A stretch of DNA of 64,000 nt, from assembly GCA_002709235.1 (NCBI GenBank), contig PAQI01000021.1, positions 1 through 64,000 of the forward strand, in the 5' to 3' direction. Every line of letters starts with the position of its first letter. Within the stretch, counting starts at the first letter, position 1. Positions 1 through 64,000 of the stretch are shown piece after piece. The DNA is from Hirschia sp. (GTDB lineage Bacteria > Pseudomonadota > Alphaproteobacteria > Caulobacterales > Hyphomonadaceae). A program made the position numbers and the translations under genes. The notes below the pieces were generated by a model, which worked only from the letters and a program-made list of their open reading frames with translations, was not told the origin of the DNA and searched no databases.

Positions 1-262
1 CTGGCGCGGCCGGGGCTGGCTTGGTTGTGGTAGGTGGGGGCGCTTCTGTCTCGGATCTGGCCTTTTCGGTTGCGGCTTGGGGCGCAGGTGCTGGTGATGA
101 GGTGGTGACGCTTGCGCTGACAAGCTGAACCGCAATACGGCCGCCCTCGATCAATTCGGAACGATCATGTGTTCCTGATGGGATTGCGTGCATCAGCCCG
201 ACATGCGTGGCGATGGCGGCCGCGCCGCATATGCTGGTTTTCAAAAGGGTGGACCGTTTCAT
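1..262 (-). CDS. tonB: TonB energy transducer, N-terminal part (cut by window edge)
   Basis: The reading frame starts at an ATG at 262 that overlaps the upstream exbD stop as ATGA, and it runs off the window edge. The visible residues are a basic start, a hydrophobic stretch (about residues 8-27) suited to a membrane anchor, then a region rich in Pro, Ala, Thr and Glu (for example EAPPPTTTKPAPAAPA). That is the layout of TonB proteins, which span the periplasm and pass proton-motive energy from ExbB/ExbD to outer-membrane receptors. Its place after exbB and two exbD genes supports the call. The C-terminal receptor-contacting domain lies outside the window. Confidence 0.75.
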   Translation of the reverse strand, partial: MKRSTLLKTSICGAAAIATHVGLMHAIPSGTHDRSELIEGGRIAVQLVSASVTTSSPAPAPQAATEKARSETEAPPPTTTKPAPAAP

Positions 263-642
263 GAGGACATTGTCTCCGTCACGATTGTGATGTTCTGGAC
301 GCCGTGGGTTTGCAGGTTCTGAATGATCAAGATCAGCTTGTGGGCAGGCAGGTCTCGGTCTGGGGCGAGGCGTGCGATCGGTGAGGTCTGGTCGAGAGTG
401 GACAGATAGGCATCGATCGAGGGCAGGCGTTCGCCAGCAAGGGACAGCGCGCCGCTTTGCGAGATCGACAGGGCATCAGGGGATGTGCAGCATTCCAGAC
501 TGGAAGTCTGGACGAATTCCAGCGACGGATCAGGCGGGCCGGACAGCGTGCCGGCGACCATGAAGAAGATCAGGATCAGGAACACGATATTGATCAGGGC
601 GGTTGTCGGTTCGAGTTTGGAGCTCTTTCTGGCGCGCTTCAT
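259..642 (-). CDS. exbD: ExbD/TolR-family protein with Asn in place of the membrane Asp
   Basis: This 127-residue protein has the ExbD layout: a short basic N-terminus, one membrane segment (about residues 14-36) and a periplasmic domain. ExbD normally carries a membrane aspartate (LIDV in E. coli) that is protonated during energy coupling. Here the same place reads ALINIVF, with Asn18, so the usual proton carrier is missing. The start overlaps the stop of the preceding exbD paralogue by four bases (ATGA) and its own stop overlaps the tonB start, so the three are probably translationally coupled. It may act as a structural partner of the other ExbD rather than as a proton carrier. Confidence 0.85.
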   Translation of the reverse strand: MKRARKSSKLEPTTALINIVFLILIFFMVAGTLSGPPDPSLEFVQTSSLECCTSPDALSISQSGALSLAGERLPSIDAYLSTLDQTSPIARLAPDRDLPAHKLILIIQNLQTHGVQNITIVTETMSS

Positions 643-1016
643 GGCGGCGTCTCCAGTTGGATCTGTGCGTCTGGAATGGAGTTCAAGCGGGTCAGGATGT
701 CCGTCAGCCTCTGTGTGGTGACGGGCGCGGTTACGCTGACGGAGATGATCGGGGGTGCGTGCGCTTGTAGTCTTGAGGACAGCTGAGACTCCGAGAGCGG
801 AAGGTCATCAAGGAAAACCTGTCTCGGTTCGACGCGAAGCCTGAGAGCGTTGGGTGCGGAAGTGGATGCTGCACCGCCTGAGCTGGCGGCAATCTCGAAT
901 TCGGCATGTTTGGAAAAGGTCGATGCCAGCATGAAAAACAGCAGCAAAAGGAAGATCACATCGATGAGCGAGGTGATGGAGGCCGGTCTGCTTTTGCGGA
1001 TACGCCTAAGCGACAT
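639..1016 (-). CDS. exbD: ExbD/TolR-family biopolymer transport protein
   Basis: This 125-residue protein has a basic N-terminus, one membrane helix (about residues 14-34) containing SLIDVIFLLLLFF with the conserved Asp18 expected of a working ExbD, and a periplasmic domain. ExbD forms the inner-membrane motor with ExbB and energises TonB. It begins inside the end of exbB (11-base overlap) and ends in an ATGA overlap with the second exbD. It is the canonical member of the two paralogues here. TolR is an alternative name for the family, but linkage to a TonB-dependent receptor and tonB favours ExbD. Confidence 0.9.
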   Translation of the reverse strand: MSLRRIRKSRPASITSLIDVIFLLLLFFMLASTFSKHAEFEIAASSGGAASTSAPNALRLRVEPRQVFLDDLPLSESQLSSRLQAHAPPIISVSVTAPVTTQRLTDILTRLNSIPDAQIQLETPP

Positions 1017-1677
1017 GGAAGGCGGGCTCCTTCGCCTGCGCTGCCATGTCTGACTCTGTGGGTGTCAGAATGGTTGCGAATGCGGTTTCAGCGAGGGTGC
1101 GCTCAGCATCCATGCGGGCTTCGAACCATGACAGGGCGATAGAGGCGGGCATGGCGACTGCCAGTCCGGCGGCGGTTGTGAGCAGGGCGACCCAGATGCC
1201 GCCTGCCAAGACCGAGGGGTCAACCTGTGAACCTGCGCCCTGGAGTGCCTGAAAGGCTTCGATCATGCCGATGACGGTGCCGAACAGGCCAAGCAGAGGG
1301 GCAAGCTGGGCGATGATGTCGAGCGTGCGCAGGCCACGTTCCAGTGATGCGAATTTCTGCTCGGCTTCAGCTTCCAGCCTTTGCCTCGCGCCGGACAGGT
1401 CTTTCAGCTCGGTACCAAGGCGGAGGATGGGCGCAAGATAATGACGCGATTTGACCAGCGTGGACTGTGCAGCCTCCCGATCACCTGAATCCCATTGGGC
1501 GATGGCGCGGCGAATATCCTGATGCCTTCCGACCCGGGCACCATGGTGTCGCCAGAGCTGATAGAGGCCTATGGTCAGCGCGAAGATCGAAACGGCCAGA
1601 AGAATGGCAATGACCGGCCCGCCCATTTCGACGAGGTGTGTGATTGGAAAGAAGATCGATTGGATCGCGGACATCAT
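1006..1677 (-). CDS. exbB: ExbB/TolQ-family proton channel subunit
   Basis: This 223-residue inner-membrane protein has an N-terminal hydrophobic segment (about 18-38), a cytoplasmic middle part and two C-terminal membrane segments with the family pattern APLLGLFGTVIGMIEAFQ and a following Gly/Ala-rich helix. These features match the MotA/TolQ/ExbB proton channel family. An AGGA ribosome site lies about five bases before the paired ATG ATG start. It follows the TonB-dependent receptor after about 100 bases that hold a strong hairpin, and it leads the exbB-exbD-exbD-tonB run, so it probably powers that receptor. Confidence 0.9.
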   Translation of the reverse strand: MMSAIQSIFFPITHLVEMGGPVIAILLAVSIFALTIGLYQLWRHHGARVGRHQDIRRAIAQWDSGDREAAQSTLVKSRHYLAPILRLGTELKDLSGARQRLEAEAEQKFASLERGLRTLDIIAQLAPLLGLFGTVIGMIEAFQALQGAGSQVDPSVLAGGIWVALLTTAAGLAVAMPASIALSWFEARMDAERTLAETAFATILTPTESDMAAQAKEPAFHVA

Positions 1678-1730
1678 GACATTCCTGTTTTGCAGGCGGC
1701 GTGTAGGGGGCTGGCGGCATCAAATGCGGA

Positions 1731-1761
1731 AGACACCGCGCCCTGATGGAGCGCGGTGTCT
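1731..1761 (-). terminator. Hairpin between TonB receptor gene and exbB
   Basis: An 11-bp perfect inverted repeat (1731-1741 with 1751-1761) encloses a nine-base loop just after the receptor stop codon. No strong U-run follows in the direction of transcription. It may be a partial terminator or an RNA-stabilising hairpin that gives the receptor more transcript than the downstream exbB-exbD-exbD-tonB genes. Confidence 0.55.
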
Positions 1762-1775
1762 CAGCGTGCGTGCGA

Positions 1776-3770
1776 TCAGAAGGTTCGCGCGACTGTCAGT
1801 TTGACATTGCGGCCCGGAGCCGTGCGGGTGGCGAGCGCTGGCGTATAGGTGTGGTCCAGCACATTCTCGATGCCCAACCGGAAGGATGTGCCTTCCAGTA
1901 TGCCGTCCTGTGGTGTCAGGTTGGCGCGCATGTTCAGCGTGACATAGCCCGTATCCGTCTGGCCGTTCAGGGTGCGATCATCGGCAGCGAGCACTTCACT
2001 GCTCAGATCGATCAGATCGCTGAAGCGCTTGCCCAATGTGAAGCGCAGGCTGTCGGCTGGCAGGTTGCGCCAATCGGATTCCAGACCGTCGCCATCCAGT
2101 TCGTCACCCTCGACGAGATTGGCGTTGAGGTCGACGTAAAGGCCCGATTGCATGGCATAGGAGCTTTCGATCTCCAGACCTGACAATTCGATCTTGCTGA
2201 CACCGGAATAGGAGGTCACATCATCAAGATCGGTCTGGTAGACATTTACCTTGAGTGAAAAGGCATCATTCGCCGCAAACAGATCGTGCTGGCTGTAGGA
2301 GCTCCCCAGTTCGAACGTGTCGCCGATTTCGGGTTGTTCCATATAGGTCGGGTTGCTGAGGTCATCGATGATCGGCAGGCTTTCGGTGTGCGCGTAGCTG
2401 CCGAACAGGGCAAAGCCGGACTGGAATTCATAGCGCAGGGAGGCACCGCCCATGAGCGCATCATTGTCATAGCTTTGCGGATAGGCCCCATTGCCTTCGA
2501 TCTCGGAGGTTTCGAAGCGCAGTGCCGGTGAGAAGGTCCAGCCATCGGCAAATTCGATCTGGTCGACGACAAACAGGGCAAAGCGCGTGTCGGTGCCGCC
2601 GGGAGCGGAGCTGGCCTCCAGACGCTCTTTTTCGATGACTTCCACGCCTGTGCGCAATTCATGGCTGAAAGGGCCGGTGTCGAGCAATGCCGTGTTCTTG
2701 ACGGTCAGCTTTGTGGTTTCATATTGCTGATCTGCACTCACGACCGCGAATCCACCAGGAGGCGCGAAGGGAGAGCTGCCCTCGACATATTCTTGATCGA
2801 TCTCCTGATTGGCGTAGGAAACAATCGCATCCAGATCGATGAAATCGCTCACCGGATTGAAATTATAGGCCAGCGATGTCGTTTGCGAGACGACATCACG
2901 GTCAACATTTCCGAAGGCCCCGCTGGTTGTGCCGAAGCTGTCATAGGGCACATCACGATCGCTGGTTTCGGAATTGGTGTAGCTGGCGGTCAGTCTGTGA
3001 TCACCAGCAGCATAGCGCGCCTTCAGCAGAAAGGATGGCAATTCGAATGCGCTGTTGGGAATGTCGTTTCCGGAACCATCCTCCTGATCGGTCTGTTGGC
3101 GCCATGAGAAATTGCCGAGCAGCTCGAAGTTTTCCGTGGGCTGGATCGCAAGCGTGCTGGAGGAATTGAAGCCGTCCCGATTGGTGGACGCGCCCAGTGT
3201 CTGGCGGAAGGCAAAGCCGGGCTCGCCGCCGGTCATGTCGGAGGCGTCGATGGTTTCCAGCTTGACGACACCGCCCACAATGCCGGAGCCATATTCGAAA
3301 CTGCCGACCGTTCCGCGGATCACTTCCACATTCTTGTAGAGGGACGGGTCGGTATAAAGTTGTGTACCGATGCGGTAGAGCTCTTCAGAGCCGACGCTGG
3401 CATTGTCGACGAGAATGGCGACCTTCTGGTCTGTGCCGTAAGTGCCATTGGCACCGAAGCCGCGTATATTGATGCCGGAGCCGGTCGGGGTGGACCCGTT
3501 GACCAGATTGACGCCGGGCACTGAATCTATGAGTTCGGCAATGGTGCCAGCCTGGCGGTCGTCTGCTTCTTCCTGATCAATAATGGTCAAGGCTGTTGCG
3601 GTATCGGTCTGAACTTCGCGCTTGCTTTCGCCGAGCGTCAATGTCCCCAGAAATTCAGTATCATCCGAAGGCGTATTGTCCTGAGCGAAGGCCGCAGGCT
3701 GTACGGCAAGCGCCAGAAGCAGCGCTGATGCGCTTTTCAAGGCGGCTTTCCCATAAATCGTGTTGGTCAT
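1776..3770 (-). CDS. TonB-dependent outer-membrane receptor, probably iron or haem
   Basis: This 664-residue protein starts at the ATG at 3770, preceded by AAGGGGATGAG. That start gives a clean signal peptide ending near QPAAFAQ, whereas an in-frame extension to 3881 would put 37 unrelated residues before it. A plug domain follows (about 45-170, with NIRGFG and VEVIRGT motifs), then a long beta-barrel ending in aromatic phenylalanine (VARTF). Barrel sequence and length resemble haem/haemoglobin-type receptors, but I cannot fix the substrate. Two Fur-like boxes upstream and exbB-exbD-exbD-tonB downstream support an iron-related role. The two parts are separated by a hairpin at 1731-1761. Confidence 0.85.
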   Translation of the reverse strand: MTNTIYGKAALKSASALLLALAVQPAAFAQDNTPSDDTEFLGTLTLGESKREVQTDTATALTIIDQEEADDRQAGTIAELIDSVPGVNLVNGSTPTGSGINIRGFGANGTYGTDQKVAILVDNASVGSEELYRIGTQLYTDPSLYKNVEVIRGTVGSFEYGSGIVGGVVKLETIDASDMTGGEPGFAFRQTLGASTNRDGFNSSSTLAIQPTENFELLGNFSWRQQTDQEDGSGNDIPNSAFELPSFLLKARYAAGDHRLTASYTNSETSDRDVPYDSFGTTSGAFGNVDRDVVSQTTSLAYNFNPVSDFIDLDAIVSYANQEIDQEYVEGSSPFAPPGGFAVVSADQQYETTKLTVKNTALLDTGPFSHELRTGVEVIEKERLEASSAPGGTDTRFALFVVDQIEFADGWTFSPALRFETSEIEGNGAYPQSYDNDALMGGASLRYEFQSGFALFGSYAHTESLPIIDDLSNPTYMEQPEIGDTFELGSSYSQHDLFAANDAFSLKVNVYQTDLDDVTSYSGVSKIELSGLEIESSYAMQSGLYVDLNANLVEGDELDGDGLESDWRNLPADSLRFTLGKRFSDLIDLSSEVLAADDRTLNGQTDTGYVTLNMRANLTPQDGILEGTSFRLGIENVLDHTYTPALATRTAPGRNVKLTVARTF

Positions 3771-3796
3771 CTCATCCCCTTCTAAATAACATAGCA

Positions 3797-3815
3797 AATG
3801 CGAGTCATTCGCAAA
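3797..3815 (-). promoter_or_regulatory. Fur/Irr-like iron box 1
   Basis: The sequence contains TGCGA-GTCAT-TCGCA, a perfect 5-bp inverted repeat with a five-base centre, 29 bases before the receptor start. Alphaproteobacterial Fur-type sites often take such a TGC-rich palindromic form. Iron control of the TonB-dependent receptor is the likely role; the exact regulator is inference. Confidence 0.45.
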
Positions 3816-3847
3816 ACATAGCTCTGTCATAGCGGCGGGGTTTTGTA

Positions 3848-3867
3848 ATTGCAACTCATTATCAATT
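3848..3867 (-). promoter_or_regulatory. Fur-like iron box 2
   Basis: Read on the minus strand this is AATTGATAATGAGTTGCAA, which contains the GATAATGA half of the classical Fur box and a TGCAA end like that of the first box. It lies about 80 bases upstream of the receptor start, 33 bases from box 1, so the two could bind regulator co-operatively. Confidence 0.4.
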
Positions 3868-3881
3868 AGAATCTTTATCAC

Positions 3882-4270
3882 ATGAGTGGTGGGGACGGGA
3901 TGCGCAACAGGCTGAGGTCTGGAATGGAGCGCTACCTAGCGCGCATTGCGCCCGGCTGAAGTGGTTCCGGGTGGCGGATCGGGAGGTTCGTGCGGGAAAA
4001 TGGCGGAGGAGGGCGCTGTCATGTCCTGATCCGACCGCTGATGGTCTTGATCGTCCTCAGCTTGCAGATCAGGCATCGCGGCATGCGGATAGAAGGAGGA
4101 GCCGGCTCTCATTTGCCGCGACAATCGGACAATTGGCTGCCTAACTATGGAGCAGGCACGTTTACGTGTGCGTGAAGTTTGTGCGGAAACGCCCCAAATG
4201 GGCGAATGGGCGCGGAATATTCAATTCCTATATTGCGAACCCAGACCGGTCGGCGCATTCCAACAGCACA
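3882..4270. other. Divergent intergenic region between iron receptor and nitrate operon
   Basis: No convincing gene is seen in this stretch. A 62-codon frame on the minus strand (3936-4124) lacks family resemblance. Small features are a direct repeat ATGGGCG-A-ATGGGCG (4198-4212) and a TATATT hexamer at 4229-4234 that could be a -10 element for the nitrate operon, though I see no matching -35. The promoter driving the leader at 4271-4389 should lie here. Confidence 0.4.
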
Positions 4271-4389
4271 CGCGGTGATGAAGCCGCGATCATTTCGACG
4301 TCCGGCGTAGGACGCAGCAAATAGTAGTGATCACCTGCATTCATTCAGGTCGGTTGCTTTGCATTAAACCTATGCCGACCCGTGTTTTT
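4271..4389 (+). promoter_or_regulatory. Candidate NasT (ANTAR) attenuator leader of the nitrate operon
   Basis: Two neighbouring short hairpins each have a six-base loop: 4271-4288 (CGCGGT / GCCGCG, loop GATGAA, closed by a U-G pair) and 4299-4314 (CGTCC / GGACG, loop GGCGTA). They are followed by a terminator-like stem at 4348-4380 (GGTCGG / CCGACC) and a run of five T at 4385-4389, 36 bases before nrtA. A further stem (4333-4350, ACCTG / CAGGT) shares its 3' arm with the terminator, so the two exclude each other. Known ANTAR targets have paired hexaloop hairpins near a terminator, with A at loop position 1 and G at position 4. Both loops here have G at 4 but G, not A, at 1. Confidence 0.5.
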
Positions 4390-4425
4390 CATGTCTGAAG
4401 CGGGTCCCCTTGAGGGAAAATCGAA

Positions 4426-5919
4426 ATGGTCACCGCGACTAAATTTTGTTTATACACATCCATTCTGAGCCAGACGCGCCGCACATTGTCCATGGGGGCA
4501 GCAGCAGCCTGCGCCCTGTTGATAAGTGCCTGTGGTGGTGGCGAATCATCGTCGACCACGAGCGAACAGGACAGTGCGGCCAAATCTGCCGCCGAAGCTG
4601 AAATTGCAATTCCTACGCTGGACCTGGAAAAAACCGACCTGACCTTTGGCTTCATCAAGCTGACGGACATGGCTCCGCTCGCCATTGCCTATGAGAAGGG
4701 CTTTTTCGAAGATGAGGGGCTGTATGTAACGCTGGAGCCGCAGGCGAACTGGAAAGTCCTGCTGGACCGCGTGATTGATGGCGAACTTGATGGTGCGCAC
4801 ATGCTGGCTGGACAGCCGCTTGCTGCCACAATCGGATTTGGTACCGAAGCCCACATCATCACACCATTCTCGATGGATCTGAACGGTAATGGCATCACTG
4901 TTTCCAATGATGTCTGGGCCGAGATGAAGCCCAATATTCCGGTCATGGATGATGGACGTCCGGTTCACCCGATTTCCGCATCGGCTCTCAAGCCAGTCGT
5001 TGACCGTTTCAAATCCGAGGGCAAGCCCTTCAACATGGGCATGGTTTTTCCCGTGTCCACGCACAATTACGAGCTGAGATACTGGCTCGCAGCGGGTGGA
5101 ATACACCCTGGGTTCTACTCACCCGATGATGTCTCCGGTCAGATTGGCGCGGATGCATTCCTCTCGGTGACGCCACCACCACAAATGCCCGCAACCCTCG
5201 AAGCCGGTACGATCTATGGCTATTGCGTGGGCGAGCCATGGAACCAGCAGGCTGTGTTCAAGGGTGTCGGCGTTCCGGTAATCACCGACTACGAGATCTG
5301 GAAGGACAATCCGGAGAAGGTATTCGGTATTTCTGCTGGTTTTGCAGACGAAAACCCGAACACGACACTGGCCCTGACCAAAGCGCTCATCCGTGCAGCC
5401 ATCTGGCTTGACGAAAATGACAATGCCAACCGTCCGGAGGCTGTCGAAATCCTCTCGCGTTCCGAATATGTGGGGGCCGATGAAGAGGTTATAGCCAACT
5501 CCATGACGGGTACGTTCGAATATGAGAAAGGCGACAAGCGCGCCGTTCCCGACTTCAACGTGTTCTTCCGCTACAACGCGACCTACCCCTTCTATTCAGA
5601 CGCTGTCTGGTACCTGTCGCAGATGCGCCGCTGGGGCCAGATCTCAGAGCCGAAGTCTGATGAGTGGTACGATGAGACTGCAAAAAAGGTCTACAAACCA
5701 GAGATCTACATAAAAGCAGCACGCATGCTGGTCGATGACGGTCTCGCAAATGAAGCCGACTTCCCATGGGACAGTGACGGTTACAAGGCACCGACCCCGG
5801 CCGAGGACTTCATCGACGGCGTACCGTTCGATGGCAAGCAGCCCAACGCCTATCTGGAAAGCATGGTTATCGGCCTGAAAGGCACGCAGACCATCCAGGG
5901 TTCAGAGATTGTCGACTAG
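4426..5919 (+). CDS. nrtA: Nitrate ABC transporter substrate-binding lipoprotein
   Basis: This 497-residue protein is of the NrtA/CmpA family and binds nitrate or nitrite outside the inner membrane for import by NrtB and the NrtC-type ATPase. The N-terminus has a signal sequence with lipobox (LISAC, Cys near residue 36) followed by a Gly/Ser-rich linker, so it is probably membrane-anchored. The mature part begins [21 protein letters not shown], as in NrtA, and includes the [11 protein letters not shown] motif also found in the NasS protein at 16091-17341. GAGGG lies nine bases before the ATG. It is the first gene of the nitrate operon, behind the candidate attenuator. Confidence 0.92.
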
Positions 5920-5940
5920 TCGAGTCCCTCTCACTCGCTA

Positions 5941-5989
5941 GGCGACCGGGCGGGAAGCCCAAACCGATGCACCGCTTCCCGCCTTCGCC
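5941..5989 (+). terminator. Long hairpin between nrtA and nrtB
   Basis: GCGGGAAGC (5950-5958) pairs with GCTTCCCGC (5974-5982), and GGCGA / TCGCC extend the base after a small mismatch. No U-run follows. Such hairpins after binding-protein genes often protect the upstream message and lower expression of the permease and ATPase genes, which would give more NrtA than transporter. Confidence 0.5.
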
Positions 5990-6024
5990 TGAGATTACGT
6001 GTTTAACTCAAACGGATATTCACA

Positions 6025-7143
6025 ATGAGCACCGCACAAGCCAAACCGGCCTCAACAAGCGTACCACCATCTGACGCCGACACTGTCGCCATTGCTGCTG
6101 CCAAGGAAGCGCGCCGTGCAAAGGTGTTCTCGACGATCACGCGGATTTCGAAATTTCTCGATGCGATCGGCCTGTCCTGGATCACGCCCATCCTGATGAT
6201 GCTGGCGGGCGACAACCCCAAGGTTCAGGGCCGCGCATTGTGGGAACGACTGGGCATTCCTGTCCTTGCCGTTCTCGTGTTCCTGTTTGCCTGGGGCCAG
6301 CTGGCGCCACAGGTAAAGACCTCTCTGGGTGCCATTCCCGGACCGTCGCAGGTCTGGGAGCAGGCCAAGGTCCTGCATGCGGATCATGTCGCAGAGACCA
6401 GGAAGGCGGATGCTTTCTACGCCCGTCAGGATGCGCGCAATGACGCACTGGTGGCCGCAGGTCGCGGTGATGAGGTGCGCGAGCGCGACTACACCGGCAA
6501 GCAGACCTATTACCAGCAGATCTGGACCAGTCTGAAGACCGTCTTTTTCGGCTTCATGATCGGCACGATCATCGCTGCGCCATTGGGGATCATCTGTGGC
6601 ATGTCGCCGACGATGAATGCGGCCTTCAACCCGCTCATACAGATTTTCAAACCCGTCTCGCCGCTGGCCTGGTTGCCGATTGTGACAATGGTTGTGTCTG
6701 CGACCATGGCCAGTGACGGGGGGATGTCCAAGAGCTTTGTGACTTCCGCGATCACCGTGACGCTGTGTTCGCTCTGGCCAACCCTGATCAATACAGCCGT
6801 TGGTGTGGCCTCGATCGACAAGGATCTCGTCAATGTCGGCAAGGTGTTGAAACTGGACGCCTGGACCAAGGTGACAAAGCTCGTCCTGCCATCGGCCCTG
6901 CCGCTGATCTTTACCGGCATGCGCCTCTCGCTGGGTGTGGGCTGGATGGTGCTGATTGCCGCTGAAATGCTGGCGCAGAACCCTGGTCTTGGAAAGTTTG
7001 TCTGGGATGAATTCCAGAACGGATCATCCAACTCTCTGGCCAAGATCATGGTTGCGGTCCTGACCATCGGCATCATCGGTTTCATTCTCGACCGGTTCAT
7101 GGCTGCGCTTCAGACCATGTTCACCTTCTCCACCAACCGCTGA
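6025..7143 (+). CDS. nrtB: Nitrate ABC transporter permease
   Basis: This 372-residue inner-membrane protein has the binding-protein-dependent permease fold of the NrtB/SsuC/TauC group. Hydrophobic segments occur near residues 74-92, 172-195, 215-232, 240-260 and 340-362. The part between the first segment and the core contains a charged extension (about 115-165) typical of NrtB compared with shorter relatives. The cytoplasmic loop that contacts the ATPase lies around WPTLINTAVGVASIDKDLVN. It would form the membrane channel for nitrate or nitrite supplied by NrtA. The next gene starts 17 bases on. Confidence 0.92.
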   Translation: MSTAQAKPASTSVPPSDADTVAIAAAKEARRAKVFSTITRISKFLDAIGLSWITPILMMLAGDNPKVQGRALWERLGIPVLAVLVFLFAWGQLAPQVKTSLGAIPGPSQVWEQAKVLHADHVAETRKADAFYARQDARNDALVAAGRGDEVRERDYTGKQTYYQQIWTSLKTVFFGFMIGTIIAAPLGIICGMSPTMNAAFNPLIQIFKPVSPLAWLPIVTMVVSATMASDGGMSKSFVTSAITVTLCSLWPTLINTAVGVASIDKDLVNVGKVLKLDAWTKVTKLVLPSALPLIFTGMRLSLGVGWMVLIAAEMLAQNPGLGKFVWDEFQNGSSNSLAKIMVAVLTIGIIGFILDRFMAALQTMFTFSTNR

Positions 7144-7160
7144 TTTTCGGGAGCATCCAG

Positions 7161-8900
7161 ATGACCAAGCCAATCATCGAACTGAAGAATGTTTCCAAGG
7201 GATTTGGAGACGGCCTGGAAGCGGTGGATGTCCTCAAGGACATCTCCATGGAAGTTGCCGATGGCGAGTTTGTTGCCATTGTCGGGTTCTCCGGGTCTGG
7301 CAAGAGTACGCTGATCAACCTGATGTCCGGTCTGGCATTTCCCGACAAGGGGGAGGTGTTGTTCGAGGGCAAGCCGGTTGAAGGTCCCGGACCGGAGCGT
7401 GCAGTTTGTTTCCAGAGCTATTCGCTCATGCCCTGGATGACTGTGACGGAGAATGTCCAGCTGGCCGTCGACTCCGTGTTTCCAAAGGAAAGCAAGGCGG
7501 AGCGCCTGGCGCGGGCGCTCAAATATATCGAGATGGTGAGCCTGGGCCACGCCAAGGACAGGCGCCCGTCCGAGCTGTCTGGTGGTATGCGCCAGCGTGT
7601 GGCGGTTGCCCGGTCGCTGGCGATGGACCCGAAGGTCTTGTTGCTCGATGAGCCCTTGTCGGCACTGGACGCGCTGACACGCGCCAATCTTCAGGACGAG
7701 ATCACGGATATCTGGTCGCAGGACCGCAAGACCGTCGTTCTGATCACCAATGATGTGGATGAAGCCATATTGATGGCTGACAGGATCATTCCGCTGAATC
7801 CGGGGCCGGGAGCGACCTTTGGTCCGAGCTTCAAGGTGGATCTGCCAAGACCACGTGATCGCACCAAGATGAACCATGACGAGGACTTTAAGGCGCTGCG
7901 CCGTGATGTCACCGCCTATCTGATGGACATCGGAATCGCCAAGAAACGTTCCCAGGTAGAGCCGCCATTGCCGGATGTCGTGCCGATCTCCTTTGGCAAA
8001 CCCAAGGCCTATGCGGACGCTTCCAAGACCTCAGGTGTCGCTGAACAGCGCTATCTGGAATATTCCAAGGTCGACAAGGTCTATCCGACACCCAAGGGCC
8101 CGCTGACCGTGGTTGATGGGTTCGACATCAAGATCAAGAAGGGCGAGTTCGTCTCGGTGATCGGCCATTCCGGTTGCGGCAAGTCAACCGTCCTGACGAT
8201 GACTGCCGGTCTCAATGATGTGTCGAGTGGCGGGATCATTCTGGACAACAAGGAAGTCTCATCCGCCGGGCCGGACAGGGCTGTTGTGTTCCAGTCTCCA
8301 TCACTGTTTCCATGGCTGACGGCCAAGCAGAATGTCGCCATTGGTGCTGACCGCGTCTATCCGAACGCGACACAGACCGAGCGCGAACAGGTGGTGGAAT
8401 ATTACCTGTCGAAGGTCGGCCTGGGCGACTCGATGGACAAGCTCGGTGCGGATCTTTCAAACGGCATGAAACAGCGCGTCGGGATTGCGCGGGCATTTGC
8501 GCTGTCTCCCAAACTGCTGCTGCTGGATGAACCTTTCGGCATGCTCGACAGCCTGACCCGCTGGGAACTTCAGGAAGTGCTGATGGAAGTGTGGCAGCGC
8601 ACCGAGGTGACCGCCCTGTGTGTCACGCATGATGTGGATGAAGCCATCCTGCTCGCCGACCGCGTGATCATGATGACCAATGGTCCCAATGCACGGATCG
8701 GCAAGGTGATGGAGGTGGATATTCCGCGCCCGCGCACCCGCAAGGCCCTGCTGGAGCACCCGGATTACTACCTCTACCGCGAACAATTGCTGAGCTTCCT
8801 GGAAGAGTATGAAGGCGGAGCAAATCCGACACCTCCGGCTGAGTCAGCCACATCCGAAAACCCGGAAAACACCGGATCAGCAGCAGAAGAAGCTGCCTGA
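7161..8900 (+). CDS. nrtC: Nitrate ABC transporter ATPase, two fused nucleotide-binding domains
   Basis: This 579-residue protein holds two complete ABC ATPase domains in one chain, unlike the separate NrtC and NrtD of cyanobacteria, and has no binding-protein-like C-terminal domain. Domain 1 has Walker A GFSGSGKST (42-50), signature LSGGM (139-143) and Walker B VLLLDEP (159-165). Its switch position reads ITNDVDEA with Asn197 where His is usual. Domain 2 has Walker A GHSGCGKST (335-343), signature LSNGM, Walker B LLLLDEP and a normal VTHDVDEA. The two ATP sites may therefore be unequal. It lies 11 bases before the GAF-like gene and powers NrtB. Confidence 0.9.
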   Translation: MTKPIIELKNVSKGFGDGLEAVDVLKDISMEVADGEFVAIVGFSGSGKSTLINLMSGLAFPDKGEVLFEGKPVEGPGPERAVCFQSYSLMPWMTVTENVQLAVDSVFPKESKAERLARALKYIEMVSLGHAKDRRPSELSGGMRQRVAVARSLAMDPKVLLLDEPLSALDALTRANLQDEITDIWSQDRKTVVLITNDVDEAILMADRIIPLNPGPGATFGPSFKVDLPRPRDRTKMNHDEDFKALRRDVTAYLMDIGIAKKRSQVEPPLPDVVPISFGKPKAYADASKTSGVAEQRYLEYSKVDKVYPTPKGPLTVVDGFDIKIKKGEFVSVIGHSGCGKSTVLTMTAGLNDVSSGGIILDNKEVSSAGPDRAVVFQSPSLFPWLTAKQNVAIGADRVYPNATQTEREQVVEYYLSKVGLGDSMDKLGADLSNGMKQRVGIARAFALSPKLLLLDEPFGMLDSLTRWELQEVLMEVWQRTEVTALCVTHDVDEAILLADRVIMMTNGPNARIGKVMEVDIPRPRTRKALLEHPDYYLYREQLLSFLEEYEGGANPTPPAESATSENPENTGSAAEEAA

Positions 8901-8911
8901 AAGGATCTATC

Positions 8912-9841
8912 ATGACGACCGTTATCGATACACCGACGCGTACGTTCATTTCCGTTTCCGAAGTCTGGATACCCAAAGGGGATGTGCTGGAATTGTCCGA
9001 AGGCAATTACGGGTCTCTCGACTCGTTTGCAGAAGCCTCCCAGCGCGAGAGTTTCAGGAAGGGCGAGGGATTGCCCGGTCGTGCATGGGATGAAGCACGC
9101 CCCATCGTGCTGAAGGAGCTGGATGGCTCCTATTTCAAGCGTGCGGATGCAGCGCGCGAAGTTGGCCTGACAAGTGCTGTTGCCATTCCGGTATTTGCCG
9201 GAGACGTGCTGCTGGCTGTGCTGGTCGTGATCTGTGCGGATGACGAGGAGCGCATGGGGGCCATCGAGGTCTGGACCGAGCGCGACAGCATGCTTCACCT
9301 GGATGATGGCTATTATGGTGCGGCCAAGCATTTCGAGTGGGTCTCGCAGCACACGCAGTTTCCACATGGACAGGGACTTCCCGGCGGGGTCTGGGCGTCT
9401 GGTACGCCTATCCTGATGCGGGATCTGGGATCAGGCTACCGCTTTGTGCGCGCTGACAGTGCGGGCCGCGCGGGGCTGACAAATGGGCTGGGGCTGCCCG
9501 TGCCTGTGCCCGGCGGCAAGACCTATGTGCTGACGCTTCTGTCTGCCCTCGGAACGCCTATCGCAAACCGCTTCGAGATCTGGGATGCGCGCACGGCCAA
9601 GGTCGGCAAGGAAAACAAGGCGGTCCTGCTGGATGGCGTGTGCAAGCGCGAAGGCGCGCTCTGGGATGACGAGAATCCGCGCATGGCCGAAGCGCACAAG
9701 GGCCTGATCGGCCGGGTCCTCGCAACGGGCCTGCCCGCTGTTGATACAGCAGGGCCCAGCACAGCCGGATATGAATCAGTTGTAGCCCTTCCCATTCACA
9801 AAGATGGCGAGCTTGCGCACGTCGTCGCCTGGTATTGCTGA
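8912..9841 (+). CDS. Triple GAF-like repeat protein in the nitrate operon
   Basis: This 309-residue soluble protein has no signal peptide or membrane segment. It is built from three related units, at about residues 17-112, 118-218 and 221-309, each opening with EVW or EIW. The first two share (E/D)GxYG, GxGLPGxxW and a stretch RADxAxxxGLT followed by a hydrophobic IPV/LPV strand; the third keeps GLIGRVLATGLP and VVALPI. The pattern resembles GAF sensor domains. No enzymatic or DNA-binding domain is visible. Its place between transporter and nitrite reductase suggests it senses nitrate, nitrite or redox state, as the GAF protein NreA does in staphylococci, but that is inference. Confidence 0.7.
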   Translation: MTTVIDTPTRTFISVSEVWIPKGDVLELSEGNYGSLDSFAEASQRESFRKGEGLPGRAWDEARPIVLKELDGSYFKRADAAREVGLTSAVAIPVFAGDVLLAVLVVICADDEERMGAIEVWTERDSMLHLDDGYYGAAKHFEWVSQHTQFPHGQGLPGGVWASGTPILMRDLGSGYRFVRADSAGRAGLTNGLGLPVPVPGGKTYVLTLLSALGTPIANRFEIWDARTAKVGKENKAVLLDGVCKREGALWDDENPRMAEAHKGLIGRVLATGLPAVDTAGPSTAGYESVVALPIHKDGELAHVVAWYC

Positions 9842-9851
9842 GGACGCAGAT

Positions 9852-12290
9852 ATGAGCCGACAAAAACTTGTTATCATCGGCGCAGGAATGGCGGCAGGAC
9901 GGTTTCTGGAGAACCTTCTGGAAGCCAGGCCGGATGCTTATGAGGTGACGCTGTTCAATGCCGAACCGCGTGGCACCTATAACCGCATCATGCTATCGCC
10001 GGTTCTTTCGGGCGAGAAGAGTTACCAGGAGATCGTGACACATGACGATGACTGGTACGCCACCAACAAGGTGACCTGCCGGTTTGGAGAGCGTGTCGCC
10101 AGCATTGACCGTGACCGCAAGGTGGTGGTCGGCGAGAAGGGGGAGGTTGCCTATGATCGTCTGGTCATCGCGACCGGATCGAGCCCTTTCATCATCCCGC
10201 TACCGGGCCATGACCTGCCGGGTGTGCTGGCCTATCGGGACGCTGACGATACTGACCGCATGATCGAGGGCTGCAAGCCCGGTGAGCGGGCGATTGTCAT
10301 CGGAGGTGGATTGTTGGGGCTGGAAGCAGCTGCCGGGCTGCGCATGCGCGGCATGGAGGTGACAGTTCTGCACCTGCCAACAACGCTGATGGAACGACAG
10401 CTGGACCCGTCGGCGGGCTATCTGCTGGAAAAGGAACTGTCAGGTCGTGGGCTGGATATCCGGGCAGGTTCCAACACCAAGGAAATCTACGGAAACGGCA
10501 AGGTCGAAGGTGTTCGACTGGACGATGGCAGCGATATTCCGGCCAGCATGGTCGTGATGGCTGTGGGCATCAGACCCAGCGTCGCCGTCGCCAAGGAAGC
10601 CGGACTGGAAGTCAATCGGGGGATCATCGTCGATGGCATGATGCGCACCTCTGATCCGTCCATCTATTCGGTTGGTGAGTGTGTCGAGTTTGAAGGCAAT
10701 TGCTATGGTCTGGTCGCACCATTGTTCGATCAGGCCCGCATTCTGGCCCAGTCCTTTTGCGGCGATGATTGTGCGGCATTCGTTCACACCGAGACAGCCA
10801 CCAAGCTGAAGGTGACAGGCGTGGACCTGTTTTCCGCCGGAGACTTTGCCGAGGGAGAAGGCCGCGAGGAGATCGTGTTTCGTGATGCCCAGCGAGGTGT
10901 CTACAAGCGGCTCGTCCTGCAGGATGACCGGCTGATCGGTGCGGTTCTCTATGGTGAGACCGCTGACGGTGCGTGGTTCTTCCAGAAGATAAAGGAAGGC
11001 GATCCGATATCGCCCGATGAGCGTGAAACCCTGATCTTCGGTCAGAGTTTTGCGGGAGGGACCCCCATGGACCCTATGGAGGCCGTTGCAGCCTTGCCGG
11101 ATGATGCAGAAATCTGCGGCTGCAACGGCGTCTCCAAGGGAAGTGTTGTCAACGCGATCAGGCAGCGTGACCTGAAGGATGTGAACGGCGTGCGAAGCTG
11201 CACCAAGGCGTCGTCATCCTGCGGGACCTGTACAGGGCTGGTCGAGCAATTGCTCGCCATGACACTGGGCGATGCATTCGAGGCCAATGCCGTCGAGCCG
11301 CTTTGCGGATGTACGGATCTTGGCCATTCGGATGTTCGCCGCCTGATCGTCGCACAGGAGCTGCGCTCCATACCGGCGGTCATGCAGGAGCTGGGATGGA
11401 AGACCAGTTGTGGCTGTGCCAAGTGCCGACCTGCGCTGAATTATTACCTGATCGCGACCTGGCCGGGCGATTACAAGGATGACTCGCAGTCTCGGTTCAT
11501 CAATGAACGCGTGCACGCCAACATCCAGAAGGACGGCACATATTCGGTCGTGCCGCGTGCCTGGGGCGGTGTCACAAATGCTTCCGAACTGCGCGCCATT
11601 GCCGATGTTGTCGACAAATACGAGATCCCGCTGGTCAAATATACCGGTGGCCAGCGTATCGACCTGTTGGGCGTCAAGAAGGATGACCTTCCGGGGGTCT
11701 GGGCCGAACTCAACGCGGCAGGCATGGTTTCTGGCCATGCCTATGCGAAGGGATTGCGCACGGTGAAGACCTGCGTGGGCACGGATTGGTGTCGCTTCGG
11801 GACGCAGGATTCAACCGGTCTCGGGATCAAGCTGGAAAAATTGATGTGGGGTTCCTGGTCGCCCGCCAAAGTGAAGCTGGCTGTCTCTGGGTGTCCGCGT
11901 AATTGCGCGGAGGCGACCTGCAAGGACATTGGCGTGATCTGCGTGGATTCCGGCTATGAGCTGCATTATGCGGGGGCTGCCGGCATGCACATTCAGGGCA
12001 CGCAGGTCTTTGCGAAAGTCGCGACTGAAGAAGAAGCCATCGAATACAGCGCTGCGCTGTTGCAGGCCTATCGGGAGCAGGGCTTCTACCTTGAACGGAT
12101 CTACAAATGGTCCGCGCGTATCGGTCACGACAAGGTCGTCGCACAGATTGTCGACAATCCTGAAAACCGCAAGGCACTCTATGAGCGCTTCCTCTATTCC
12201 CAGAAATTTTCCCAGTCAGACCCATGGGCCGAACGCGCGACTGGCGGCGTGGCACAGCACGAGTTCAAGGTATTGGAGCCAGCGGAGTGA
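9852..12290 (+). CDS. nirB: Assimilatory nitrite reductase [NAD(P)H], large subunit
   Basis: This 812-residue enzyme reduces nitrite to ammonium with NAD(P)H, FAD, iron-sulphur clusters and siroheme. It opens with an FAD-binding fold (LVIIGAGMAAGRFLENLL). A second NAD(P)H motif follows (VIGGGLLGLEAAAGLR), then a BFD-like [2Fe-2S] region (CGCNGVSKGSV ... SCTKASSSCGTC near 420-465) and the sulphite/nitrite reductase domain. The siroheme-[4Fe-4S] ligands are TDWCRFG and SGCPRNCAEA near 640-690. I chose the ATG at 9852, ten bases after the GAF-like gene with GAGGA before it, rather than an in-frame start at 9804 that overlaps that gene. It is followed directly by nirD. Confidence 0.95.
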   Translation: MSRQKLVIIGAGMAAGRFLENLLEARPDAYEVTLFNAEPRGTYNRIMLSPVLSGEKSYQEIVTHDDDWYATNKVTCRFGERVASIDRDRKVVVGEKGEVAYDRLVIATGSSPFIIPLPGHDLPGVLAYRDADDTDRMIEGCKPGERAIVIGGGLLGLEAAAGLRMRGMEVTVLHLPTTLMERQLDPSAGYLLEKELSGRGLDIRAGSNTKEIYGNGKVEGVRLDDGSDIPASMVVMAVGIRPSVAVAKEAGLEVNRGIIVDGMMRTSDPSIYSVGECVEFEGNCYGLVAPLFDQARILAQSFCGDDCAAFVHTETATKLKVTGVDLFSAGDFAEGEGREEIVFRDAQRGVYKRLVLQDDRLIGAVLYGETADGAWFFQKIKEGDPISPDERETLIFGQSFAGGTPMDPMEAVAALPDDAEICGCNGVSKGSVVNAIRQRDLKDVNGVRSCTKASSSCGTCTGLVEQLLAMTLGDAFEANAVEPLCGCTDLGHSDVRRLIVAQELRSIPAVMQELGWKTSCGCAKCRPALNYYLIATWPGDYKDDSQSRFINERVHANIQKDGTYSVVPRAWGGVTNASELRAIADVVDKYEIPLVKYTGGQRIDLLGVKKDDLPGVWAELNAAGMVSGHAYAKGLRTVKTCVGTDWCRFGTQDSTGLGIKLEKLMWGSWSPAKVKLAVSGCPRNCAEATCKDIGVICVDSGYELHYAGAAGMHIQGTQVFAKVATEEEAIEYSAALLQAYREQGFYLERIYKWSARIGHDKVVAQIVDNPENRKALYERFLYSQKFSQSDPWAERATGGVAQHEFKVLEPAE

Positions 12291-12295
12291 TGACC

Positions 12296-12628
12296 ATGAA
12301 CAGTATAGCGAAGATCGCCGAATGGACTGATATCTGCGCGGTGGATGATGTACCGCTGAGAGGCGCGCGCCGGGTCAGGCTGGCGGGCATGGAAGTGGGT
12401 GTTTTCCGAAATGCTTCTGGTCGGGTATTCGCAATCGACAATCAATGTCCACACAAGCAGGGCCCGCTCAGCGAAGGTATCGTGCATGATACAAGCGTGA
12501 CCTGCCCCTTGCACAGTCTTGTCATCGACCTTGAGACCGGCAAGGCGCGCGGGGAGGATGAGGGCTGTGTCAAGACATTTGAAGTCGCCCTTCAGTCCGG
12601 GCGTGTCCTGATCAAGATGGAAGCATAG
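12296..12628 (+). CDS. nirD: Nitrite reductase small subunit, Rieske-type
   Basis: This 110-residue protein is the small partner of NirB. It has a Rieske-like fold with paired motifs CPHKQGPLSEG and CPLHSLVID, which would ligate a [2Fe-2S] cluster. Some NirD proteins have lost these Cys/His ligands, but this one keeps both. I chose the ATG at 12296, eight bases after GGAG; an ATG at 12290 overlapping the nirB stop is also in frame. It ends three bases before nasA. Confidence 0.9.
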   Translation: MNSIAKIAEWTDICAVDDVPLRGARRVRLAGMEVGVFRNASGRVFAIDNQCPHKQGPLSEGIVHDTSVTCPLHSLVIDLETGKARGEDEGCVKTFEVALQSGRVLIKMEA

Positions 12629-12631
12629 GCT

Positions 12632-15316
12632 ATGGCGGTGCTCGGTCGCCAGCCTGGAGAGATCGCAACCACTTGTCCCTATTGTGGTGTTGGTTGTGGA
12701 GTTCTCGCCACGCCTGATGGTATGGGTGGCGCTGAGGTGCGTGGTGATCCTGATCACCCTGCCAATCTCGGTCGGTTATGTTCAAAGGGCTCGGCGCTGG
12801 GTGAAACGCTGGATCTGGAAGAACGCATCCTGCATCCGATGCTCAATGGGAAACGCACCGATTGGGATACGGCGCTGGATCTGGTTGCCGGGCGTTTCCT
12901 GCAGTCGATTGCCGAGCATGGTCCGGACAGCGTGGCATTCTATGTATCCGGCCAGTTTCTGACGGAAGACTATTACGTCGCGAACAAGCTGATGAAGGGC
13001 TATATCGGCTCGTCAAATATCGACACCAATTCGCGGCTTTGCATGGCGTCTTCGGTGGCGGGGCACAAGCGTGCCTTTGGTAGCGATACCGTGCCGGGCA
13101 GGTATGAGGACCTTGAAAGTGCAGACCTTCTGGTGCTTGTCGGGTCAAACTCTGCGTGGTGCCATCCGGTCATTCATCAGAGAATACTGGCCGCAAAGGC
13201 CCGGGGCGACATGCGTATTGTCGTTATCGATCCGCGCAAGACCGCCACGACGGATGCAGCCGACCTGCACTTGCCGATCAAGCCGGGGGCCGATGTTGCC
13301 CTGTTCAATGCGTTGTTCGTGCATTTGGCCGCCTCAGGCGCGCGTGATCAGGCTTATGTGGATGCCTATACCAATGGGCTTCAGGACGCACTGGATGCTG
13401 CGGCTGGCCCGACATTGAACGAGCTGGCGGATGTGACGGGGATAGCGTCAGAAGACATCGAGACATTCTTTGACTGGGTTGTGGCGACGCCCAGAACCGT
13501 GACGGTTTATTCGCAAGGCGTAAACCAGTCATCAACGGGGTCTGACAAGGTCAATGCGATCATCAATTGTCACCTCGTCACAGGACGGATTGGCAAAGAG
13601 GGGACGGGCCCATTTTCGATCACTGGCCAACCCAATGCGATGGGTGGACGTGAAGTAGGTGGATTGGCCAATCAGCTGGCGGCGCATATGGATTTTGCGC
13701 CCGCCGATGTCGATCGGGTTTCGCGTTTCTGGGACGCGTCAACCATGGCCACACAGCCCGGTTACAAGGCTGTGGACATGTTCGACGCTGTTGCTGATGG
13801 GCGGATCAAGGCGCTGTGGATCATGGCGACCAATCCTGTGATCTCGATGCCGAATGCTGATGCGGTGAAGGCCGCGATCGAGGCCTGCCCGTTTGTGGTG
13901 GTGTCTGATGTGGTCAGCACAAGCGACACGCTGAAACTGGGCCATGTTCAGCTTCCTGCGACGGCATGGGGGGAGAAGACCGGAACCGTTACCAATTCCG
14001 AACGGTGCATTTCTCGCCAGCGGAGCTTTCTCAAGCCTCCCGGAGAAGCGCGCCATGATTGGGATGCCATATGTGAGGTCGGTCGGCGGATGGGCTTTTC
14101 CGGGTTCGACTTCGAGGATGAGGCTGCGATCTTCCGCGAATATGCGGCGCTGACGCAATTCGAGAATGAGGGGTCGCGTGACCTGGATATCGGAGCCTAT
14201 CAGGATGTCACACGACAGGCTTATGATGAGCTGATCCCGTTTCACTGGCCGGCACCTGCAGCTTCAGGCCCGCAAACCAGCGCGCGCTTTTTTGCAAAGG
14301 GTGATTTTTACACGCCGGACCGCCGTGCAAATTTCATTGCGACGCCAATTCGTCCAGCGTCCAGCAGCGCGGATATTTCCTATCCAATCGTGATGAATAC
14401 CGGTCGCATACGCGACCACTGGCACACCATGACGCGCACGGGGAAAACGGCGCGTCTTTCCAGCCATATTGGCGAACCCTTTGTGGAGATCAATCCCGCG
14501 GATGCTTCAGAGCTGGGCGTGAGTGATGCTGATCTTGTCGTGGTCGAAAGCCGCCACGGCGATGTCGTGGTGAGGGCGCTTGTGACGGACCGTGTACGTC
14601 GCGGCGATTGCTTTGCGCCCATGCACTGGACGTCACGCTATACTGCACGCGGGCGTGTCGATGCATTGGTTGCGCCGCATGTTGATCCGGTGTCCGGCCA
14701 GCCGGAATCGAAATTCACACCGGTATCGATCCGGGCGTTGAAGCCTGACTGGCATGCTTTTCATCTGACGACCTCCGAACCAGCCGCAGCAGATCTGGAA
14801 GGGCTGGCCTATTGGTCCAAGGCCCGTACGCAGAACGGGTGGAGCCTGGAAATGGCCGGTGTCTCCGGGACGGTCGCCATTGATGAGATCATGGATCTGT
14901 TTGTGGGTTCATCAGAAGAGATCCTGTCCATGCGTGACCAGTCTCACGGGCGGCAGAGCCGTGCGCGGTTTGATCACAGCGGCACTCTCAAATCATTCAT
15001 GATTGCAATGACGAAAACGCCTGTTGCCGCGGACCGGTCATGGCTGGCGCGCCAGCTTGGTGTGCAGCTGGACATGCGGTCCCGGCTGTCACTTCTGGCT
15101 GGGCGACCGCCCGCAGGTGAAGGAGCGGGACGGATCGTGTGTTCGTGTTTCGGCGTGGGTCTGAACGCCATTCGCAAGGCTGGGCTTGAGGGCGCGGCGA
15201 CAGTTGAAAAAATTGGCGAAATCACGTCAGCGGGGACTAATTGTGGGTCCTGCAAACCGGAAATCGCACAGTGTCTGTCGACATTGCGTGACGACTCGAA
15301 AATCGCGGCGGAGTAG
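12632..15316 (+). CDS. nasA: Assimilatory nitrate reductase catalytic subunit
   Basis: This 894-residue molybdopterin enzyme reduces nitrate to nitrite in the cytoplasm. An N-terminal [4Fe-4S] site is formed by CPYCGVGCGV and, further on, LCSKGSALGE. The molybdopterin oxidoreductase body follows, with the dinucleotide-binding domain near residues 570-700. The C-terminus carries a BFD-like [2Fe-2S] domain (CSCFGVGLNAIRKAG and NCGSCKPEI, about 835-885), which is typical of NasA forms that take electrons from a separate reductase or ferredoxin. It lies between nirD and a siroheme methyltransferase. Its molybdenum need fits the moeA-modABC cluster at 31-35 kb. Confidence 0.95.
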   Translation: MAVLGRQPGEIATTCPYCGVGCGVLATPDGMGGAEVRGDPDHPANLGRLCSKGSALGETLDLEERILHPMLNGKRTDWDTALDLVAGRFLQSIAEHGPDSVAFYVSGQFLTEDYYVANKLMKGYIGSSNIDTNSRLCMASSVAGHKRAFGSDTVPGRYEDLESADLLVLVGSNSAWCHPVIHQRILAAKARGDMRIVVIDPRKTATTDAADLHLPIKPGADVALFNALFVHLAASGARDQAYVDAYTNGLQDALDAAAGPTLNELADVTGIASEDIETFFDWVVATPRTVTVYSQGVNQSSTGSDKVNAIINCHLVTGRIGKEGTGPFSITGQPNAMGGREVGGLANQLAAHMDFAPADVDRVSRFWDASTMATQPGYKAVDMFDAVADGRIKALWIMATNPVISMPNADAVKAAIEACPFVVVSDVVSTSDTLKLGHVQLPATAWGEKTGTVTNSERCISRQRSFLKPPGEARHDWDAICEVGRRMGFSGFDFEDEAAIFREYAALTQFENEGSRDLDIGAYQDVTRQAYDELIPFHWPAPAASGPQTSARFFAKGDFYTPDRRANFIATPIRPASSSADISYPIVMNTGRIRDHWHTMTRTGKTARLSSHIGEPFVEINPADASELGVSDADLVVVESRHGDVVVRALVTDRVRRGDCFAPMHWTSRYTARGRVDALVAPHVDPVSGQPESKFTPVSIRALKPDWHAFHLTTSEPAAADLEGLAYWSKARTQNGWSLEMAGVSGTVAIDEIMDLFVGSSEEILSMRDQSHGRQSRARFDHSGTLKSFMIAMTKTPVAADRSWLARQLGVQLDMRSRLSLLAGRPPAGEGAGRIVCSCFGVGLNAIRKAGLEGAATVEKIGEITSAGTNCGSCKPEIAQCLSTLRDDSKIAAE

Positions 15317-15320
15317 GCGC

Positions 15321-16082
15321 ATGACCGGAAAACTCATCCTGATTGGCTGTGGACCCGGAGCGGGTGATCTGCTGACCTTGCGCGCTGTTCGTCGAATTCA
15401 GTGTGCTGATGTCATCTTGTATGACCGGCTGGTCGGCGAGGATTGGCGAGAGTTTGCGTCGTCTGATGCGATCATCAAATATGTTGGCAAGGCCCCCGGA
15501 GATGGCGGCGTTCAACAAGCGGCTCTGAATGCAGAAATCGCGGCGCATGTGGCAGCAGGGCGGACGGTGGCGCGCCTGAAATCAGGCGATCCGATGATAT
15601 TCGGACGCGCGGCAGAAGAGATCAGTGCCGTGCTGGCCCTTGAGGCTGAGATCGAAATTGTACCGGGGGTGACGTCCGCGCTGGCCGCCGCATCGGATTC
15701 CATCATCACGGTCACGGAACGTGCCGAACTTCAGAGCTTTGTTGTCACCACGGGACGCACGGCCAAGGCGGATGAGCAGCCAGACTGGGCGAAAATCGTG
15801 AAGCCTGGCGTCTGTGCGGCTTTCTATATGGGCGTGGCGCAGGCGTGGAAGATCCAGTCAACACTGATGGCGGCAGGTGTGCCGTTCAATGCGCCTTGTG
15901 ACTGGGTCGAACGCGCAGGTCAGCCCGGGATGCGCCATGTTTCGACAACGCTGTCGCGACTGGCGCATGACACGCATGCAAATCAGGTCTCAAACCCTGC
16001 GATCCTGTTGGTGAGATATCCCTACAGCCTCGCCAAGGCGGTATCAGCCGAGCGGGCCATTGCAGCAGCAGACAGCGCCTGA
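15321..16082 (+). CDS. cobA: Uroporphyrinogen-III C-methyltransferase
   Basis: This 253-residue SAM-dependent methyltransferase makes precorrin-2, the first step from uroporphyrinogen III towards siroheme, the cofactor of NirB. The N-terminal motif LIGCGPGAGDLLTLRA, the loop VARLKSGDPMIFGRAAEE and the VPGVTSALAA segment are hallmarks of the SUMT family. The chosen ATG at 15321 lies five bases after the nasA stop; an in-frame extension into nasA has no family sequence. Being last in the nitrate operon ties siroheme supply to nitrite reductase. No dehydrogenase/ferrochelatase (CysG N-terminal) domain is fused, so that step is encoded elsewhere. Confidence 0.92.
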   Translation: MTGKLILIGCGPGAGDLLTLRAVRRIQCADVILYDRLVGEDWREFASSDAIIKYVGKAPGDGGVQQAALNAEIAAHVAAGRTVARLKSGDPMIFGRAAEEISAVLALEAEIEIVPGVTSALAAASDSIITVTERAELQSFVVTTGRTAKADEQPDWAKIVKPGVCAAFYMGVAQAWKIQSTLMAAGVPFNAPCDWVERAGQPGMRHVSTTLSRLAHDTHANQVSNPAILLVRYPYSLAKAVSAERAIAAADSA

Positions 16083-16090
16083 TCGCCCAC

Positions 16091-17341
16091 CTATTTCACA
16101 TTTGTTGCAGTTTCGGATTCTGCATCTGTTTCTGCTTTGCCTGATTCTGACGGCGCATAGATCTTTCCATCCATGAACAGGTCGGGCCCCATGGCAATCG
16201 GGGATGTGGCGGCATCCAGCAGCCATGCGTGGCTGTGGGCACCTTCCAGTTTTTCATCGATTGTCGGGCAGGCAATGCCCAGTTCGGCTGCTGCCTTGCG
16301 GTAAAGCTCGGTACTATATGCGTGAGTTGCAACAGATTCGATATCGACGTCATCCAGCGCCTCACCCCAGCGCACCATCTGGGCCAGAATCCATTTGGCA
16401 TGGGACCGCCATGGGAAATTGGCGGCGTAGCGATGGAATATGCCGAAGTCAGGCATGTTCTGCACCAGTACGCCACCGGTCTGGACGTCGCGTCCGGTCA
16501 GGGACGGGCTCAGCATGGATACAGGCATGTCCACATAGTTGGGCAGGGACAACATCTGGGCTGCGATCAGACGGTTTTCCGGTTGATCCACCCATTGGGA
16601 GGCGGTCAGCATTGCCTTGAGCAGGGACAGGTGCGTGTCTTCATTCTGGGTGGACCATGTGGTGCGCACCGCCAGGACTTTTTCTGGTGCATTGCTCCAG
16701 ATCTCGGCGGATGTGATGAGGGTGCGGCCCAGCCCAGCCTCTATGGCGGCGGTGTTCCAGGGTTCACCTACGCAAAACCCGTCAATCTGCCCACGTGCGA
16801 GCGAATCCACGACGCGTTCAGGGGGAATGACCACGAGTTTTACGTCATTGTCCGGGTCAATACCGGCGGCAGCCAGCCAGTAGCGCAATTCATAACCATG
16901 CATGGAATAGTGGTAGACATGACCCAGGGTCAGCGGCTCTTCCCCGGTTTCGCGCCGCTTTGCCACGATGGTCCGCAGGGCTGTAGGCAGGTGTGGGCGC
17001 TGCTGCAAAGTCTCGGGAGCAATGTCCCTGATCTGTTGAAACAGGGAGTTGGAAACAGTGATGGCATTGCCGTTCAGATTGATGGCGAAACTGGTCGTGA
17101 ACAGGTTGGGATATGGTCCCAGCCCGGCGGCTGACGCCACGACCATCGGGGCCAGCATGTGCGCGGCATCGATAACGCCATTGGCCAATGCATCGCGCAT
17201 GGCGGCCCAGGAGCTGTAGCGTTTGAGCTCGACCGTGAGGCCCTGTTTCTCGAATTCTCCCCGTTCCTTTGCCGCGACCAGCGAAGCGCAGTCCGACAAA
17301 CGGGCAAACCCAATTTTCAGCGTGTTTGGCGACATGACCAA
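16091..17341 (-). CDS. nasS: Nitrate-sensing NasT-binding protein
   Basis: This 416-residue protein resembles NrtA (LKIGFARLSDCASLVAAKE, INLNGNAITVSN, GFCVGEPWNTAA) but lacks a signal peptide and lipobox, so it should be cytoplasmic. That is the signature of NasS, which holds the antiterminator NasT inactive until nitrate or nitrite binds. It starts four bases after the nasT stop. The gene converges on the nitrate operon, with only eight bases between its stop and that of cobA. Family knowledge from Paracoccus and Azotobacter supports the role; the ligand is inferred. Confidence 0.88.
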   Translation of the reverse strand: MVMSPNTLKIGFARLSDCASLVAAKERGEFEKQGLTVELKRYSSWAAMRDALANGVIDAAHMLAPMVVASAAGLGPYPNLFTTSFAINLNGNAITVSNSLFQQIRDIAPETLQQRPHLPTALRTIVAKRRETGEEPLTLGHVYHYSMHGYELRYWLAAAGIDPDNDVKLVVIPPERVVDSLARGQIDGFCVGEPWNTAAIEAGLGRTLITSAEIWSNAPEKVLAVRTTWSTQNEDTHLSLLKAMLTASQWVDQPENRLIAAQMLSLPNYVDMPVSMLSPSLTGRDVQTGGVLVQNMPDFGIFHRYAANFPWRSHAKWILAQMVRWGEALDDVDIESVATHAYSTELYRKAAAELGIACPTIDEKLEGAHSHAWLLDAATSPIAMGPDLFMDGKIYAPSESGKAETDAESETATNVK

Positions 17342-17345
17342 ATTC

Positions 17346-18053
17346 CTATGCTTGGCCGCCCAGAAGGGTGAGCACGGAAATCACGCTCTCGGCGATTTCC
17401 TTGAGGGGGCGCCCGCGTTCCTGCGACATGGTCCGCATCGCGGCGAATGCTTCTTCTTCCGACATGTTGCGGCTTTTCATCAGTAGACCCTTTGCGCGCT
17501 CGATCACTTTGCGCGCTGCCAGATCATCCTTGGTTTTCTTCAACTCCGAGCGTAACCCGTCCATCACCTTGAAGCGGGCAATGGCGACATCGATCACCGG
17601 GCGGACCCGGCGCGGTGTCAGCCCGTCGACAACATAGGCGCTGACGCCGGCTTCAATGGCTGCGCGCTGGGCCTGATCGTTCTCTTCTTCAACGAACATG
17701 ACGATCGGCTTGGACATGTTCTGAACGACTGACCGCAGGCTTTCGATGGAGTCACGGTCAGGCGATTCACAGTCCATGATGATCACGTCCGGCCGAATTT
17801 CAGACACGAGATCCAACAACTGCTTGCCATGTAACTGGCTCGCCGTATGGACCACGGCATTTTCAGCCAATCCCTGCTCAACCAGTTTGGCACGTTCGGG
17901 CAGGTCGTCGATGATGAGAACCCGCAGGGGGAGAGCCTTGGCCGGAGCTTGAGGCTCCGGCTTTCTGGCCTCCCCACTTTGGGTCGTCACTGATTGATCA
18001 GAAGGAGTAGTCAAATTGGAGCCAGAGTTTTTGGGTGTCAGTGGAGAAGGCAT
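17346..18053 (-). CDS. nasT: ANTAR-domain response regulator, nitrate antiterminator
   Basis: This protein of about 235 residues has a receiver-like domain (LRVLIIDDLPERAKLVEQGL, DVIIMDCESPD) and a C-terminal ANTAR RNA-binding domain (ERAKGLLMKSRNMSEEEAF ... RPLKEIAESVI). NasT lets transcription through leader terminators of nitrate genes; a matching leader is proposed at 4271-4389. The start is uncertain. An ATG at 18053 overlaps the end of the upstream porin gene by 56 bases, and a GTG at 17990 avoids the overlap. The first 40 residues are low-complexity and not conserved-looking. It is followed by nasS after four bases. Confidence 0.88.
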   Translation of the reverse strand: MPSPLTPKNSGSNLTTPSDQSVTTQSGEARKPEPQAPAKALPLRVLIIDDLPERAKLVEQGLAENAVVHTASQLHGKQLLDLVSEIRPDVIIMDCESPDRDSIESLRSVVQNMSKPIVMFVEEENDQAQRAAIEAGVSAYVVDGLTPRRVRPVIDVAIARFKVMDGLRSELKKTKDDLAARKVIERAKGLLMKSRNMSEEEAFAAMRTMSQERGRPLKEIAESVISVLTLLGGQA

Positions 18054-19233
18054 CTGCACTGTAGTCCGCGTATTTCAATGTAAAGGACAGCACGTTCCAT
18101 TTTGCATTCGCCACCAGGCCGATTTCAGATCCGTAGTCGATTGAATCCGTTTCGGATGAAAAGTCGTGATAGACGACGCCGAATTTCACTTTGGACAATG
18201 GTCCCAGATCACCGGGTGCGTAGCCAGCAGAAATGTAGAGATCTTCTATTCCAGTTGCCGGAGTGCCCAGAAACTTGTCAGTCCAGCCCTGGAACTTGTG
18301 CAATGTGGCGAACGGAGTCTGGAAACCGCGCGCATCATCACCGCCAAGCACTTCGTATCCGGCCTTGAAACTGAACTTGTTGATCGCGTAACCGGCGTCG
18401 AGGAGGTAATAGCTCGCATCATAGTCGATATTGGATGAGCCATAGTCTGACTGTTGTGCTGCTGAAACCGTGTAGTCGAGTGTGCCGGGGCCGAGTTCGC
18501 GCTTGCCAGCGAAGCGAGCGCCCAGTGTCTGGGAGGATACAGCCGTGACTTCCTCGACATCGATCATGTAGGCAAAACCGGTCAGTTTGCCGAATGGCGT
18601 CGGGTAGGACACATTGGCCAGATAGCTGTCGCCGGTCCAGCGGCCTGCGGGTGAATCATCGCCAAAGATGCGGTTTGCCTGATTGACGTAAGCGACATCG
18701 ATTTTCAGCTTTCCAAGCGATTCGTTGGTGACGCGAATGCCATCAAATGTCTGCTCGTTCTGGCGCCATCCCACATTTCCGACAAAGCGAGAGTCATCCA
18801 TGATGATGCGCTGGCGGCCCAGTGTGACAGTGGTGTCGGGCAGGGAGGTGTTCGTCAACTGAAAGCGGTTGAGTTCGGTGACCTGCGGGTCGACGACGAC
18901 GGGGTAATTGGTCTTGCCATTGGTGGTCGAGTTGAAGTCGTCAACCAGGTCATCGACATGATCGAATTCGACCAGCAGTTTGGTGTCGAACAGTGCGCCG
19001 GTCTCGAAGCCTGCGCGCACTCTGTAGGTCAGCGCCGTGGCATCCTCGTCGAAGCCATCCTGTTCTACGGTTTCCAGCCGGGTGCGGAAATTGAAGATCG
19101 GTTTTGTGGCGGAGACGGCTTCTGCAAATGGCGATTGAGGTCCGGTCTCCTCAGCGTGGGCCGGGGTGAGAACGGTTGTGGCGAACAAGGTCGCGGACAT
19201 GAGGCAGAATTGGCGGGTAGAGAAGGTTTTCAT
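17998..19233 (-). CDS. Outer-membrane porin-like protein of the nasTS operon
   Basis: This 411-residue protein starts at the ATG at 19233, which gives a clean signal peptide ending near TPAHAEE. The remainder alternates hydrophobic and polar residues as beta strands (FNFRTRLETVEQDG, TVTLGRQRIIMDDSRFVG) and ends in aromatic residues (QLWLQFDYSF), the terminus expected of an outer-membrane barrel. It resembles alginate-export-type porins. Sitting at the head of the transcript carrying nasT and nasS, it is plausibly a nitrate/nitrite-permeable porin, but the substrate is not shown by sequence. An in-frame extension to 19350 adds residues unlike a signal peptide. Confidence 0.8.
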   Translation of the reverse strand: MKTFSTRQFCLMSATLFATTVLTPAHAEETGPQSPFAEAVSATKPIFNFRTRLETVEQDGFDEDATALTYRVRAGFETGALFDTKLLVEFDHVDDLVDDFNSTTNGKTNYPVVVDPQVTELNRFQLTNTSLPDTTVTLGRQRIIMDDSRFVGNVGWRQNEQTFDGIRVTNESLGKLKIDVAYVNQANRIFGDDSPAGRWTGDSYLANVSYPTPFGKLTGFAYMIDVEEVTAVSSQTLGARFAGKRELGPGTLDYTVSAAQQSDYGSSNIDYDASYYLLDAGYAINKFSFKAGYEVLGGDDARGFQTPFATLHKFQGWTDKFLGTPATGIEDLYISAGYAPGDLGPLSKVKFGVVYHDFSSETDSIDYGSEIGLVANAKWNVLSFTLKYADYSADAFSTDTQKLWLQFDYSF

Positions 19234-19547
19234 TGTTTTGCTCGATATATAGCCGAACGCGAACTGGTTTGGTTTCGCGTGGCGCGTTGAAACAGCATTG
19301 CTTTCGGAAAAATCCGAAAACAGCGTCTTCGCTCCGGTTCGGCCCATCATCGGGCGCGCATATTGTGCGCTCCGCCTTCAATGGCGGATGACATTTTCAG
19401 GAAGATCCCAATTGCACCTTACGTCAACGAGGCGTTGAGCATCTGCGTCAGATTAAGGTCAAAGAGGTATTTTTGCTCAAGCTTTGAGCGTTGCCGCATC
19501 AGGATCATGCGGAATATCATGACGATAGAGGTGTGAGAGGTTGGCGG
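19234..19547. other. Intergenic region upstream of the porin-nasT-nasS genes
   Basis: No gene is seen. On the minus strand several small hairpins precede the porin start: 19342-19355 (GCCC / GGGC with a six-base GATGAT loop), 19322-19333 (AGCG / CGCT) and 19302-19319 (a 7-bp TTTCGGA stem with a TTTT loop). A CCGCAT / ATGCGG hairpin at 19496-19514 lies just past the end of the TolC-like gene and might terminate that transcript, although it lacks a U-run. Confidence 0.35.
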
Positions 19548-20903
19548 CTACCAGCCACCGCCAAGGGCTGCGTAGAGGTCGATGGCGGCTTGAAGCTGGG
19601 TGGTGCGCGCCTGCATCCGGCTATCCCGTGCGGAAAAATAGGATGATTGCGCGTTCAGGAGCTCTGTCAGGCCGTCAGCACCATTGGCATAGCGGGTCTC
19701 GGCCAGTTCCAGGGCACGGGCAGAGGCGGTTTCGGATATGGCCAGCTCTGCCTCTCTCAGATCGGCGGTTCTTATGGAGGACAGCGCGATGTCGACGTCT
19801 CGAAAGGCGCTATAGGCAGCCTGTTCATAGCGGGCAACCAGGGCGTCTCGCTGAGCGATTGCGCTCTCGGTCTGCGCGGCCAGCCGTCCGCCGGAGAATA
19901 TTGGCGCGCTGAGTGAGGCTGCTGTCGAACCGATAATGTCAGCGCCGGAGGTCAGCAGGGTCGAAACGCCAGCCGACAGGTCGACTGAGGGGTAAAAGGC
20001 GGCGCGTGCTGCAGCGATATTGGCATTGGCGGCGCGAAGGTCTGCTTCTGCTGACAACAGGTCTGGTCGACGCACGAGCAGGTCAGATGGCATGCCGACG
20101 GGCATGTGTGGAACGGCCCAGTTTTCCAACGGAGCAATCGGGGCCTCAAACCCCTGTGACGATCGCCCCAACAGCAGTGCCAGTGAGGTTTCTGCGGCTG
20201 TGATCTGTTGGTCTAGCTGGGGAATGCGCGCGCGGGCATTGGCCAGGCTGGCTTTCTGGCTTTCAAGGTCAAAGCCGGAAACCGCGCCAGCGTCATATCG
20301 TACCTTCACCAGATCGTAGATGCGTTGGGATATTTCCAGATTGGCCTGTGCAGTTTCCATCTGGTTGCGCAGGGATGTCAGGGTCAGATAGGCGGATGCG
20401 GTGTTGGTCTTGACGGTGAGCTCGAGCGCACGTTGGCTGAATTGCTGACTGTTCAGGCCTTCGCGGGCACTCAGCACCGAGAATTTTGTCTGGCCGAACA
20501 GGTCGAGCGAATAGGCTGCCGACAATCTTGCACTGGAGTTGAACTCCGAAAAGTCATCCTCGCTGGACCCCGAACTCGATGCGCCAGCTGTGACACTCGG
20601 CAACAGCCCGGCGCGCGCAGATTTAAGCGAGGCTTCAGCGGCGCGAAGATTGGCAAGACCGGCTTCAAGATCGAGATTGTTCGCGTTTGCCTGGTCAATG
20701 AGTTCATTGAGTGGTGCAATCTGAAACAAGGAGATCCAGGCGTCATCTCCGGAGCGGGTCTCGGCGATGATGTTCTGCGCCTCGTCATAGGCAGCGGGAA
20801 CCTCCAGAATGCTCTCGGTCGGCGTTGTCGGTATGGTGACGCAGCCCGCCAGGATCAGGCAGACAAGAGCGCTAGATGTTGTGCGGCTGTTGATCAACTG
20901 CAT
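19548..20903 (-). CDS. TolC-like outer-membrane efflux lipoprotein (NodT family)
   Basis: This 451-residue protein has a lipoprotein signal (LVCLILAGC, Cys near residue 21) and two long alpha-helical repeats with the outer-membrane efflux pattern (for example RRPDLLSAEADLRAANANI and ARYEQAAYSAFRDVDIALS). It would form the outer-membrane duct for the MacA-MacB pump encoded immediately upstream. Its ATG overlaps the macB stop as TAATG, so the two are translationally coupled. Confidence 0.9.
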   Translation of the reverse strand: MQLINSRTTSSALVCLILAGCVTIPTTPTESILEVPAAYDEAQNIIAETRSGDDAWISLFQIAPLNELIDQANANNLDLEAGLANLRAAEASLKSARAGLLPSVTAGASSSGSSEDDFSEFNSSARLSAAYSLDLFGQTKFSVLSAREGLNSQQFSQRALELTVKTNTASAYLTLTSLRNQMETAQANLEISQRIYDLVKVRYDAGAVSGFDLESQKASLANARARIPQLDQQITAAETSLALLLGRSSQGFEAPIAPLENWAVPHMPVGMPSDLLVRRPDLLSAEADLRAANANIAAARAAFYPSVDLSAGVSTLLTSGADIIGSTAASLSAPIFSGGRLAAQTESAIAQRDALVARYEQAAYSAFRDVDIALSSIRTADLREAELAISETASARALELAETRYANGADGLTELLNAQSSYFSARDSRMQARTTQLQAAIDLYAALGGGW

Positions 20904-22843
20904 TACTCCGAAGTCAAGGCTCGTACAGGGTCCATGCGCGCCGCTTTTCTTGCGGGCATGTAGCCGAATACGAGTCCGGTCAGCAGGGCTGATGTGAAGG
21001 CAAGGATGGCGGGATTGGGCGTGATCACGGCATTCATCCCGGAGGATGTGGCGATCAGTGATGCCAACATGCCAACGGCAACTCCGATCAGGCCACCAAG
21101 GCCGCCCACGACAAGTGCTTCGGTGATGAACTGGATCATGATGTCGGACCGCCTTGCACCCGTTGCCATGCGCACGCCGATTTCCCGCGTGCGTTCGGAC
21201 ACGCTGACAAGCATGATATTCATGACGCCAATACCACCCACCAGAAGCGAGATCGCTGCGACGGAGCCCAGCAGCAATGTGAAGGATGCCTGTGTCTCAT
21301 CGATGGATTCCAGCAGGGATGCGGTGTTGCGCAGCTGGAAGTCTTCGGTTCCATGGCGCTGCAACAAAAGCTGGCGCGCGACTTCCTCTGTCTGATCGAC
21401 AATGTCGGTATCTTCAACCGCGATGGAGATGGAGGTGAGGTAGTTTTGCCCGAATATGCGCATCATTCCGGTGGTTACAGGGACGACGACGATGTCGTCC
21501 TGGTCCTGACCGAAGCTGGAAGCACCCAGGGGCGCAACCACGCCAGCGACTTCAAATGGTGTGCCGCCGATGAGGATATACTGACCCACGGCTGACTTGC
21601 GATCATCAAAGAGGTTGTCAGCGACCGTTGTGCCCAGAATGGCGACGGCTGCACGCTGGTCCATGTCTTTCTGGGTGAAGAACGATCCGTAAAGCACATT
21701 ACGTCCCATCGCGAGTGGCCAGTCTTGTGAGACGCCCTCGATTGATGTACGGTAGTCATTTGCACCGATACGTACAGTTGCCTGACCGCTGCGGGAGGGG
21801 ACAGCGGCGATGATATTGTCCAGATCCGCCAAGGCGACGGCATCCTCCAGCGTCAATGTGGCAATGGCGCTGCCGCGCATCCGCGTACCGGGCGCACCGG
21901 GACGAACGAATACGAGATTGGAACCAAGCGCTTCAAAGCGCGCGAGCACATCCTGTCTGCTGCCTTCGCCGATCGCGAGCATACCGACCACTGCCGCCAC
22001 ACCGATAATGACGCCAAGAAGGGTGAGGATGGTGCGGAAGATATTGGCCTTGAGCGACCGAAACGCCGAACGGATCGACTCCCACACCTGGCTGGCCAGG
22101 CTCGCATCACTGCGGGTCACGGCTGGTTCTGTGGTGGCTGGGCGAAGCGTTTGTTCGCGTGTGCCGGTATCGTCGGAGATTTGGCCATCCGCGATGGTGA
22201 TGATCCGGTCGGCGGCCTGCGCCACGACCGGATCATGCGTGATCAGGATAATGGTCCGGCCATTTGCATGAAGGTCTCTGAGCAGACCGATCATGTCCTT
22301 GCTGGTCTGGCTGTCCAGTGCACCGGTCGGTTCATCGGCAAGGATGACGTCAGGGTCGTTCATCAGTGCGCGCGCCACGGCAACGCGTTGCTGCTGACCA
22401 CCGCTGAGTTGTCCGGGTTTGCGGTCCAGACGGTCCCCCAGGCCCAGTCGTTCGAGGAGGTCTCCGGCCCGCTGGCGGCGCGCCGATTGGGGCATTCCAG
22501 CATAGATGGCGGGTACTTCGACATTCTCCCCGGCAGTTGCCGTGCCAAGCAGGTTGTAGCGCTGGAAGATGAAGCCGAATGTACGCCTGCGCGTTGCGGC
22601 CAGTTCGTCATGACCAAGAAGGCCGACATTTTCGCCGCGAATGAGATATTCGCCGGATGTCGGCGTATCCAGACAGCCGAGCAGATTCATCAGTGTGGAC
22701 TTGCCAGAACCGGACTGACCTACAATTGCGACGAATTCGCCTGCATTGATATCGAGGCTCACCCCGTCCAGTGCGCGCACTTCGCTTTCGCCTTCGCCAT
22801 AGATGCGACGAATATCGCGCAGGCGGATGAGTGGTGTGGACAT
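20903..22843 (-). CDS. macB: MacB-type ABC efflux ATPase/permease
   Basis: This 646-residue protein has the MacB layout. The N-terminal ABC ATPase has Walker A GQSGSGKST near residue 45, signature LSGGQQQRVAVARAL and Walker B VILADEPTGALD. Next come a linker, one membrane segment (about 265-285), a large periplasmic domain and three C-terminal membrane helices. I chose the ATG at 22843, ten bases after the macA stop; an in-frame extension upstream overlaps macA and is not family-like. MacB proteins expel macrolides, peptides or lipids through TolC-type ducts. The substrate here is unknown. Confidence 0.92.
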   Translation of the reverse strand: MSTPLIRLRDIRRIYGEGESEVRALDGVSLDINAGEFVAIVGQSGSGKSTLMNLLGCLDTPTSGEYLIRGENVGLLGHDELAATRRRTFGFIFQRYNLLGTATAGENVEVPAIYAGMPQSARRQRAGDLLERLGLGDRLDRKPGQLSGGQQQRVAVARALMNDPDVILADEPTGALDSQTSKDMIGLLRDLHANGRTIILITHDPVVAQAADRIITIADGQISDDTGTREQTLRPATTEPAVTRSDASLASQVWESIRSAFRSLKANIFRTILTLLGVIIGVAAVVGMLAIGEGSRQDVLARFEALGSNLVFVRPGAPGTRMRGSAIATLTLEDAVALADLDNIIAAVPSRSGQATVRIGANDYRTSIEGVSQDWPLAMGRNVLYGSFFTQKDMDQRAAVAILGTTVADNLFDDRKSAVGQYILIGGTPFEVAGVVAPLGASSFGQDQDDIVVVPVTTGMMRIFGQNYLTSISIAVEDTDIVDQTEEVARQLLLQRHGTEDFQLRNTASLLESIDETQASFTLLLGSVAAISLLVGGIGVMNIMLVSVSERTREIGVRMATGARRSDIMIQFITEALVVGGLGGLIGVAVGMLASLIATSSGMNAVITPNPAILAFTSALLTGLVFGYMPARKAARMDPVRALTSE

Positions 22844-22853
22844 GTCGGTCACG

Positions 22854-24146
22854 CTAGAACCGCATTGGCGGACCGCGGCGGTCCTGGTTTGGGCGATCCT
22901 GATTTTGGCGATCACCAGATCGCGGTGGTGCTGTCGGGGTTTGTTGGCCCAGAACCACGGTTTCTCCGACCTCAAGACCGGAGAGGACTTCAGCCTGGCT
23001 GCGTGTCTGGATACCAATCCTGACGCGGCGAGGTCGGGTTTCTCCGCTTGCGGTATCGTAGATCAACACGATCTTTCGTGTGCCTTCGCGTTCCGGCTGA
23101 GCGGTGGGTGGCGTGTCGGATTCCAGTGAAGGGGCATCGGAAACAACCGACGCATTGACGCTTTCGCCTGAACCGGGGCGTTGAGAGGCTGGTGGTGTCT
23201 GTAGCGCGGCCAGCGGCACAATGACGGCATCTCTGGCTTCGCTGACGATGAAGAACACCTGGGTTGTCATGGAGGATTTCAGGATATCATCTGGGTTGTC
23301 GACATCCAGCAGCGCTTTGTAGAGCACGACATCATTGACGATTTCCGGTTCGGGCAAGACCTGGCGCACGGATGTCTCCCAGCGCGTGTCGCTATCGCCC
23401 AGTGTGGTGAAATAGGCATCCTGACCGGCCTTGACGCGTAGCACATCGGCTTCGGAAACATCGGCCTCGACAGTCATGACGCTGAGGTCGGATATGGTGA
23501 GGATTGTGGGCGCTGACTGGTTGGCGTTCAGGGTCTGGCCTTCTGCAGCGGCAAGCGAGGTGACCGTGCCGGACATCGGGGCGTAGATATTGGTGTATTC
23601 CAGTTCGGCAAGGTCTGATTTCAGGGTCGAATTCTGGCGTTCGATCTGTGCGGACAGTTGAACCAGTTGCGCCTTTGCGACTTTCAGCGAAGCCTGAGCG
23701 CTTTCAAAATCCGCCTGGGATATCGCATCCTGTGCGCGCAGGTTGGCGGCGCGGTCAAAGACCGATTGGGCAAGCTCTACCTGTGCCTGTTGCTGGGAAT
23801 AATTCGCCTGCGATTCCTTTAGTTGTGCACGATCTGCATCGACCTGGGACTGGGCAAGTGTCGCGTCGATCTGGGCGAGCAGTTGGCCTTCCTCGACATG
23901 GTCGCCAGCTTCCACCAGCAGCGCCTGAAGCTGACCAGATACCTGCGCGCCCACATCCACCGTCTCCTTGGGCGTGAGGCTACCGGCAGCGGATATGAGG
24001 ATCTGCAGGTCACCCTGAGTGACTTCCGCAGTTTGCAGGGTCGTTTCCTGAGCGTCACTCTTGCGCAGAAAAATCCAACCGCCAGCCGCAACGCACAGGA
24101 CGACTGCGCCAATCATCAGCACTCGTAAACGCACAAGAATTCTCAC
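22854..24146 (-). CDS. macA: MacA-type periplasmic adaptor protein
   Basis: This 430-residue membrane-fusion protein has an N-terminal membrane anchor (about 7-26), a biotinyl-lipoyl half motif (VDVGAQVSGQLQALLVEAGD), a long coiled-coil hairpin (about 90-165, rich in Gln, Ala and Glu) and a second lipoyl/beta-barrel part. It would bridge MacB and the TolC-like duct encoded after it. The C-terminus carries an unusual polar tail with NQDRPNQDRRGPP near-repeats. About 190 bases upstream separate it from the nitronate monooxygenase gene and could hold its own promoter. Confidence 0.9.
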   Translation of the reverse strand: MRILVRLRVLMIGAVVLCVAAGGWIFLRKSDAQETTLQTAEVTQGDLQILISAAGSLTPKETVDVGAQVSGQLQALLVEAGDHVEEGQLLAQIDATLAQSQVDADRAQLKESQANYSQQQAQVELAQSVFDRAANLRAQDAISQADFESAQASLKVAKAQLVQLSAQIERQNSTLKSDLAELEYTNIYAPMSGTVTSLAAAEGQTLNANQSAPTILTISDLSVMTVEADVSEADVLRVKAGQDAYFTTLGDSDTRWETSVRQVLPEPEIVNDVVLYKALLDVDNPDDILKSSMTTQVFFIVSEARDAVIVPLAALQTPPASQRPGSGESVNASVVSDAPSLESDTPPTAQPEREGTRKIVLIYDTASGETRPRRVRIGIQTRSQAEVLSGLEVGETVVLGQQTPTAPPRSGDRQNQDRPNQDRRGPPMRF

Positions 24147-24337
24147 ATCTGTTTCAGTATCGACAAGGATCTAACGGGCTGCATCGATCATTCCGTCGTT
24201 CCAGCCGCTATTTTTGTGTGTCTGTAGCAGAAATGGACGGATTTACTGTTTATGCAGAACGAAAGATCGTTGTCAGAAGCGTTTTGAACAGGCGTGATGC
24301 GAGAAGGTCGATCTTCTGCGTCAGATGAGATCAGCTA

Positions 24338-25333
<996 letters not shown>

Positions 25334-25394
25334 TCAGGATATTTTCCTCTGGAATATGGAGCAGATGTCGGCCTGTCAAACGGCATCCTTCGGA

Positions 25395-26366
25395 TCACTG
25401 ACCGGTAATGATCCGGTTGATTGCAAACATGACCTTGAGTCGTTGTAAATCTTGGCTTCTCAAGCCTGTTCGCAGGAGCGAGTCGATATTGTCGTGCAGG
25501 TGCTCCAGGTCACCAGTACCGAAGAGGGTGGTGTGAATGCCTGGTTCGTGGCGACAGAACCTGTAAGCGGCATCCTGGAGTGATTGAGCACCTTCATTTT
25601 CCAGCAAGAATCCCAGGGGATCATTGATGTCGAGATCGTCGGTCGGCATAAGGCCTTTTGCGGCAAGTTCAAACATGACCTCGCGAATATTCTCTCGGCT
25701 TCGAAGGGCGCGGCGGACAGCAAACATGCACATCACACCGATGTCTTTTGCGGCTGCCTGCTGGATTATCGTGTCACGCGCTGTCTGGTTGATCATGTTG
25801 AAGCCGGTCAGGATCACGTCCCAGCAATCATCCTCCATTGCGCGTTGGAGCATTCGGTGTGTGGGGTCTGCGTCGAATTTTTCGCTTAGGCCGAAAAAGC
25901 GGATCTTGCCTTCATCACGAAGGCGTTCCAGCACGGGCACCAACTCGTGGCGGGCATAGAGATAGTCGCCGATCCGGAGCGATGCGAGCAGGAAGATATC
26001 GAGATAATCGGTCCCAAGCTCTTTCAGGCTGGTTTCAATGCCTGCACGCAATTGCGTGGGAGTGATCGGCACGCCGCCATAGAGCGAACTCTCCTTTGTG
26101 GAGAGAATGTAGTTTTCGCGTGGTCGATCTTTCAACGCATGTTTGATGACATAGTGAGTCTGGTACTGGCGTGATGTATCGAACAGATTCACACCGCGAT
26201 CCATTGCGGTCTGAATGAGTTTGATCGCATGAGCGTCGCTGCGATTGGAGCTCAGGCCCAATCGGCTTGCGCCACCACAGCCTAGTCCAGCAACGCTGAC
26301 CTTCAGGCCTGTACGACCGAGCCGCGAATATTGCATGGGTTTGTCTTGGGCTTCAGCACGATTCAT
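25395..26366 (-). CDS. Aldo/keto reductase
   Basis: This 323-residue NADPH-dependent oxidoreductase of the aldo/keto reductase superfamily contains YSRLGRTGLKVSVAGLGCGG at the start of the barrel, an Asp and Tyr in LFDTSRQYQTHYVI, a Lys in YILSTKESS and the C-terminal cofactor region around HTTLFGTGDLEHL. The spacing of the Asp-Tyr pair looks slightly unusual. Its start overlaps the stop of the upstream phosphodiesterase gene (ATGA), so the two are likely made together. The substrate is unknown. Confidence 0.85.
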   Translation of the reverse strand: MNRAEAQDKPMQYSRLGRTGLKVSVAGLGCGGASRLGLSSNRSDAHAIKLIQTAMDRGVNLFDTSRQYQTHYVIKHALKDRPRENYILSTKESSLYGGVPITPTQLRAGIETSLKELGTDYLDIFLLASLRIGDYLYARHELVPVLERLRDEGKIRFFGLSEKFDADPTHRMLQRAMEDDCWDVILTGFNMINQTARDTIIQQAAAKDIGVMCMFAVRRALRSRENIREVMFELAAKGLMPTDDLDINDPLGFLLENEGAQSLQDAAYRFCRHEPGIHTTLFGTGDLEHLHDNIDSLLRTGLRSQDLQRLKVMFAINRIITGQ

Positions 26367-28060
26367 ACGGCTGCCAATCTGCTTTTTTGTCTGGCGAGGC
26401 TGATCGGCTTTCCGTCAAACTCGGCTTTCTGAGGTGCACCCATCAACGCCAATAGCGTCGGGGCTATATCTGCAGCATGGGCTGTCTGAAATGTTGAACC
26501 TGGTTCAATGTCTGGTCCGACAGCAAACAGACATCCGTCATTGGCATGCCCTCCGGACCGACGATAGGGCGCAGGACCGATGCGACCGACGGTGTGGCTC
26601 TCGATCACATCGGTCGGAGTTTCGTGCCAGATGACCACCAGATCTGCATCCGGATGGTTCGGATTGTCATCGAACGCCGAATTGCGGGTGCGAATCACCT
26701 TCTTGACGATAGGTGCCTGCGTGCGCGCATCCTTGAGCTCATGAAGAGATCGGGTGATCGAGGCGCAGACGGCTTCATAGTCAGATGGCGCGACCTTGCC
26801 GCTGGCTTCGCGCCCGATCAGGTTGATGCGGATCAGTCCGTCGGAATAGCTGGGCAGGGCGAAGGCCTGCATGCGGGGCCAGTAATTGCGATACCAGCTA
26901 GTCGGGATCTGCCAGAAGCGGTCACCCCTGGCGGCCAGACGATAGGGCGGTATCAGGCCGGGCTTGTGCGGGCCCAGTTTGCTTTCCAGCTTTACAAGCA
27001 GGCGATCCAGAATAGGGCGAACGCGTCTGGGCGCGCATTTTCGCAAGGCTTCACGCAGGCGCTGCGGCTTGTGTTTTCGGGCCCATATCGCTTCACCCCA
27101 GTTATCGGCATTTTCAGGGTTCACAACCGGACCCAAGGGCGTACCCGGCGCTGAATATGAGAATGCCTGTTCGCCGGGAAAACTCAGCCGGAACAGCACT
27201 TCTCCAAGAAAGAACATGCTGGGGAGTTCATTGTAGTTTGGCCCCATGCCCAATGCGTTGAATATGACGATATTGGCGTTTTCCGGTGCATCCTTGAGGA
27301 TCTCGCCAATCGCGCGGTCAATGGACTGGAAAGTCTCGCGCAATGGGTCGTGACTGAAACCGGCCTTGTCTGCATATTGATTGAGGGGATGATCATCCTG
27401 GCTGAGATGCCAGAAATTATGACCCGCCGAATGGGTTTCGCCGAATATGGTCACGAACAAATCCCAGGGTTCCTGCTTCAGAAGATCACGGGCTATGGCC
27501 GCGCGGCGTGAAATGCCTGCCTTCAGCGCATATTCCAGGGATTGCTGATAGTCTGCATCCCACCAATTATCGCCAAATGCCTTGTTGAATGCGGGATGGT
27601 CACCATAGGTCGCGCGCAAATCCGGCAGGAGTTCAGGTGGATGCGAGCGGCGTTCGGTCTGGGGATCGTGAGCGCCCCATGCCATGACCTGAGCCCCGTT
27701 CACATTGGGTGAGAGAGTGGTCTGGGGCAGGTCGAATGCAGCGACGCGATAATCGGGACCCAGCGCATAGAAAGGCTGCTGCCTGACGAAATCAAAGGCC
27801 CCGATCCGATCGAGTTGATAGGTTGAAGGTTTGAAACGAAGGGGCCGCCAATAGCCTGTCTTTTCAGGCAGGCAGCCCGTGAGGAAGGTTGTCCATTCGG
27901 TTTCAGTGCCGTGATATTCGACGTTTTCAAGATGTCCGTAGGCTCCCCTGCGGCGCAACTCGGCAAGGTTTTCCAGATAGCCTTCCGCCATCCATTTTTC
28001 GAGCAGGGCTGGTGACGCGGATTCAAGGCCTATGGCAATTACGGGGGGGCTTTGGGTCAT
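26363..28060 (-). CDS. Alkaline-phosphatase-superfamily phosphodiesterase
   Basis: This 565-residue protein resembles type I phosphodiesterases/nucleotide pyrophosphatases. The N-terminus reads VIAIGLESASP, where relatives usually have GLDG or GLDA; Glu13 therefore stands at the position of a metal-binding Asp. A probable nucleophile Thr follows in TEWTTFLTG (about 55-61), and later metal ligands appear in SAGHNFWH and GGHANDGC. No signal peptide is seen, so it should be cytoplasmic, unlike many relatives. It is coupled to the aldo/keto reductase gene. The natural phosphoester or sulphate ester is unknown. Confidence 0.8.
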   Translation of the reverse strand: MTQSPPVIAIGLESASPALLEKWMAEGYLENLAELRRRGAYGHLENVEYHGTETEWTTFLTGCLPEKTGYWRPLRFKPSTYQLDRIGAFDFVRQQPFYALGPDYRVAAFDLPQTTLSPNVNGAQVMAWGAHDPQTERRSHPPELLPDLRATYGDHPAFNKAFGDNWWDADYQQSLEYALKAGISRRAAIARDLLKQEPWDLFVTIFGETHSAGHNFWHLSQDDHPLNQYADKAGFSHDPLRETFQSIDRAIGEILKDAPENANIVIFNALGMGPNYNELPSMFFLGEVLFRLSFPGEQAFSYSAPGTPLGPVVNPENADNWGEAIWARKHKPQRLREALRKCAPRRVRPILDRLLVKLESKLGPHKPGLIPPYRLAARGDRFWQIPTSWYRNYWPRMQAFALPSYSDGLIRINLIGREASGKVAPSDYEAVCASITRSLHELKDARTQAPIVKKVIRTRNSAFDDNPNHPDADLVVIWHETPTDVIESHTVGRIGPAPYRRSGGHANDGCLFAVGPDIEPGSTFQTAHAADIAPTLLALMGAPQKAEFDGKPISLARQKSRLAAV

Positions 28061-28160
28061 ATATCCGCTCGGTCGTGCATGGTTGTCGGCTCATTCCAGA
28101 ATCGCGGGCGGATCGGAACATTCAAATCAATGTCACCACCTCGCAAGAACCGGACCTAAC

Positions 28161-28208
28161 GCCCGCGGCAATGATTGGTTGCCGGGGCTGAGCATGACGG
28201 CATCATGC
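28161..28208. promoter_or_regulatory. Inverted repeats in the divergent region before the amine oxidase gene
   Basis: The 295 bases between the divergent phosphodiesterase and amine oxidase genes hold no gene. Two inverted repeats stand close together: 28161-28188 (GCCC-g-CGGCAA pairing with TTGCCGGGGC around a seven-base loop) and 28192-28208 (GCATGA-CGGCA-TCATGC). Either could be an operator or leader hairpin for one of the flanking genes. Confidence 0.3.
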
Positions 28209-28355
28209 CGCTGGTCAATTGGGCGGCGTTTGAGACATGTCCTGCCTGATAAGCACCAAACTTAAGCCCTCACGTGAATGTGAACCTGGTCTTGCCGCTG
28301 GATCAGACGGCGCATGTGTTTGTGTCCATTGGGGAAATAACAGACGGGGAATTGC

Positions 28356-29930
28356 ATGGCGGTTACTACACGCAGGGCCTTGCTTGGAGGCATTGGAGCT
28401 GTCGGCGGGGGCGCGGCGCTTTACAAGGCGATGCAGTTGCTGGGGCACACGCCCAAGTCAAACTATGCAGGGCCGGTCAAGCTGGATGGCGATCCGAAAG
28501 GTGCGCGGGTGCTTGTTCTCGGCGCTGGTCTTGCTGGCATGGTCGCAGCCTATGAGCTGCGTGCGGCAGGCTATGAGGTCGAGGTGCTGGAATTCCGCGA
28601 GAAGGCGGGCGGACGGTGCTGGACGCTACGCGGCGGCGACAGTTACACCGAATTGGGTGGCGCGACGCAGACAGTGGATTTTGCGCCGGGCAATTATCTC
28701 AACCCCGGCCCATGGCGCATTCCGCATGACCATCATGCCGTGATCGATTATTGTCAGCGGCTGGGCGTTCAGCTGGAAACATTCGTTCAAAAGAACCACG
28801 CAGCCTATCTGCATTCCTCGCAGTCATTTGGCGGCAAGCCTCAGCGTTTCAACACGATTGCAGCGGACTATCGCGGACAGGTTTCCGAACTGCTCGCCAA
28901 GGCGGTGAACAAGGGGCGGCTTGATGATCTGGTGACGGCGGATGATCGTGACCTGTTGATGGAGTCCCTGCGCGCGACCGGCAGCCTCAATGAAGATCAT
29001 GAATATGTTGCCAGCCTGCAGACCAGCATCTTCCGAGGCTTTGGAACGCCGCCCCATGCGGGGTTTGATGGTGCGCCCAAGCCGTCTGATCCGATTGACC
29101 TGTCGACGATCCTGCAATCGGATCTGTGGCGTCGTCTGGTGGATGCGGAAACCATTGATCACCAGATGCCGCTGTTCCAGCCCGTAGGCGGGATGGACAT
29201 GATCGCACAGGCCTTTGCGCGCGAGACTGGTGATCTGATCAAGTATAATGCGAAGGTGATCTCTCTTCAGCAGGATGAAAACGAGGTCAGCGTTGTTTAT
29301 GAGGATCTGGCCAAGGGTGGCACGCGTACCACTACGGCGGACTGGTGCGTGTGTACGATCCCGTTCTCGATCCTCGGCCAGATCGAGCACAATCTTTCAA
29401 GCGGGCTCAGCGCGGCGATCGACAATGTCTGGTATCGTGGCTCTGCCAAATGGGGGCTGGAGTTCAATCGTCGGTTCTGGGAGCAGGACGAACGCATTTA
29501 TGGTGGGATCACCTATACAGACCTGCCAATCGAGCTGATCAGCTATCCATCCGGCGGCATGTTCACCAAGGGACCAGGCGTGTTGCTGGGCGGTTATTCC
29601 TGGCGGGATGACATCACCTATGAATTCAACGCCATGCAGCCCAAGGACAGGATCAAATGGGCGCTGGAATTCGGCGCGCGCATTCATCCGCAATATCTGG
29701 ACGAGTATAAATCCGGGGTCAGCGTTGTCTGGCACAAGGTGCCGTGGGTGCTGGGATGTTTCGGCATCTGGCGCGACAAGGAACAACATTATGCGGCCGC
29801 CGTCGACATTGACAATCGCGTTGTCTGCGCCGGGGAGCATGTGTCTTATCTGGGGGCCTGGATGGAGGGGGCGCTGGAATCCTCGCTCGATGCCATTACC
29901 CGCCTGCATGAGAAGGTGATCAACGGATGA
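28356..29930 (+). CDS. Tat-exported flavin monoamine oxidase-like dehydrogenase
   Basis: This 524-residue flavoprotein begins with a twin-arginine-type leader (TTRRALLGGIGAVGGG), pointing to folded export to the periplasm. The FAD-binding motif VLVLGAGLAGMVAAYELRAA is followed by the monoamine oxidase pattern EKAGGRCWTLRGG, and the C-terminus has the FAD-contacting AGEHVSYLGAWMEGALES. Such enzymes oxidise amines to imines. The next gene encodes a cytochrome c and starts in an ATGA overlap, so electrons probably go to the respiratory chain rather than to oxygen. The amine substrate cannot be read from sequence. Confidence 0.85.
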   Translation: MAVTTRRALLGGIGAVGGGAALYKAMQLLGHTPKSNYAGPVKLDGDPKGARVLVLGAGLAGMVAAYELRAAGYEVEVLEFREKAGGRCWTLRGGDSYTELGGATQTVDFAPGNYLNPGPWRIPHDHHAVIDYCQRLGVQLETFVQKNHAAYLHSSQSFGGKPQRFNTIAADYRGQVSELLAKAVNKGRLDDLVTADDRDLLMESLRATGSLNEDHEYVASLQTSIFRGFGTPPHAGFDGAPKPSDPIDLSTILQSDLWRRLVDAETIDHQMPLFQPVGGMDMIAQAFARETGDLIKYNAKVISLQQDENEVSVVYEDLAKGGTRTTTADWCVCTIPFSILGQIEHNLSSGLSAAIDNVWYRGSAKWGLEFNRRFWEQDERIYGGITYTDLPIELISYPSGGMFTKGPGVLLGGYSWRDDITYEFNAMQPKDRIKWALEFGARIHPQYLDEYKSGVSVVWHKVPWVLGCFGIWRDKEQHYAAAVDIDNRVVCAGEHVSYLGAWMEGALESSLDAITRLHEKVING

Positions 29931-30388
29931 TGCATGTCTTCAGACCCACATTTCAGCGTTTCACGATTGCCGCCTTGTCGGCTGTGGCCCTGGCTTCGGC
30001 GGCTTCAGGTGAGGTGCCATCGGACAATGTGACCACATTCGAGCCGACAGACACCGAGCGGCAGATCTTTGCGGAACCGGGCATTTCCTTCGCCGAAGGG
30101 GCAGACATCTATGCGACGGTTTGCGCAGGATGCCACATGCCAGAGGGGCAGGGTGCCATCGGTGGCGGGGCATATCCTGCGCTGTCGGGCAATGAGAATC
30201 TGGAATATCCCGACTATGCCATCTTCATCGTGACCAATGGCTACAAGGCCATGCCATCATTCGGGCACCTTCTGGATGACGAACAGGTGGCATCGCTGGT
30301 CAATTATCTTCAGTCCAATCTCGGCAATTCATATGAGCCAACAGCGACACCGGATATGGTCGCTGCAAACAGGCCCCAGCCCGATTAA
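29927..30388 (+). CDS. Exported monohaem cytochrome c, partner of the amine oxidase
   Basis: This 153-residue protein has a signal peptide (hydrophobic stretch about 13-27), one haem-binding CAGCH (66-70) and a likely axial Met109 in YKAMPSFG, the class I cytochrome c layout. Its ATG overlaps the amine oxidase stop (ATGA). I infer that it accepts electrons from that enzyme in the periplasm. It is followed 22 bases later by the RidA-like lipoprotein gene. Confidence 0.88.
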   Translation: MMHVFRPTFQRFTIAALSAVALASAASGEVPSDNVTTFEPTDTERQIFAEPGISFAEGADIYATVCAGCHMPEGQGAIGGGAYPALSGNENLEYPDYAIFIVTNGYKAMPSFGHLLDDEQVASLVNYLQSNLGNSYEPTATPDMVAANRPQPD

Positions 30389-30410
30389 GGGCCTCACAGG
30401 AGGAAACATC

Positions 30411-30968
30411 ATGCGTACATTTTTGACATCCATCGCAGCTTTCGGGCTGATGTCGGCAGCGGCTTGCAGTGCCGCTGAATCACCCGACAATGTCGCTGAA
30501 GCGAGCCCTGTGGCCACGCCAGCGCCTGCACCAGAAAAAAGCGAGATCGTTCGCCACAAGATTCCAGGTTCTGACTTTCCGATCCTGGTTGCTGTGGAAG
30601 TGCCTGCCGATGCCACGCTGGTCTATCTGAGTGGTACGGTTCCCAAAGCGTTGGAGACAACGGACACGGAAGAAGGCGCGTCTCCCGTCTTTGGCGATAC
30701 CAAGGCCCAGACTGAAACCACATTTGCATCCATCGCGGCGAAGCTGGATTCCATCGGGCTTTCGATGAGTGATGTCATCAAGGTACAGGTGTATCTGGTG
30801 CGACCTGAAGGTGCATCCAGCATGGATTTTGCCGGGTTCATGGAAGGCTATGTGCAGTTTTTCGGCACGCAGGAGCAGCCAAACCTTCCAACGCGATCAG
30901 TCTTTGAGGTCGCAGGGCTCGCTAATCCTGCTTGGCTGGTCGAGATCGAAGTGGTCGCTGTTCGCTGA
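30411..30968 (+). CDS. RidA-family lipoprotein (imine/enamine deaminase-like)
   Basis: This 185-residue protein has a lipoprotein-type signal (FGLMSAAAC, Cys near residue 17) followed by an Ala/Pro-rich linker and a RidA/YjgF domain. The family Arg is seen in LPTRSVFEVAGL and the Glu in VEIEVVAVR; these residues act in hydrolysing reactive imines and enamines. An exported, lipid-anchored RidA is unusual, as most members are cytosolic. A GAGGA site sits before the ATG. Following an amine oxidase and a cytochrome c, it may convert the imine product to a carbonyl compound and ammonia. Confidence 0.8.
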   Translation: MRTFLTSIAAFGLMSAAACSAAESPDNVAEASPVATPAPAPEKSEIVRHKIPGSDFPILVAVEVPADATLVYLSGTVPKALETTDTEEGASPVFGDTKAQTETTFASIAAKLDSIGLSMSDVIKVQVYLVRPEGASSMDFAGFMEGYVQFFGTQEQPNLPTRSVFEVAGLANPAWLVEIEVVAVR

Positions 30969-31027
30969 CGCGCTCAATGCGCTGATGCCCATGAATTGAA
31001 AGCCGTTTCGGCATGCTGTGGATAGTG

Positions 31028-31057
31028 CGCCCATCCTGAAATGTTTCGGGGTGGGCG
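31028..31057 (+). terminator. 13-bp hairpin after the amine oxidase operon
   Basis: Bases 31028-31040 pair with 31045-31057 over 13 bp, including two G-U pairs, around a four-base ATGT loop, 59 bases after the RidA-like stop. There is no U-run. The likely role is transcript end processing or factor-assisted termination before moeA. Confidence 0.5.
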
Positions 31058-31166
31058 GCATATGTTCAGGACCATGTGGGCTTGGTTGCCTGGCAGCGTG
31101 CTTTTGCCTGTTCAGACCGATATGCTATGGCGGCAGGGTAATGCAGCTGAGATGTGGACCGACTGA

Positions 31167-32363
31167 ATGATTAGTGTATCGCAAGCCTTGGATGCCTTGA
31201 TTGAAAATGCACCTGTGGCTGGAGAAGACTCCCTGCCGCTGTCTGCATGCCTGGGGCGCAGGCTGGCTGCTGACGTGGTGGCGCGCACCACATTGCCACC
31301 TTCAGACGTGTCGGCGATGGATGGATATGCGGTCAGGCTGGAGGACACGCACAATATCGGAGATGTGTTGCGGGTGATCGGTGAAGCGCCGGCTGGTACG
31401 CCATCGGACCTGAAGCTCGGCGCGGGTGAGGCTATCCGGATATTTACGGGCGGGGCGCTTCCTGACGGCGCTGATCATGTCCTGATTCAGGAAGATACCA
31501 CGCGCGATGGCGAAACGATCAGCGTGACCGATGCGCAGACCGTTCACAGGCATATCCGCAAGGCGGGACTGGATTTTTCCACTGGCGATACGCTGATCAA
31601 GGCCGGAACGTGGCTTGGTCCAGCTGAGATTTCACTGGCAGCCGCGGGTAATCATTCTGAACTGGTGGTCGCGCGCAAGCTGAAGGTCGCCATTCTGGCC
31701 AGTGGTAACGAACTCAAGCCGCCGGGAAGTGAGCTGGAGCGCGGGCAGATCGTCAATTCCAATACATCTGCCATCAGTTCGCTGGTGACGGCATGGGGGG
31801 GTGAACCGATTGAGCTGGGAATTGCCCGCGATAGCGTCGATGACATTGTCGCGATGGCCAGAAGCGTGGACCATGCGGACATTCTGGTGCCTGTCGGTGG
31901 GGCATCTGTCGGCGATCATGACCATATGCGTGCAGCATTCAAGGCGCTGGGCTTTGGCATGATCTTCGAGAAGATTGCGGTAAAGCCCGGCAAGCCGACC
32001 TGGTTTGCTCGTTCCGGTGAACAGTGCGTGCTTGGCCTGCCTGGTAACCCGGCCTCAGCCTATGTCTGCGCGCATCTGTTCCTGGCACCGTTGTTGAACG
32101 CTGGCGTTTCCCAAAAGGGTTCGCGCAGTGTGATGCTCACGCATGAGTTGTCTGCCAATGGACGCCGCGAGACCTATCTGCGGGCGCGCTATGTCGATGA
32201 AGATCGCCAGTGTGTGGAGGTGTTGAGCCAGCAGGACAGTTCATTGATCCGACCGTTCACGGTGGCTGATTGCCTGATCCGGCGTGAAGCGAATGCAGAG
32301 CGCGTTGCCGAGGGGGAGAAGGTGGACGTGTTTGCGCTGACTGGTTCGTCAGCATGGGGCTGA
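31167..32363 (+). CDS. moeA: Molybdopterin molybdenumtransferase
   Basis: This 398-residue enzyme inserts molybdenum into adenylylated molybdopterin. MoeA features are the N-terminal MISVSQALDALIENAPV, the PPSDVSAMDGYAVR loop with its conserved Asp, the FTGGALPDGADHVLIQED region, VPVGGASVGDHDH and the KPGKPTWFA and LGLPGNPASAYV motifs. It leads a cluster with modABC, joining cofactor synthesis to molybdate uptake. The products would serve NasA and the formate dehydrogenase in this window. The gene ends in a short overlap region with modA. Confidence 0.93.
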   Translation: MISVSQALDALIENAPVAGEDSLPLSACLGRRLAADVVARTTLPPSDVSAMDGYAVRLEDTHNIGDVLRVIGEAPAGTPSDLKLGAGEAIRIFTGGALPDGADHVLIQEDTTRDGETISVTDAQTVHRHIRKAGLDFSTGDTLIKAGTWLGPAEISLAAAGNHSELVVARKLKVAILASGNELKPPGSELERGQIVNSNTSAISSLVTAWGGEPIELGIARDSVDDIVAMARSVDHADILVPVGGASVGDHDHMRAAFKALGFGMIFEKIAVKPGKPTWFARSGEQCVLGLPGNPASAYVCAHLFLAPLLNAGVSQKGSRSVMLTHELSANGRRETYLRARYVDEDRQCVEVLSQQDSSLIRPFTVADCLIRREANAERVAEGEKVDVFALTGSSAWG

Positions 32364-32380
32364 TGGGAGCGATTGTCCTC

Positions 32381-33127
32381 ATGTGTCGATTGGTGCGGTG
32401 GAGCTGTGGGCTGGGCTGCGTGCTGATTGCCAGCGCGACCGCCAATGCCGAGACCGTCAATGTTGCCGTTGCCATGAATTTCAAGACTGTGCTGGAAAAG
32501 CTGGAGCCTATATTCGAGGGGCAATCCGGTCATGATCTGGTGATTTCCTCAGGTTCGACCGGAAAGTTGTTTGCGCAGATCCGCTATGGCGCACCTTATG
32601 ATGTGTTTCTGGCGGCTGATGAAGCGCGTCCGGAAAGGCTGGAAAGTCTTGGGGCTGGGGTCGCAGGATCACGTTTCAGCTATGCCATCGGACGATTGGT
32701 GTTGTGGAGCCCGAATGGGGAAGATGTTGGACCGGAAATTCTGGCCTCGGATGGGTTTCGTCATATCGCCATCGCCAATCCGGAGCTGGCACCTTATGGC
32801 GCGGCGGCGATGGACGTTTTGAGTGCGTTGGGGCAGCTGGACAATGTTCGCGACCGGATTGTCTATGGGCAGAATGTCGGACAGGCATTCGCACTGGCGG
32901 CAACGGGAAATGCAGAGCTGGGATTTGTGGCCAAGTCTCAGATGCTGGACTTTGAGCCGGACAGGCAGGCAGGTGATTGGTGGGAGCCGTCTCAAGCGCT
33001 TTACACACCTATTCGCCAGGATGCTGTCTTGTTGAAAGATAGACCCGCCGCACATGCATTCATGGCGTTCCTGAAGAGTGATGATGCAAAACGGATCATC
33101 ACTGACAGCGGATATTCTGCGCCGTGA
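32381..33127 (+). CDS. modA: Molybdate ABC transporter substrate-binding protein
   Basis: This protein of about 248 residues binds molybdate in the periplasm. After a signal peptide ending near SATANAE, the mature N-terminus reads TVNVAVAMNFKTVLEKL, and SSGSTGKLFAQI and GAPYDVFLAADEARP are ModA motifs that contact the oxyanion. I chose the ATG at 32381, eleven bases after GGGAG. In-frame ATGs at 32363 (TGATG overlap with moeA) and 32354 are alternatives. It overlaps the modB start by four bases. Confidence 0.9.
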   Translation: MCRLVRWSCGLGCVLIASATANAETVNVAVAMNFKTVLEKLEPIFEGQSGHDLVISSGSTGKLFAQIRYGAPYDVFLAADEARPERLESLGAGVAGSRFSYAIGRLVLWSPNGEDVGPEILASDGFRHIAIANPELAPYGAAAMDVLSALGQLDNVRDRIVYGQNVGQAFALAATGNAELGFVAKSQMLDFEPDRQAGDWWEPSQALYTPIRQDAVLLKDRPAAHAFMAFLKSDDAKRIITDSGYSAP

Positions 33128-33801
33128 GTTTGCCGGATCTGTCTGCATTTTTCCTGACGTTGAAACTGGCGGCGTCCGCGACCTTCATATTGCTGCTGAT
33201 CGGTGTTCCCATTGCCTGGTGGTTGGCGAACACGACAAGCCGCATCAAGCCTGCACTTGAAGCGCTGATTGCCATGCCATTGGTGTTGCCGCCGACAGTG
33301 CTGGGGTTTTATCTGCTGGTGCTGATGAATCCGGATTCCGTTGTCGGAGCCTTCTGGGTGCGCATGACGGGAGACACGCTGACATTTTCGTTTGCCGGGC
33401 TCGTTATCGCGTCTGTGGTTTATTCTCTGCCGTTCATGGTGCAACCGCTGCAATCGGCTTTTGAAGGCACGGGGCGGGCGGTGATGGAACTTGCGGCCAG
33501 CTTGCGGGCTTCGCCACTGGATGCCTTTTTCAATGTTGCGGCACCGGCGTCATTTCGAGGATTTGTAACCGCGATCGTGCTGACCTTTGCGCACACGATT
33601 GGGGAGTTTGGCGTGGTATTGATGGTGGGCGGCAATATACCGGGCCGGACGCGGGTAATTTCTGTCGAGATCTACGAACATGTTGAATCACTGGAGTATG
33701 CACAGGCGCATGCCCTGTCGCTGATCCTGTTGGTGTTGTCGTTCAGTGTCCTGTTGTTTGTCTATGTCTTCAATCGACGGTATCGCCTGCATGTCGACTG
33801 A
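33124..33801 (+). CDS. modB: Molybdate ABC transporter permease
   Basis: This 225-residue inner-membrane protein has about five hydrophobic segments. The ModB signature is ELAASLRASPLDAFFNVAAP, the loop that docks on the ATPase, followed by FAHTIGEFGVVLMVGGNIPG. It would carry molybdate across the membrane. It starts in a four-base overlap with modA and its 3' end overlaps modC by 11 bases. Confidence 0.92.
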   Translation: MSLPDLSAFFLTLKLAASATFILLLIGVPIAWWLANTTSRIKPALEALIAMPLVLPPTVLGFYLLVLMNPDSVVGAFWVRMTGDTLTFSFAGLVIASVVYSLPFMVQPLQSAFEGTGRAVMELAASLRASPLDAFFNVAAPASFRGFVTAIVLTFAHTIGEFGVVLMVGGNIPGRTRVISVEIYEHVESLEYAQAHALSLILLVLSFSVLLFVYVFNRRYRLHVD

Positions 33802-34882
33802 AACCCTGCACATTGATATCAGCGCGCGGTTCGATGCGTTTTCCATGTATGTCCGACAAGACGTACCAATGCAGGGGATTACAGCCGTGATTGGCCCCAG
33901 CGCCAGCGGGAAGACATCCCTGCTGCGGACGATATCGGGGCTGGAGCTCCCCCAAAGCGGACGCATCGTATTCAATGGTGAGAGCTGGTTCGACAGTGTT
34001 GCGCGGATCAACGTGCCTGCGCATAGACGCGGTGTCGGATATGTGCACCAGGATGGGCGCTTGTTGCCGCATCTGGATGTGGCCGCAAATCTGGATTTTG
34101 CAGTCAAACGTGCGACGGGAACGGCGCAGGGGATATCGCGCGAAGAACTCATCGACAGGCTGGAACTTGGCGATTTGTTGTCGCGGCGACCTGCCAGGCT
34201 TTCCGGTGGAGAGCGCCAGCGCGTGGCGATCGCACAGGCACTCCTGACGCGTCCAAGACTGTTGTTGATGGATGAGCCGGTCTCGGCGCTGGATCAAAAC
34301 CGCAAACGGGTCGTCTTGTCACTGCTTCGACAATTACCTGAACGGTATGGTTTGCCGATCATGTTTGTTAGCCATTCCATCGGCGAAGTCACGCGCATAG
34401 CAGACGCTGCAATGGTCATGGGGTCAGGAAAGATAGTCGATAGCGGAGATCCGCTGGAGGTGCTGAACGCCTATATGTCCGGCGACCCGTTGGGGACTGA
34501 ACGGGGCGTGATCCTTGAAGGAGAGGTCAGGCAAATTGACCCGCGATTGAAACTCGCATCGATCAATCTTGATGGTGCCGATATCCATTTGCCAGACCTT
34601 GATGGCATCACGACAGGTGAACGCGTGCGCCTGATTGTCAGCGCACGGGATGTGGCTATCGCGACAGAAGCAACAAATGCGACATCCATTCAAAATCACC
34701 TGCCGTCGCGGGTTTGCGATATTGTGGACATTGCTGAAAGCGCTTTTGTCGATATTCGCCTGTCACTTTCCAATGGAGGCGATCTTTACGCAAGGATCAC
34801 ACGGGCATCCATGGAAGGGCTCGGTCTGACAGTTGGGCAGACTGTTTTTGCAATGGTCAAATCCGCCAGGCTGACAGTGTGA
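33791..34882 (+). CDS. modC: Molybdate ABC transporter ATPase
   Basis: This 363-residue protein has an ABC ATPase domain with Walker A GPSASGKTSLLR (near 30-41), signature LSGGERQRVAIAQALL, Walker B LLLMDEPVSALD and switch FVSHSIGE. The C-terminal 120 residues form a molybdate-binding TOBE/MOP-like domain. I chose the ATG at 33791 because the ATPase fold starts right after it; an in-frame extension to 33746 runs inside modB. No clear terminator follows. Confidence 0.92.
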   Translation: MSTETLHIDISARFDAFSMYVRQDVPMQGITAVIGPSASGKTSLLRTISGLELPQSGRIVFNGESWFDSVARINVPAHRRGVGYVHQDGRLLPHLDVAANLDFAVKRATGTAQGISREELIDRLELGDLLSRRPARLSGGERQRVAIAQALLTRPRLLLMDEPVSALDQNRKRVVLSLLRQLPERYGLPIMFVSHSIGEVTRIADAAMVMGSGKIVDSGDPLEVLNAYMSGDPLGTERGVILEGEVRQIDPRLKLASINLDGADIHLPDLDGITTGERVRLIVSARDVAIATEATNATSIQNHLPSRVCDIVDIAESAFVDIRLSLSNGGDLYARITRASMEGLGLTVGQTVFAMVKSARLTV

Positions 34883-35154
34883 TGTGCACGTCTTGAAATG
34901 CGGGGATCGTATATAGCGCATCTGGGGTACAGGTTGAGAAAGTCATGATTTTACTTGAAAAACCGGACAATCTGATCACGTGAATTTAGTGGGTTTGTGT
35001 CAATGGTAGACAAATCCGCTGGAGAACCGGGCAAATTCGATATCTCACTGGTTTGTGAACAGAGTTTGCTGAGGAATTTGCTTATATGCCCCTAATATCC
35101 CGGATTGAAATTTCCTGATCCTCATCTGCTGATCCAGATGAGGACTTATGTACA
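34883..35154. other. Intergenic region before the RND pump operon
   Basis: No gene is seen in these 272 bases. A TTTGT / ACAAA repeat with an eleven-base centre lies at about 34993-35014, and a GATCACGTGA palindrome lies nearby at 34974-34983. Either could be an operator for the pump operon, but I cannot assign a regulator. Confidence 0.25.
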
Positions 35155-36279
35155 TTGCCGAGGCCTCAATTGACCCGATCAACCAGTTCATTTGTTCTGG
35201 CCGCTTGTATGGCGGCTTCTGGTCTTGCCGCTTGTGGCAATTCTGAGCCTGAGACGCGTGGTGGTGCGCCATCGGAGCGCGTGGTCAAGGTGATTGTGCA
35301 GGAAATTACCTTGGGCGCAGACACGCAGGAGATCGAAGCCGTCGGAACCGCGCGCGCCCGCCAGGCCGCCACGATCTATCCAGAAGCCAATGGAGAGGTT
35401 GTATCGGTCAATTTTACTGCGGGCCAGAAGGTCGAGAAAGGGCAGGTGCTTGCGCGTCTTGATGATGCTGACCAGCGCCTTGCCGTTGCACGTGCGCAGG
35501 TGACGCTGAAAGATACCGAGCAGCTGCTCAATCGCTATGAACGTATCGACGTTCCCGAAGCTGTATCAGACAGCCAGATCGATGAAGCGCGCACGGCTGT
35601 AGAGGCTGCTAAGATTGATTTGTCTTTGGCGCGTGAGGCGCTGGCAGAACGCACCACGCGTGCACCGTTTTCAGGATATGTCGGGCTGAGTGACATAGAT
35701 CCCGGTGCACGGATCACAACCAGCACGGTCATCACACGATTGGACGACCGTTCGGTGCTCTATGTTGACTTCGCCGTTCCCGAACAGGTGTTTGGGCGAA
35801 TAGCCAAGGGTGATGTGCTGCCGATGACGCCGTTTTCGTCGGATCGAAGCACAGTGGATGCCGTTGTTGAGGCGATAGACAGCCGTATCGACGCGAGCAT
35901 GCGGTCATTCATGGTGAGAGCCGCGATAGACAATACCGACGATACATTGCGGCCAGGTATGAGCTTTCGCATCAATCTGGCACTGCCGGGAGAGCGTTAC
36001 CCCAAAGTGCCTGAAGCTGCGATTGTCTGGGGCGGCGACGGTGCCTATCTGTGGGCGGTTGAAGATGGTGCGGCCAAGCGGGTTGCCGTGACGATCGTGT
36101 TTCGTGACGACGGGCAGGTGCTGGTCAAGGCACCTCTTGAAGAAGGCGATCTGATCGTTGCGGAAGGGGTTCAGAAAATGCGCCCGGGCCTCAAGGTCGA
36201 AAGTCTCTCAAGAGGTGTTGACGACGCCAGTTCCTATGTCTCCGCAGGCGTGGGCGGAACAGGTGAGGCGCTTAAATGA
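35155..36279 (+). CDS. RND efflux periplasmic adaptor lipoprotein
   Basis: This 374-residue membrane-fusion protein starts with a TTG codon nine bases after GAGGA; no ATG or GTG is available in frame upstream before a stop. The signal ends at a lipobox (GLAAC, Cys near residue 26). Lipoyl halves are visible around ATIYPEANGEVVSVNFTAGQ and APFSGYVGLSDIDPGARI, with a short helical hairpin between. It would link the RND pump to the outer-membrane duct encoded downstream. Its stop overlaps the RND start (ATGA). Confidence 0.9.
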   Translation: MPRPQLTRSTSSFVLAACMAASGLAACGNSEPETRGGAPSERVVKVIVQEITLGADTQEIEAVGTARARQAATIYPEANGEVVSVNFTAGQKVEKGQVLARLDDADQRLAVARAQVTLKDTEQLLNRYERIDVPEAVSDSQIDEARTAVEAAKIDLSLAREALAERTTRAPFSGYVGLSDIDPGARITTSTVITRLDDRSVLYVDFAVPEQVFGRIAKGDVLPMTPFSSDRSTVDAVVEAIDSRIDASMRSFMVRAAIDNTDDTLRPGMSFRINLALPGERYPKVPEAAIVWGGDGAYLWAVEDGAAKRVAVTIVFRDDGQVLVKAPLEEGDLIVAEGVQKMRPGLKVESLSRGVDDASSYVSAGVGGTGEALK

Positions 36280-39200
36280 GTTCTGACTCGAAGGGCGGCC
36301 TTCCGGAGCTTGCGGTCAAGCGCCCGCTCCTGGTCACTGTTTTCAACCTGCTTATTGTAATCGCTGGACTTGCCGCCTTGATGGGGATCGAGGTGCGCGA
36401 ATTGCCGGATGTCGACCGGCCGGTTGTCAGTGTGCGCGCGAGTATGCCGGGTGGTGCCCCCGAAACCATGGATGCTGAAGTCACAAGTGTGCTGGAGGGT
36501 GCTGCGGCCCGGGTGTCAGGTGTTCGCGAAATCAATGCATCCAGTGAAGAAAACAGCTCTCGGATGAACATCGAGTTCAATCCGGGTGTGGATCTGGATA
36601 TTGCGGCATCGGATGTTCGCGAAGCCATCAGCCAGGTGTCACGCCAGCTCCCGGATCGAGTGGAGAATGTATTTGTCACCAAGGCAGATCAGGATGGTTC
36701 CGCTATTGTGACGCTTGCGGTGACCAGTGACACGCTGTCGCTGGAGGAAATGACGCGGATCATCGACAAGAGCATCGCGCCTGAAATCCTGACGGTGGAT
36801 GGTGTTGCGTCGGTTCAGGAATATGGTGTCCGCGAACGACAGATGCGGGTGGTGCTGGATCCTCTGCGTTTGAGCCGTTTCGGACTGACGGTCAGCGATG
36901 TGGCCGGTGTGCTGCGCGATGCGCCCTTTGACGTGCCGGTCGGTAGCTTCCAGTCAGATGACCAGGAACTGATCGTGCGTGCTGAAGCGACAGCGGCGAC
37001 CCCTGAATTGATCAAGGCAGTCAATGTGGCGGAAAATGTCACGGTTGGCGATGTTGCCGAGGTTGTGCTGGGGCCGGCCGATGCTGAGAACCTGCTTCAG
37101 GTGGATGGCGAGACGGCGATCGGACTGGGTGTTGTGCGTCGGGCGCAGTCCAACACCATCAAGATCTCGGATGCTGTGGCTGTGCGGGTCGCGGAACTCA
37201 ACGAGCAATATGACAATCTGCATATAGAGATCACCGCGGATGATGCTGTTTTCATTCGGCGCTCAGTCGAGGAGGTGGTCACCAGCCTGATGATCACCGT
37301 GCTGATCGTTGTGGCGACCATCTGGATCTTCCTTGGATCAGCCAAGGCGACGATTGTGCCCAGTATCGCCATTCCGGTCGCGCTGATCGGCACGCTGGCT
37401 GGCATCTGGGTGATGGGGTTTTCGATCAATCTTCTGACGCTTCTGGCGCTTGTCCTGGCGACAGGGCTGATTGTGGATGACGCGATTGTCGTATTGGAAA
37501 ATATCCAGAGACAGCAATCTCTGGGGCTTGGACGGAAGGCGGCTGCTGTAGTCGGTGCGCGGCAGGTATTCTTTGCGGTGATCGCGACAACAGCCGTGTT
37601 GGTGGCCGTGTTCGTCCCGATCTCGTTCCTGCCATCCACAACCGGTCGGCTGTTCCGCGAATTCGGGTTCGTGCTGGCGTTTTCAGTGATCATTTCATCA
37701 TTCGTGGCGCTCACGCTGGCACCCGCAATCGCGGCACGTTTTCACTTCAATTCGGATGACAAAGACAAGAAACCGGGCGTGATCACTCGAGTCGGCAAGT
37801 CGATGGCGAATGCCTATGGGGCCAGTCTCAAGCTTTGTCTGGGGGCTCCGATCATTGTAGCGGCTGTCTGTCTTGTGGCGGCAGGTGGGGCGGTCTTTGC
37901 CTATAACCAGATCGATTCCGAGTTGGTGCCATCGGAGGATCGTGGCCGCGTCATCATCTTTGCAACCGGTCCGGATGGGGTTGGCCTCAGCTATATGGAG
38001 CGGCAGGCAGACGAGATTCAGGATCGCTTGCGGCCCTTGCAGGAGAGCGGAGAAATCGCTTCGGTCTTCACGATTGTCGGACGCTTCGATCCGAACAGGG
38101 TCTGGACGACGGCGACACTGGTTCCGTGGTCTGAACGCACACGTAGCCAGGATGAGATCATCGCGTCACTGCGCGGTCCGATGTCGGAAATTCCCGGCGC
38201 GAATGTCTCTGTCTTTGGGCGCAGCAGTCTTCAGGCTGGCGGTGGCAACAGAAGCGGATTGCGGCTTGCCTTGATGGGTGCGGATTACGAGTCGATCTAT
38301 GAAGCCTCGCGCACACTTACGGATGCTGTCTCAACCCGGTCCAAAATCCTGTCAAATCCGGAAATCTCATACCAGCCGACACAACCCCAATTGTCGATCA
38401 AGGTTGATCGTACGCGGGCGGCAGATCTTGATATATCCCTTGATGAGATCTCGATCACCTTGCAGGCGATGGTCGGCGGTGAAGATCTGACCGATTTGAA
38501 TGTCGGCGATGAAGCGATCCCGATCATTCTGGAGTCGGAAACCAGTGCCATTCAGTCGCCCATGGATCTGCACAATCTGTTTGTGAGATCAAATGCCGGC
38601 GATCTTGTTCCGCTGTCGAGCCTGACCACCATGTCCGAAGAAGGGGTGGCGGCAGAGCTTGACCGCGTGGAGCAGCGCCGGGCCATTGATATTGATATGG
38701 ACATTGCGTCCGGTGTGGCGCTGGCGGATGCCGTTACGGAGATCAAGGCACTGGCGGCTGAAGTGCTGCCAGATGGCATCACCATGATCCTGAGAGGCGA
38801 AGCAGACACGCTTCAGGAAACCTCGCACGACATGCTGCTGACCTTCGGATTTGCGATCGTGATCGTGTTCCTGGTGCTGGTGGCCCAGTTCGAGAGTCTT
38901 ACCAGCCCGATTGTCGTCATGCTGATCGTTCCCTTCGGGCTGGCGGCTGCGATCTATGCCATGTTGCTTTCTGGCACTTCATTGAACATCTATTCGCAGA
39001 TCGGGCTGGTGTTGTTGATCGGTCTGATGGCGAAGAACGGTATTCTTCTGGTCGAGTTTGCAGACCAGTTGCGCGCGGAAGGGCGATCCGTACGAGAGGC
39101 TGCTTTCGAGGCGGCGACCGTGCGTGTGCGACCCATCGCAATGACCGTATTGTCGACGGCGCTGGGCGCATTGCCGCTGATCCTGTCCAGCGGAGCTGGC

Positions 39201-39392
39201 GCAGAGGCCCGCTTGGCTATTGGGTGGGTTATCTTTGGTGGATTGGGACTCGCTGCGATATTCACGCTCTATCTTGCGCCTGTTCTCTATCTGTGGTGCG
39301 CGAGCCTCAGCCGTTCGCCATCAGCATCGCAATTGGCTCTGGAAGACGAACTTGCCCAGATTGACGGCGCAAAAAGTCAGGAGGCGTTCTGA
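36276..39392 (+). CDS. RND-family multidrug efflux permease
   Basis: This 1038-residue inner-membrane pump has the usual twelve-helix RND layout with two large periplasmic loops. The N-terminus reads LPELAVKRPLLVTVFNLLIV. The proton relay is intact: paired Asp in GLIVDDAIVVLENIQ (about 405) and Lys in LMAKNGILLVEFADQ (about 920). This places it in the hydrophobe/amphiphile exporter group, but substrate choice cannot be read. It sits between adaptor and duct genes with ATGA and TGATG overlaps, so the three are one operon. Confidence 0.93.
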   Translation: MSSDSKGGLPELAVKRPLLVTVFNLLIVIAGLAALMGIEVRELPDVDRPVVSVRASMPGGAPETMDAEVTSVLEGAAARVSGVREINASSEENSSRMNIEFNPGVDLDIAASDVREAISQVSRQLPDRVENVFVTKADQDGSAIVTLAVTSDTLSLEEMTRIIDKSIAPEILTVDGVASVQEYGVRERQMRVVLDPLRLSRFGLTVSDVAGVLRDAPFDVPVGSFQSDDQELIVRAEATAATPELIKAVNVAENVTVGDVAEVVLGPADAENLLQVDGETAIGLGVVRRAQSNTIKISDAVAVRVAELNEQYDNLHIEITADDAVFIRRSVEEVVTSLMITVLIVVATIWIFLGSAKATIVPSIAIPVALIGTLAGIWVMGFSINLLTLLALVLATGLIVDDAIVVLENIQRQQSLGLGRKAAAVVGARQVFFAVIATTAVLVAVFVPISFLPSTTGRLFREFGFVLAFSVIISSFVALTLAPAIAARFHFNSDDKDKKPGVITRVGKSMANAYGASLKLCLGAPIIVAAVCLVAAGGAVFAYNQIDSELVPSEDRGRVIIFATGPDGVGLSYMERQADEIQDRLRPLQESGEIASVFTIVGRFDPNRVWTTATLVPWSERTRSQDEIIASLRGPMSEIPGANVSVFGRSSLQAGGGNRSGLRLALMGADYESIYEASRTLTDAVSTRSKILSNPEISYQPTQPQLSIKVDRTRAADLDISLDEISITLQAMVGGEDLTDLNVGDEAIPIILESETSAIQSPMDLHNLFVRSNAGDLVPLSSLTTMSEEGVAAELDRVEQRRAIDIDMDIASGVALADAVTEIKALAAEVLPDGITMILRGEADTLQETSHDMLLTFGFAIVIVFLVLVAQFESLTSPIVVMLIVPFGLAAAIYAMLLSGTSLNIYSQIGLVLLIGLMAKNGILLVEFADQLRAEGRSVREAAFEAATVRVRPIAMTVLSTALGALPLILSSGAGAEARLAIGWVIFGGLGLAAIFTLYLAPVLYLWCASLSRSPSASQLALEDELAQIDGAKSQEAF

Positions 39393-40765
39393 TGTCAACG
39401 CGTCTTCTGATGGTACTGGGCGCGGGCCTCGGGCTGAGTGCATGCATGGTGGGGCCTGAACCGGTTTCGCCCCGAATGGATGTGCCGGAAGCCTTCAGTA
39501 CACAATTGAGCGAAGACCGAGACATTGCACAAACAGAGATCGCCTGGTGGGCGGCACTGAATGATGAGCAGCTCTCCGAGCTCATGGTGGCTGTGCGCGC
39601 CAACAATCTCGACATCAATGTCGCCCGTGCAAATCTGAAGCGTTTGTATGCGCTGGAAACAGCAGCGCGATCGGATCTGTTTCCAAGCCTGGATGCATTT
39701 GTGGAGAGCGGCCTATCTGTCGATCTGTCTGAAGGCGATGGATCCGAGACATCGACCAGTTTGGGTGGACAGTTCGCGTGGGATCTGGATATCGCCGGTG
39801 GAAACAAGCGGGCCCTTCAGGCGGCGCGCTCGCGTCTGGATGCGGCCAAATGGACGGAAGAAGACGTCATAAGGCTGGCAACGCTGGAAGCGGGGCGTCA
39901 GTTCATCGAGCTGCGGCGGACGAATGCGCGGCTGGCCATGCTGGATACCTCGCTGGAACTGCAGCAGCGCACTCTGGACATCGTCCAGGCGCGGTTCAAG
40001 GTGGGCCTGTCGCCAGCACTGGATGTGGATCGCGCAGCGTCAGACCTGGCGCAGAGCCGTGCGCAGCGCCATCAGTTGATTTCCAGCCAGCGTCAGGCGG
40101 AGTTTGCGCTTTCACTTCTGGCCGGGGCACCACCGGAGCGTACATCTGATAGCGTGTCCATGTCGGATGTGGCTGTTGTTCCCAATTTTGCGGCGCTGCC
40201 CGATAAAGGCGTTCCGGCTGACCTGCTTCGAAATCGCCCGGACATCCGTGTGGCTGAAGCCAATCTGTTGGCGGCGACTGCCGAGATCGGTGTCCAGCAG
40301 GCTGATCTCTATCCATCGCTGACACTGCCGGGTCAGATACAGACCGGTGTCGGTCTCAGTGGTGATATCGTGTCAGATGCTGCACTGAATCTCGGGGCTG
40401 TGCTCGATATTCCATTGTTCGATGCGGGCAGACGTCGGGCGGAAGTCGAGGCGCAGGAATATGCAACTCAATCGGCATTGTTGAATTGGCAGTTTGCCGT
40501 TCTCAACGCGTTGAACGAGGTCGAAGGCGCGCTGGTGCGGATCGAAAGCCTTGATGCACAATTGCTTGAATTGCAAAACAGTGAAGCCAGTAGTGAGTCA
40601 GCCTATCGCCAGCTCGATGCACTTTATCGCGAAGGGCTCAGCAGCTTTATTGATGTACTCGACGCACAGCGCACGCTGATTTCACGGCGCGAAGACCTGA
40701 TCGAGGCGGAGGCTGACCAGGCAACCGCTATTGTGGAACTGTACGCATATCTGGCTGTATCCTAA
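39392..40765 (+). CDS. RND-associated outer-membrane efflux lipoprotein (NodT family)
   Basis: This 457-residue protein has a lipobox (LGLSAC near residue 17) followed by MVGPEPVSP, a common NodT opening. Two outer-membrane efflux repeats follow, with DLLRNRPDIRVAEANLLAATAEI and, near the end, YREGLSSFIDVLDAQRTLISR. It would form the exit duct for the RND pump. The start overlaps the RND stop as TGATG. Confidence 0.92.
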   Translation: MSTRLLMVLGAGLGLSACMVGPEPVSPRMDVPEAFSTQLSEDRDIAQTEIAWWAALNDEQLSELMVAVRANNLDINVARANLKRLYALETAARSDLFPSLDAFVESGLSVDLSEGDGSETSTSLGGQFAWDLDIAGGNKRALQAARSRLDAAKWTEEDVIRLATLEAGRQFIELRRTNARLAMLDTSLELQQRTLDIVQARFKVGLSPALDVDRAASDLAQSRAQRHQLISSQRQAEFALSLLAGAPPERTSDSVSMSDVAVVPNFAALPDKGVPADLLRNRPDIRVAEANLLAATAEIGVQQADLYPSLTLPGQIQTGVGLSGDIVSDAALNLGAVLDIPLFDAGRRRAEVEAQEYATQSALLNWQFAVLNALNEVEGALVRIESLDAQLLELQNSEASSESAYRQLDALYREGLSSFIDVLDAQRTLISRREDLIEAEADQATAIVELYAYLAVS

Positions 40766-40880
40766 CGTCGACACCGACGAAGATTTCTTGACCCTGACAC
40801 GCCATCCGAAGAATCATGGAACGTCTTATCAGACGCGATTCGCTGTAGCGACTGGCTCGGTTCCAGAAAAGGGGGATGTG

Positions 40881-41660
40881 GTGCAGGACGATCAATCCAC
40901 TTTGGCGCGCGGCGTTGAAATGATGGCCGCGTTCCTGGAAAAAGGTCGTGAGATCAAGCTTGCCGATCTCAGCCGTGAGATGGGGCTGACATCTTCCACG
41001 GCCCATCGTCTGGCGGCTGTATTGCTGCAACATGGGATGATTTCGAGGCAGGGAGCAGGTCGATATGGCCCCGGGCTGCGTCTGGCTTCACTGATGTCAG
41101 GTGTGAATGCACAGAACGTCCTGAGTGCGGCAGCGCGTCCATTGATGGATGCTGCGGCCAGACGCTTCGGGATGACCCTGCACCTTGGGTGTTTTGATGG
41201 TGAGATGGTCACCTATCTGGTCAAATCTGTTGGCAGATCACCAGCGCGTGCGGCAGCTTTCACAAAGGAAGGCATGCAGCTGGAGGCATATTGCTCAGGT
41301 GTGGGCAGGGTTTTGCTGGCAGCTCAGTCTCGCGAGGTTCAAAGCCGTTATCTGGGAGAGGATGAGCTGGTCGCGCTCACCTCTCGCACGCTGACGGATC
41401 GTAACGCGCTACTGAAGCTGTTGGACAAGATCGCGACGCAGGGATTTGCGTGTGATGATCGTGAGATTTCCGATGATCTGCGCTGTCTGGCAGTGCCTGT
41501 GCGTGATTCCAGTGGAGAAGTTCTTGCGGCTGTATCTGTGTCTACAGACTGGCCGACGGTATCGACACGTAGCGATGAAGATATCATCGAGATCCTGCAA
41601 ACGCTTTCGGCGGGGATCTCGCGCAATCTTGGCTTTCCCGTTCAACAGAAAGCTGGTTGA
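40881..41660 (+). CDS. IclR-family transcriptional regulator
   Basis: This protein of about 259 residues has an N-terminal winged helix (LARGVEMMAAFLEKGREIKL ... MGLTSSTAHRLAAVLL) and a C-terminal GAF-like effector domain (about 90-250, including AYCSGVGRVLLA). The start is uncertain. I chose the GTG at 40881 after a G-rich ribosome site because it gives a usual IclR length; a TTG at 40731 would overlap the efflux gene. It may control the pump operon it follows or the formate dehydrogenase genes it converges on. Six bases separate its stop from that of fdhD. Confidence 0.85.
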   Translation: MQDDQSTLARGVEMMAAFLEKGREIKLADLSREMGLTSSTAHRLAAVLLQHGMISRQGAGRYGPGLRLASLMSGVNAQNVLSAAARPLMDAAARRFGMTLHLGCFDGEMVTYLVKSVGRSPARAAAFTKEGMQLEAYCSGVGRVLLAAQSREVQSRYLGEDELVALTSRTLTDRNALLKLLDKIATQGFACDDREISDDLRCLAVPVRDSSGEVLAAVSVSTDWPTVSTRSDEDIIEILQTLSAGISRNLGFPVQQKAG

Positions 41661-41666
41661 GAATTT

Positions 41667-42467
41667 CTATTCGCCGATGGACAGGAATGAATCCGAACGC
41701 GCCAATGCGATAAGCTGCAGGCCGGATGCGCGTGCGCGAGAAGCGGCCAGGCTTGTGGCTGTGGATATCGCAGCCAGCATGGGGCATCCGGCAATGATGG
41801 TCTTTTCCACCAGCTCATAGCTACATCGCGCGGAAGCCAGAAAGAATTTGTCTTCTGCGGTTTGTGCATCGCGGATCAACGCGCCGATCAATTTGTCCAG
41901 TGCATTGTGCCGCCCGACATCCTCGCGGGCGACCAGAATCCGGCCCGTGGCAGGATCGCAAGCGGCGGCGGCATGGACGCCACCTGTGGCGGCGTTGAGA
42001 GGTTGGTGGTTACTTAGGTCGTCCTGGGCGGCAAATATCGACGAGGGTGGAACCTGCAATGCATGCCGGATCGGCGGCAAGGGGCGGTTTACCTGCTCAA
42101 GCGTTTCCAAACCGCATAGGCCGCAACTGCCCTCAGCGACGCGATTGCGAACGCGCTTCAAGACCGCGTTCATGCGCCCAGGAATGATCTGGATCTTCAG
42201 GAGCCAGCCATTGGTGGTTTCAACGCCTTCAACATCGCGGATATCCTGCGATGAGGTGATGATCTGCTCGGTGAGCGCAAAACCATATGCAAAATCCACC
42301 AGATCCAGCGGTGTCGCCATCATGACTGCATAGCCGATGCCGTTGAACTCGACTGCGATGGGGGCCTCTATGATGAAGGCACGGTCAATGGCGTGGCGAT
42401 CGCCATCATGCATCTGCTGATTGACAGACATGGATATCGAACCGGCCTTGATCTCGCTGGAACTCAT
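41667..42467 (-). CDS. fdhD: Formate dehydrogenase accessory sulfurtransferase
   Basis: This 266-residue FdhD protein passes sulphur to the molybdenum cofactor of formate dehydrogenase, which is needed for activity. The Cys pair used in sulphur transfer is in GSCGLCGLETLEQ, and REDVGRHNALDKLIG and the late LSAARxARASGLQLIAL-like segment are family hallmarks. It is the last gene of the fds operon, starting in an ATGA overlap with fdsD. Other species place this gene (fdsC) before fdsD. Confidence 0.92.
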   Translation of the reverse strand: MSSSEIKAGSISMSVNQQMHDGDRHAIDRAFIIEAPIAVEFNGIGYAVMMATPLDLVDFAYGFALTEQIITSSQDIRDVEGVETTNGWLLKIQIIPGRMNAVLKRVRNRVAEGSCGLCGLETLEQVNRPLPPIRHALQVPPSSIFAAQDDLSNHQPLNAATGGVHAAAACDPATGRILVAREDVGRHNALDKLIGALIRDAQTAEDKFFLASARCSYELVEKTIIAGCPMLAAISTATSLAASRARASGLQLIALARSDSFLSIGE

Positions 42468-42685
42468 GCTGATCGATCAATCAATCTTCTGACGGCTTTC
42501 GCGGCAATCGGGCTGAGCCTGTCTCCACCGCCTTCCAGATAGGCGGCAATGTCCTTGCGCATGCGCGGGTCCCAGAACTTCGCGATATGGTCTGCTGTTT
42601 CTGCAATGGCCGTTTCATCTCCTCGGGCTTGCAGGTTACGCGCAATCTGGTTTGCCATCATGGCCAGCTTGTCGTTCATGCTCAT
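42464..42685 (-). CDS. fdsD: NAD-dependent formate dehydrogenase delta subunit
   Basis: This 73-residue protein matches FdsD: MANQIARNLQARGD, HIAKFWDPRMRKDI and a helical C-terminus (AAKAVRRLI). FdsD is a small subunit needed for assembly or cofactor insertion of the FdsGBA complex. The ATG at 42685 overlaps the fdsA stop (ATGA), and its own stop overlaps the fdhD start. Confidence 0.88.
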   Translation of the reverse strand: MSMNDKLAMMANQIARNLQARGDETAIAETADHIAKFWDPRMRKDIAAYLEGGGDRLSPIAAKAVRRLIDRSA

Positions 42686-45528
42686 TCGGCCGGTTCCTGC
42701 GCGCAAATGCGGCGAGAGGCTTGCGTCAGTGCTTCATAGTTTTCCTGCCAATCCGTCGGCCCATTGGATGCGCTGACCTGAACGGCGGTGACCTTGTATT
42801 CAGGGCAATTGGTGGCCCAGTCCGAAAAATCGGTGGTGATGACATTGGCCTGGGTCTGGGGGTGGTGGAACGTGGTGTACACAACGCCGGGCGCGACGCG
42901 GTCAGTGACCAGGAGCCGCAGGCTGGTTTCACCTGAGCGGGAGGCCAGCTTCACCCAGTCGCCGGATTTCAATCCCCGGTTCTCAGCATCTTGTGGGTGC
43001 ATTTCCAGCAAATCTTCATCATGCCAGATCGAGTTTGCCGTGCGTCGTGTCTGGGCACCGACATTGTACTGGCTGAGAATGCGGCCAGTGGTAAGCAGAA
43101 GCGGGAAACGCGGTCCGGTCTTTTCGTCAGTCGGAATATAGTCAGTGACCATGAACCGACCCTTGCCGCGCACGAAGCCATCGACATGCATGACGGGGGT
43201 GCCGTGGGGCGTCTTGTCGTTGACGGGCCATTGCAGGGAGCCTTCAGCGTCCAGCCTGTCAAAGCTGACGCCTGCAAAAGTGGGTGTCAGGCGTGCGATT
43301 TCATCCATGATCTGTGAGGGGTGAGTATAGTCCCACGCGCAGCCAATGGCGTTTGCTAGCATCTGGGTGACCTGCCAGTCTTCATGACCATTGGCGGGCG
43401 TCATCACCTTGCGCACCAGCTGGATGCGGCGCTCGGCATTGGTGAAGGTGCCGTTCTTCTCCAGGAAGGTAGATCCGGGCAGGAAGACATGGGCGTAATT
43501 GGCAGTTTCATTGAGGAATAGGTCATGCACGATGACGCATTCCATGGCGGCGAGGCCCGCTGAAACATGTTTGGTATCCGGGTCGGATTGCAGGATGTCT
43601 TCGCCCTGGATGTAGAGCGCCTTGAAGGTCCCATCGACGGCGGCATCGAGCATGTTCGGGATGCGCAGGCCCGGTTCTGGATCAAGAGCGACGCCCCAGT
43701 CAGCCTCAAAGCTCTTGCGCACATCATCATTTGAGAGATGTCGATAGCCGGGCAGCTCATGCGGGAAAGATCCCATATCGCACGCGCCCTGAACATTGTT
43801 CTGGCCACGCAGCGGGTTAACGCCGACGCCAGGCCGGCCCAGATTTCCGGTCGCCATGGCGAGGTTGGCGATGGCCATCACAGTTGATGAGCCCTGGCTG
43901 TGTTCTGTGACACCAAGCCCGTAATAGATCGCGGCATTGCCCCCTGTTGCATAGAGGCGTGCAGCCTTTCGTACTGTGTCGGCTGATACGCCGGTGAGCA
44001 TTTCGGTAGCTTCGGGAGACTTCTTTGGATCACTGACGAATGCCGCCCAATCCTGATATTCATCCCAGTCACAACGCGTCCTGATGAATGCTTCGTCCGC
44101 GAGACCTTCGGTGACGATGACATGGGCGAGTGCTGTCAGGATTGCGACATTGGTGCCTGGGCGCAGAGCGAGGTGGTGGTCGGCCTCGATATGAGGTGAT
44201 TTCACTAGATCTGTACGGCGTGGATCGATGACGATGAGGCTGGCACCTGCGCGCAGCCGCTTTTTCATGCGACTGCCAAAGACCGGATGAGCATCCGTCG
44301 GGTTGGCACCGATGACCAGCATGACATCCGTGTCTTCGACGCTGTCAAAATCCTGCGTGCCTGCAGATGTGCCGAATGTCTGGCCCAGCCCATAGCCGGT
44401 TGGCGAATGGCAGACGCGTGCGCAGGTGTCGACATTATTGGTGCCGAAGCCTGCCCGCACCAGTTTCTGGACCAGATAGGTTTCTTCATTGGTGCATCGG
44501 CTGGAGGTGATGCCGCCGAGCGCCTGTTTGCCATATTGGTCGCGGATTGTGGTGAGCCGGTCAGCCGTGAAGGAAAGGGCTTCCTCCCAGCTGACGACGC
44601 GCCAGGGCTGGTCGATGCTGTCGCGGATCATGGGCTGGGTGATGCGGTCGGCATGATTGGCGTAGCCCCAGGCAAAGCGTCCCTTGACACAGGAGTGGCC
44701 ACGGTTGGCCTTGCCATCCTTCCACGGCACCATGCGCACAAGCTGTTCACCGCGCATCTCGGCGCGGAAGGTGCAGCCTACGCCGCAATAGGCGCAGGTT
44801 GTGATCACGCTACGGTCAGGCGTGCCAATCTCCACCACGGATTTTTCCGTAAGTGTCGCAGTCGGGCAGGCTTGTACGCAGGCACCACAGGAAACGCATT
44901 CAGAGTTCAGAAAGTTATCAGACTTCAGTCCGGCCGAGACCTTTGAACCAAAGCCGCGATCCTCGATGGTCAGCGCCAGCGTTCCCTGGACTTCGTCGCA
45001 GGCCCGCACACAGCGCGAACAGACAATGCATTTGGACGGGTCAAAATCAAAATAGGGGTTTGAGGTGTCCTTGGCCTGAACGGTGTGATTGTCCCCCTCA
45101 TAGCCATAGCGCACATCACGAAGGCCAACGGCTCCGGCCTGATCCTGCAACTCGCAATCGCCATTGGCGGCGCATGTCAGGCAGTCGAGCGGGTGGTCGG
45201 AGATATAGAGTTCCATCACACCCTTGCGTAGCTTTTGAAGACGCGGTGTCTGGGTCTTCACAACCATGCCGTCAGTAACGGGGGTGGTACAGGATGCGGG
45301 AGTGCCCTTGCGGCCATCGATCTCGACAAGGCAGAGGCGGCAGGAGCCCCAGCTTTCCATCATGTCGCTGGCACAGAGCTTGGGAATGGACGTGCCCATC
45401 TGCGAGGCCGCGCGCATGACGCTTGTACCTTCTGGGACGCTGATGGTCTGGCCGTCAATGGTGAGAGAAACCCGCTTTTCCAACGAGCTGGCCGGGGTGC
45501 CGTGGTCGGTTTGGCGCTGATAGGTCAT
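42682..45528 (-). CDS. fdsA: NAD-dependent formate dehydrogenase alpha subunit (molybdopterin)
   Basis: This 948-residue catalytic subunit oxidises formate to carbon dioxide. In order it has an N-terminal [2Fe-2S] ferredoxin domain (about 20-95), a NuoG-like His/Cys cluster region, two [4Fe-4S] clusters (CIVCSRCVRAC and CVSCGACVQACPTATL), a further [4Fe-4S] site (CAYCGVGCTF ... HSCVKGRF) and the bis-molybdopterin domain. The molybdenum ligand is Cys, in CARVCHSPTGYG, not selenocysteine. The ATG at 45528 overlaps the fdsB stop; an in-frame extension upstream is not family-like. Electrons pass through FdsB to NAD. Confidence 0.95.
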   Translation of the reverse strand: MTYQRQTDHGTPASSLEKRVSLTIDGQTISVPEGTSVMRAASQMGTSIPKLCASDMMESWGSCRLCLVEIDGRKGTPASCTTPVTDGMVVKTQTPRLQKLRKGVMELYISDHPLDCLTCAANGDCELQDQAGAVGLRDVRYGYEGDNHTVQAKDTSNPYFDFDPSKCIVCSRCVRACDEVQGTLALTIEDRGFGSKVSAGLKSDNFLNSECVSCGACVQACPTATLTEKSVVEIGTPDRSVITTCAYCGVGCTFRAEMRGEQLVRMVPWKDGKANRGHSCVKGRFAWGYANHADRITQPMIRDSIDQPWRVVSWEEALSFTADRLTTIRDQYGKQALGGITSSRCTNEETYLVQKLVRAGFGTNNVDTCARVCHSPTGYGLGQTFGTSAGTQDFDSVEDTDVMLVIGANPTDAHPVFGSRMKKRLRAGASLIVIDPRRTDLVKSPHIEADHHLALRPGTNVAILTALAHVIVTEGLADEAFIRTRCDWDEYQDWAAFVSDPKKSPEATEMLTGVSADTVRKAARLYATGGNAAIYYGLGVTEHSQGSSTVMAIANLAMATGNLGRPGVGVNPLRGQNNVQGACDMGSFPHELPGYRHLSNDDVRKSFEADWGVALDPEPGLRIPNMLDAAVDGTFKALYIQGEDILQSDPDTKHVSAGLAAMECVIVHDLFLNETANYAHVFLPGSTFLEKNGTFTNAERRIQLVRKVMTPANGHEDWQVTQMLANAIGCAWDYTHPSQIMDEIARLTPTFAGVSFDRLDAEGSLQWPVNDKTPHGTPVMHVDGFVRGKGRFMVTDYIPTDEKTGPRFPLLLTTGRILSQYNVGAQTRRTANSIWHDEDLLEMHPQDAENRGLKSGDWVKLASRSGETSLRLLVTDRVAPGVVYTTFHHPQTQANVITTDFSDWATNCPEYKVTAVQVSASNGPTDWQENYEALTQASRRICAQEPAE

Positions 45529-47015
45529 TCGGCGGCTTCCTTCACTTTTGAAGTGGTGAAATCTTCTGGCCAGTGCCTGATGGCGGATCGTGCCGGGTAG
45601 GGAGTGAAACCGCCCATGGCGCACAGGCTTCCAAATTCCATGGTTTCACACAGGTCCAGCACGAGCGAGAGATTGGCGGCGGCGTCCTTTCCTTGTGCGA
45701 CCTTGTCCAGGGTTTCCCTGCCGCGGGTTGCACCAATGCGACAGGGTGTGCACTTGCCGCAGCTTTCCACTTCGCAGAATTCAAAGGCAAAGCGCGCCAT
45801 GGCTGACATGTCTGCCGTGTCGTCGAAGACGGTGATACCGGCATGGCCTATGAGTGCCTGCTTTGCGGTGAAAGCTTCATAGTCGAACGGAATGTCGAAC
45901 TGTTCAGGCGGCAGATATGCGCCCAGAGGGCCGCCGACCTGAACGGCCTTGACCGGGCGACCTGTCGCTGTGCCGCCGCCAATGTCATTGACCAGTTCGC
46001 CAAGCGTGATGCCGAAGGCGGTTTCGTATAGTCCGCCATGCCTGATATTGCCTGCCAGCTGGATCGGCATGGTCCCGCGGGAGCGCCCCATGCCGAAATC
46101 GGCATAGGCCTTTGCCCCGTGCATCATGATCCATGGGATGGCGGCCAGGGTGAGGACATTGTTGATCACGGTTGGCTTGCCAAACAGTCCCTCATGGGCG
46201 GGCAGGGGCGGCTTGGCGCGCACGACGCCGCGTTTGCCTTCCAGTGAGTTGAGCAAGGCCGTTTCCTCGCCGCAGACATAGCTGCCAGCGCCGACACGGA
46301 CTTCCAGCTCGAATGGTGCAATGATGGCGGCGGCGCGGTCGATGGCGGCGCGCACCTTGGCGATGGCGTGCGGATATTCCGATCGGATATAGACATAGCC
46401 CTTGCTGGCACCGACCGCGAGCCCGGCAATCGCCATGCCCTCGATCAGCATGTAGGGGTCGCCTTCCATCACCATGCGGTCGGCGAATGTCGCGCTGTCG
46501 CCTTCATCCGCATTGCAGACAATGTATTTCTGATCCGCAGATGTATCAGCAACCGTGCGCCATTTGATCCCGGCGGGAAAACCTGCGCCTCCACGTCCAC
46601 GCAGGCCACTATCGAGGACGGTTTCGATGGTCTTGTCGGGGCCGGATTTGCGCGCGGCTTCAAGACCTTTCCATCCATCAGTTGCGGCGTAATCGTCCAG
46701 GTTCAGCGGGCGGGTCTTGCCAGCGCGCGCAAAGGTGAGGCGTGTTTGCGCCTTGAGGAAGGGATGGTCTGCGATCATCCCGATATCCAGCACGCCAGCC
46801 TTGCCGCCGAGTACCGCACTCACATCTTGCGGTGACAGCGGACCGTAACCGCGACCATCAATCTCGGCGAGCGGCTCCAGCCAGTGCATGCCCCAGGAGG
46901 AGACGCGTTCGACTTTAGCGCCATGTGCTTCAAAGGCCGCAGCCACCGCATCCGCGCCACAGGCCAGAGCGAGAGCGTCATCGGAAAGTCGGACGGTGAT
47001 GTTTGTCCGGGTCAT
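45525..47015 (-). CDS. fdsB: NAD-dependent formate dehydrogenase beta subunit (NuoF-like)
   Basis: This 496-residue diaphorase subunit carries FMN, an NAD site and a [4Fe-4S] cluster. Motifs are GLRGRGGAGFPAGIKW and CNADEGDSATFADR (FMN and NAD binding), YVCGEETALLNSLEGKRG and the Cys-rich ESCGKCTPCRIGATRG. A short thioredoxin-like N-terminal part precedes them. It overlaps both fdsG and fdsA by ATGA, consistent with coupled synthesis. Confidence 0.95.
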   Translation of the reverse strand: MTRTNITVRLSDDALALACGADAVAAAFEAHGAKVERVSSWGMHWLEPLAEIDGRGYGPLSPQDVSAVLGGKAGVLDIGMIADHPFLKAQTRLTFARAGKTRPLNLDDYAATDGWKGLEAARKSGPDKTIETVLDSGLRGRGGAGFPAGIKWRTVADTSADQKYIVCNADEGDSATFADRMVMEGDPYMLIEGMAIAGLAVGASKGYVYIRSEYPHAIAKVRAAIDRAAAIIAPFELEVRVGAGSYVCGEETALLNSLEGKRGVVRAKPPLPAHEGLFGKPTVINNVLTLAAIPWIMMHGAKAYADFGMGRSRGTMPIQLAGNIRHGGLYETAFGITLGELVNDIGGGTATGRPVKAVQVGGPLGAYLPPEQFDIPFDYEAFTAKQALIGHAGITVFDDTADMSAMARFAFEFCEVESCGKCTPCRIGATRGRETLDKVAQGKDAAANLSLVLDLCETMEFGSLCAMGGFTPYPARSAIRHWPEDFTTSKVKEAAE

Positions 47016-47437
47016 GACAGACTGCCGATCAACTGGTTCAGCTTTTCTGAATCAAGCCTTGCGTGGACGTCCCCTTGTGGCGTCATGGCTGCCGGTCCGC
47101 CAGAACAAAGGCCCAGGCAATAGACAGGCTCTATCCGGACGCGAGAGCCAGCGGCTTTTTCGGCACCTTCAACCAGCGCCTCGACACCCCGCGCCTTGCA
47201 AGCCTCGGCTCGGCACAGTTTCAACACGGGCTTGCCAGCAGGTTCTGTTCGAAAATCATGATAGAATGAGACGACGCCCCAGACTTCGGCCCGGGTGATG
47301 TTCAGCCCGGCCGCAATCATGCGCATGTGGTAATCCGAGACATATCCGAAGGTGTTTTGAACATCGTGCAGGATCGGCAATAGCGGTCCCTCACAAAGTT
47401 CATGTCGTTTCAGAATGTCTTCCAGAGCTTCCGACAA
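47012..47437 (-). CDS. fdsG: NAD-dependent formate dehydrogenase gamma subunit (NuoE-like)
   Basis: This 141-residue thioredoxin-like [2Fe-2S] protein has the NuoE pattern PLLPILHDVQNTFGYV and the cluster Cys residues in CRAEACKARG and YCLGLCSGGPAAM. It starts with TTG at 47437, six bases after GGGAG, as no in-frame ATG exists near the start. It leads the operon fdsG-fdsB-fdsA-fdsD-fdhD, behind the inverted repeat at 47454-47484. Confidence 0.92.
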   Translation of the reverse strand: MSEALEDILKRHELCEGPLLPILHDVQNTFGYVSDYHMRMIAAGLNITRAEVWGVVSFYHDFRTEPAGKPVLKLCRAEACKARGVEALVEGAEKAAGSRVRIEPVYCLGLCSGGPAAMTPQGDVHARLDSEKLNQLIGSLS

Positions 47438-47453
47438 GGCGTGTCTCCCAGTG

Positions 47454-47484
47454 TTGTCTGATATGTATATATAAAAACAGACAA
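47454..47484 (-). promoter_or_regulatory. Inverted repeat at the fds promoter
   Basis: TTGTCTG and CAGACAA are perfect 7-bp inverted arms around a 17-base AT-rich centre, 17 bases upstream of fdsG. Read towards fdsG, one arm supplies a -35-like TTGTCT with AT-rich sequence at -10 distance. The arrangement suits a dimeric regulator covering the promoter of the formate dehydrogenase operon. Confidence 0.45.
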
Positions 47485-47502
47485 GTTGCGAAACTTCGAG
47501 GC

Positions 47503-47537
47503 GCTTGTGATGGCCTACCTACTATACAAGCTTTTTT
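47503..47537 (+). terminator. Plus-strand intrinsic terminator-like hairpin before fds
   Basis: GCTTGT (47503-47508) pairs with ACAAGC (47526-47531), followed directly by six T (47532-47537) on the plus strand. Both neighbouring genes are on the minus strand, so it would stop antisense transcripts coming through the fds region or end a small plus-strand RNA. The stem is short and the loop is long (17 bases). Confidence 0.35.
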
Positions 47538-47541
47538 GAAT

Positions 47542-48597
47542 TCAGCTCTTTTCAACCAGGTCCAGGCTCATCCGTTCGCCCGCAGCGATGTCGCGGCTTG
47601 CGCGCTTTCCCAGCACATCGTCCAGATAGCGCGGTGCCAGACCGTGAGCCGGGCGGATGGAACGTAGATTGTCAGATGTGAAGGTGTCGCCTTTTGCAAT
47701 CGGCTTGATCACATAAAGGGAGCGTTTGCCTGATAGCGAGGTACGGGAGATTTCCGGAATCTCCAGCGTGGGGGCACCGACAGCACTGTGAATACGCGCC
47801 AATCCTGTCTTGAAGTCTGCCAGCTCATCCAGAGACATGGAAAAGGCGGCATCCACGGAGACATCGTCGCCGGGCAGCTTGAAGTGCTTTTCGATCATGC
47901 GAGCGCCCAGCGCGGTGGCTGCGTAGCCAGCTTCCGGCCCGAGTGTGTGGTCAGAAAAGCCGGCAGGACAGCCATAGGTTTCTGCAAGCCAGGGGATGGT
48001 CGACAGGTTGACCGCATCAATGGGGGTTGGATAGGCGGACACGCATTTGAGGATCATGAAGCGGGTGTCGGTTTCCCGCAGCACTTCAACAGCAAGATCG
48101 AGGTCTGACCTGTCAGCAAGGCCAGTGGACATGATGACAGGTTTGCCGGTACGGGCGGCGTGCCGGATCAGTCCGATATCAACGATCTCGGGTGATGCGA
48201 TCTTGTAGGCAGGACAATCAAGTTCTTCGAGGAAATCTATGGCGGTGGGATCGAAGGGGGATGCGAAGACAGTCAAGCCGAGGGATTTTGCGTGCTCGAA
48301 AATGGGGCCGATCCATTCCCACGGGGTGTGGGCTTTCTCATAGAGCTTGTAGAGGGTCTTGTAGGACGCCCAGTCGTTTTCGGAGGTTGTGACGCGAAAG
48401 TCTTCCCGGTCGCTGTCCATCGTGATCGTATCCGGTCGATAGACCTGTACCTTCAGGGAATCGGCTCCGGCTTGATGCGCGGCATCCACGAATTGAAGCG
48501 CCGATTCCAGCCGTCCCTGATGATTACCGCTCATCTCCACGCACACATGTGGCGGTGTGTGGGTGTCCGTTTCGAAGGCTTCCATGAGAGTTGTCAT
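47542..48597 (-). CDS. pseI: Pseudaminic acid synthase (NeuB/PseI family)
   Basis: This 351-residue enzyme condenses a 2,4-diacetamido hexose with phosphoenolpyruvate to form a nonulosonic acid. Evidence is the barrel opening CVEMSGNHQGRLESALQ, typical of PseI, with SLKVQVYRPDTITMDSD, the PAYKIASPEIVDIGLI segment, the metal-binding GFSDHTLG and EKHFKLP, and a C-terminal antifreeze-like SAF domain (about 290-350). NeuB or legionaminic acid synthase are alternatives, but the SGNHxG motif and the PseG-like neighbour favour pseudaminic acid. It follows the PseFGH-like fusion after about 20 bases. Confidence 0.85.
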   Translation of the reverse strand: MTTLMEAFETDTHTPPHVCVEMSGNHQGRLESALQFVDAAHQAGADSLKVQVYRPDTITMDSDREDFRVTTSENDWASYKTLYKLYEKAHTPWEWIGPIFEHAKSLGLTVFASPFDPTAIDFLEELDCPAYKIASPEIVDIGLIRHAARTGKPVIMSTGLADRSDLDLAVEVLRETDTRFMILKCVSAYPTPIDAVNLSTIPWLAETYGCPAGFSDHTLGPEAGYAATALGARMIEKHFKLPGDDVSVDAAFSMSLDELADFKTGLARIHSAVGAPTLEIPEISRTSLSGKRSLYVIKPIAKGDTFTSDNLRSIRPAHGLAPRYLDDVLGKRASRDIAAGERMSLDLVEKS

Positions 48598-48617
48598 TGT
48601 GGTGGCCTTTCAGGGCT

Positions 48618-50843
48618 CTAGGCGGCGGGCTTTTCGAAAATCAGGAAACGTTTGTCAGTTCCGGGCCAGAAGGCCTTTGCTGCAGCCTGCGCGGCGGGGC
48701 CCGCTTCGCGAAATCCCATGCGTTTATCAAGGGCGATGCCTGGTTTGTTGGTCGCTTCGATTGTTGCGACCCATATGTGGTCCGGGTGGGTCTGTGCCGT
48801 GCGTTCATGCTGCCATTGCAGAAGGCGCAGTGTTGCTGCGAGAGATGGCTGATCGGTGGCCGGGAACCAGCCGGCGGTCATGTAGTTGCGGCCATCATGT
48901 GAGCGAGGTCTATGCCAGAAATAGGCTTCTGGTTGTCCGTCTGTCTCAATGACAAAGCGCTCGGCATCAGTCTTGAGCCACCAGGCAAGATGTTCGGGCC
49001 AATCAATGATATGGTTGGGGTCGGTCGAGACATTGCGAACGAGCGGTGCATTGCGCGCGGATCTAAAGCGTTCTGCATCTGCAATCGTGCAGGGGCGGAT
49101 ATGAGTTCCGGTGGTGGGCGCATTGGAAGGTTGCGGCACTGGTGAGCCATTCATCAGGTCTGCAAGCGCCTGGGCCACGCGGTCTGCACCTTTACCATCC
49201 AGCGCTTTTGAATATGTCGTGAGAAGGTGTCGCAGAGGCGTGTGTTCTTCATCAGCAAAATTCAACAATCGTTCCACAAAGGATTGGTCCTTGGCTTCTT
49301 CGGCTTCTATGTGCAGGGCATGTCCGAGGTTGAGCCATGTGTCTCTGGGCTCACCTTGCGTGTCGGAAATTGGAAATGAGACCGGAAGCGCACCTTGCAT
49401 GATGGTCTCGTAAAGGGATGTGCTGGCCGGGCCGATGATGAGGTCATGATCCTTCCAGACCGCGCCAGAACGCCAGGTCTCGACCGTGTCATTCTTACCG
49501 ATAGCATTGCGGGTCTTGAGCCAGGAGGCGCTTTCAGGCGTCGGGCACAGCCATGTCAGATCCCAATCACGTTTGGAGGTTACTTGGGTAATTGCGTCGA
49601 TGACTGCCGGAACTTTGTCGAAGCCGCCAGTGCCACCAGCATGGACTAGCACGCGCCCGCGTGGGCGGGCGGGTAATAGGGGGCTGTCTGTGATCATATA
49701 TGCCTCGCCCCCGAGGAAATGCGCTGTGTCTTCTAGATTGGAAGGACGTTTTGCGCCGGGTGTGAAGGTGATTGAGAGCTGTGCGCTTTTGCTGTCACCA
49801 AGGTCGTCAATTGCCGCGACGGTCATGCCAGCGCGGGTCAGATCATCCTCCCAGATGCCACCCACGCGATAGCTGTCGCGGATAACCAGAGACGCCCCGT
49901 CTGCTCTGGCAATCGCGACGGTTTCGGCGGCGTCGGCGGTTTCATCCAGATCTGCTGACAGAAATCGGATGGCGGCGGAAGTTTCGAATGGGAACCCCAT
50001 GGGGCGGGCAGCGGCATCCAGCAATAAGATTGGTCGAAAGCCTTTATTGGCCAGAGCCTTAGCCAGGACATTGGACCGTTTGACATGCCCGACGCCCGAA
50101 CCGGGGAAGAAATCGGCGCGTAGTATGACGGTCTGAGGTGGAGACTGGCGGGTGGTCGATCTGGTCGAAAAGCGCTGCTCGAACAGGGCTTGGGCAAAGG
50201 CGAGATCTTCGGGCTCGTCGATATCGATGGCGCTCAGGGCATCGACTTCCAGCCCAAATGTCCTGGCCGTGAAAGAATGTGACCCTGACAACCACGCCCT
50301 GGTTCGGCCGATCGTGGTCATCCCGGCATCGCGATAGATCGGTGTCAGATCCTGAGTGCGTGTGGTGAGGCTGCTGGGGTCACACATGGATACACGGCCA
50401 GCTTCATCGCATAGGAGCCCACGCTGGGGCGGCGTTTCAAAGCGGCGAAGGGTGAGGACATAGTCAAGGTCAGCATCTTCGGCGAGGCGGTCTGATGCGT
50501 CTCGCAAGAGCTCTGGTGTCAGAAAGACTGCGGTCGCGAAGATCAGGCCGATTGCATCATAGTCGGCTCCCATCTGCTCGTAAGCATGCAGGATCACCGG
50601 GTTCATGGGTGTCATGTCGCCAGATAGTTCTGGAGGACGCATCACGATTTGAGCGCCTGCCCGGCGGGCAACCGTCGCGATCTCGTCATCATCAGTTGAA
50701 ACGACGACAGTTTCGAAGACTTTGCTTGCAAGGGCTGCATCGATCACACGTGCAATGGCTGGACGGCCGCCGAACGGTGCTATGTTCTTGCGCGGTATCC
50801 GCTTGCTTCCGCCACGGGCAGGAATGATGGCAATGGAACGCAT
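48618..50843 (-). CDS. Three-domain fusion: PseF cytidylyltransferase, PseG hydrolase, PseH-like acetyltransferase
   Basis: This 741-residue protein joins three steps of pseudaminic acid activation. Residues 1-228 are a CMP-sugar cytidylyltransferase (PARGGSKRIPRKN at 8-20, AIDIDEPEDLAFAQ near 205). Residues 238-565 match PseG, the UDP-sugar hydrolase, with GSGVGHVKR at 248-256 holding the probable catalytic His253 and with GPASTSLYETIMQGALPV near 471. Residues 580-741 are a GNAT acetyltransferase fold like PseH (HIRPCTIADAERFRSARN; IEATNKPGIALDKRMGF). The ATG at 50843 has AAGGAG twelve bases upstream. PseB and PseC, needed earlier in the pathway, are not in this window. Confidence 0.88.
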   Translation of the reverse strand: MRSIAIIPARGGSKRIPRKNIAPFGGRPAIARVIDAALASKVFETVVVSTDDDEIATVARRAGAQIVMRPPELSGDMTPMNPVILHAYEQMGADYDAIGLIFATAVFLTPELLRDASDRLAEDADLDYVLTLRRFETPPQRGLLCDEAGRVSMCDPSSLTTRTQDLTPIYRDAGMTTIGRTRAWLSGSHSFTARTFGLEVDALSAIDIDEPEDLAFAQALFEQRFSTRSTTRQSPPQTVILRADFFPGSGVGHVKRSNVLAKALANKGFRPILLLDAAARPMGFPFETSAAIRFLSADLDETADAAETVAIARADGASLVIRDSYRVGGIWEDDLTRAGMTVAAIDDLGDSKSAQLSITFTPGAKRPSNLEDTAHFLGGEAYMITDSPLLPARPRGRVLVHAGGTGGFDKVPAVIDAITQVTSKRDWDLTWLCPTPESASWLKTRNAIGKNDTVETWRSGAVWKDHDLIIGPASTSLYETIMQGALPVSFPISDTQGEPRDTWLNLGHALHIEAEEAKDQSFVERLLNFADEEHTPLRHLLTTYSKALDGKGADRVAQALADLMNGSPVPQPSNAPTTGTHIRPCTIADAERFRSARNAPLVRNVSTDPNHIIDWPEHLAWWLKTDAERFVIETDGQPEAYFWHRPRSHDGRNYMTAGWFPATDQPSLAATLRLLQWQHERTAQTHPDHIWVATIEATNKPGIALDKRMGFREAGPAAQAAAKAFWPGTDKRFLIFEKPAA

Positions 50844-50993
50844 ACGCAGATGAAGCTCCTTTTTGTCAGACATGATCAGTGCCACACCTGAAGTTTGGGT
50901 CCGGCGGGACCTCTTGGGGGCATTTGCCCGACTCATGGCTCAATGTTAGACGCTGCATGGTAAAAAATGGATGGATGAGGAGAAGGCCTGACA

Positions 50994-51479
50994 GTGACCA
51001 GCGGTTTTGATCACCCTTCGGCCGCAAAAGACGGCTCAATGTCCCGTGCAGAGATCTCGGCGAAGCTGGATATCACTGACCCCTTCCTGATGATCGACAG
51101 CTTTCGCATGGGAGATGATGGGGCCACCGCTTTCGCGACAAAGGATCTGCAATCAGAAGACTGGTTTTTCGACTGCCACCTTCCCGGTGAGCAGGTGATG
51201 CCCGCGACGCTACAGATTGAAGGCATGCTGCAAACCCTGGTCCTGTTGATTTACGCCGCGAAAGATCATGGCGCGAAGCGTTCCTTTGTGACTGATATCA
51301 ATGCGAAGCTACTGTCTGCCGCCACGCCGGGATTGAGCATCACATATGAGGCGAGCCTGAAATCCTTTCGGCGCGGTATTGCAAAGGGGGAGGTCATCGG
51401 AACATCAGAGGGCAAGGTGCTTTGTCGGGGTGAGTTTGGCTATGCATCACCGCATCTGATGGCGGTGCCTACCCAATGA
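50994..51479 (+). CDS. FabZ-like hotdog dehydratase, paralogue 1
   Basis: This 161-residue hotdog-fold protein resembles 3-hydroxyacyl-ACP dehydratases. It keeps the catalytic His and Glu of FabZ in WFFDCHLPGEQVMPATLQIE and opens with DPFLMIDSF. It shares RRGIxKGxxxGT with the second paralogue at 57092-57556. The start is a GTG with GAGGAGAAGG upstream; an ATG at 51039 is an alternative. It overlaps the MDR reductase gene (ATGA) and is divergent from the pse genes. Confidence 0.8.
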   Translation: MTSGFDHPSAAKDGSMSRAEISAKLDITDPFLMIDSFRMGDDGATAFATKDLQSEDWFFDCHLPGEQVMPATLQIEGMLQTLVLLIYAAKDHGAKRSFVTDINAKLLSAATPGLSITYEASLKSFRRGIAKGEVIGTSEGKVLCRGEFGYASPHLMAVPTQ

Positions 51480-52477
51480 GACAGGATCAGACCTTCAATG
51501 CCTTGGTCGTCAGGAAAGGCCCGGACCGGAGCTTTACACGTGCGATTGAGCAACGAGAGCTGGCCGAGTTGCCTGCAGGTGAAGTGCTGATCCGGGTGCA
51601 TGCTTCCACGATCAATTTCAAGGATCGCATGTCAGCGCATGGCAATCCGGCGATCACACGACGTTTTCCGCATACGCCCGGTGTGGATGCAGCGGGTGTC
51701 GTTGTTTCCAGTGATGTTGAAGAGGTCAAACCGGGCGAGCGGGTCGCGGTCATAAGTCACGCGATGGGGATGAACATGCCGGGCGGGTTCGGGCAGTATG
51801 TTCGTGTACCCGCAGCCTGGGTGATGCCTCTGGAAGATGGATTGTCCTTCGAAGAAGCGATGGCATTTGGTACACCCGGCTATACGGCGGCTTTGGCGGT
51901 AGAAGCGCTTATTGATGCGGGCATTGATCTGGACGGTGCGTCTGTTGTTGTGACCGGTGCTGCGGGCGGTGTAGGGGCGTTGTCGGTGGCGTTTCTGGTG
52001 ACCTTGGGGGCGAAGGTCACGGCTGTGACGGGGCGGACAGGCACGGCAGAAGCCGTAAGGCAGATTGGCGCAGTCGACGTGCTGGACCGGTCGGAGTTTG
52101 ACGATCTCTCCGGGCGCAATCTGTTGGCGCAGGAATTTGATGCCGGAATTGATGTGGCAGGCGGCAATCTGCTTGGAACGCTTATCCGAAAAATGAAAGA
52201 TGGTGGTGCTGTGGCAGCGACCGGCATGGCGGCAGATACGGCCCTGCCGATCAATGTCCTGCCTTTCATCCTGCGGGGAGTGCGTCTTCTGGGGATCAAT
52301 GCCGAGAATACGGACATGACGCGCCGTCGTGCTGTCTGGCGCAAGATGGCGAATGACTGGAAGCCTGCCAATCTTCAAGCGCTTTATCGCGTCATCCAGC
52401 TGGCAGGTCTGCCAGCTGAGCTTGATCCAGACGGTGCAGCAGATGCCTTTGGCCGGGTCGTGGTCGATCTAGGCTGA
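51476..52477 (+). CDS. MDR-family acyl/quinone reductase (YhdH/AcuI-like)
   Basis: This 333-residue medium-chain dehydrogenase/reductase lacks the structural and catalytic zinc Cys sets. It has the NADPH-binding VVVTGAAGGVGALSVAFLVTL (about 155-175), an N-terminal GroES-like fold with ASTINFKDRMSAHG and FPHTPGVDAAG, and LGINAENTDM late on. These match acryloyl-CoA or enoyl reductases of the YhdH group. Next to a FabZ-like dehydratase, an enoyl-reducing step is plausible. Its stop overlaps the convergent transketolase gene by nine bases. Confidence 0.85.
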   Translation: MRQDQTFNALVVRKGPDRSFTRAIEQRELAELPAGEVLIRVHASTINFKDRMSAHGNPAITRRFPHTPGVDAAGVVVSSDVEEVKPGERVAVISHAMGMNMPGGFGQYVRVPAAWVMPLEDGLSFEEAMAFGTPGYTAALAVEALIDAGIDLDGASVVVTGAAGGVGALSVAFLVTLGAKVTAVTGRTGTAEAVRQIGAVDVLDRSEFDDLSGRNLLAQEFDAGIDVAGGNLLGTLIRKMKDGGAVAATGMAADTALPINVLPFILRGVRLLGINAENTDMTRRRAVWRKMANDWKPANLQALYRVIQLAGLPAELDPDGAADAFGRVVVDLG

Positions 52478-53461
52478 GATCGGCATGTCCAGCGAATGCA
52501 TGAAGCTGCCAATGCTCTGCGCGATATTGGGGCCCAGCAGCCCCAGTTCATCCAGCATGTGCTGATACTGACCGGCTTTGACGAACTTGTCCGGCAGACC
52601 GATTGACAGGTGGGGCGGGCGCTCGCGTTTGGGTGCGAGATATTCGGACACCGCGCTGCCGAGGCCACCGATGGTGGAGTGTTCCTCGACGGTGATGACG
52701 GCTCTGGTGCCTTCAAGAGCCTTGTCGAGTGTGGCGGTATCCAGCGGCTTGAGGGTGTGCATGTTCACCACTGTTGCGTCTATTCCCTGAGCGGCCAGTT
52801 CCTTTGCGGCTTCCAGAGATTGATAGACCATGGTTCCGCAGGCGATGATGGCAATGTCGCGGCCTTCGCGCAGGGTGATAGCCTTGCCGAATTCAAAGTC
52901 ATAATCCTCGGTGTAGACAGACGGATTATCAGGGCCTCCGGTGAGGCGGATATACATAGGCCCCTTGAAGCGCGCAGCTGCCTCGACCGTCTTCACGATC
53001 TCCGCACAATCAGCGGGACTGACAACTGTGAGATTGGGGATGGACCGCATGACGGAGACATCCTCTATTCCATAATGGGAGTTGCCGAGCAGACCCATCA
53101 CGATACCGCTACCGATGGCGACGGCTTTGACGTTCAGTTCCATATAGCCAAGGTTCATGCGCACCTGTTCGCTGGCGCGCATGGCAATGAACGGTGCAAA
53201 GGATGTGGCGAAGACATTATAGCCTTCCTTGGCCAGTCCGCCTGCAACACCGATCATGTTCTGTTCGGCGATACCGGTGTTGAGGAACTGGTCCGGATAC
53301 ATTGCCTGGAAGCGTCCAAGACCAGAGGAGTTTCCAAGGTCGGCGGACAGTGCCATCAGGTCAGCATGGTCTGCTGCAGCATCCGTGAGTGCCAGACCGA
53401 AGACACCACGAGAGCCGAGGCGAGACCATTGGCGGGCATTGCGTTTGTTGATTTCCATCAT
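52469..53461 (-). CDS. Transketolase, C-terminal (pyrimidine-binding) subunit
   Basis: This 330-residue protein is the second half of a split transketolase. It holds the thiamine pyrimidine-binding domain with the catalytic Glu66 in NTGIAEQNMIG and a C-terminal domain (VVNMHTLKPLDTATLDKAL). Together with the preceding gene it would form one transketolase active site, moving a two-carbon ketol unit from a ketose phosphate to an aldehyde acceptor. It starts three bases after the N-terminal subunit gene. Split transketolases are common in secondary and surface-sugar pathways; the acceptor here is unknown. Confidence 0.88.
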   Translation of the reverse strand: MMEINKRNARQWSRLGSRGVFGLALTDAAADHADLMALSADLGNSSGLGRFQAMYPDQFLNTGIAEQNMIGVAGGLAKEGYNVFATSFAPFIAMRASEQVRMNLGYMELNVKAVAIGSGIVMGLLGNSHYGIEDVSVMRSIPNLTVVSPADCAEIVKTVEAAARFKGPMYIRLTGGPDNPSVYTEDYDFEFGKAITLREGRDIAIIACGTMVYQSLEAAKELAAQGIDATVVNMHTLKPLDTATLDKALEGTRAVITVEEHSTIGGLGSAVSEYLAPKRERPPHLSIGLPDKFVKAGQYQHMLDELGLLGPNIAQSIGSFMHSLDMPISA

Positions 53462-53464
53462 GAT

Positions 53465-54295
53465 CTAGCCCTCTGCCGTTGCGGGTACGCCGAGACATTC
53501 GAGTGCCTCATCATAAGTTTTCCGGGTGAGACGGTTATGGTGCCAGGCATTGTCGTTTTCCATGAAGGAAATTCCCTTGCCCTTGACGGTGCGAGCGATA
53601 ATCGCCTTTGGCTTTCCGGTCTGGAAACGCTGATCGAAGGCGGCGACGATTTCCGGAACATTGTGCCCATCAATGCTGACGACATCCCAGCCGAACGATG
53701 CAAAACGCTCGGCAATGTTGGAATTATCAATGATCTGGTTGCTTTCGCCATCGCTTTGCAAGCCGTTGTGATCAATGATCGCGGTGAGTGATGAGAGTTT
53801 CAGCTGACCTGCCAGCATGGCGGCCTCCCAGACGGACCCTTCATTGCACTCACCATCGCCCAGATAGATATATGTCTTGAACATCCTGGTCTTCCGGCGT
53901 GCGGCGAGGGCGATACCGATGCCCATCGACAGGCCTTGCCCCAGGCTGCCATTGGATGACTCTATACCAAGGTCCAGATTCATCACGGGGTGTGCAATCA
54001 GGTCACTGCCATTGGCCTTGAAGGTCTTGAAGACCTCTTCGGAAATGATGCCTGCCGCCAGCAGAGCGGGGTAATAGCCCAGCACGCCGTGTCCCTTGCT
54101 GAGAATGAACCGGTCGCGGTCCTCCCAGCGCGGGTCCTTTTTGTCGAACCGCAATATGTGTCCATAGAGGACCGCCATGATGTCGACCATGGAAAGGCCG
54201 CCGCCAAGGTGTGCCGTGACACCGCATTCATAGCTGATGTCGATGATCTTGCGGCGCATGAAAGACGCCATGTTCTCGATCTCTGAGATATTCAT
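53465..54295 (-). CDS. Transketolase, N-terminal (thiamine-diphosphate-binding) subunit
   Basis: This 276-residue protein carries the thiamine diphosphate/metal motif GDGECNEG (146-153) with the matching Asn in IIDHNGLQ (near 177), and SKGHG (66-70), which contacts cofactor and substrate. It ends where full-length transketolases continue into the pyrimidine domain, supplied here by the next gene. It follows the SDR gene by about 12 bases. It is not the housekeeping enzyme by length or context. Confidence 0.88.
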   Translation of the reverse strand: MNISEIENMASFMRRKIIDISYECGVTAHLGGGLSMVDIMAVLYGHILRFDKKDPRWEDRDRFILSKGHGVLGYYPALLAAGIISEEVFKTFKANGSDLIAHPVMNLDLGIESSNGSLGQGLSMGIGIALAARRKTRMFKTYIYLGDGECNEGSVWEAAMLAGQLKLSSLTAIIDHNGLQSDGESNQIIDNSNIAERFASFGWDVVSIDGHNVPEIVAAFDQRFQTGKPKAIIARTVKGKGISFMENDNAWHHNRLTRKTYDEALECLGVPATAEG

Positions 54296-54307
54296 CTACT
54301 TCGTCCT

Positions 54308-55066
54308 TCAGATGATGCCGCCATCCACGCGCAGGATCTGTCCGGTAATGTGAGTGGACAGATCAGAGGCGAGGAACAGGGCCGCATTGGCGATGTCTTC
54401 GGGGGTTGCAACTTTCTTGAGGGCGGAGGACGCGACCAGCTTCTCGACGGCTGTCGGATCCATGTCGTCGAGCATGTCCGTCTTCGTTACGCCGGGAGCG
54501 ATCGCGTTGACGCGTATGCCTTGTGGGCCGAGTTCGGTTGCCATGCTTTCTGTAGCTCTTGTGAATGCAGCCTTGCTGGCGCCATAGGCGAGCGTGCCGG
54601 GGTCGGCGATCATTGCGGCTGTTGAGGCCATATTTATGATCGCGCTGTTTTCGCTCACGCCTTTTTTTGGGCCCATGAGGCGGACCAGTCCCTGGGTGAA
54701 TGCGATCTGTCCGAACAGATTGACCTCAAACACCTCACGAAGATCGGCGAGACGCGTCATCTGGAACAATGCGCCATGCGGCGCTCCTGCATTGTTGACC
54801 AGTATATCAATGCCCTGCGGTGCCGCGGTGCGAATGGATTTGATCGCGCTCTTGATTGAGTCTTCATCTGCCAGGTCGAGCGCGAATGGGGTGATGTTGA
54901 GCTGTTTGGCCCAGGCGTGGAAGTCATCTGTGTTCACGCGGGCGCTTGCGATGACATTTGCACCTTGTGCACAAAAACTCTCCGCGATTGCGCGGCCAAT
55001 GCCGCGGCTGGCACCGGTGATGACCGCGAAGCGACCTTCAAGCAGGGGAGTTGCGCCCAGCGTCAT
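54308..55066 (-). CDS. Short-chain dehydrogenase/reductase (FabG-like)
   Basis: This 252-residue NAD(P)-dependent oxidoreductase has the cofactor motif TGASRGIGRAIAESF (about 15-29), NNAGAPHG, a Ser in INMAST, and the YGASKAAFTRATESM active-site segment with Tyr and Lys. The C-terminal FLASDLSTHITGQILRVDGG is typical of FabG-like enzymes. I chose the ATG at 55066, which overlaps the stop of the upstream small-subunit gene. In this operon it could reduce a keto intermediate on the ACP or a ketose made by the transketolase. Confidence 0.85.
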   Translation of the reverse strand: MTLGATPLLEGRFAVITGASRGIGRAIAESFCAQGANVIASARVNTDDFHAWAKQLNITPFALDLADEDSIKSAIKSIRTAAPQGIDILVNNAGAPHGALFQMTRLADLREVFEVNLFGQIAFTQGLVRLMGPKKGVSENSAIINMASTAAMIADPGTLAYGASKAAFTRATESMATELGPQGIRVNAIAPGVTKTDMLDDMDPTAVEKLVASSALKKVATPEDIANAALFLASDLSTHITGQILRVDGGII

Positions 55067-55491
55067 GGGGTCACCTCCCTGTAAACGGGGCCGCGTTGAT
55101 AGACGGGTTCCAGGATCGACCAATCATCCTCAGCCATCTGATTGCCGACGGGAAAGGGCGGTACGGCACCAGCGGGCAAACAACGCAAGACGCGTGGGTC
55201 TGTGTAGTAATGCCTCAGGCAATGTATGATCATGGCTGTCATCAGCCGCATGTCCTTGCGTTTCGCCTTTTCAATGATTTTCAACCGATCTTCGGAAGAA
55301 AGCGTTACGAAATCTGATTCAAGCAGGTCATGTGCTGTCTGATCGATCAGGGTTGCGACATCGGCGAGGCGTTGCTCGATGCCATCGCGGCTTGTGGGAC
55401 GGGTGATATCCAGAGATGCGCCTGATGGGACCCCAAGCGTTTGGTCGCTGGGTAAAATGGTGTCGAGAAAGGCGTGGATGATGTCTGTCAT
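55063..55491 (-). CDS. Small protein partner of the GMC oxidoreductase (gluconate dehydrogenase subunit 3-like)
   Basis: This 142-residue, mainly helical protein lacks a signal peptide. Its place directly after a GMC oxidoreductase (ATGA overlap) and the pattern FLDTILPSDQTLGVPSGA near the start recall the small subunit 3 of gluconate 2-dehydrogenase and related sugar dehydrogenases, which often carry a Tat leader. I do not see such a leader here. A role in folding or stabilising the flavoprotein is inferred. Confidence 0.55.
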   Translation of the reverse strand: MTDIIHAFLDTILPSDQTLGVPSGASLDITRPTSRDGIEQRLADVATLIDQTAHDLLESDFVTLSSEDRLKIIEKAKRKDMRLMTAMIIHCLRHYYTDPRVLRCLPAGAVPPFPVGNQMAEDDWSILEPVYQRGPVYREVTP

Positions 55492-57086
55492 GAGGCCTGC
55501 CTCAGATAGTCTTGCAGGTTATCGCATATCTTGAGTGTCAGCGCCTGAGCTGTGGCGACGGGGTTTACCGCACCGGATGTTGTGAAGATGCTGCTATCGA
55601 CGATGAACAGATTGTCGATGGCGTGGGCTTGTCCGTTTGGTTTCACGACGGATTTGCGCGGGTCAGTGCCCATGCGTGTTGTGCCCATCAGGTGCCAGCC
55701 TGTGTGGCGGACGGGGGCAAAGGCAGTTGTGACTTTTCCACCCGCAGCTTCGAGAACCTGACGGCTTTTGTCGATGCCATGTGCCAGCATTTTCTTGGTG
55801 TTCTCGGACACCCGATAGTGAACCTTGATGCCTGGCATTCCGGTTGCGTCCTGGGTTTCGGGATCAAGTTCGATGCGGTTTTCCGGTTCTGGAAGGTCTT
55901 CGGTGATGACGGCGATGCCGGCTGTGTGATTGAACAGCTTTGAGAAGGCGGGATGATGATCTGGACCGATTGGCAGGCGGCGGCTCATATAGGCGCTGAC
56001 AGCCGTTTCAGCCGGGGGGGCTCCGCGCAGAATCTGCATGGTGTATCCGCGTTTGAAGTCGCGAGTGGTGTCTGTCTCATAAAATTCCTGAGACAGAATG
56101 CAGCACCCATGTGGGCCCAGACTCGATTGCAGATCCTCATCAAAGACGGCTTCGGTAAAGGCGAGGGGATGGAGCATGAGATTGCGGCCGACCTGATCAT
56201 GATCATTCAGCAAGCCATCGGGAAATGCCGGTGATTTGGAGTTCAGCAACAGGCGCGGCGTGCCGACGCCGCCGCATGCGAGTACGACAATGCGGGCCGG
56301 TTGGAAAACGCGGTTGCCGTCTGGGGTGACGACGTGAACGCCAGAAACGCGCTTGTCAGCATCATGTTCAATTGTCTGGACGGTGTGTCCCGTCAGGACG
56401 GTGACACCCTGTTGCAGGGCGCTCGGCCAATAGGTGACATCCACGCTAGCCTTTGCACCTTGTGAACACCCTGTATTGCAGGGGCCAAGATTGATGCAGG
56501 GTGCGCGACCGCCATGTGAGCGAGTGTTGACGGCGCTGTAGGATGGCCACCAGTGCCAGCCCAAAGTGTTGAATGCCTCGGCGACCCTGCGTCCCATTGG
56601 CCCAAGGGGAACGGGCGGTAACAGCGCATCATATTCAGGATAGGCAGGATCACCCACCAGCCCTGCAACGCCCATCATCTTTTCATTGAGGGTGAAATAG
56701 GGTTCTAGGTCCGCATAGGTGAAGGGCCAGTCATCACCGACACCATCGAGTGTGTGTGTCGCAAAATCCGAAGGGTGCATGCGCGGGAAATGGCCGGAAT
56801 AGAGGATGGTGCTACCGCCAAAGCCGTTGAAATTTGCAATGGAGATGGGCGAGGTGCTGTCATCAATAGGATAATCGCCGGGGCCATTTCGCTGTTGGGG
56901 ATTTGAGCTGGCATCCCCCAGGCGCGACAGTTCCCAGGCGGCTGTTGTTGTGGGGTAGTTGGCCGGATCGGTGCGTTCGCCCTGTTCCAGGCACAGGATC
57001 TTCAGCGAAGGATTGCGACTGAGGCTCCAGGCGGCAGCTGCACCGCTGGCACCAGACCCGACGATGACCACATCGACCGGTTCCAT
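55488..57086 (-). CDS. GMC-family FAD-dependent oxidoreductase
   Basis: This 532-residue flavoprotein has FAD-binding VVIVGSGASGAAAAWSLSR (7-25) and the GMC C-terminus with His in GWHLMGTTRMG and Asn in VNPVATAQAL, the usual catalytic pair. A Cys triad (197, 203, 207) in CINLGPCNTGCSQG resembles the iron-sulphur segment of membrane sugar dehydrogenases of this family. No signal peptide is present. It probably oxidises an alcohol or sugar hydroxyl, passing electrons on rather than to oxygen. It starts a few bases after the second FabZ-like gene. Confidence 0.85.
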   Translation of the reverse strand: MEPVDVVIVGSGASGAAAAWSLSRNPSLKILCLEQGERTDPANYPTTTAAWELSRLGDASSNPQQRNGPGDYPIDDSTSPISIANFNGFGGSTILYSGHFPRMHPSDFATHTLDGVGDDWPFTYADLEPYFTLNEKMMGVAGLVGDPAYPEYDALLPPVPLGPMGRRVAEAFNTLGWHWWPSYSAVNTRSHGGRAPCINLGPCNTGCSQGAKASVDVTYWPSALQQGVTVLTGHTVQTIEHDADKRVSGVHVVTPDGNRVFQPARIVVLACGGVGTPRLLLNSKSPAFPDGLLNDHDQVGRNLMLHPLAFTEAVFDEDLQSSLGPHGCCILSQEFYETDTTRDFKRGYTMQILRGAPPAETAVSAYMSRRLPIGPDHHPAFSKLFNHTAGIAVITEDLPEPENRIELDPETQDATGMPGIKVHYRVSENTKKMLAHGIDKSRQVLEAAGGKVTTAFAPVRHTGWHLMGTTRMGTDPRKSVVKPNGQAHAIDNLFIVDSSIFTTSGAVNPVATAQALTLKICDNLQDYLRQAS

Positions 57087-57091
57087 GGGGC

Positions 57092-57556
57092 TCAGGCCTT
57101 CTTCGGCAGGAAGGTTTCAAGAATTTCCGGAATGGTGATGGTCATTTCAGCTTCGCATACGGTGATGCCTTGCACTGTGCCGACAGCCTTGCCCTTGCAG
57201 ATTCCGCGTCTCCACGAAATGACCTGCGCATCGATATCCAGCCGGTTGCCGGGTTTCACTTCCTGACGGAAGCGAACATGGTGCTCAAGCGCATGTGTGA
57301 CCTTGCCCTTCAGGTCTGGCAGTGTGGTGATTGCCACGGTCAACATCTGCGCCATGGCTTCCAGCTGCAAGGCGCCAGGCATGTTGGGGCCGCCGGGGAA
57401 GTGGACCGGGAAATACCATTCATTGAGTGTGAGGTTCTTGAAGCCGCGTGCATATTTGCCTGGCAGCACGTCTTCGACATGATCGATCATCAGGAAGGGA
57501 TAGCGGTTAGGCTGATATTCCTGCAATTGCTGGCAATCGAGACTGAAACTTTCCAT
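57092..57556 (-). CDS. FabZ-like hotdog dehydratase, paralogue 2
   Basis: This 154-residue protein is closer to FabZ than its paralogue: YPFLMIDHVEDVLPGKYARG and FPVHFPGGPNMPGALQLEAM carry the catalytic His and Glu. It shares SWRRGICKGKAVGT with the SFRRGIAKG segment of paralogue 1. I chose the ATG at 57556; a TTG at 57607 would overlap the ACP stop. It lies 40 bases after the ACP gene, so it may act on an ACP-bound hydroxyacyl group. Confidence 0.85.
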   Translation of the reverse strand: MESFSLDCQQLQEYQPNRYPFLMIDHVEDVLPGKYARGFKNLTLNEWYFPVHFPGGPNMPGALQLEAMAQMLTVAITTLPDLKGKVTHALEHHVRFRQEVKPGNRLDIDAQVISWRRGICKGKAVGTVQGITVCEAEMTITIPEILETFLPKKA

Positions 57557-57596
57557 GAGCAATCCACCGGCGTCATTGAGTGAGCGCGGTTGGTCC

Positions 57597-57836
57597 CTAG
57601 AACTCAACCCCGTATTTCTTCAGCTTTTCCATACCTACCGTGTAGGAACTGAAATCGATGATGTCCTCGGTATCCATGACAATGTCGAAGGTGTCTTCCA
57701 GAGCGGCGACCATCGACATGTGTCCAAGGGAATCCCAGGCAGGAATGCATTGATAGACGAAGTTCTCGTCAAGCACGTTTGGCTCAACCTCGAAGGTTTC
57801 AACAAACACCTGAGCGTATTTTTCCTTGTTCGTCAT
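57597..57836 (-). CDS. Acyl carrier protein
   Basis: This 79-residue acidic helical protein has the phosphopantetheine Ser in WDSLGHMSMV, the key ACP motif. It is not the housekeeping ACP by context, as it lies in an operon with a FabZ-like dehydratase, GMC oxidoreductase, SDR and split transketolase. Acyl intermediates of the pathway are probably tethered to it. It is divergent from luxE, with a CtrA-type box between them. Confidence 0.88.
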   Translation of the reverse strand: MTNKEKYAQVFVETFEVEPNVLDENFVYQCIPAWDSLGHMSMVAALEDTFDIVMDTEDIIDFSSYTVGMEKLKKYGVEF

Positions 57837-57926
57837 GCTCAACCCATTTCTCGTCAGACATTTTCCGCACAACCGTCAGCGGATAGAGGGCATTGATATC
57901 TGCGCCCAGAGCTAGGCTGTGTCGCA

Positions 57927-57951
57927 TTAAAGAAGCGTTAACGATGTTAAC
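57927..57951. promoter_or_regulatory. CtrA-type box between the ACP and LuxE genes
   Basis: TTAA-AGAAGCG-TTAAC (57927-57942) is an exact match to the TTAA-N7-TTAAC site of the alphaproteobacterial cell-cycle regulator CtrA, and a third TTAAC follows at 57947-57951 (GTTAAC-GAT-GTTAAC). It lies about 90 bases from each of the two divergent start codons. CtrA often drives flagellar and envelope genes, so this may couple the cluster to the cell cycle. Confidence 0.5.
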
Positions 57952-58028
57952 CGGGAGGGGGCAGATGATGGGCATGAGGATGTTGGGAACGGGGCTTTAA
58001 TAAAGCGGCAAGAGTTGAAGGCCAGATT

Positions 58029-59198
58029 GTGGTCGGTCGCAAATGTCTGCCGACGAATCCTGAAAAGGACAGCACCTTCGTGGTCACAGTTCCAAAATTC
58101 CAAGAGCAAACAGGCCACTTTGACCACGCGTCCGAGGTGGCGGATCTGCTGGCGGTGGCGCCGTATGAGTTGGACAAGGGGCAGAAAGGGCCGGTTTTTG
58201 ATCGTATCACTCAGGGCCTGACCCGACATCACGCGGCGAACTGTACTGAATACGCGAACATGCTGCGGCTTTTGAAATTCGATGCCGATGAAGAGCATGC
58301 TCTTGAAGATGTTCCGTTTCTGCCAGCGCGCTTGTTCAAGCTGCTGGACCTGAAGAGCGTTGCGCCCGATGCCGTACACAGGGTGCTGACATCTTCGGGA
58401 ACCGGTGGGCAACCTTCTCGCATCAGTCTTGATGCGCCGACGGCTGCGCTTCAGACCCGTGTTCTGACGCGGATCGTGGGTGATTTTCTTGGCAAGTCAC
58501 GTCTTCCGATGCTGGTCATTGATGCGCCATCCACGATCAGGGACCGTACGCGCTTTAATGCACGCGCTGCGGGGATCATGGGCTTTTCGATGTTTGGTCG
58601 AAACATCACTTATGCCCTGAACGATGATATGAGCCTCGATGTGGATGGGGTGGTGGCATTTCTGGAGCGTCATGGTCAGGCTCCATTCTTCATGTTCGGG
58701 TTCACCTTCATGGTCTACCAACATTTGCTGGGGGCAGGTGCCGGGCGTGTGAGGGGCCTGGAAAACGGCATTCTCATCCATGGCGGTGGCTGGAAGAAAC
58801 TGGTTGATCTTGCGATCGACAATGAAGCTTTCAAGCAGCGCCTCAAGGATGAAACCGGGCTTGGCCGCGTGCACAATTACTATGGGCTTGTTGAGCAGAC
58901 AGGCTCCATCTTCATGGAATGTGAAGCCGGGCACATGCACTGTTCGAACTTTTCGGATGTGATGATCCGTGATGCTGACTTTCAACTTTGTCCGAATGGT
59001 GAGCGTGGGCTGATCGAGCTGGTTTCGCTTCTGCCCGGTAGCTATCCCGGGCATGTGCTTTTGACTGAAGATGAAGGCGCGGTGATCGGTGAGGACGATT
59101 GTTCCTGTGGCCGAAAAGGCAAGTATTTTCAGGTTTATGGGCGAGTTGCCAAGGCCGAAGTGAGGGGATGCAGCGATGCCTATGCTTCAGCCAGTTGA
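58029..59198 (+). CDS. LuxE-like acyl-protein synthetase
   Basis: This 389-residue member of the LuxE family activates an acyl group with ATP and transfers it to a Cys for reduction by LuxC. Family segments are LTSSGTGGQPSRISLD, GGGWKKLVD and NYYGLVEQTGSIFMEC. The C-terminal VRGCSDAYA places Cys381 nine residues from the end, like the acylated Cys of bioluminescence LuxE. GTG starts it, eight bases after GAAGG. No luxAB or luxD is nearby, so light emission is not implied. It overlaps the luxC-like start by 23 bases. Confidence 0.85.
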   Translation: MVGRKCLPTNPEKDSTFVVTVPKFQEQTGHFDHASEVADLLAVAPYELDKGQKGPVFDRITQGLTRHHAANCTEYANMLRLLKFDADEEHALEDVPFLPARLFKLLDLKSVAPDAVHRVLTSSGTGGQPSRISLDAPTAALQTRVLTRIVGDFLGKSRLPMLVIDAPSTIRDRTRFNARAAGIMGFSMFGRNITYALNDDMSLDVDGVVAFLERHGQAPFFMFGFTFMVYQHLLGAGAGRVRGLENGILIHGGGWKKLVDLAIDNEAFKQRLKDETGLGRVHNYYGLVEQTGSIFMECEAGHMHCSNFSDVMIRDADFQLCPNGERGLIELVSLLPGSYPGHVLLTEDEGAVIGEDDCSCGRKGKYFQVYGRVAKAEVRGCSDAYASAS

Positions 59199-60402
59199 AC
59201 ATTCCGAGTCAGGTTCGGGGCCGATATTTCTGCTCGGAAATGAGCTAGGTCAGGTACGACCGCGAGTGCCCTTTGATGCGCAGGTCCTTGGATTGCTGGC
59301 CGAACTTTCCGCTCGCTTGCGAAAGCATGCAGAGGCGCGGTCCATGCCGGATGTGCAGACATTCGCGTTCTGGTGTCGCAAGGCCAATCTGCAGAAACTG
59401 AAAGCGGCGCATGATGATCACAAGGCGCGTCTTGGCCTTGGGCTGGTTTTTCATGTGGCGCCGGGAAATGTGCCGATCAATTTTGCGTTCTCTCTGGCGT
59501 TTGGGTTGTTGGCCGGAAACACCAATGTCGTGCGTGTGCCATCGCGTCAGATGGCGCAGGTGGATGTTGTCCTCTCGGTGCTGGGCGATCTGCTGGCCGA
59601 GCCTGATTTTGCGTCGCTTGCCGAAATGATCGCATTGGTTCGCTATCCGGCAGGTGATGCGTTCACGGCTGATATTTCTGCACGCGCGAATGGGCGGGTG
59701 ATCTGGGGTGGCGATGAGACAGTCGCTGAAATTCGCAAGCTGCCATTGCCACCGCGTGCGCGTGAGGTGACTTTCGCGGATCGCTATTCCTTCTGCGTCA
59801 TGGATGCAGCTGCGATGCTGGCCGCCGATGACAAGGCATTGGGACGTCTAGCGGAAGGCTTTTACAACGACACCTATCTGATGGATCAGAATGCATGTTC
59901 ATCGCCGCATCTGGTAGTCTGGAAGGGCGCGGGAAAACTGGCGAGTGTGGCGCGCAAACGGTTCTGGGATCGCCTCCAACCAATTGTCGGTGATAGATAT
60001 CCCATCCCGGCTGTGAATGCGGTGGACAAATACACTGATCTTCTGGTGGAAGCGGCTTCAGATGATGGTGCAATCTTGAATATCAACCGCTGGCGCAATG
60101 ACATCCATACGGTTGAGTTGTCTTGCTTGCCGGATGATCTGGAGACACTGCGTGGCCGGTTTGGACTGTTTCACGAATTCACCACTATGGCTCTTTCGGA
60201 TCTGGTTCCGCTGATCAATGGGCGTTTCCAGACACTGACCTATTATGGCATCGACAAAGCCGAATTGCAGGATTTTATCATAGGTAATGGCCTGACCGGA
60301 ATAGACCGCGCTGTACCGATAGGGCAGGCGCTTGATATGGATACGCTCTGGGACGGCTATGACCTGATCCACACCCTCTCGCGGATCATTGATCTGCGAT
60401 GA
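59176..60402 (+). CDS. LuxC-like acyl reductase
   Basis: This 408-residue protein matches LuxC, which reduces a LuxE- or CoA-bound acyl group to an aldehyde with NADPH. Evidence is VFHVAPGNVPINFAFSLAFG (about 91-110), VIWGGDETVAEIRKLPLPPR and the catalytic Cys241 in DQNACSSPHLV. It overlaps luxE and ends in a 17-base convergent overlap with the AMP-dependent ligase. The aldehyde could be the acceptor for the split transketolase; that is inference. Confidence 0.85.
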   Translation: MPMLQPVEHSESGSGPIFLLGNELGQVRPRVPFDAQVLGLLAELSARLRKHAEARSMPDVQTFAFWCRKANLQKLKAAHDDHKARLGLGLVFHVAPGNVPINFAFSLAFGLLAGNTNVVRVPSRQMAQVDVVLSVLGDLLAEPDFASLAEMIALVRYPAGDAFTADISARANGRVIWGGDETVAEIRKLPLPPRAREVTFADRYSFCVMDAAAMLAADDKALGRLAEGFYNDTYLMDQNACSSPHLVVWKGAGKLASVARKRFWDRLQPIVGDRYPIPAVNAVDKYTDLLVEAASDDGAILNINRWRNDIHTVELSCLPDDLETLRGRFGLFHEFTTMALSDLVPLINGRFQTLTYYGIDKAELQDFIIGNGLTGIDRAVPIGQALDMDTLWDGYDLIHTLSRIIDLR

Positions 60403-61810
60403 GCTTTTGCAGCGCCTGATAGTCGGTCTTGCCTGAATCGAGGCGTGGTATCTGGTCAATTTCGACAATGCGAAAACTGTTTGGATTCAGGCTGATCTGT
60501 TCGATGAGCAGGGATTTGACAGCAGCAGGGTCCGTGCCTGCTGGAATGAACACGCTCAGCATGTTGTCCACGCCGCCACAGGCGCAATCATGGCCGGCCT
60601 TTTTGAGGATCTGTTCGGTCTCATCAAGATTGATCCGATGCCCGACGATCTTCAAAAAGCGCTTCTTGCGGCCGACAATGGTGAAATATCCATCTACGTC
60701 GCGCGAGGCGATATCGCCGGTGAAAAGCTGTCCCTGATTGTCATCGCCGCGCGACAGATCCTTCCAGCTTTCAGCATAGCCCAATGAGACATTGGGGCCT
60801 TCATAGACAAGCTCTCCTGGTATTTCAGGGGCTTGTACCGGATGGCCCTGATCATCTGCCAGCCATAGGTTTCCGCCCGGAATGGCGGTGCCGATACTGC
60901 CGGCCTTTTCTTCTGCCTTTTCCCAGGCAAGGTATGACATGCGTGCTGTTGCTTCTGTCTGACCATACATGGTGACGAAACGCATGCCCTTGTCCTTGCA
61001 GATGTCGATCATCTTTCTGGCGACATCATCTGACAGTTTCCCGCCCGCTTGAGTAAGCGTCTTGAGATGAGGGAGGTCCATCCGCCCGAAGCGCAGTTTC
61101 AGCAGGATTTCGTAGATGAAAGGCACGCCGCCAAAACTTGTTGCTTCAAGTTCCTTGAGCGCTTTCCAGAATACAGGGCTGACCAATGATGCCTCGTTGG
61201 TGATCAGCGAGGCACCTGCGAGCAGATGGCTGTGTATGATCGATAGGCCATAAGTGTAGCTCATGGGCATGGTCATGATTGCGCGGTCGATGGATGTGAT
61301 GCCGAGATAATCGATGATGGAAAGCGCATTGCTGGTCACATTGTCATAGGACAGGCGGACAAAGGAACGACTGCCGGTCGATCCGGATGTCGTCAGCAAG
61401 AGACAGAGATCTTCATGGATCGGAAAATCTGCTGCATGTCCGGTCGGTGTGAGCGCATATTCGCTGCTGGTGTCGTCCTGCGCATAGACCAGGTGAGGTT
61501 GGAACGCATCGATGATGGATTGTCGCTGTTCGAGAGGCAGGCTGTGATGAACCAGCATGATTGCCGCGCCCGCCCTTGAAAGGCCGATATATCCGGCCAG
61601 ACAGTCGGGATCATTGCGGCAGACAATCATGACCAAACAACGCCCTTTCAATTGAGCACCGATTTTATCTGCGCGCATCAGAAGCTGTTCATAGGTGAGC
61701 ATCTTCCCGTCCTCATCCAGCACAGCCACCTGAGAGCCGAACCGATCAAGGTGATCAAACGGCCGGGAAAGTGGGCGATCTTGTGAGGATGGGATTCGGG
61801 ACATGGGCAT
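60386..61810 (-). CDS. AMP-dependent acyl/aryl ligase
   Basis: This 474-residue adenylating enzyme has the ANL superfamily fold: P-loop TTSGSTGSRSFVRLSY (usual consensus TSGSTGxPKG, so the Lys is absent), MYGQTEATARMS, LFTGDIASRDVDGYFTIVGR and the catalytic C-terminal Lys in LDSGKTDYQAL. It would activate a carboxylic acid for loading on ACP or CoA. A second start ATG at 61804 is possible. It lies convergent with luxC and divergent from glgP. Confidence 0.85.
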   Translation of the reverse strand: MPMSRIPSSQDRPLSRPFDHLDRFGSQVAVLDEDGKMLTYEQLLMRADKIGAQLKGRCLVMIVCRNDPDCLAGYIGLSRAGAAIMLVHHSLPLEQRQSIIDAFQPHLVYAQDDTSSEYALTPTGHAADFPIHEDLCLLLTTSGSTGSRSFVRLSYDNVTSNALSIIDYLGITSIDRAIMTMPMSYTYGLSIIHSHLLAGASLITNEASLVSPVFWKALKELEATSFGGVPFIYEILLKLRFGRMDLPHLKTLTQAGGKLSDDVARKMIDICKDKGMRFVTMYGQTEATARMSYLAWEKAEEKAGSIGTAIPGGNLWLADDQGHPVQAPEIPGELVYEGPNVSLGYAESWKDLSRGDDNQGQLFTGDIASRDVDGYFTIVGRKKRFLKIVGHRINLDETEQILKKAGHDCACGGVDNMLSVFIPAGTDPAAVKSLLIEQISLNPNSFRIVEIDQIPRLDSGKTDYQALQKLIADQ

Positions 61811-62034
61811 CAGTTCATTGGAGTTCGATACGACACTTTTACGACCATATCGCAGGGAATTTTACCGTCATTGGCGTTTAAAAAGTCAGTGGTCGACAAG
61901 AATAGGCTGAAAGATGGTCATAGTTCAGATCAATGTTGGGAAAAAACATGAAAATACGGTCTGCGGCGATTGCGGAATTCTGATTTTAGCTAATAAACTG
62001 AACATGATATCAACTCTCTGTTGAAAGTGCTGCT

Positions 62035-64000
62035 GTGACCAAGAAGAGTTCTGCTCGTAAGCTCAAGCAACCGACCCCTCGTTCAAATGAACCTGATGTT
62101 CTCGCCGAAGAAATCGTTGAAAAACTGATCTATCGCCTTGGCAAGAATGCACATGCAGCCAAGCCGCATGACTGGCTTCAGTCGGTGATCGCAGTCATCC
62201 GTGATCGTGTGATTGATGCATGGATCGAGTCCACGCAACGAACGCATGATGAGGGCGGGCGCAGGATCTATTATCTCAGTCTTGAGTTCTTGATCGGCAG
62301 GCTGATGCGTGACGCTGCCTCCAATCTTGAGCTTCTCGATAATCTCAAGACGGCGCTTGGTACTCTGGATGTTGATCTGGATCTGATCGCTGAGCTGGAG
62401 CCGGATGCGGCGCTCGGCAATGGTGGATTGGGACGGCTGGCTGCGTGCTTCATGGAGAGCATGGCGTCAATCGACATACCTGCCTATGGCTATGGAATTC
62501 GGTATGAGAACGGGTTGTTCCGCCAGGAAATCCAGGATGGCTGGCAGATAGAACTTCCTGAGAGCTGGCTGGCCCATGGTAATCCGTGGGAGTTCGAGCG
62601 CCGCGAAGCCGCTTATGAAATCGGTTTCGGTGGCCGGGTGGACCAGCAGGAGGGGAGCGAAGGTCAACCGGGCGCGATGACCTGGCGACCAGCGGAGCGT
62701 GTTATCGCGCAAGCTTATGACACACCGATCTGTGGATGGCGTGGCAAGCGCGTCAATACGCTGAGGCTCTGGTGGGCGCAACCCATCGACCCGATCCTGC
62801 TCGACAAATTCAATGCAGGCGATCACGTTGGCGCATTGGAGGAATCCAACCGGGCATCGGCGTTGACGCGGGTTCTTTATCCAGCAGATTCATCTCCGGC
62901 CGGCCAGGAACTGCGTCTGCGCCAGGAATTCTTCTTCTCATCGGCATCCTTGCAGGACATCATTCGTCGCCACGTGCAATATCACAAGGATATCCGCACG
63001 CTGCCCGACAAGGTTGCGATCCAGCTGAACGACACGCACCCAGCCGTAGCCGTGACCGAGCTGATGCGCATTCTGATCGATGACTATGGGCTGCAGTTCG
63101 ATGAGTCCTGGGACATCACGCGATCAGTGTTCTCCTACACCAACCACACACTATTGCCCGAGGCCCTGGAAAGCTGGCCGCTGCCGCTATTCGAGCGTCT
63201 CCTGCCGCGCAACATGCAGCTTGTTTATTCCATCAATGCCCGACTGCTTGCCGAGGCGCGCCGAAGTGGGAAAATCGAGGAGCATGCAATCAGTGCAATC
63301 TCGATCATTGATGAACATGCCGAGCGCCGCGTGCGAATGGGCAATCTGGCGTTCGCCGGGTCGCACTCGGTCAATGGGGTATCGGCGCTCCACACCGATT
63401 TGATGAAGGAGACAGTCTTTGCAGACATGCACAAGCTCTATCCTGATCGCATCAACAACAAGACCAATGGTGTCACATTCCGGCGCTGGTTCATGCAGTG
63501 CAACCCCAAGCTCGTTGAGCTCACACGATCAGCAATCGGTGACAAGTTCCTGGATGATGCTGAAGAGCTGAAGGCGCTTGAGAAATTTGCGGACGACAAG
63601 GGCTTTCAGGAAAAGTTCGCTGCGGTCAAACGTGAGAACAAGGTGGCGCTGTCCAACCTGCTGCGCAAACGCATGAATGCCTATGTCGATCCGGATGCGC
63701 TGTTCGATATCCAGATCAAGCGCATTCATGAATACAAGCGCCAGTTGCTCAATATCATCGAAGCGGTGTCACTATATGATCAGATCCGTTCCCATCCGGA
63801 ACGTAACTGGACGCCCCGTGTAAAGATCTTTGCGGGCAAGGCGGCACCTGGCTATCACAATGCGAAGCTGATCATCAAACTTGCGAATGATGTGGCACGA
63901 GTGATCAATCAGGACCCGACTGTTCAGGGATTGCTGAAGATCCTCTTCGTGCCGAACTATACAGTGTCACTTGCAGAGGTCCTGATCCCGGCTGCTGACC
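62035..64000 (+). CDS. glgP: Glycogen phosphorylase, N-terminal 655 residues (cut by window edge)
   Basis: The frame opens with GTG at 62035; a stop lies 30 bases upstream and no ATG is available between. The sequence matches GlgP: HDEGGRRIYYLSLEFLIGRL, DAALGNGGLGRLAACFMES, YGIRYENGLFRQEI, NDTHPAVAVTELMRIL, TNHTLLPEALESWP and IHEYKRQLLN. The enzyme releases glucose 1-phosphate from glycogen with pyridoxal phosphate; the cofactor Lys lies beyond the window. About 160-180 residues are missing at the C-terminus. The 224-base region upstream, shared with the divergent ligase gene, shows no other feature. Confidence 0.93.
   Translation, partial: MTKKSSARKLKQPTPRSNEPDVLAEEIVEKLIYRLGKNAHAAKPHDWLQSVIAVIRDRVIDAWIESTQRTHDEGGRRIYYLSLEFLIGRLMRDAASNLELLDNLKTALGTLDVDLDLIAELEPDAALGNGGLGRLAACFMESMASIDIPAYGYGIRYENGLFRQEIQDGWQIELPESWLAHGNPWEFERREAAYEIGFGGRVDQQEGSEGQPGAMTWRPAERVIAQAYDTPICGWRGKRVNTLRLWWAQPIDPILLDKFNAGDHVGALEESNRASALTRVLYPADSSPAGQELRLRQEFFFSSASLQDIIRRHVQYHKDIRTLPDKVAIQLNDTHPAVAVTELMRILIDDYGLQFDESWDITRSVFSYTNHTLLPEALESWPLPLFERLLPRNMQLVYSINARLLAEARRSGKIEEHAISAISIIDEHAERRVRMGNLAFAGSHSVNGVSALHTDLMKETVFADMHKLYPDRINNKTNGVTFRRWFMQCNPKLVELTRSAIGDKFLDDAEELKALEKFADDKGFQEKFAAVKRENKVALSNLLRKRMNAYVDPDALFDIQIKRIHEYKRQLLNIIEAVSLYDQIRSHPERNWTPRVKIFAGKAAPGYHNAKLIIKLANDVARVINQDPTVQGLLKILFVPNYTVSLAEVLIPAAD

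What the first reader, a model, noticed from the sequence alone, without database searches (positions are those of the whole stretch)
50994..61810. Acyl/ketol pathway with ACP but no ketosynthase, built around a split transketolase
The cluster has an adenylating ligase, ACP, SDR, two dehydratases, an enoyl-type reductase, LuxE and LuxC, but no ketosynthase. The only clear carbon-carbon bond-forming enzyme is the two-subunit transketolase. Since LuxE/LuxC yield aldehydes and transketolases use aldehyde acceptors, the system might add a two-carbon ketol unit to an acyl aldehyde, then remodel it with the GMC oxidoreductase, SDR and dehydratases. Linkage to nonulosonic acid genes suggests a modified glycan or glycolipid. 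I know of no described pathway with this exact set.
Basis: partly seen in the sequence, partly recalled or inferred. Interest (0 to 1): 0.75.

Follow-up and report, generated by a model that had tools for sequence, protein, structure and literature searches.

The report
Ketosynthase-free acyl cluster for bacterial glycans
A bacterium carries a gene cluster, shared by very different bacteria and with no worked-out chemistry that I could find, that probably builds a small unusual acyl decoration for a surface or flagellar sugar, perhaps lengthening a carrier-bound chain with a transketolase instead of the usual fatty-acid enzyme.

Summary
Window 50994-61810 holds two hot-dog dehydratases, an acrylyl-CoA-reductase-type MDR, a split transketolase (TK), an SDR, a GMC oxidoreductase with a small partner, ACP, LuxE, LuxC and an AMP ligase; the nearest ketosynthase on the contig is about 100 kb away. 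PseI and a fused PseF-PseG-PseH adjoin it; PseB and PseC lie elsewhere in the genome. The set is not unique: of 80 LuxC-anchored loci, 63 have ACP+ligase+LuxE+LuxC, 42 have split TK, 37 have all of these, across many phyla. Versions are in print, undeciphered, in Dickeya (with TK) and in enterobacterial and Aeromonas flagellin-glycosylation islands. LuxC-linked TKs form one group that keeps catalytic residues but not E. coli TktA H461 or D469 (0 of 45), although some split TKs without LuxC lack them too. Preferred reading: the ligase loads a small, probably dicarboxylic, acid on ACP, LuxE-LuxC reduces the free end to an aldehyde, TK adds a two-carbon ketol, and the product N-acylates pseudaminic acid. 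Azinomycin AziC5/C6 is a chemical precedent. Substrates, step order and target are inferred. KASIII-type ketosynthases occur in 19 of 80 relatives.

The parts
47542..48597 (-). PseI (pseudaminic acid synthase)
   Evidence: TIGR03586 405.7 bits, cut-off 340.25
48618..50936 (-). PseF-PseG-PseH fusion, 772 aa (C-terminal part weakly GNAT-like; PseH name is an inference)
   Evidence: TIGR03584 PseF 218.1 bits, cut-off 205.7; PseG 54.7, below its 153.55 cut-off; C-terminal 183 aa only weakly like GNAT structures, best E 0.0088
50994..51479 (+). FabA/FabZ-like hot-dog dehydratase A
   Evidence: PF07977 56.1 bits
51476..52477 (+). MDR enoyl-type reductase, YhdH/AcuI subfamily
   Evidence: TIGR02823 352.7 bits, cut-off 297.25
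52469..53461 (-). split transketolase, pyrimidine/C-terminal subunit
   Evidence: PF02779 113.3 and PF02780 109.8 bits; TktA E411 and H473 kept, H461 and D469 not
53465..54295 (-). split transketolase, ThDP-binding N-terminal subunit
   Evidence: PF00456 151.2 bits; TktA H26, H66, H100, H261 kept
54308..55123 (-). SDR, FabG-like reductase
   Evidence: PF13561 191.6 bits; an SDR is present in 39 of 42 TK loci
55063..55491 (-). 142-aa putative partner of the GMC oxidoreductase
   Evidence: PF13618 (gluconate 2-dehydrogenase subunit 3) only 15.4 bits, below the 23.4 cut-off; fold search found nothing; beside GMC in 4 loci
55488..57086 (-). GMC oxidoreductase
   Evidence: PF05199 93.5 and PF00732 64.1 bits
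57092..57607 (-). FabZ-like dehydratase
   Evidence: PF07977 82.4 bits; NF000582 118.8, cut-off 113
57597..57872 (-). acyl carrier protein
   Evidence: conserved W-D-S-x-G-H-M phosphopantetheine-type site; weak ACP models
58029..59198 (+). LuxE-like acyl-protein synthetase
   Evidence: PF04443 172.9 bits; LuxE chain of PDB 7xc6, E 1.4e-8
59176..60402 (+). LuxC-like acyl reductase
   Evidence: PF05893 93.1 bits; C241 at least 90% conserved in the window plus 80 homologues
60386..61810 (-). AMP-forming ligase (acid-ACP ligase by inference)
   Evidence: PF00501 158.1 bits; a homologue is present in 70 of 80 LuxC loci

Best explanation
The cluster is an acyl-donor module for a pseudaminic-acid (probably flagellin) glycan. 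The AMP ligase loads a small carboxylic acid, most simply a dicarboxylic acid such as malonate, succinate or malate, on the dedicated ACP. LuxE adenylates the free distal carboxylate and hands it to LuxC, which reduces it to a carrier-bound semialdehyde. In the TK-containing version the two-subunit transketolase transfers a two-carbon ketol unit from a ketose to that aldehyde, so the chain grows at its far end without a ketosynthase. SDR, the hot-dog dehydratases, the MDR and the GMC enzyme then trim the hydroxy-keto chain. The acyl-ACP is finally used by an N-acyltransferase, here perhaps the PseH-like part of the PseF-G-H fusion, on the amino sugar. Shown: gene identities, conserved co-occurrence, retained ThDP/catalytic residues and altered substrate-site residues in the TK, and PseB, PseC, PseF and PseI in the genome. 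Inferred: the identity of the acid, the order of steps, that the TK acceptor is the LuxC aldehyde, the acyltransferase, and that flagellin is the target.
For: (1) ACP+ligase+LuxE+LuxC together in 63 of 80 LuxC loci (41 of 46 loci of at least 20 kb), and with split TK in 37 of 80; ACP or ligase within 3 kb of the TK on the same strand in 29 of 42 TK loci. (2) LuxE-LuxC one chain in 5 loci, SDR-TKn in 1: two acid-activating systems (ligase/ACP and LuxE/LuxC) are kept side by side, which a diacid would need. (3) LuxC-linked TK-C subunits form one group (SH-aLRT 97, quick tree) apart from 9 other split and 12 full-length TKs; 45 of 45 keep E411 and H473, 0 of 45 keep H461 or D469, while 12 of 12 full-length controls keep both. 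(4) Precedent: AziC5/C6 two-carbon extension of an aldehyde derived from glutamate (passage). (5) 57 of 80 loci hold amino-sugar or glycan genes and 34 of 80 a GNAT or PglD-type acyltransferase; in 13 loci the GNAT lies between ligase and LuxE. (6) The genome has PseB and PseC, PseI and PseF, and four flagellin genes about 3 kb from a 591-aa TPR protein of FlmG size. (7) Aeromonas piscicola AH-3, whose group II island has ACP, SDR, ligase, LuxE and LuxC, carries a Pse derivative of 376.14 Da and a 102-Da group of unknown nature; Pse5Ac7Ac with one acetyl swapped for C4H6O3 (102.03, for example dihydroxybutyryl) is 376.148, as a malate-based core would make.
Against: No substrate is known. Loss of H461/D469 is not specific: of 18 of the best alphaproteobacterial TK-C hits that have no LuxC, LuxE or ACP nearby, 8 lack H461 and 12 lack D469; of 9 other split TKs in LuxC-bearing genomes, 4 lack H461 and 3 lack D469. 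TK presence changes about 28 times on the LuxC tree, no fewer than with shuffled labels (short contigs count there as lacking TK), so TK may serve a neighbouring sugar step. KASIII-like genes, most with what look like intact Cys, His and Asn (23, 24 and 25 of 25 sequences), occur in 13 of 42 TK loci. The AH-3 island has no TK in the passages (the word does not occur in the paper); C4H6O3 also fits O-methylglyceryl; no luxC or orf1-5 mutant was seen; and in strain AH-1, whose glycan is a 403-Da Pse-like sugar and which the authors cite as the single-sugar (group I/III) type, a figure legend marks a '376 Da sugar', so a 376-Da form may not need the luxC genes. The PseH-like part is too divergent to confirm. 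Flagellin-like genes were detected in only 1 of 80 loci with this genome's flagellins as query, and the listed neighbours in Ponticoccus include no sugar gene.
Confidence: 0.4

Rival explanations
1. First reader's form, and the 'liposugar' idea of De Maayer and Cowan: the genes make or channel a fatty acid/aldehyde so that the glycan carries a lipid-like group, with TK adding a ketol to a fatty aldehyde.
For: LuxE/LuxC/FabG/FabZ/ACP annotation; a liposugar is proposed for enterobacterial and Aeromonas islands (passages).
Against: None of the 14 proteins scanned matched a ketosynthase or a LuxD-type acyltransferase model; LuxE/LuxC far below the bioluminescence equivalog cut-offs; the unknown groups in AH-3 are only 102 Da and a 376-Da sugar.
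Confidence: 0.18
2. The TK and SDR make a branched-chain or chain-extended sugar by ketol transfer to a keto-sugar; ligase/ACP/LuxE/LuxC run a separate acyl path for the same glycan.
For: TK comes and goes on the LuxC tree; split TK also occurs in alphaproteobacterial loci without LuxC, six of them with SDR and NeuB hits in the same 15-20 kb, and in an Actinoplanes exopolysaccharide cluster with DegT aminotransferases, in a paper whose main text has no LuxE, 'acyl carrier' or 'acyl-CoA reductase' (passage).
Against: LuxC-linked TKs form their own group; ACP or ligase lies within 3 kb of TK on the same strand in 29 of 42 TK loci, and in the window TK is in a row with ACP, FabZ, GMC and SDR on one strand.
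Confidence: 0.22
3. TK loads a C2 glycolyl unit from a ketose onto ACP (NapB/NapD-like hydroxyethyl transfer, recalled), and LuxC/LuxE act on that.
For: Split TK in one row with an ACP gene.
Against: That route (recalled, not looked up here) uses a lipoyl/E2-type domain; no such domain was reported for the cluster proteins. It does not explain ligase and LuxE.
Confidence: 0.06
4. LuxC works with a ThDP carboligase of either type: in 8 loci an acetolactate-synthase-like enzyme stands where TK is absent, adding an acetyl-type C2 instead of a ketol.
For: 0 of 42 TK loci but 8 of 38 others have it (Fisher p 0.0017).
Against: In all 8 it lies within 28 bases of a NeuB frame on the same strand, so it may belong to the nonulosonate; tree-independent pairs are not significant (median p 0.125). 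I lowered this rival from 0.12 to 0.08.
Confidence: 0.08

Closest known systems
[quoted passage not shown]
   Same: LuxC, LuxE, ligase, two TK genes, SDRs, ACP and an acyltransferase beside flagellin genes (passages)
   Different: No GMC, FabZ, second hot-dog or MDR and no pse genes in the listed set; aminotransferase VioA there; no function test in the passages seen
Aeromonas group II flagellin glycosylation islands
   Same: ACP, SDR, ligase, LuxE and LuxC between pse genes (passages)
   Different: The word transketolase does not occur in the paper; many glycosyltransferases
Enterobacterial flagellin glycosylation islands with FAS genes
   Same: LuxE, LuxC, ACP, CaiC-type ligase, FabG, and FabZ in one strain (passage)
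   Different: The word transketolase does not occur in the paper
Azinomycin AziC5/C6 two-carbon extension
   Same: TK adding C2 to an aldehyde made by reducing a carboxylate (passage)
   Different: Aldehyde made by kinase/reductase on N-acetylglutamate; no LuxE/LuxC in the passage
Rhizobium anhuiense pRA_T24_2 locus
   Same: TKn, TKc, ACP, ligase, LuxE, LuxC, SDR, GMC, FabZ
   Different: DegT and a glycosyltransferase, no pse gene listed; I did not look for studies of it
LuxCDE bioluminescence fatty-acid reductase
   Same: LuxE-LuxC pairing, conserved LuxC cysteine
   Different: Equivalog cut-offs not reached; no luciferase or LuxD model hit among the 14 proteins scanned

Membership tests
Type II fatty acid/polyketide synthase | ketosynthase in the cluster | tested here: not met
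   PF00109: none of 7 genome places on this contig; PF08541: nearest about 100 kb away
Bioluminescence fatty-acid reductase (LuxCDE) | LuxC and LuxE equivalogs | tested here: not met
   24.4 of 750 and 59 of 550 bits
Bioluminescence fatty-acid reductase (LuxCDE) | long-chain acyl specificity | not testable with these tools
   needs enzyme assay
Transketolase superfamily | ThDP-binding and catalytic residues | tested here: met
   TktA H26, H66, H100, H261 and E411, H473 present in the window proteins
Canonical sugar-phosphate transketolase | TktA H461 and D469 (roles recalled) | tested here: not met
   G and L in the window; 0 of 45 module TKs keep either
Pseudaminic acid biosynthesis | PseB, PseC, PseF, PseI over cut-off in the genome | tested here: met
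   PseF and PseI, PseB and PseC
Pseudaminic acid biosynthesis | PseG and PseH | tested here: inconclusive
   PseG 54.7 of 153.55 bits; no PseH model hit; weak GNAT similarity
LuxC-LuxE-ligase-ACP-TK module of flagellin islands | co-localised ACP, ligase, LuxE, LuxC, split TK | tested here: met
   window genes; the same set in 37 of 80 loci
LuxC-LuxE-ligase-ACP-TK module of flagellin islands | product used on flagellin | not testable with these tools
   flagellin genes lie on another contig; needs glycopeptide mass spectrometry
AziC5/C6-type two-carbon extension | ketol transfer to an acyl semialdehyde | not testable with these tools
   needs enzyme assay

The most novel reading that the evidence does not exclude
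A ketosynthase-free way of lengthening carrier-bound chains: an acid held on ACP by one end is reduced at the other end by LuxE-LuxC and extended there by a dedicated two-subunit transketolase, a reverse (far-end) chain elongation, used across many phyla to make hydroxylated acyl caps for surface glycans.
Probability: 0.27. Interest if true: 0.82.

Novelty: new variant of a known kind. Interest (0 to 1): 0.6.

Why it matters
Genes labelled 'fatty acid synthesis' in flagellar and flagellin-glycosylation clusters have been noted since at least 2015-2016 and I found no product assigned. If they make a short acyl donor from a diacid by LuxE-LuxC reduction and, in the TK version, ketol extension, that could explain unassigned glycan masses such as the 102- and 376-Da groups of Aeromonas piscicola AH-3, would add a carrier-protein chain-elongation logic that needs no ketosynthase, and would give 'LuxE/LuxC/transketolase' genes of non-luminous bacteria a function.

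Tried and rejected
Ketosynthase in or next to the cluster: none found. Maf flagellin transferase in the genome: none (PF01973). Island explanation: LuxC is absent from 59 of 60 sampled relatives and matches to the PseF-G-H fusion in 20 relatives are partial or missing, but G+C is close to that of the flanks, so an acquired island is likely, not proven. H461/D469 loss as a signature of LuxC linkage: weakened by split TKs without LuxC. ALS-like enzyme as a stand-in for TK: suggestive, confounded with NeuB, not significant on independent pairs. Fold of the 142-aa GMC partner: AlphaFold2 mean pLDDT 73.5 from 5 sequences, no PDB match at E 0.001 or better. C-terminal part of the TPR protein: no PDB sequence match, so FlmG identity rests on size, TPR repeats and position. 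LuxC has no PDB sequence match at E 0.1. Papers that gave nothing on the module for the terms sought: PMC13317340, PMC4481668, PMC11103875, PMC11766843.

Rows dropped before counts: the LuxC scan kept 80 of 162 confirmed places, chosen by similarity to the window's LuxC; loci L001-L008 were left out of the ORF set and L009, L010 of the clustering; TK rows needed over 150 bits; feature calls used the bit thresholds; contigs under 20 kb can miss genes. Only 14 of the 80 loci's genomes were searched for control TKs, and of the matches found there 9 split and 10 full-length ones were used, plus E. coli TktA and the window genome's own. Of 84 alphaproteobacterial genomes with TK-C hits at E 1e-40 out of 385, the 20 best non-self places were fetched.
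Full report
WHAT IS THERE. The window is C21:1-64000 of a 3.8-Mb genome; the contig has 258,642 bases. By strand they form four blocks: hot-dog A and MDR (+, 50994-52477); ACP, FabZ, GMC, a 142-aa ORF, SDR, TKn, TKc (-, 57872 down to 52469); LuxE-LuxC overlapping (+, 58029-60402); and the AMP ligase (-, 61810 down to 60386). Left of them on the minus strand lie a PseF-PseG-PseH fusion and PseI. Outside are a formate-dehydrogenase-type operon and glycogen genes.

THE GENOME CONTEXT. LuxC was found in 2 of 61 genomes, one of them the window's own. PseB and PseC are on contig C5 and pass their NCBIfam cut-offs; PseI and PseF pass too, PseG scores below its cut-off and the PseH-like part is only weakly GNAT-like. 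Four flagellin genes over the cut-off lie on contig C40, about 3 kb from a 591-aa TPR protein. That resembles the 596-residue TPR-GT flagellin glycosyltransferase FlmG (passage in PMC7591256), but its C-terminal part gave no PDB match. No Maf gene was found.

THE MODULE ELSEWHERE. One scan with LuxC kept 80 of 162 confirmed loci. ACP, ligase, LuxE and LuxC co-occur in 63 of 80; split TK in 42, and in 37 with all four; SDR in 51, and in 39 of the 42 with TK; amino-sugar or glycan genes in 57; a GNAT or PglD-type acyltransferase in 34; KASIII-like genes in 19; an acetolactate-synthase-like ThDP enzyme in 8. Five loci have LuxE and LuxC in one chain and one has SDR and TKn in one. GMC with the 142-aa ORF is in 4 of 80 loci, GMC+142-aa ORF+FabZ+TK in 3, hot-dog A with MDR in 2. 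Rhizobium anhuiense pRA_T24_2 and relative G045 carry GMC, FabZ, SDR and TK with the core. The stretches fetched from Deinococcus, Ponticoccus and Nonomuraea records hold the core with SDR but no TK.

IN PRINT. Passages seen: Dickeya zeae EC1 and EC2 carry luxC, luxE, fadD, tktA, tktB, two fabG, acpP and maa inside the flagellar cluster (PMC4522980; PMC7575072); the EC1 authors thought these genes unlikely to be tied to flagellar biogenesis. De Maayer and Cowan count LuxE, LuxC, ACP, CaiC and FabG genes in enterobacterial islands and suggest a liposugar (PMC4875605). Aeromonas group II islands hold ACP, SDR, ligase, luxE and luxC (PMC7874193). I found no biochemical work on the module in the searches; the library lacks most subscription papers.

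THE TRANSKETOLASE. Aligned with E. coli TktA (fetched), the window's subunits keep H26, H66, H100 and H261, E411 and H473. Position 461 is G and 469 is L. Across 45 LuxC-linked TK-C proteins, the window's included, none keeps H461 or D469; 12 of 12 full-length TKs keep both; of 9 other split TKs from LuxC-bearing genomes 5 keep H461 and 6 keep D469. That H461 contacts phosphate and D469 substrate hydroxyls, and that D469 variants accept non-hydroxylated aldehydes, is recalled knowledge. The LuxC-linked TKs form one group (SH-aLRT 97, quick tree) spread over a dozen or so phylum labels, mostly metagenome bins. Against specificity: among the 20 best alphaproteobacterial TK-C places outside the genome, L150 has the whole module, L151 is a 7.5-kb contig with SDR and NeuB, and 18 have no LuxC, LuxE or ACP nearby; of those 18, 10 keep H461 and 6 keep D469. 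So the change marks a non-canonical substrate, not LuxC linkage as such.

WHY A SMALL DIACID. LuxC consumes the carboxylate it acts on. A product that must still sit on ACP for transfer therefore needs a second carboxyl, unless an oxidation restores one. A diacid held on ACP at one end and reduced by LuxE-LuxC at the other is the simplest reading that uses both activation systems, and it would make the loci without TK producers of omega-hydroxyacyl-ACP (SDR reducing the aldehyde). This is inference. It meets one published number: A. piscicola AH-3 flagellin carries a Pse derivative of 376.14 Da and an unknown 102-Da group (passages). C4H6O3 is 102.03, and Pse5Ac7Ac with one acetyl replaced by C4H6O3 is 376.148. 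Dihydroxybutyryl fits; so does O-methylglyceryl. The fgi-1 mutant keeps the 376-Da sugar; no luxC mutant was seen. Against: in A. hydrophila AH-1, cited by the same group as a single-sugar strain of the smaller island type, the glycan is 403 Da and a figure legend marks a '376 Da sugar'; if AH-1 lacks luxC, a 376-Da form may not depend on it. A review passage documents 4-hydroxybutyramido and 2-hydroxyglutaryl groups on marine bacterial sugars (PMC3210612).

HOW TK WOULD FIT. TK transfer of a ketol to such an aldehyde would give a dihydroxy-keto chain; the SDR, hot-dog dehydratases, MDR and GMC enzyme can be ordered into reduction, dehydration, enoyl reduction and alcohol oxidation. The chemistry has a precedent in AziC5/C6 (passage in PMC9570651). 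Whether TK acts on a carrier-bound aldehyde here is not shown. TK comes and goes on the LuxC tree about 28 times, as often as with shuffled labels, so it is an exchangeable addition, and a separate branched-sugar role remains open. The ALS-like enzyme never occurs with TK (0 of 42 against 8 of 38), which would suit alternative C2 donors, but in all 8 loci it lies next to NeuB and the tree-independent test is not significant.

VERDICT. Observation confirmed; interpretation partly supported: aldehyde-plus-TK chemistry is plausible, the fatty-aldehyde form is less likely, and the gene set is a known but undeciphered kind. This window's version, with two hot-dog proteins, MDR, GMC and a pse fusion, is an elaborate variant.

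Noticed in passing
window 41667-47437: FdhD and a three-subunit molybdopterin/51K/2Fe-2S operon of formate dehydrogenase type, with a SBP_bac_11 protein and an ABC-TOBE ATPase (probably molybdate uptake) within 32354-34882.
   Followed up: partly
window 35155-41660: RND efflux genes (HlyD-like, AcrB-like, OEP) followed by an IclR-type regulator.
   Followed up: no
window 62035-64000 and L010: Glycogen phosphorylase, GlgB, a GlgC-like nucleotidyltransferase and a CBM48/alpha-amylase protein directly right of the cluster.
   Followed up: no
L012, L021, L030, L041, L052, L076, L077, L086: An acetolactate-synthase-like ThDP enzyme lies within 28 bases of NeuB on the same strand in all 8, always with FabZ and never with the split TK.
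   Followed up: partly
L155, L156, L158, L159, L166, L167: Alphaproteobacterial split TK with an SDR and a NeuB hit in the same stretch but no LuxC; the TktA H473 region reads GGSAQ, so that histidine is replaced. A different, unexplained TK group.
   Followed up: no
19 of 80 LuxC loci, for example L018, L037, L051, L075: KASIII-like genes with apparently intact Cys-His-Asn near related clusters, two copies in 6 loci.
   Followed up: partly
L013, L018, L022, L043, L048; L050: LuxE-LuxC single-chain proteins and an SDR-TKn single-chain protein.
   Followed up: partly
L078, L090: Two TKn-TKc pairs in one locus.
   Followed up: no
window 48618-50936: PseF, PseG and a GNAT-like part in one 772-aa chain; PseG and the PseH-like part are divergent while PseF and PseI pass their cut-offs.
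   Followed up: partly
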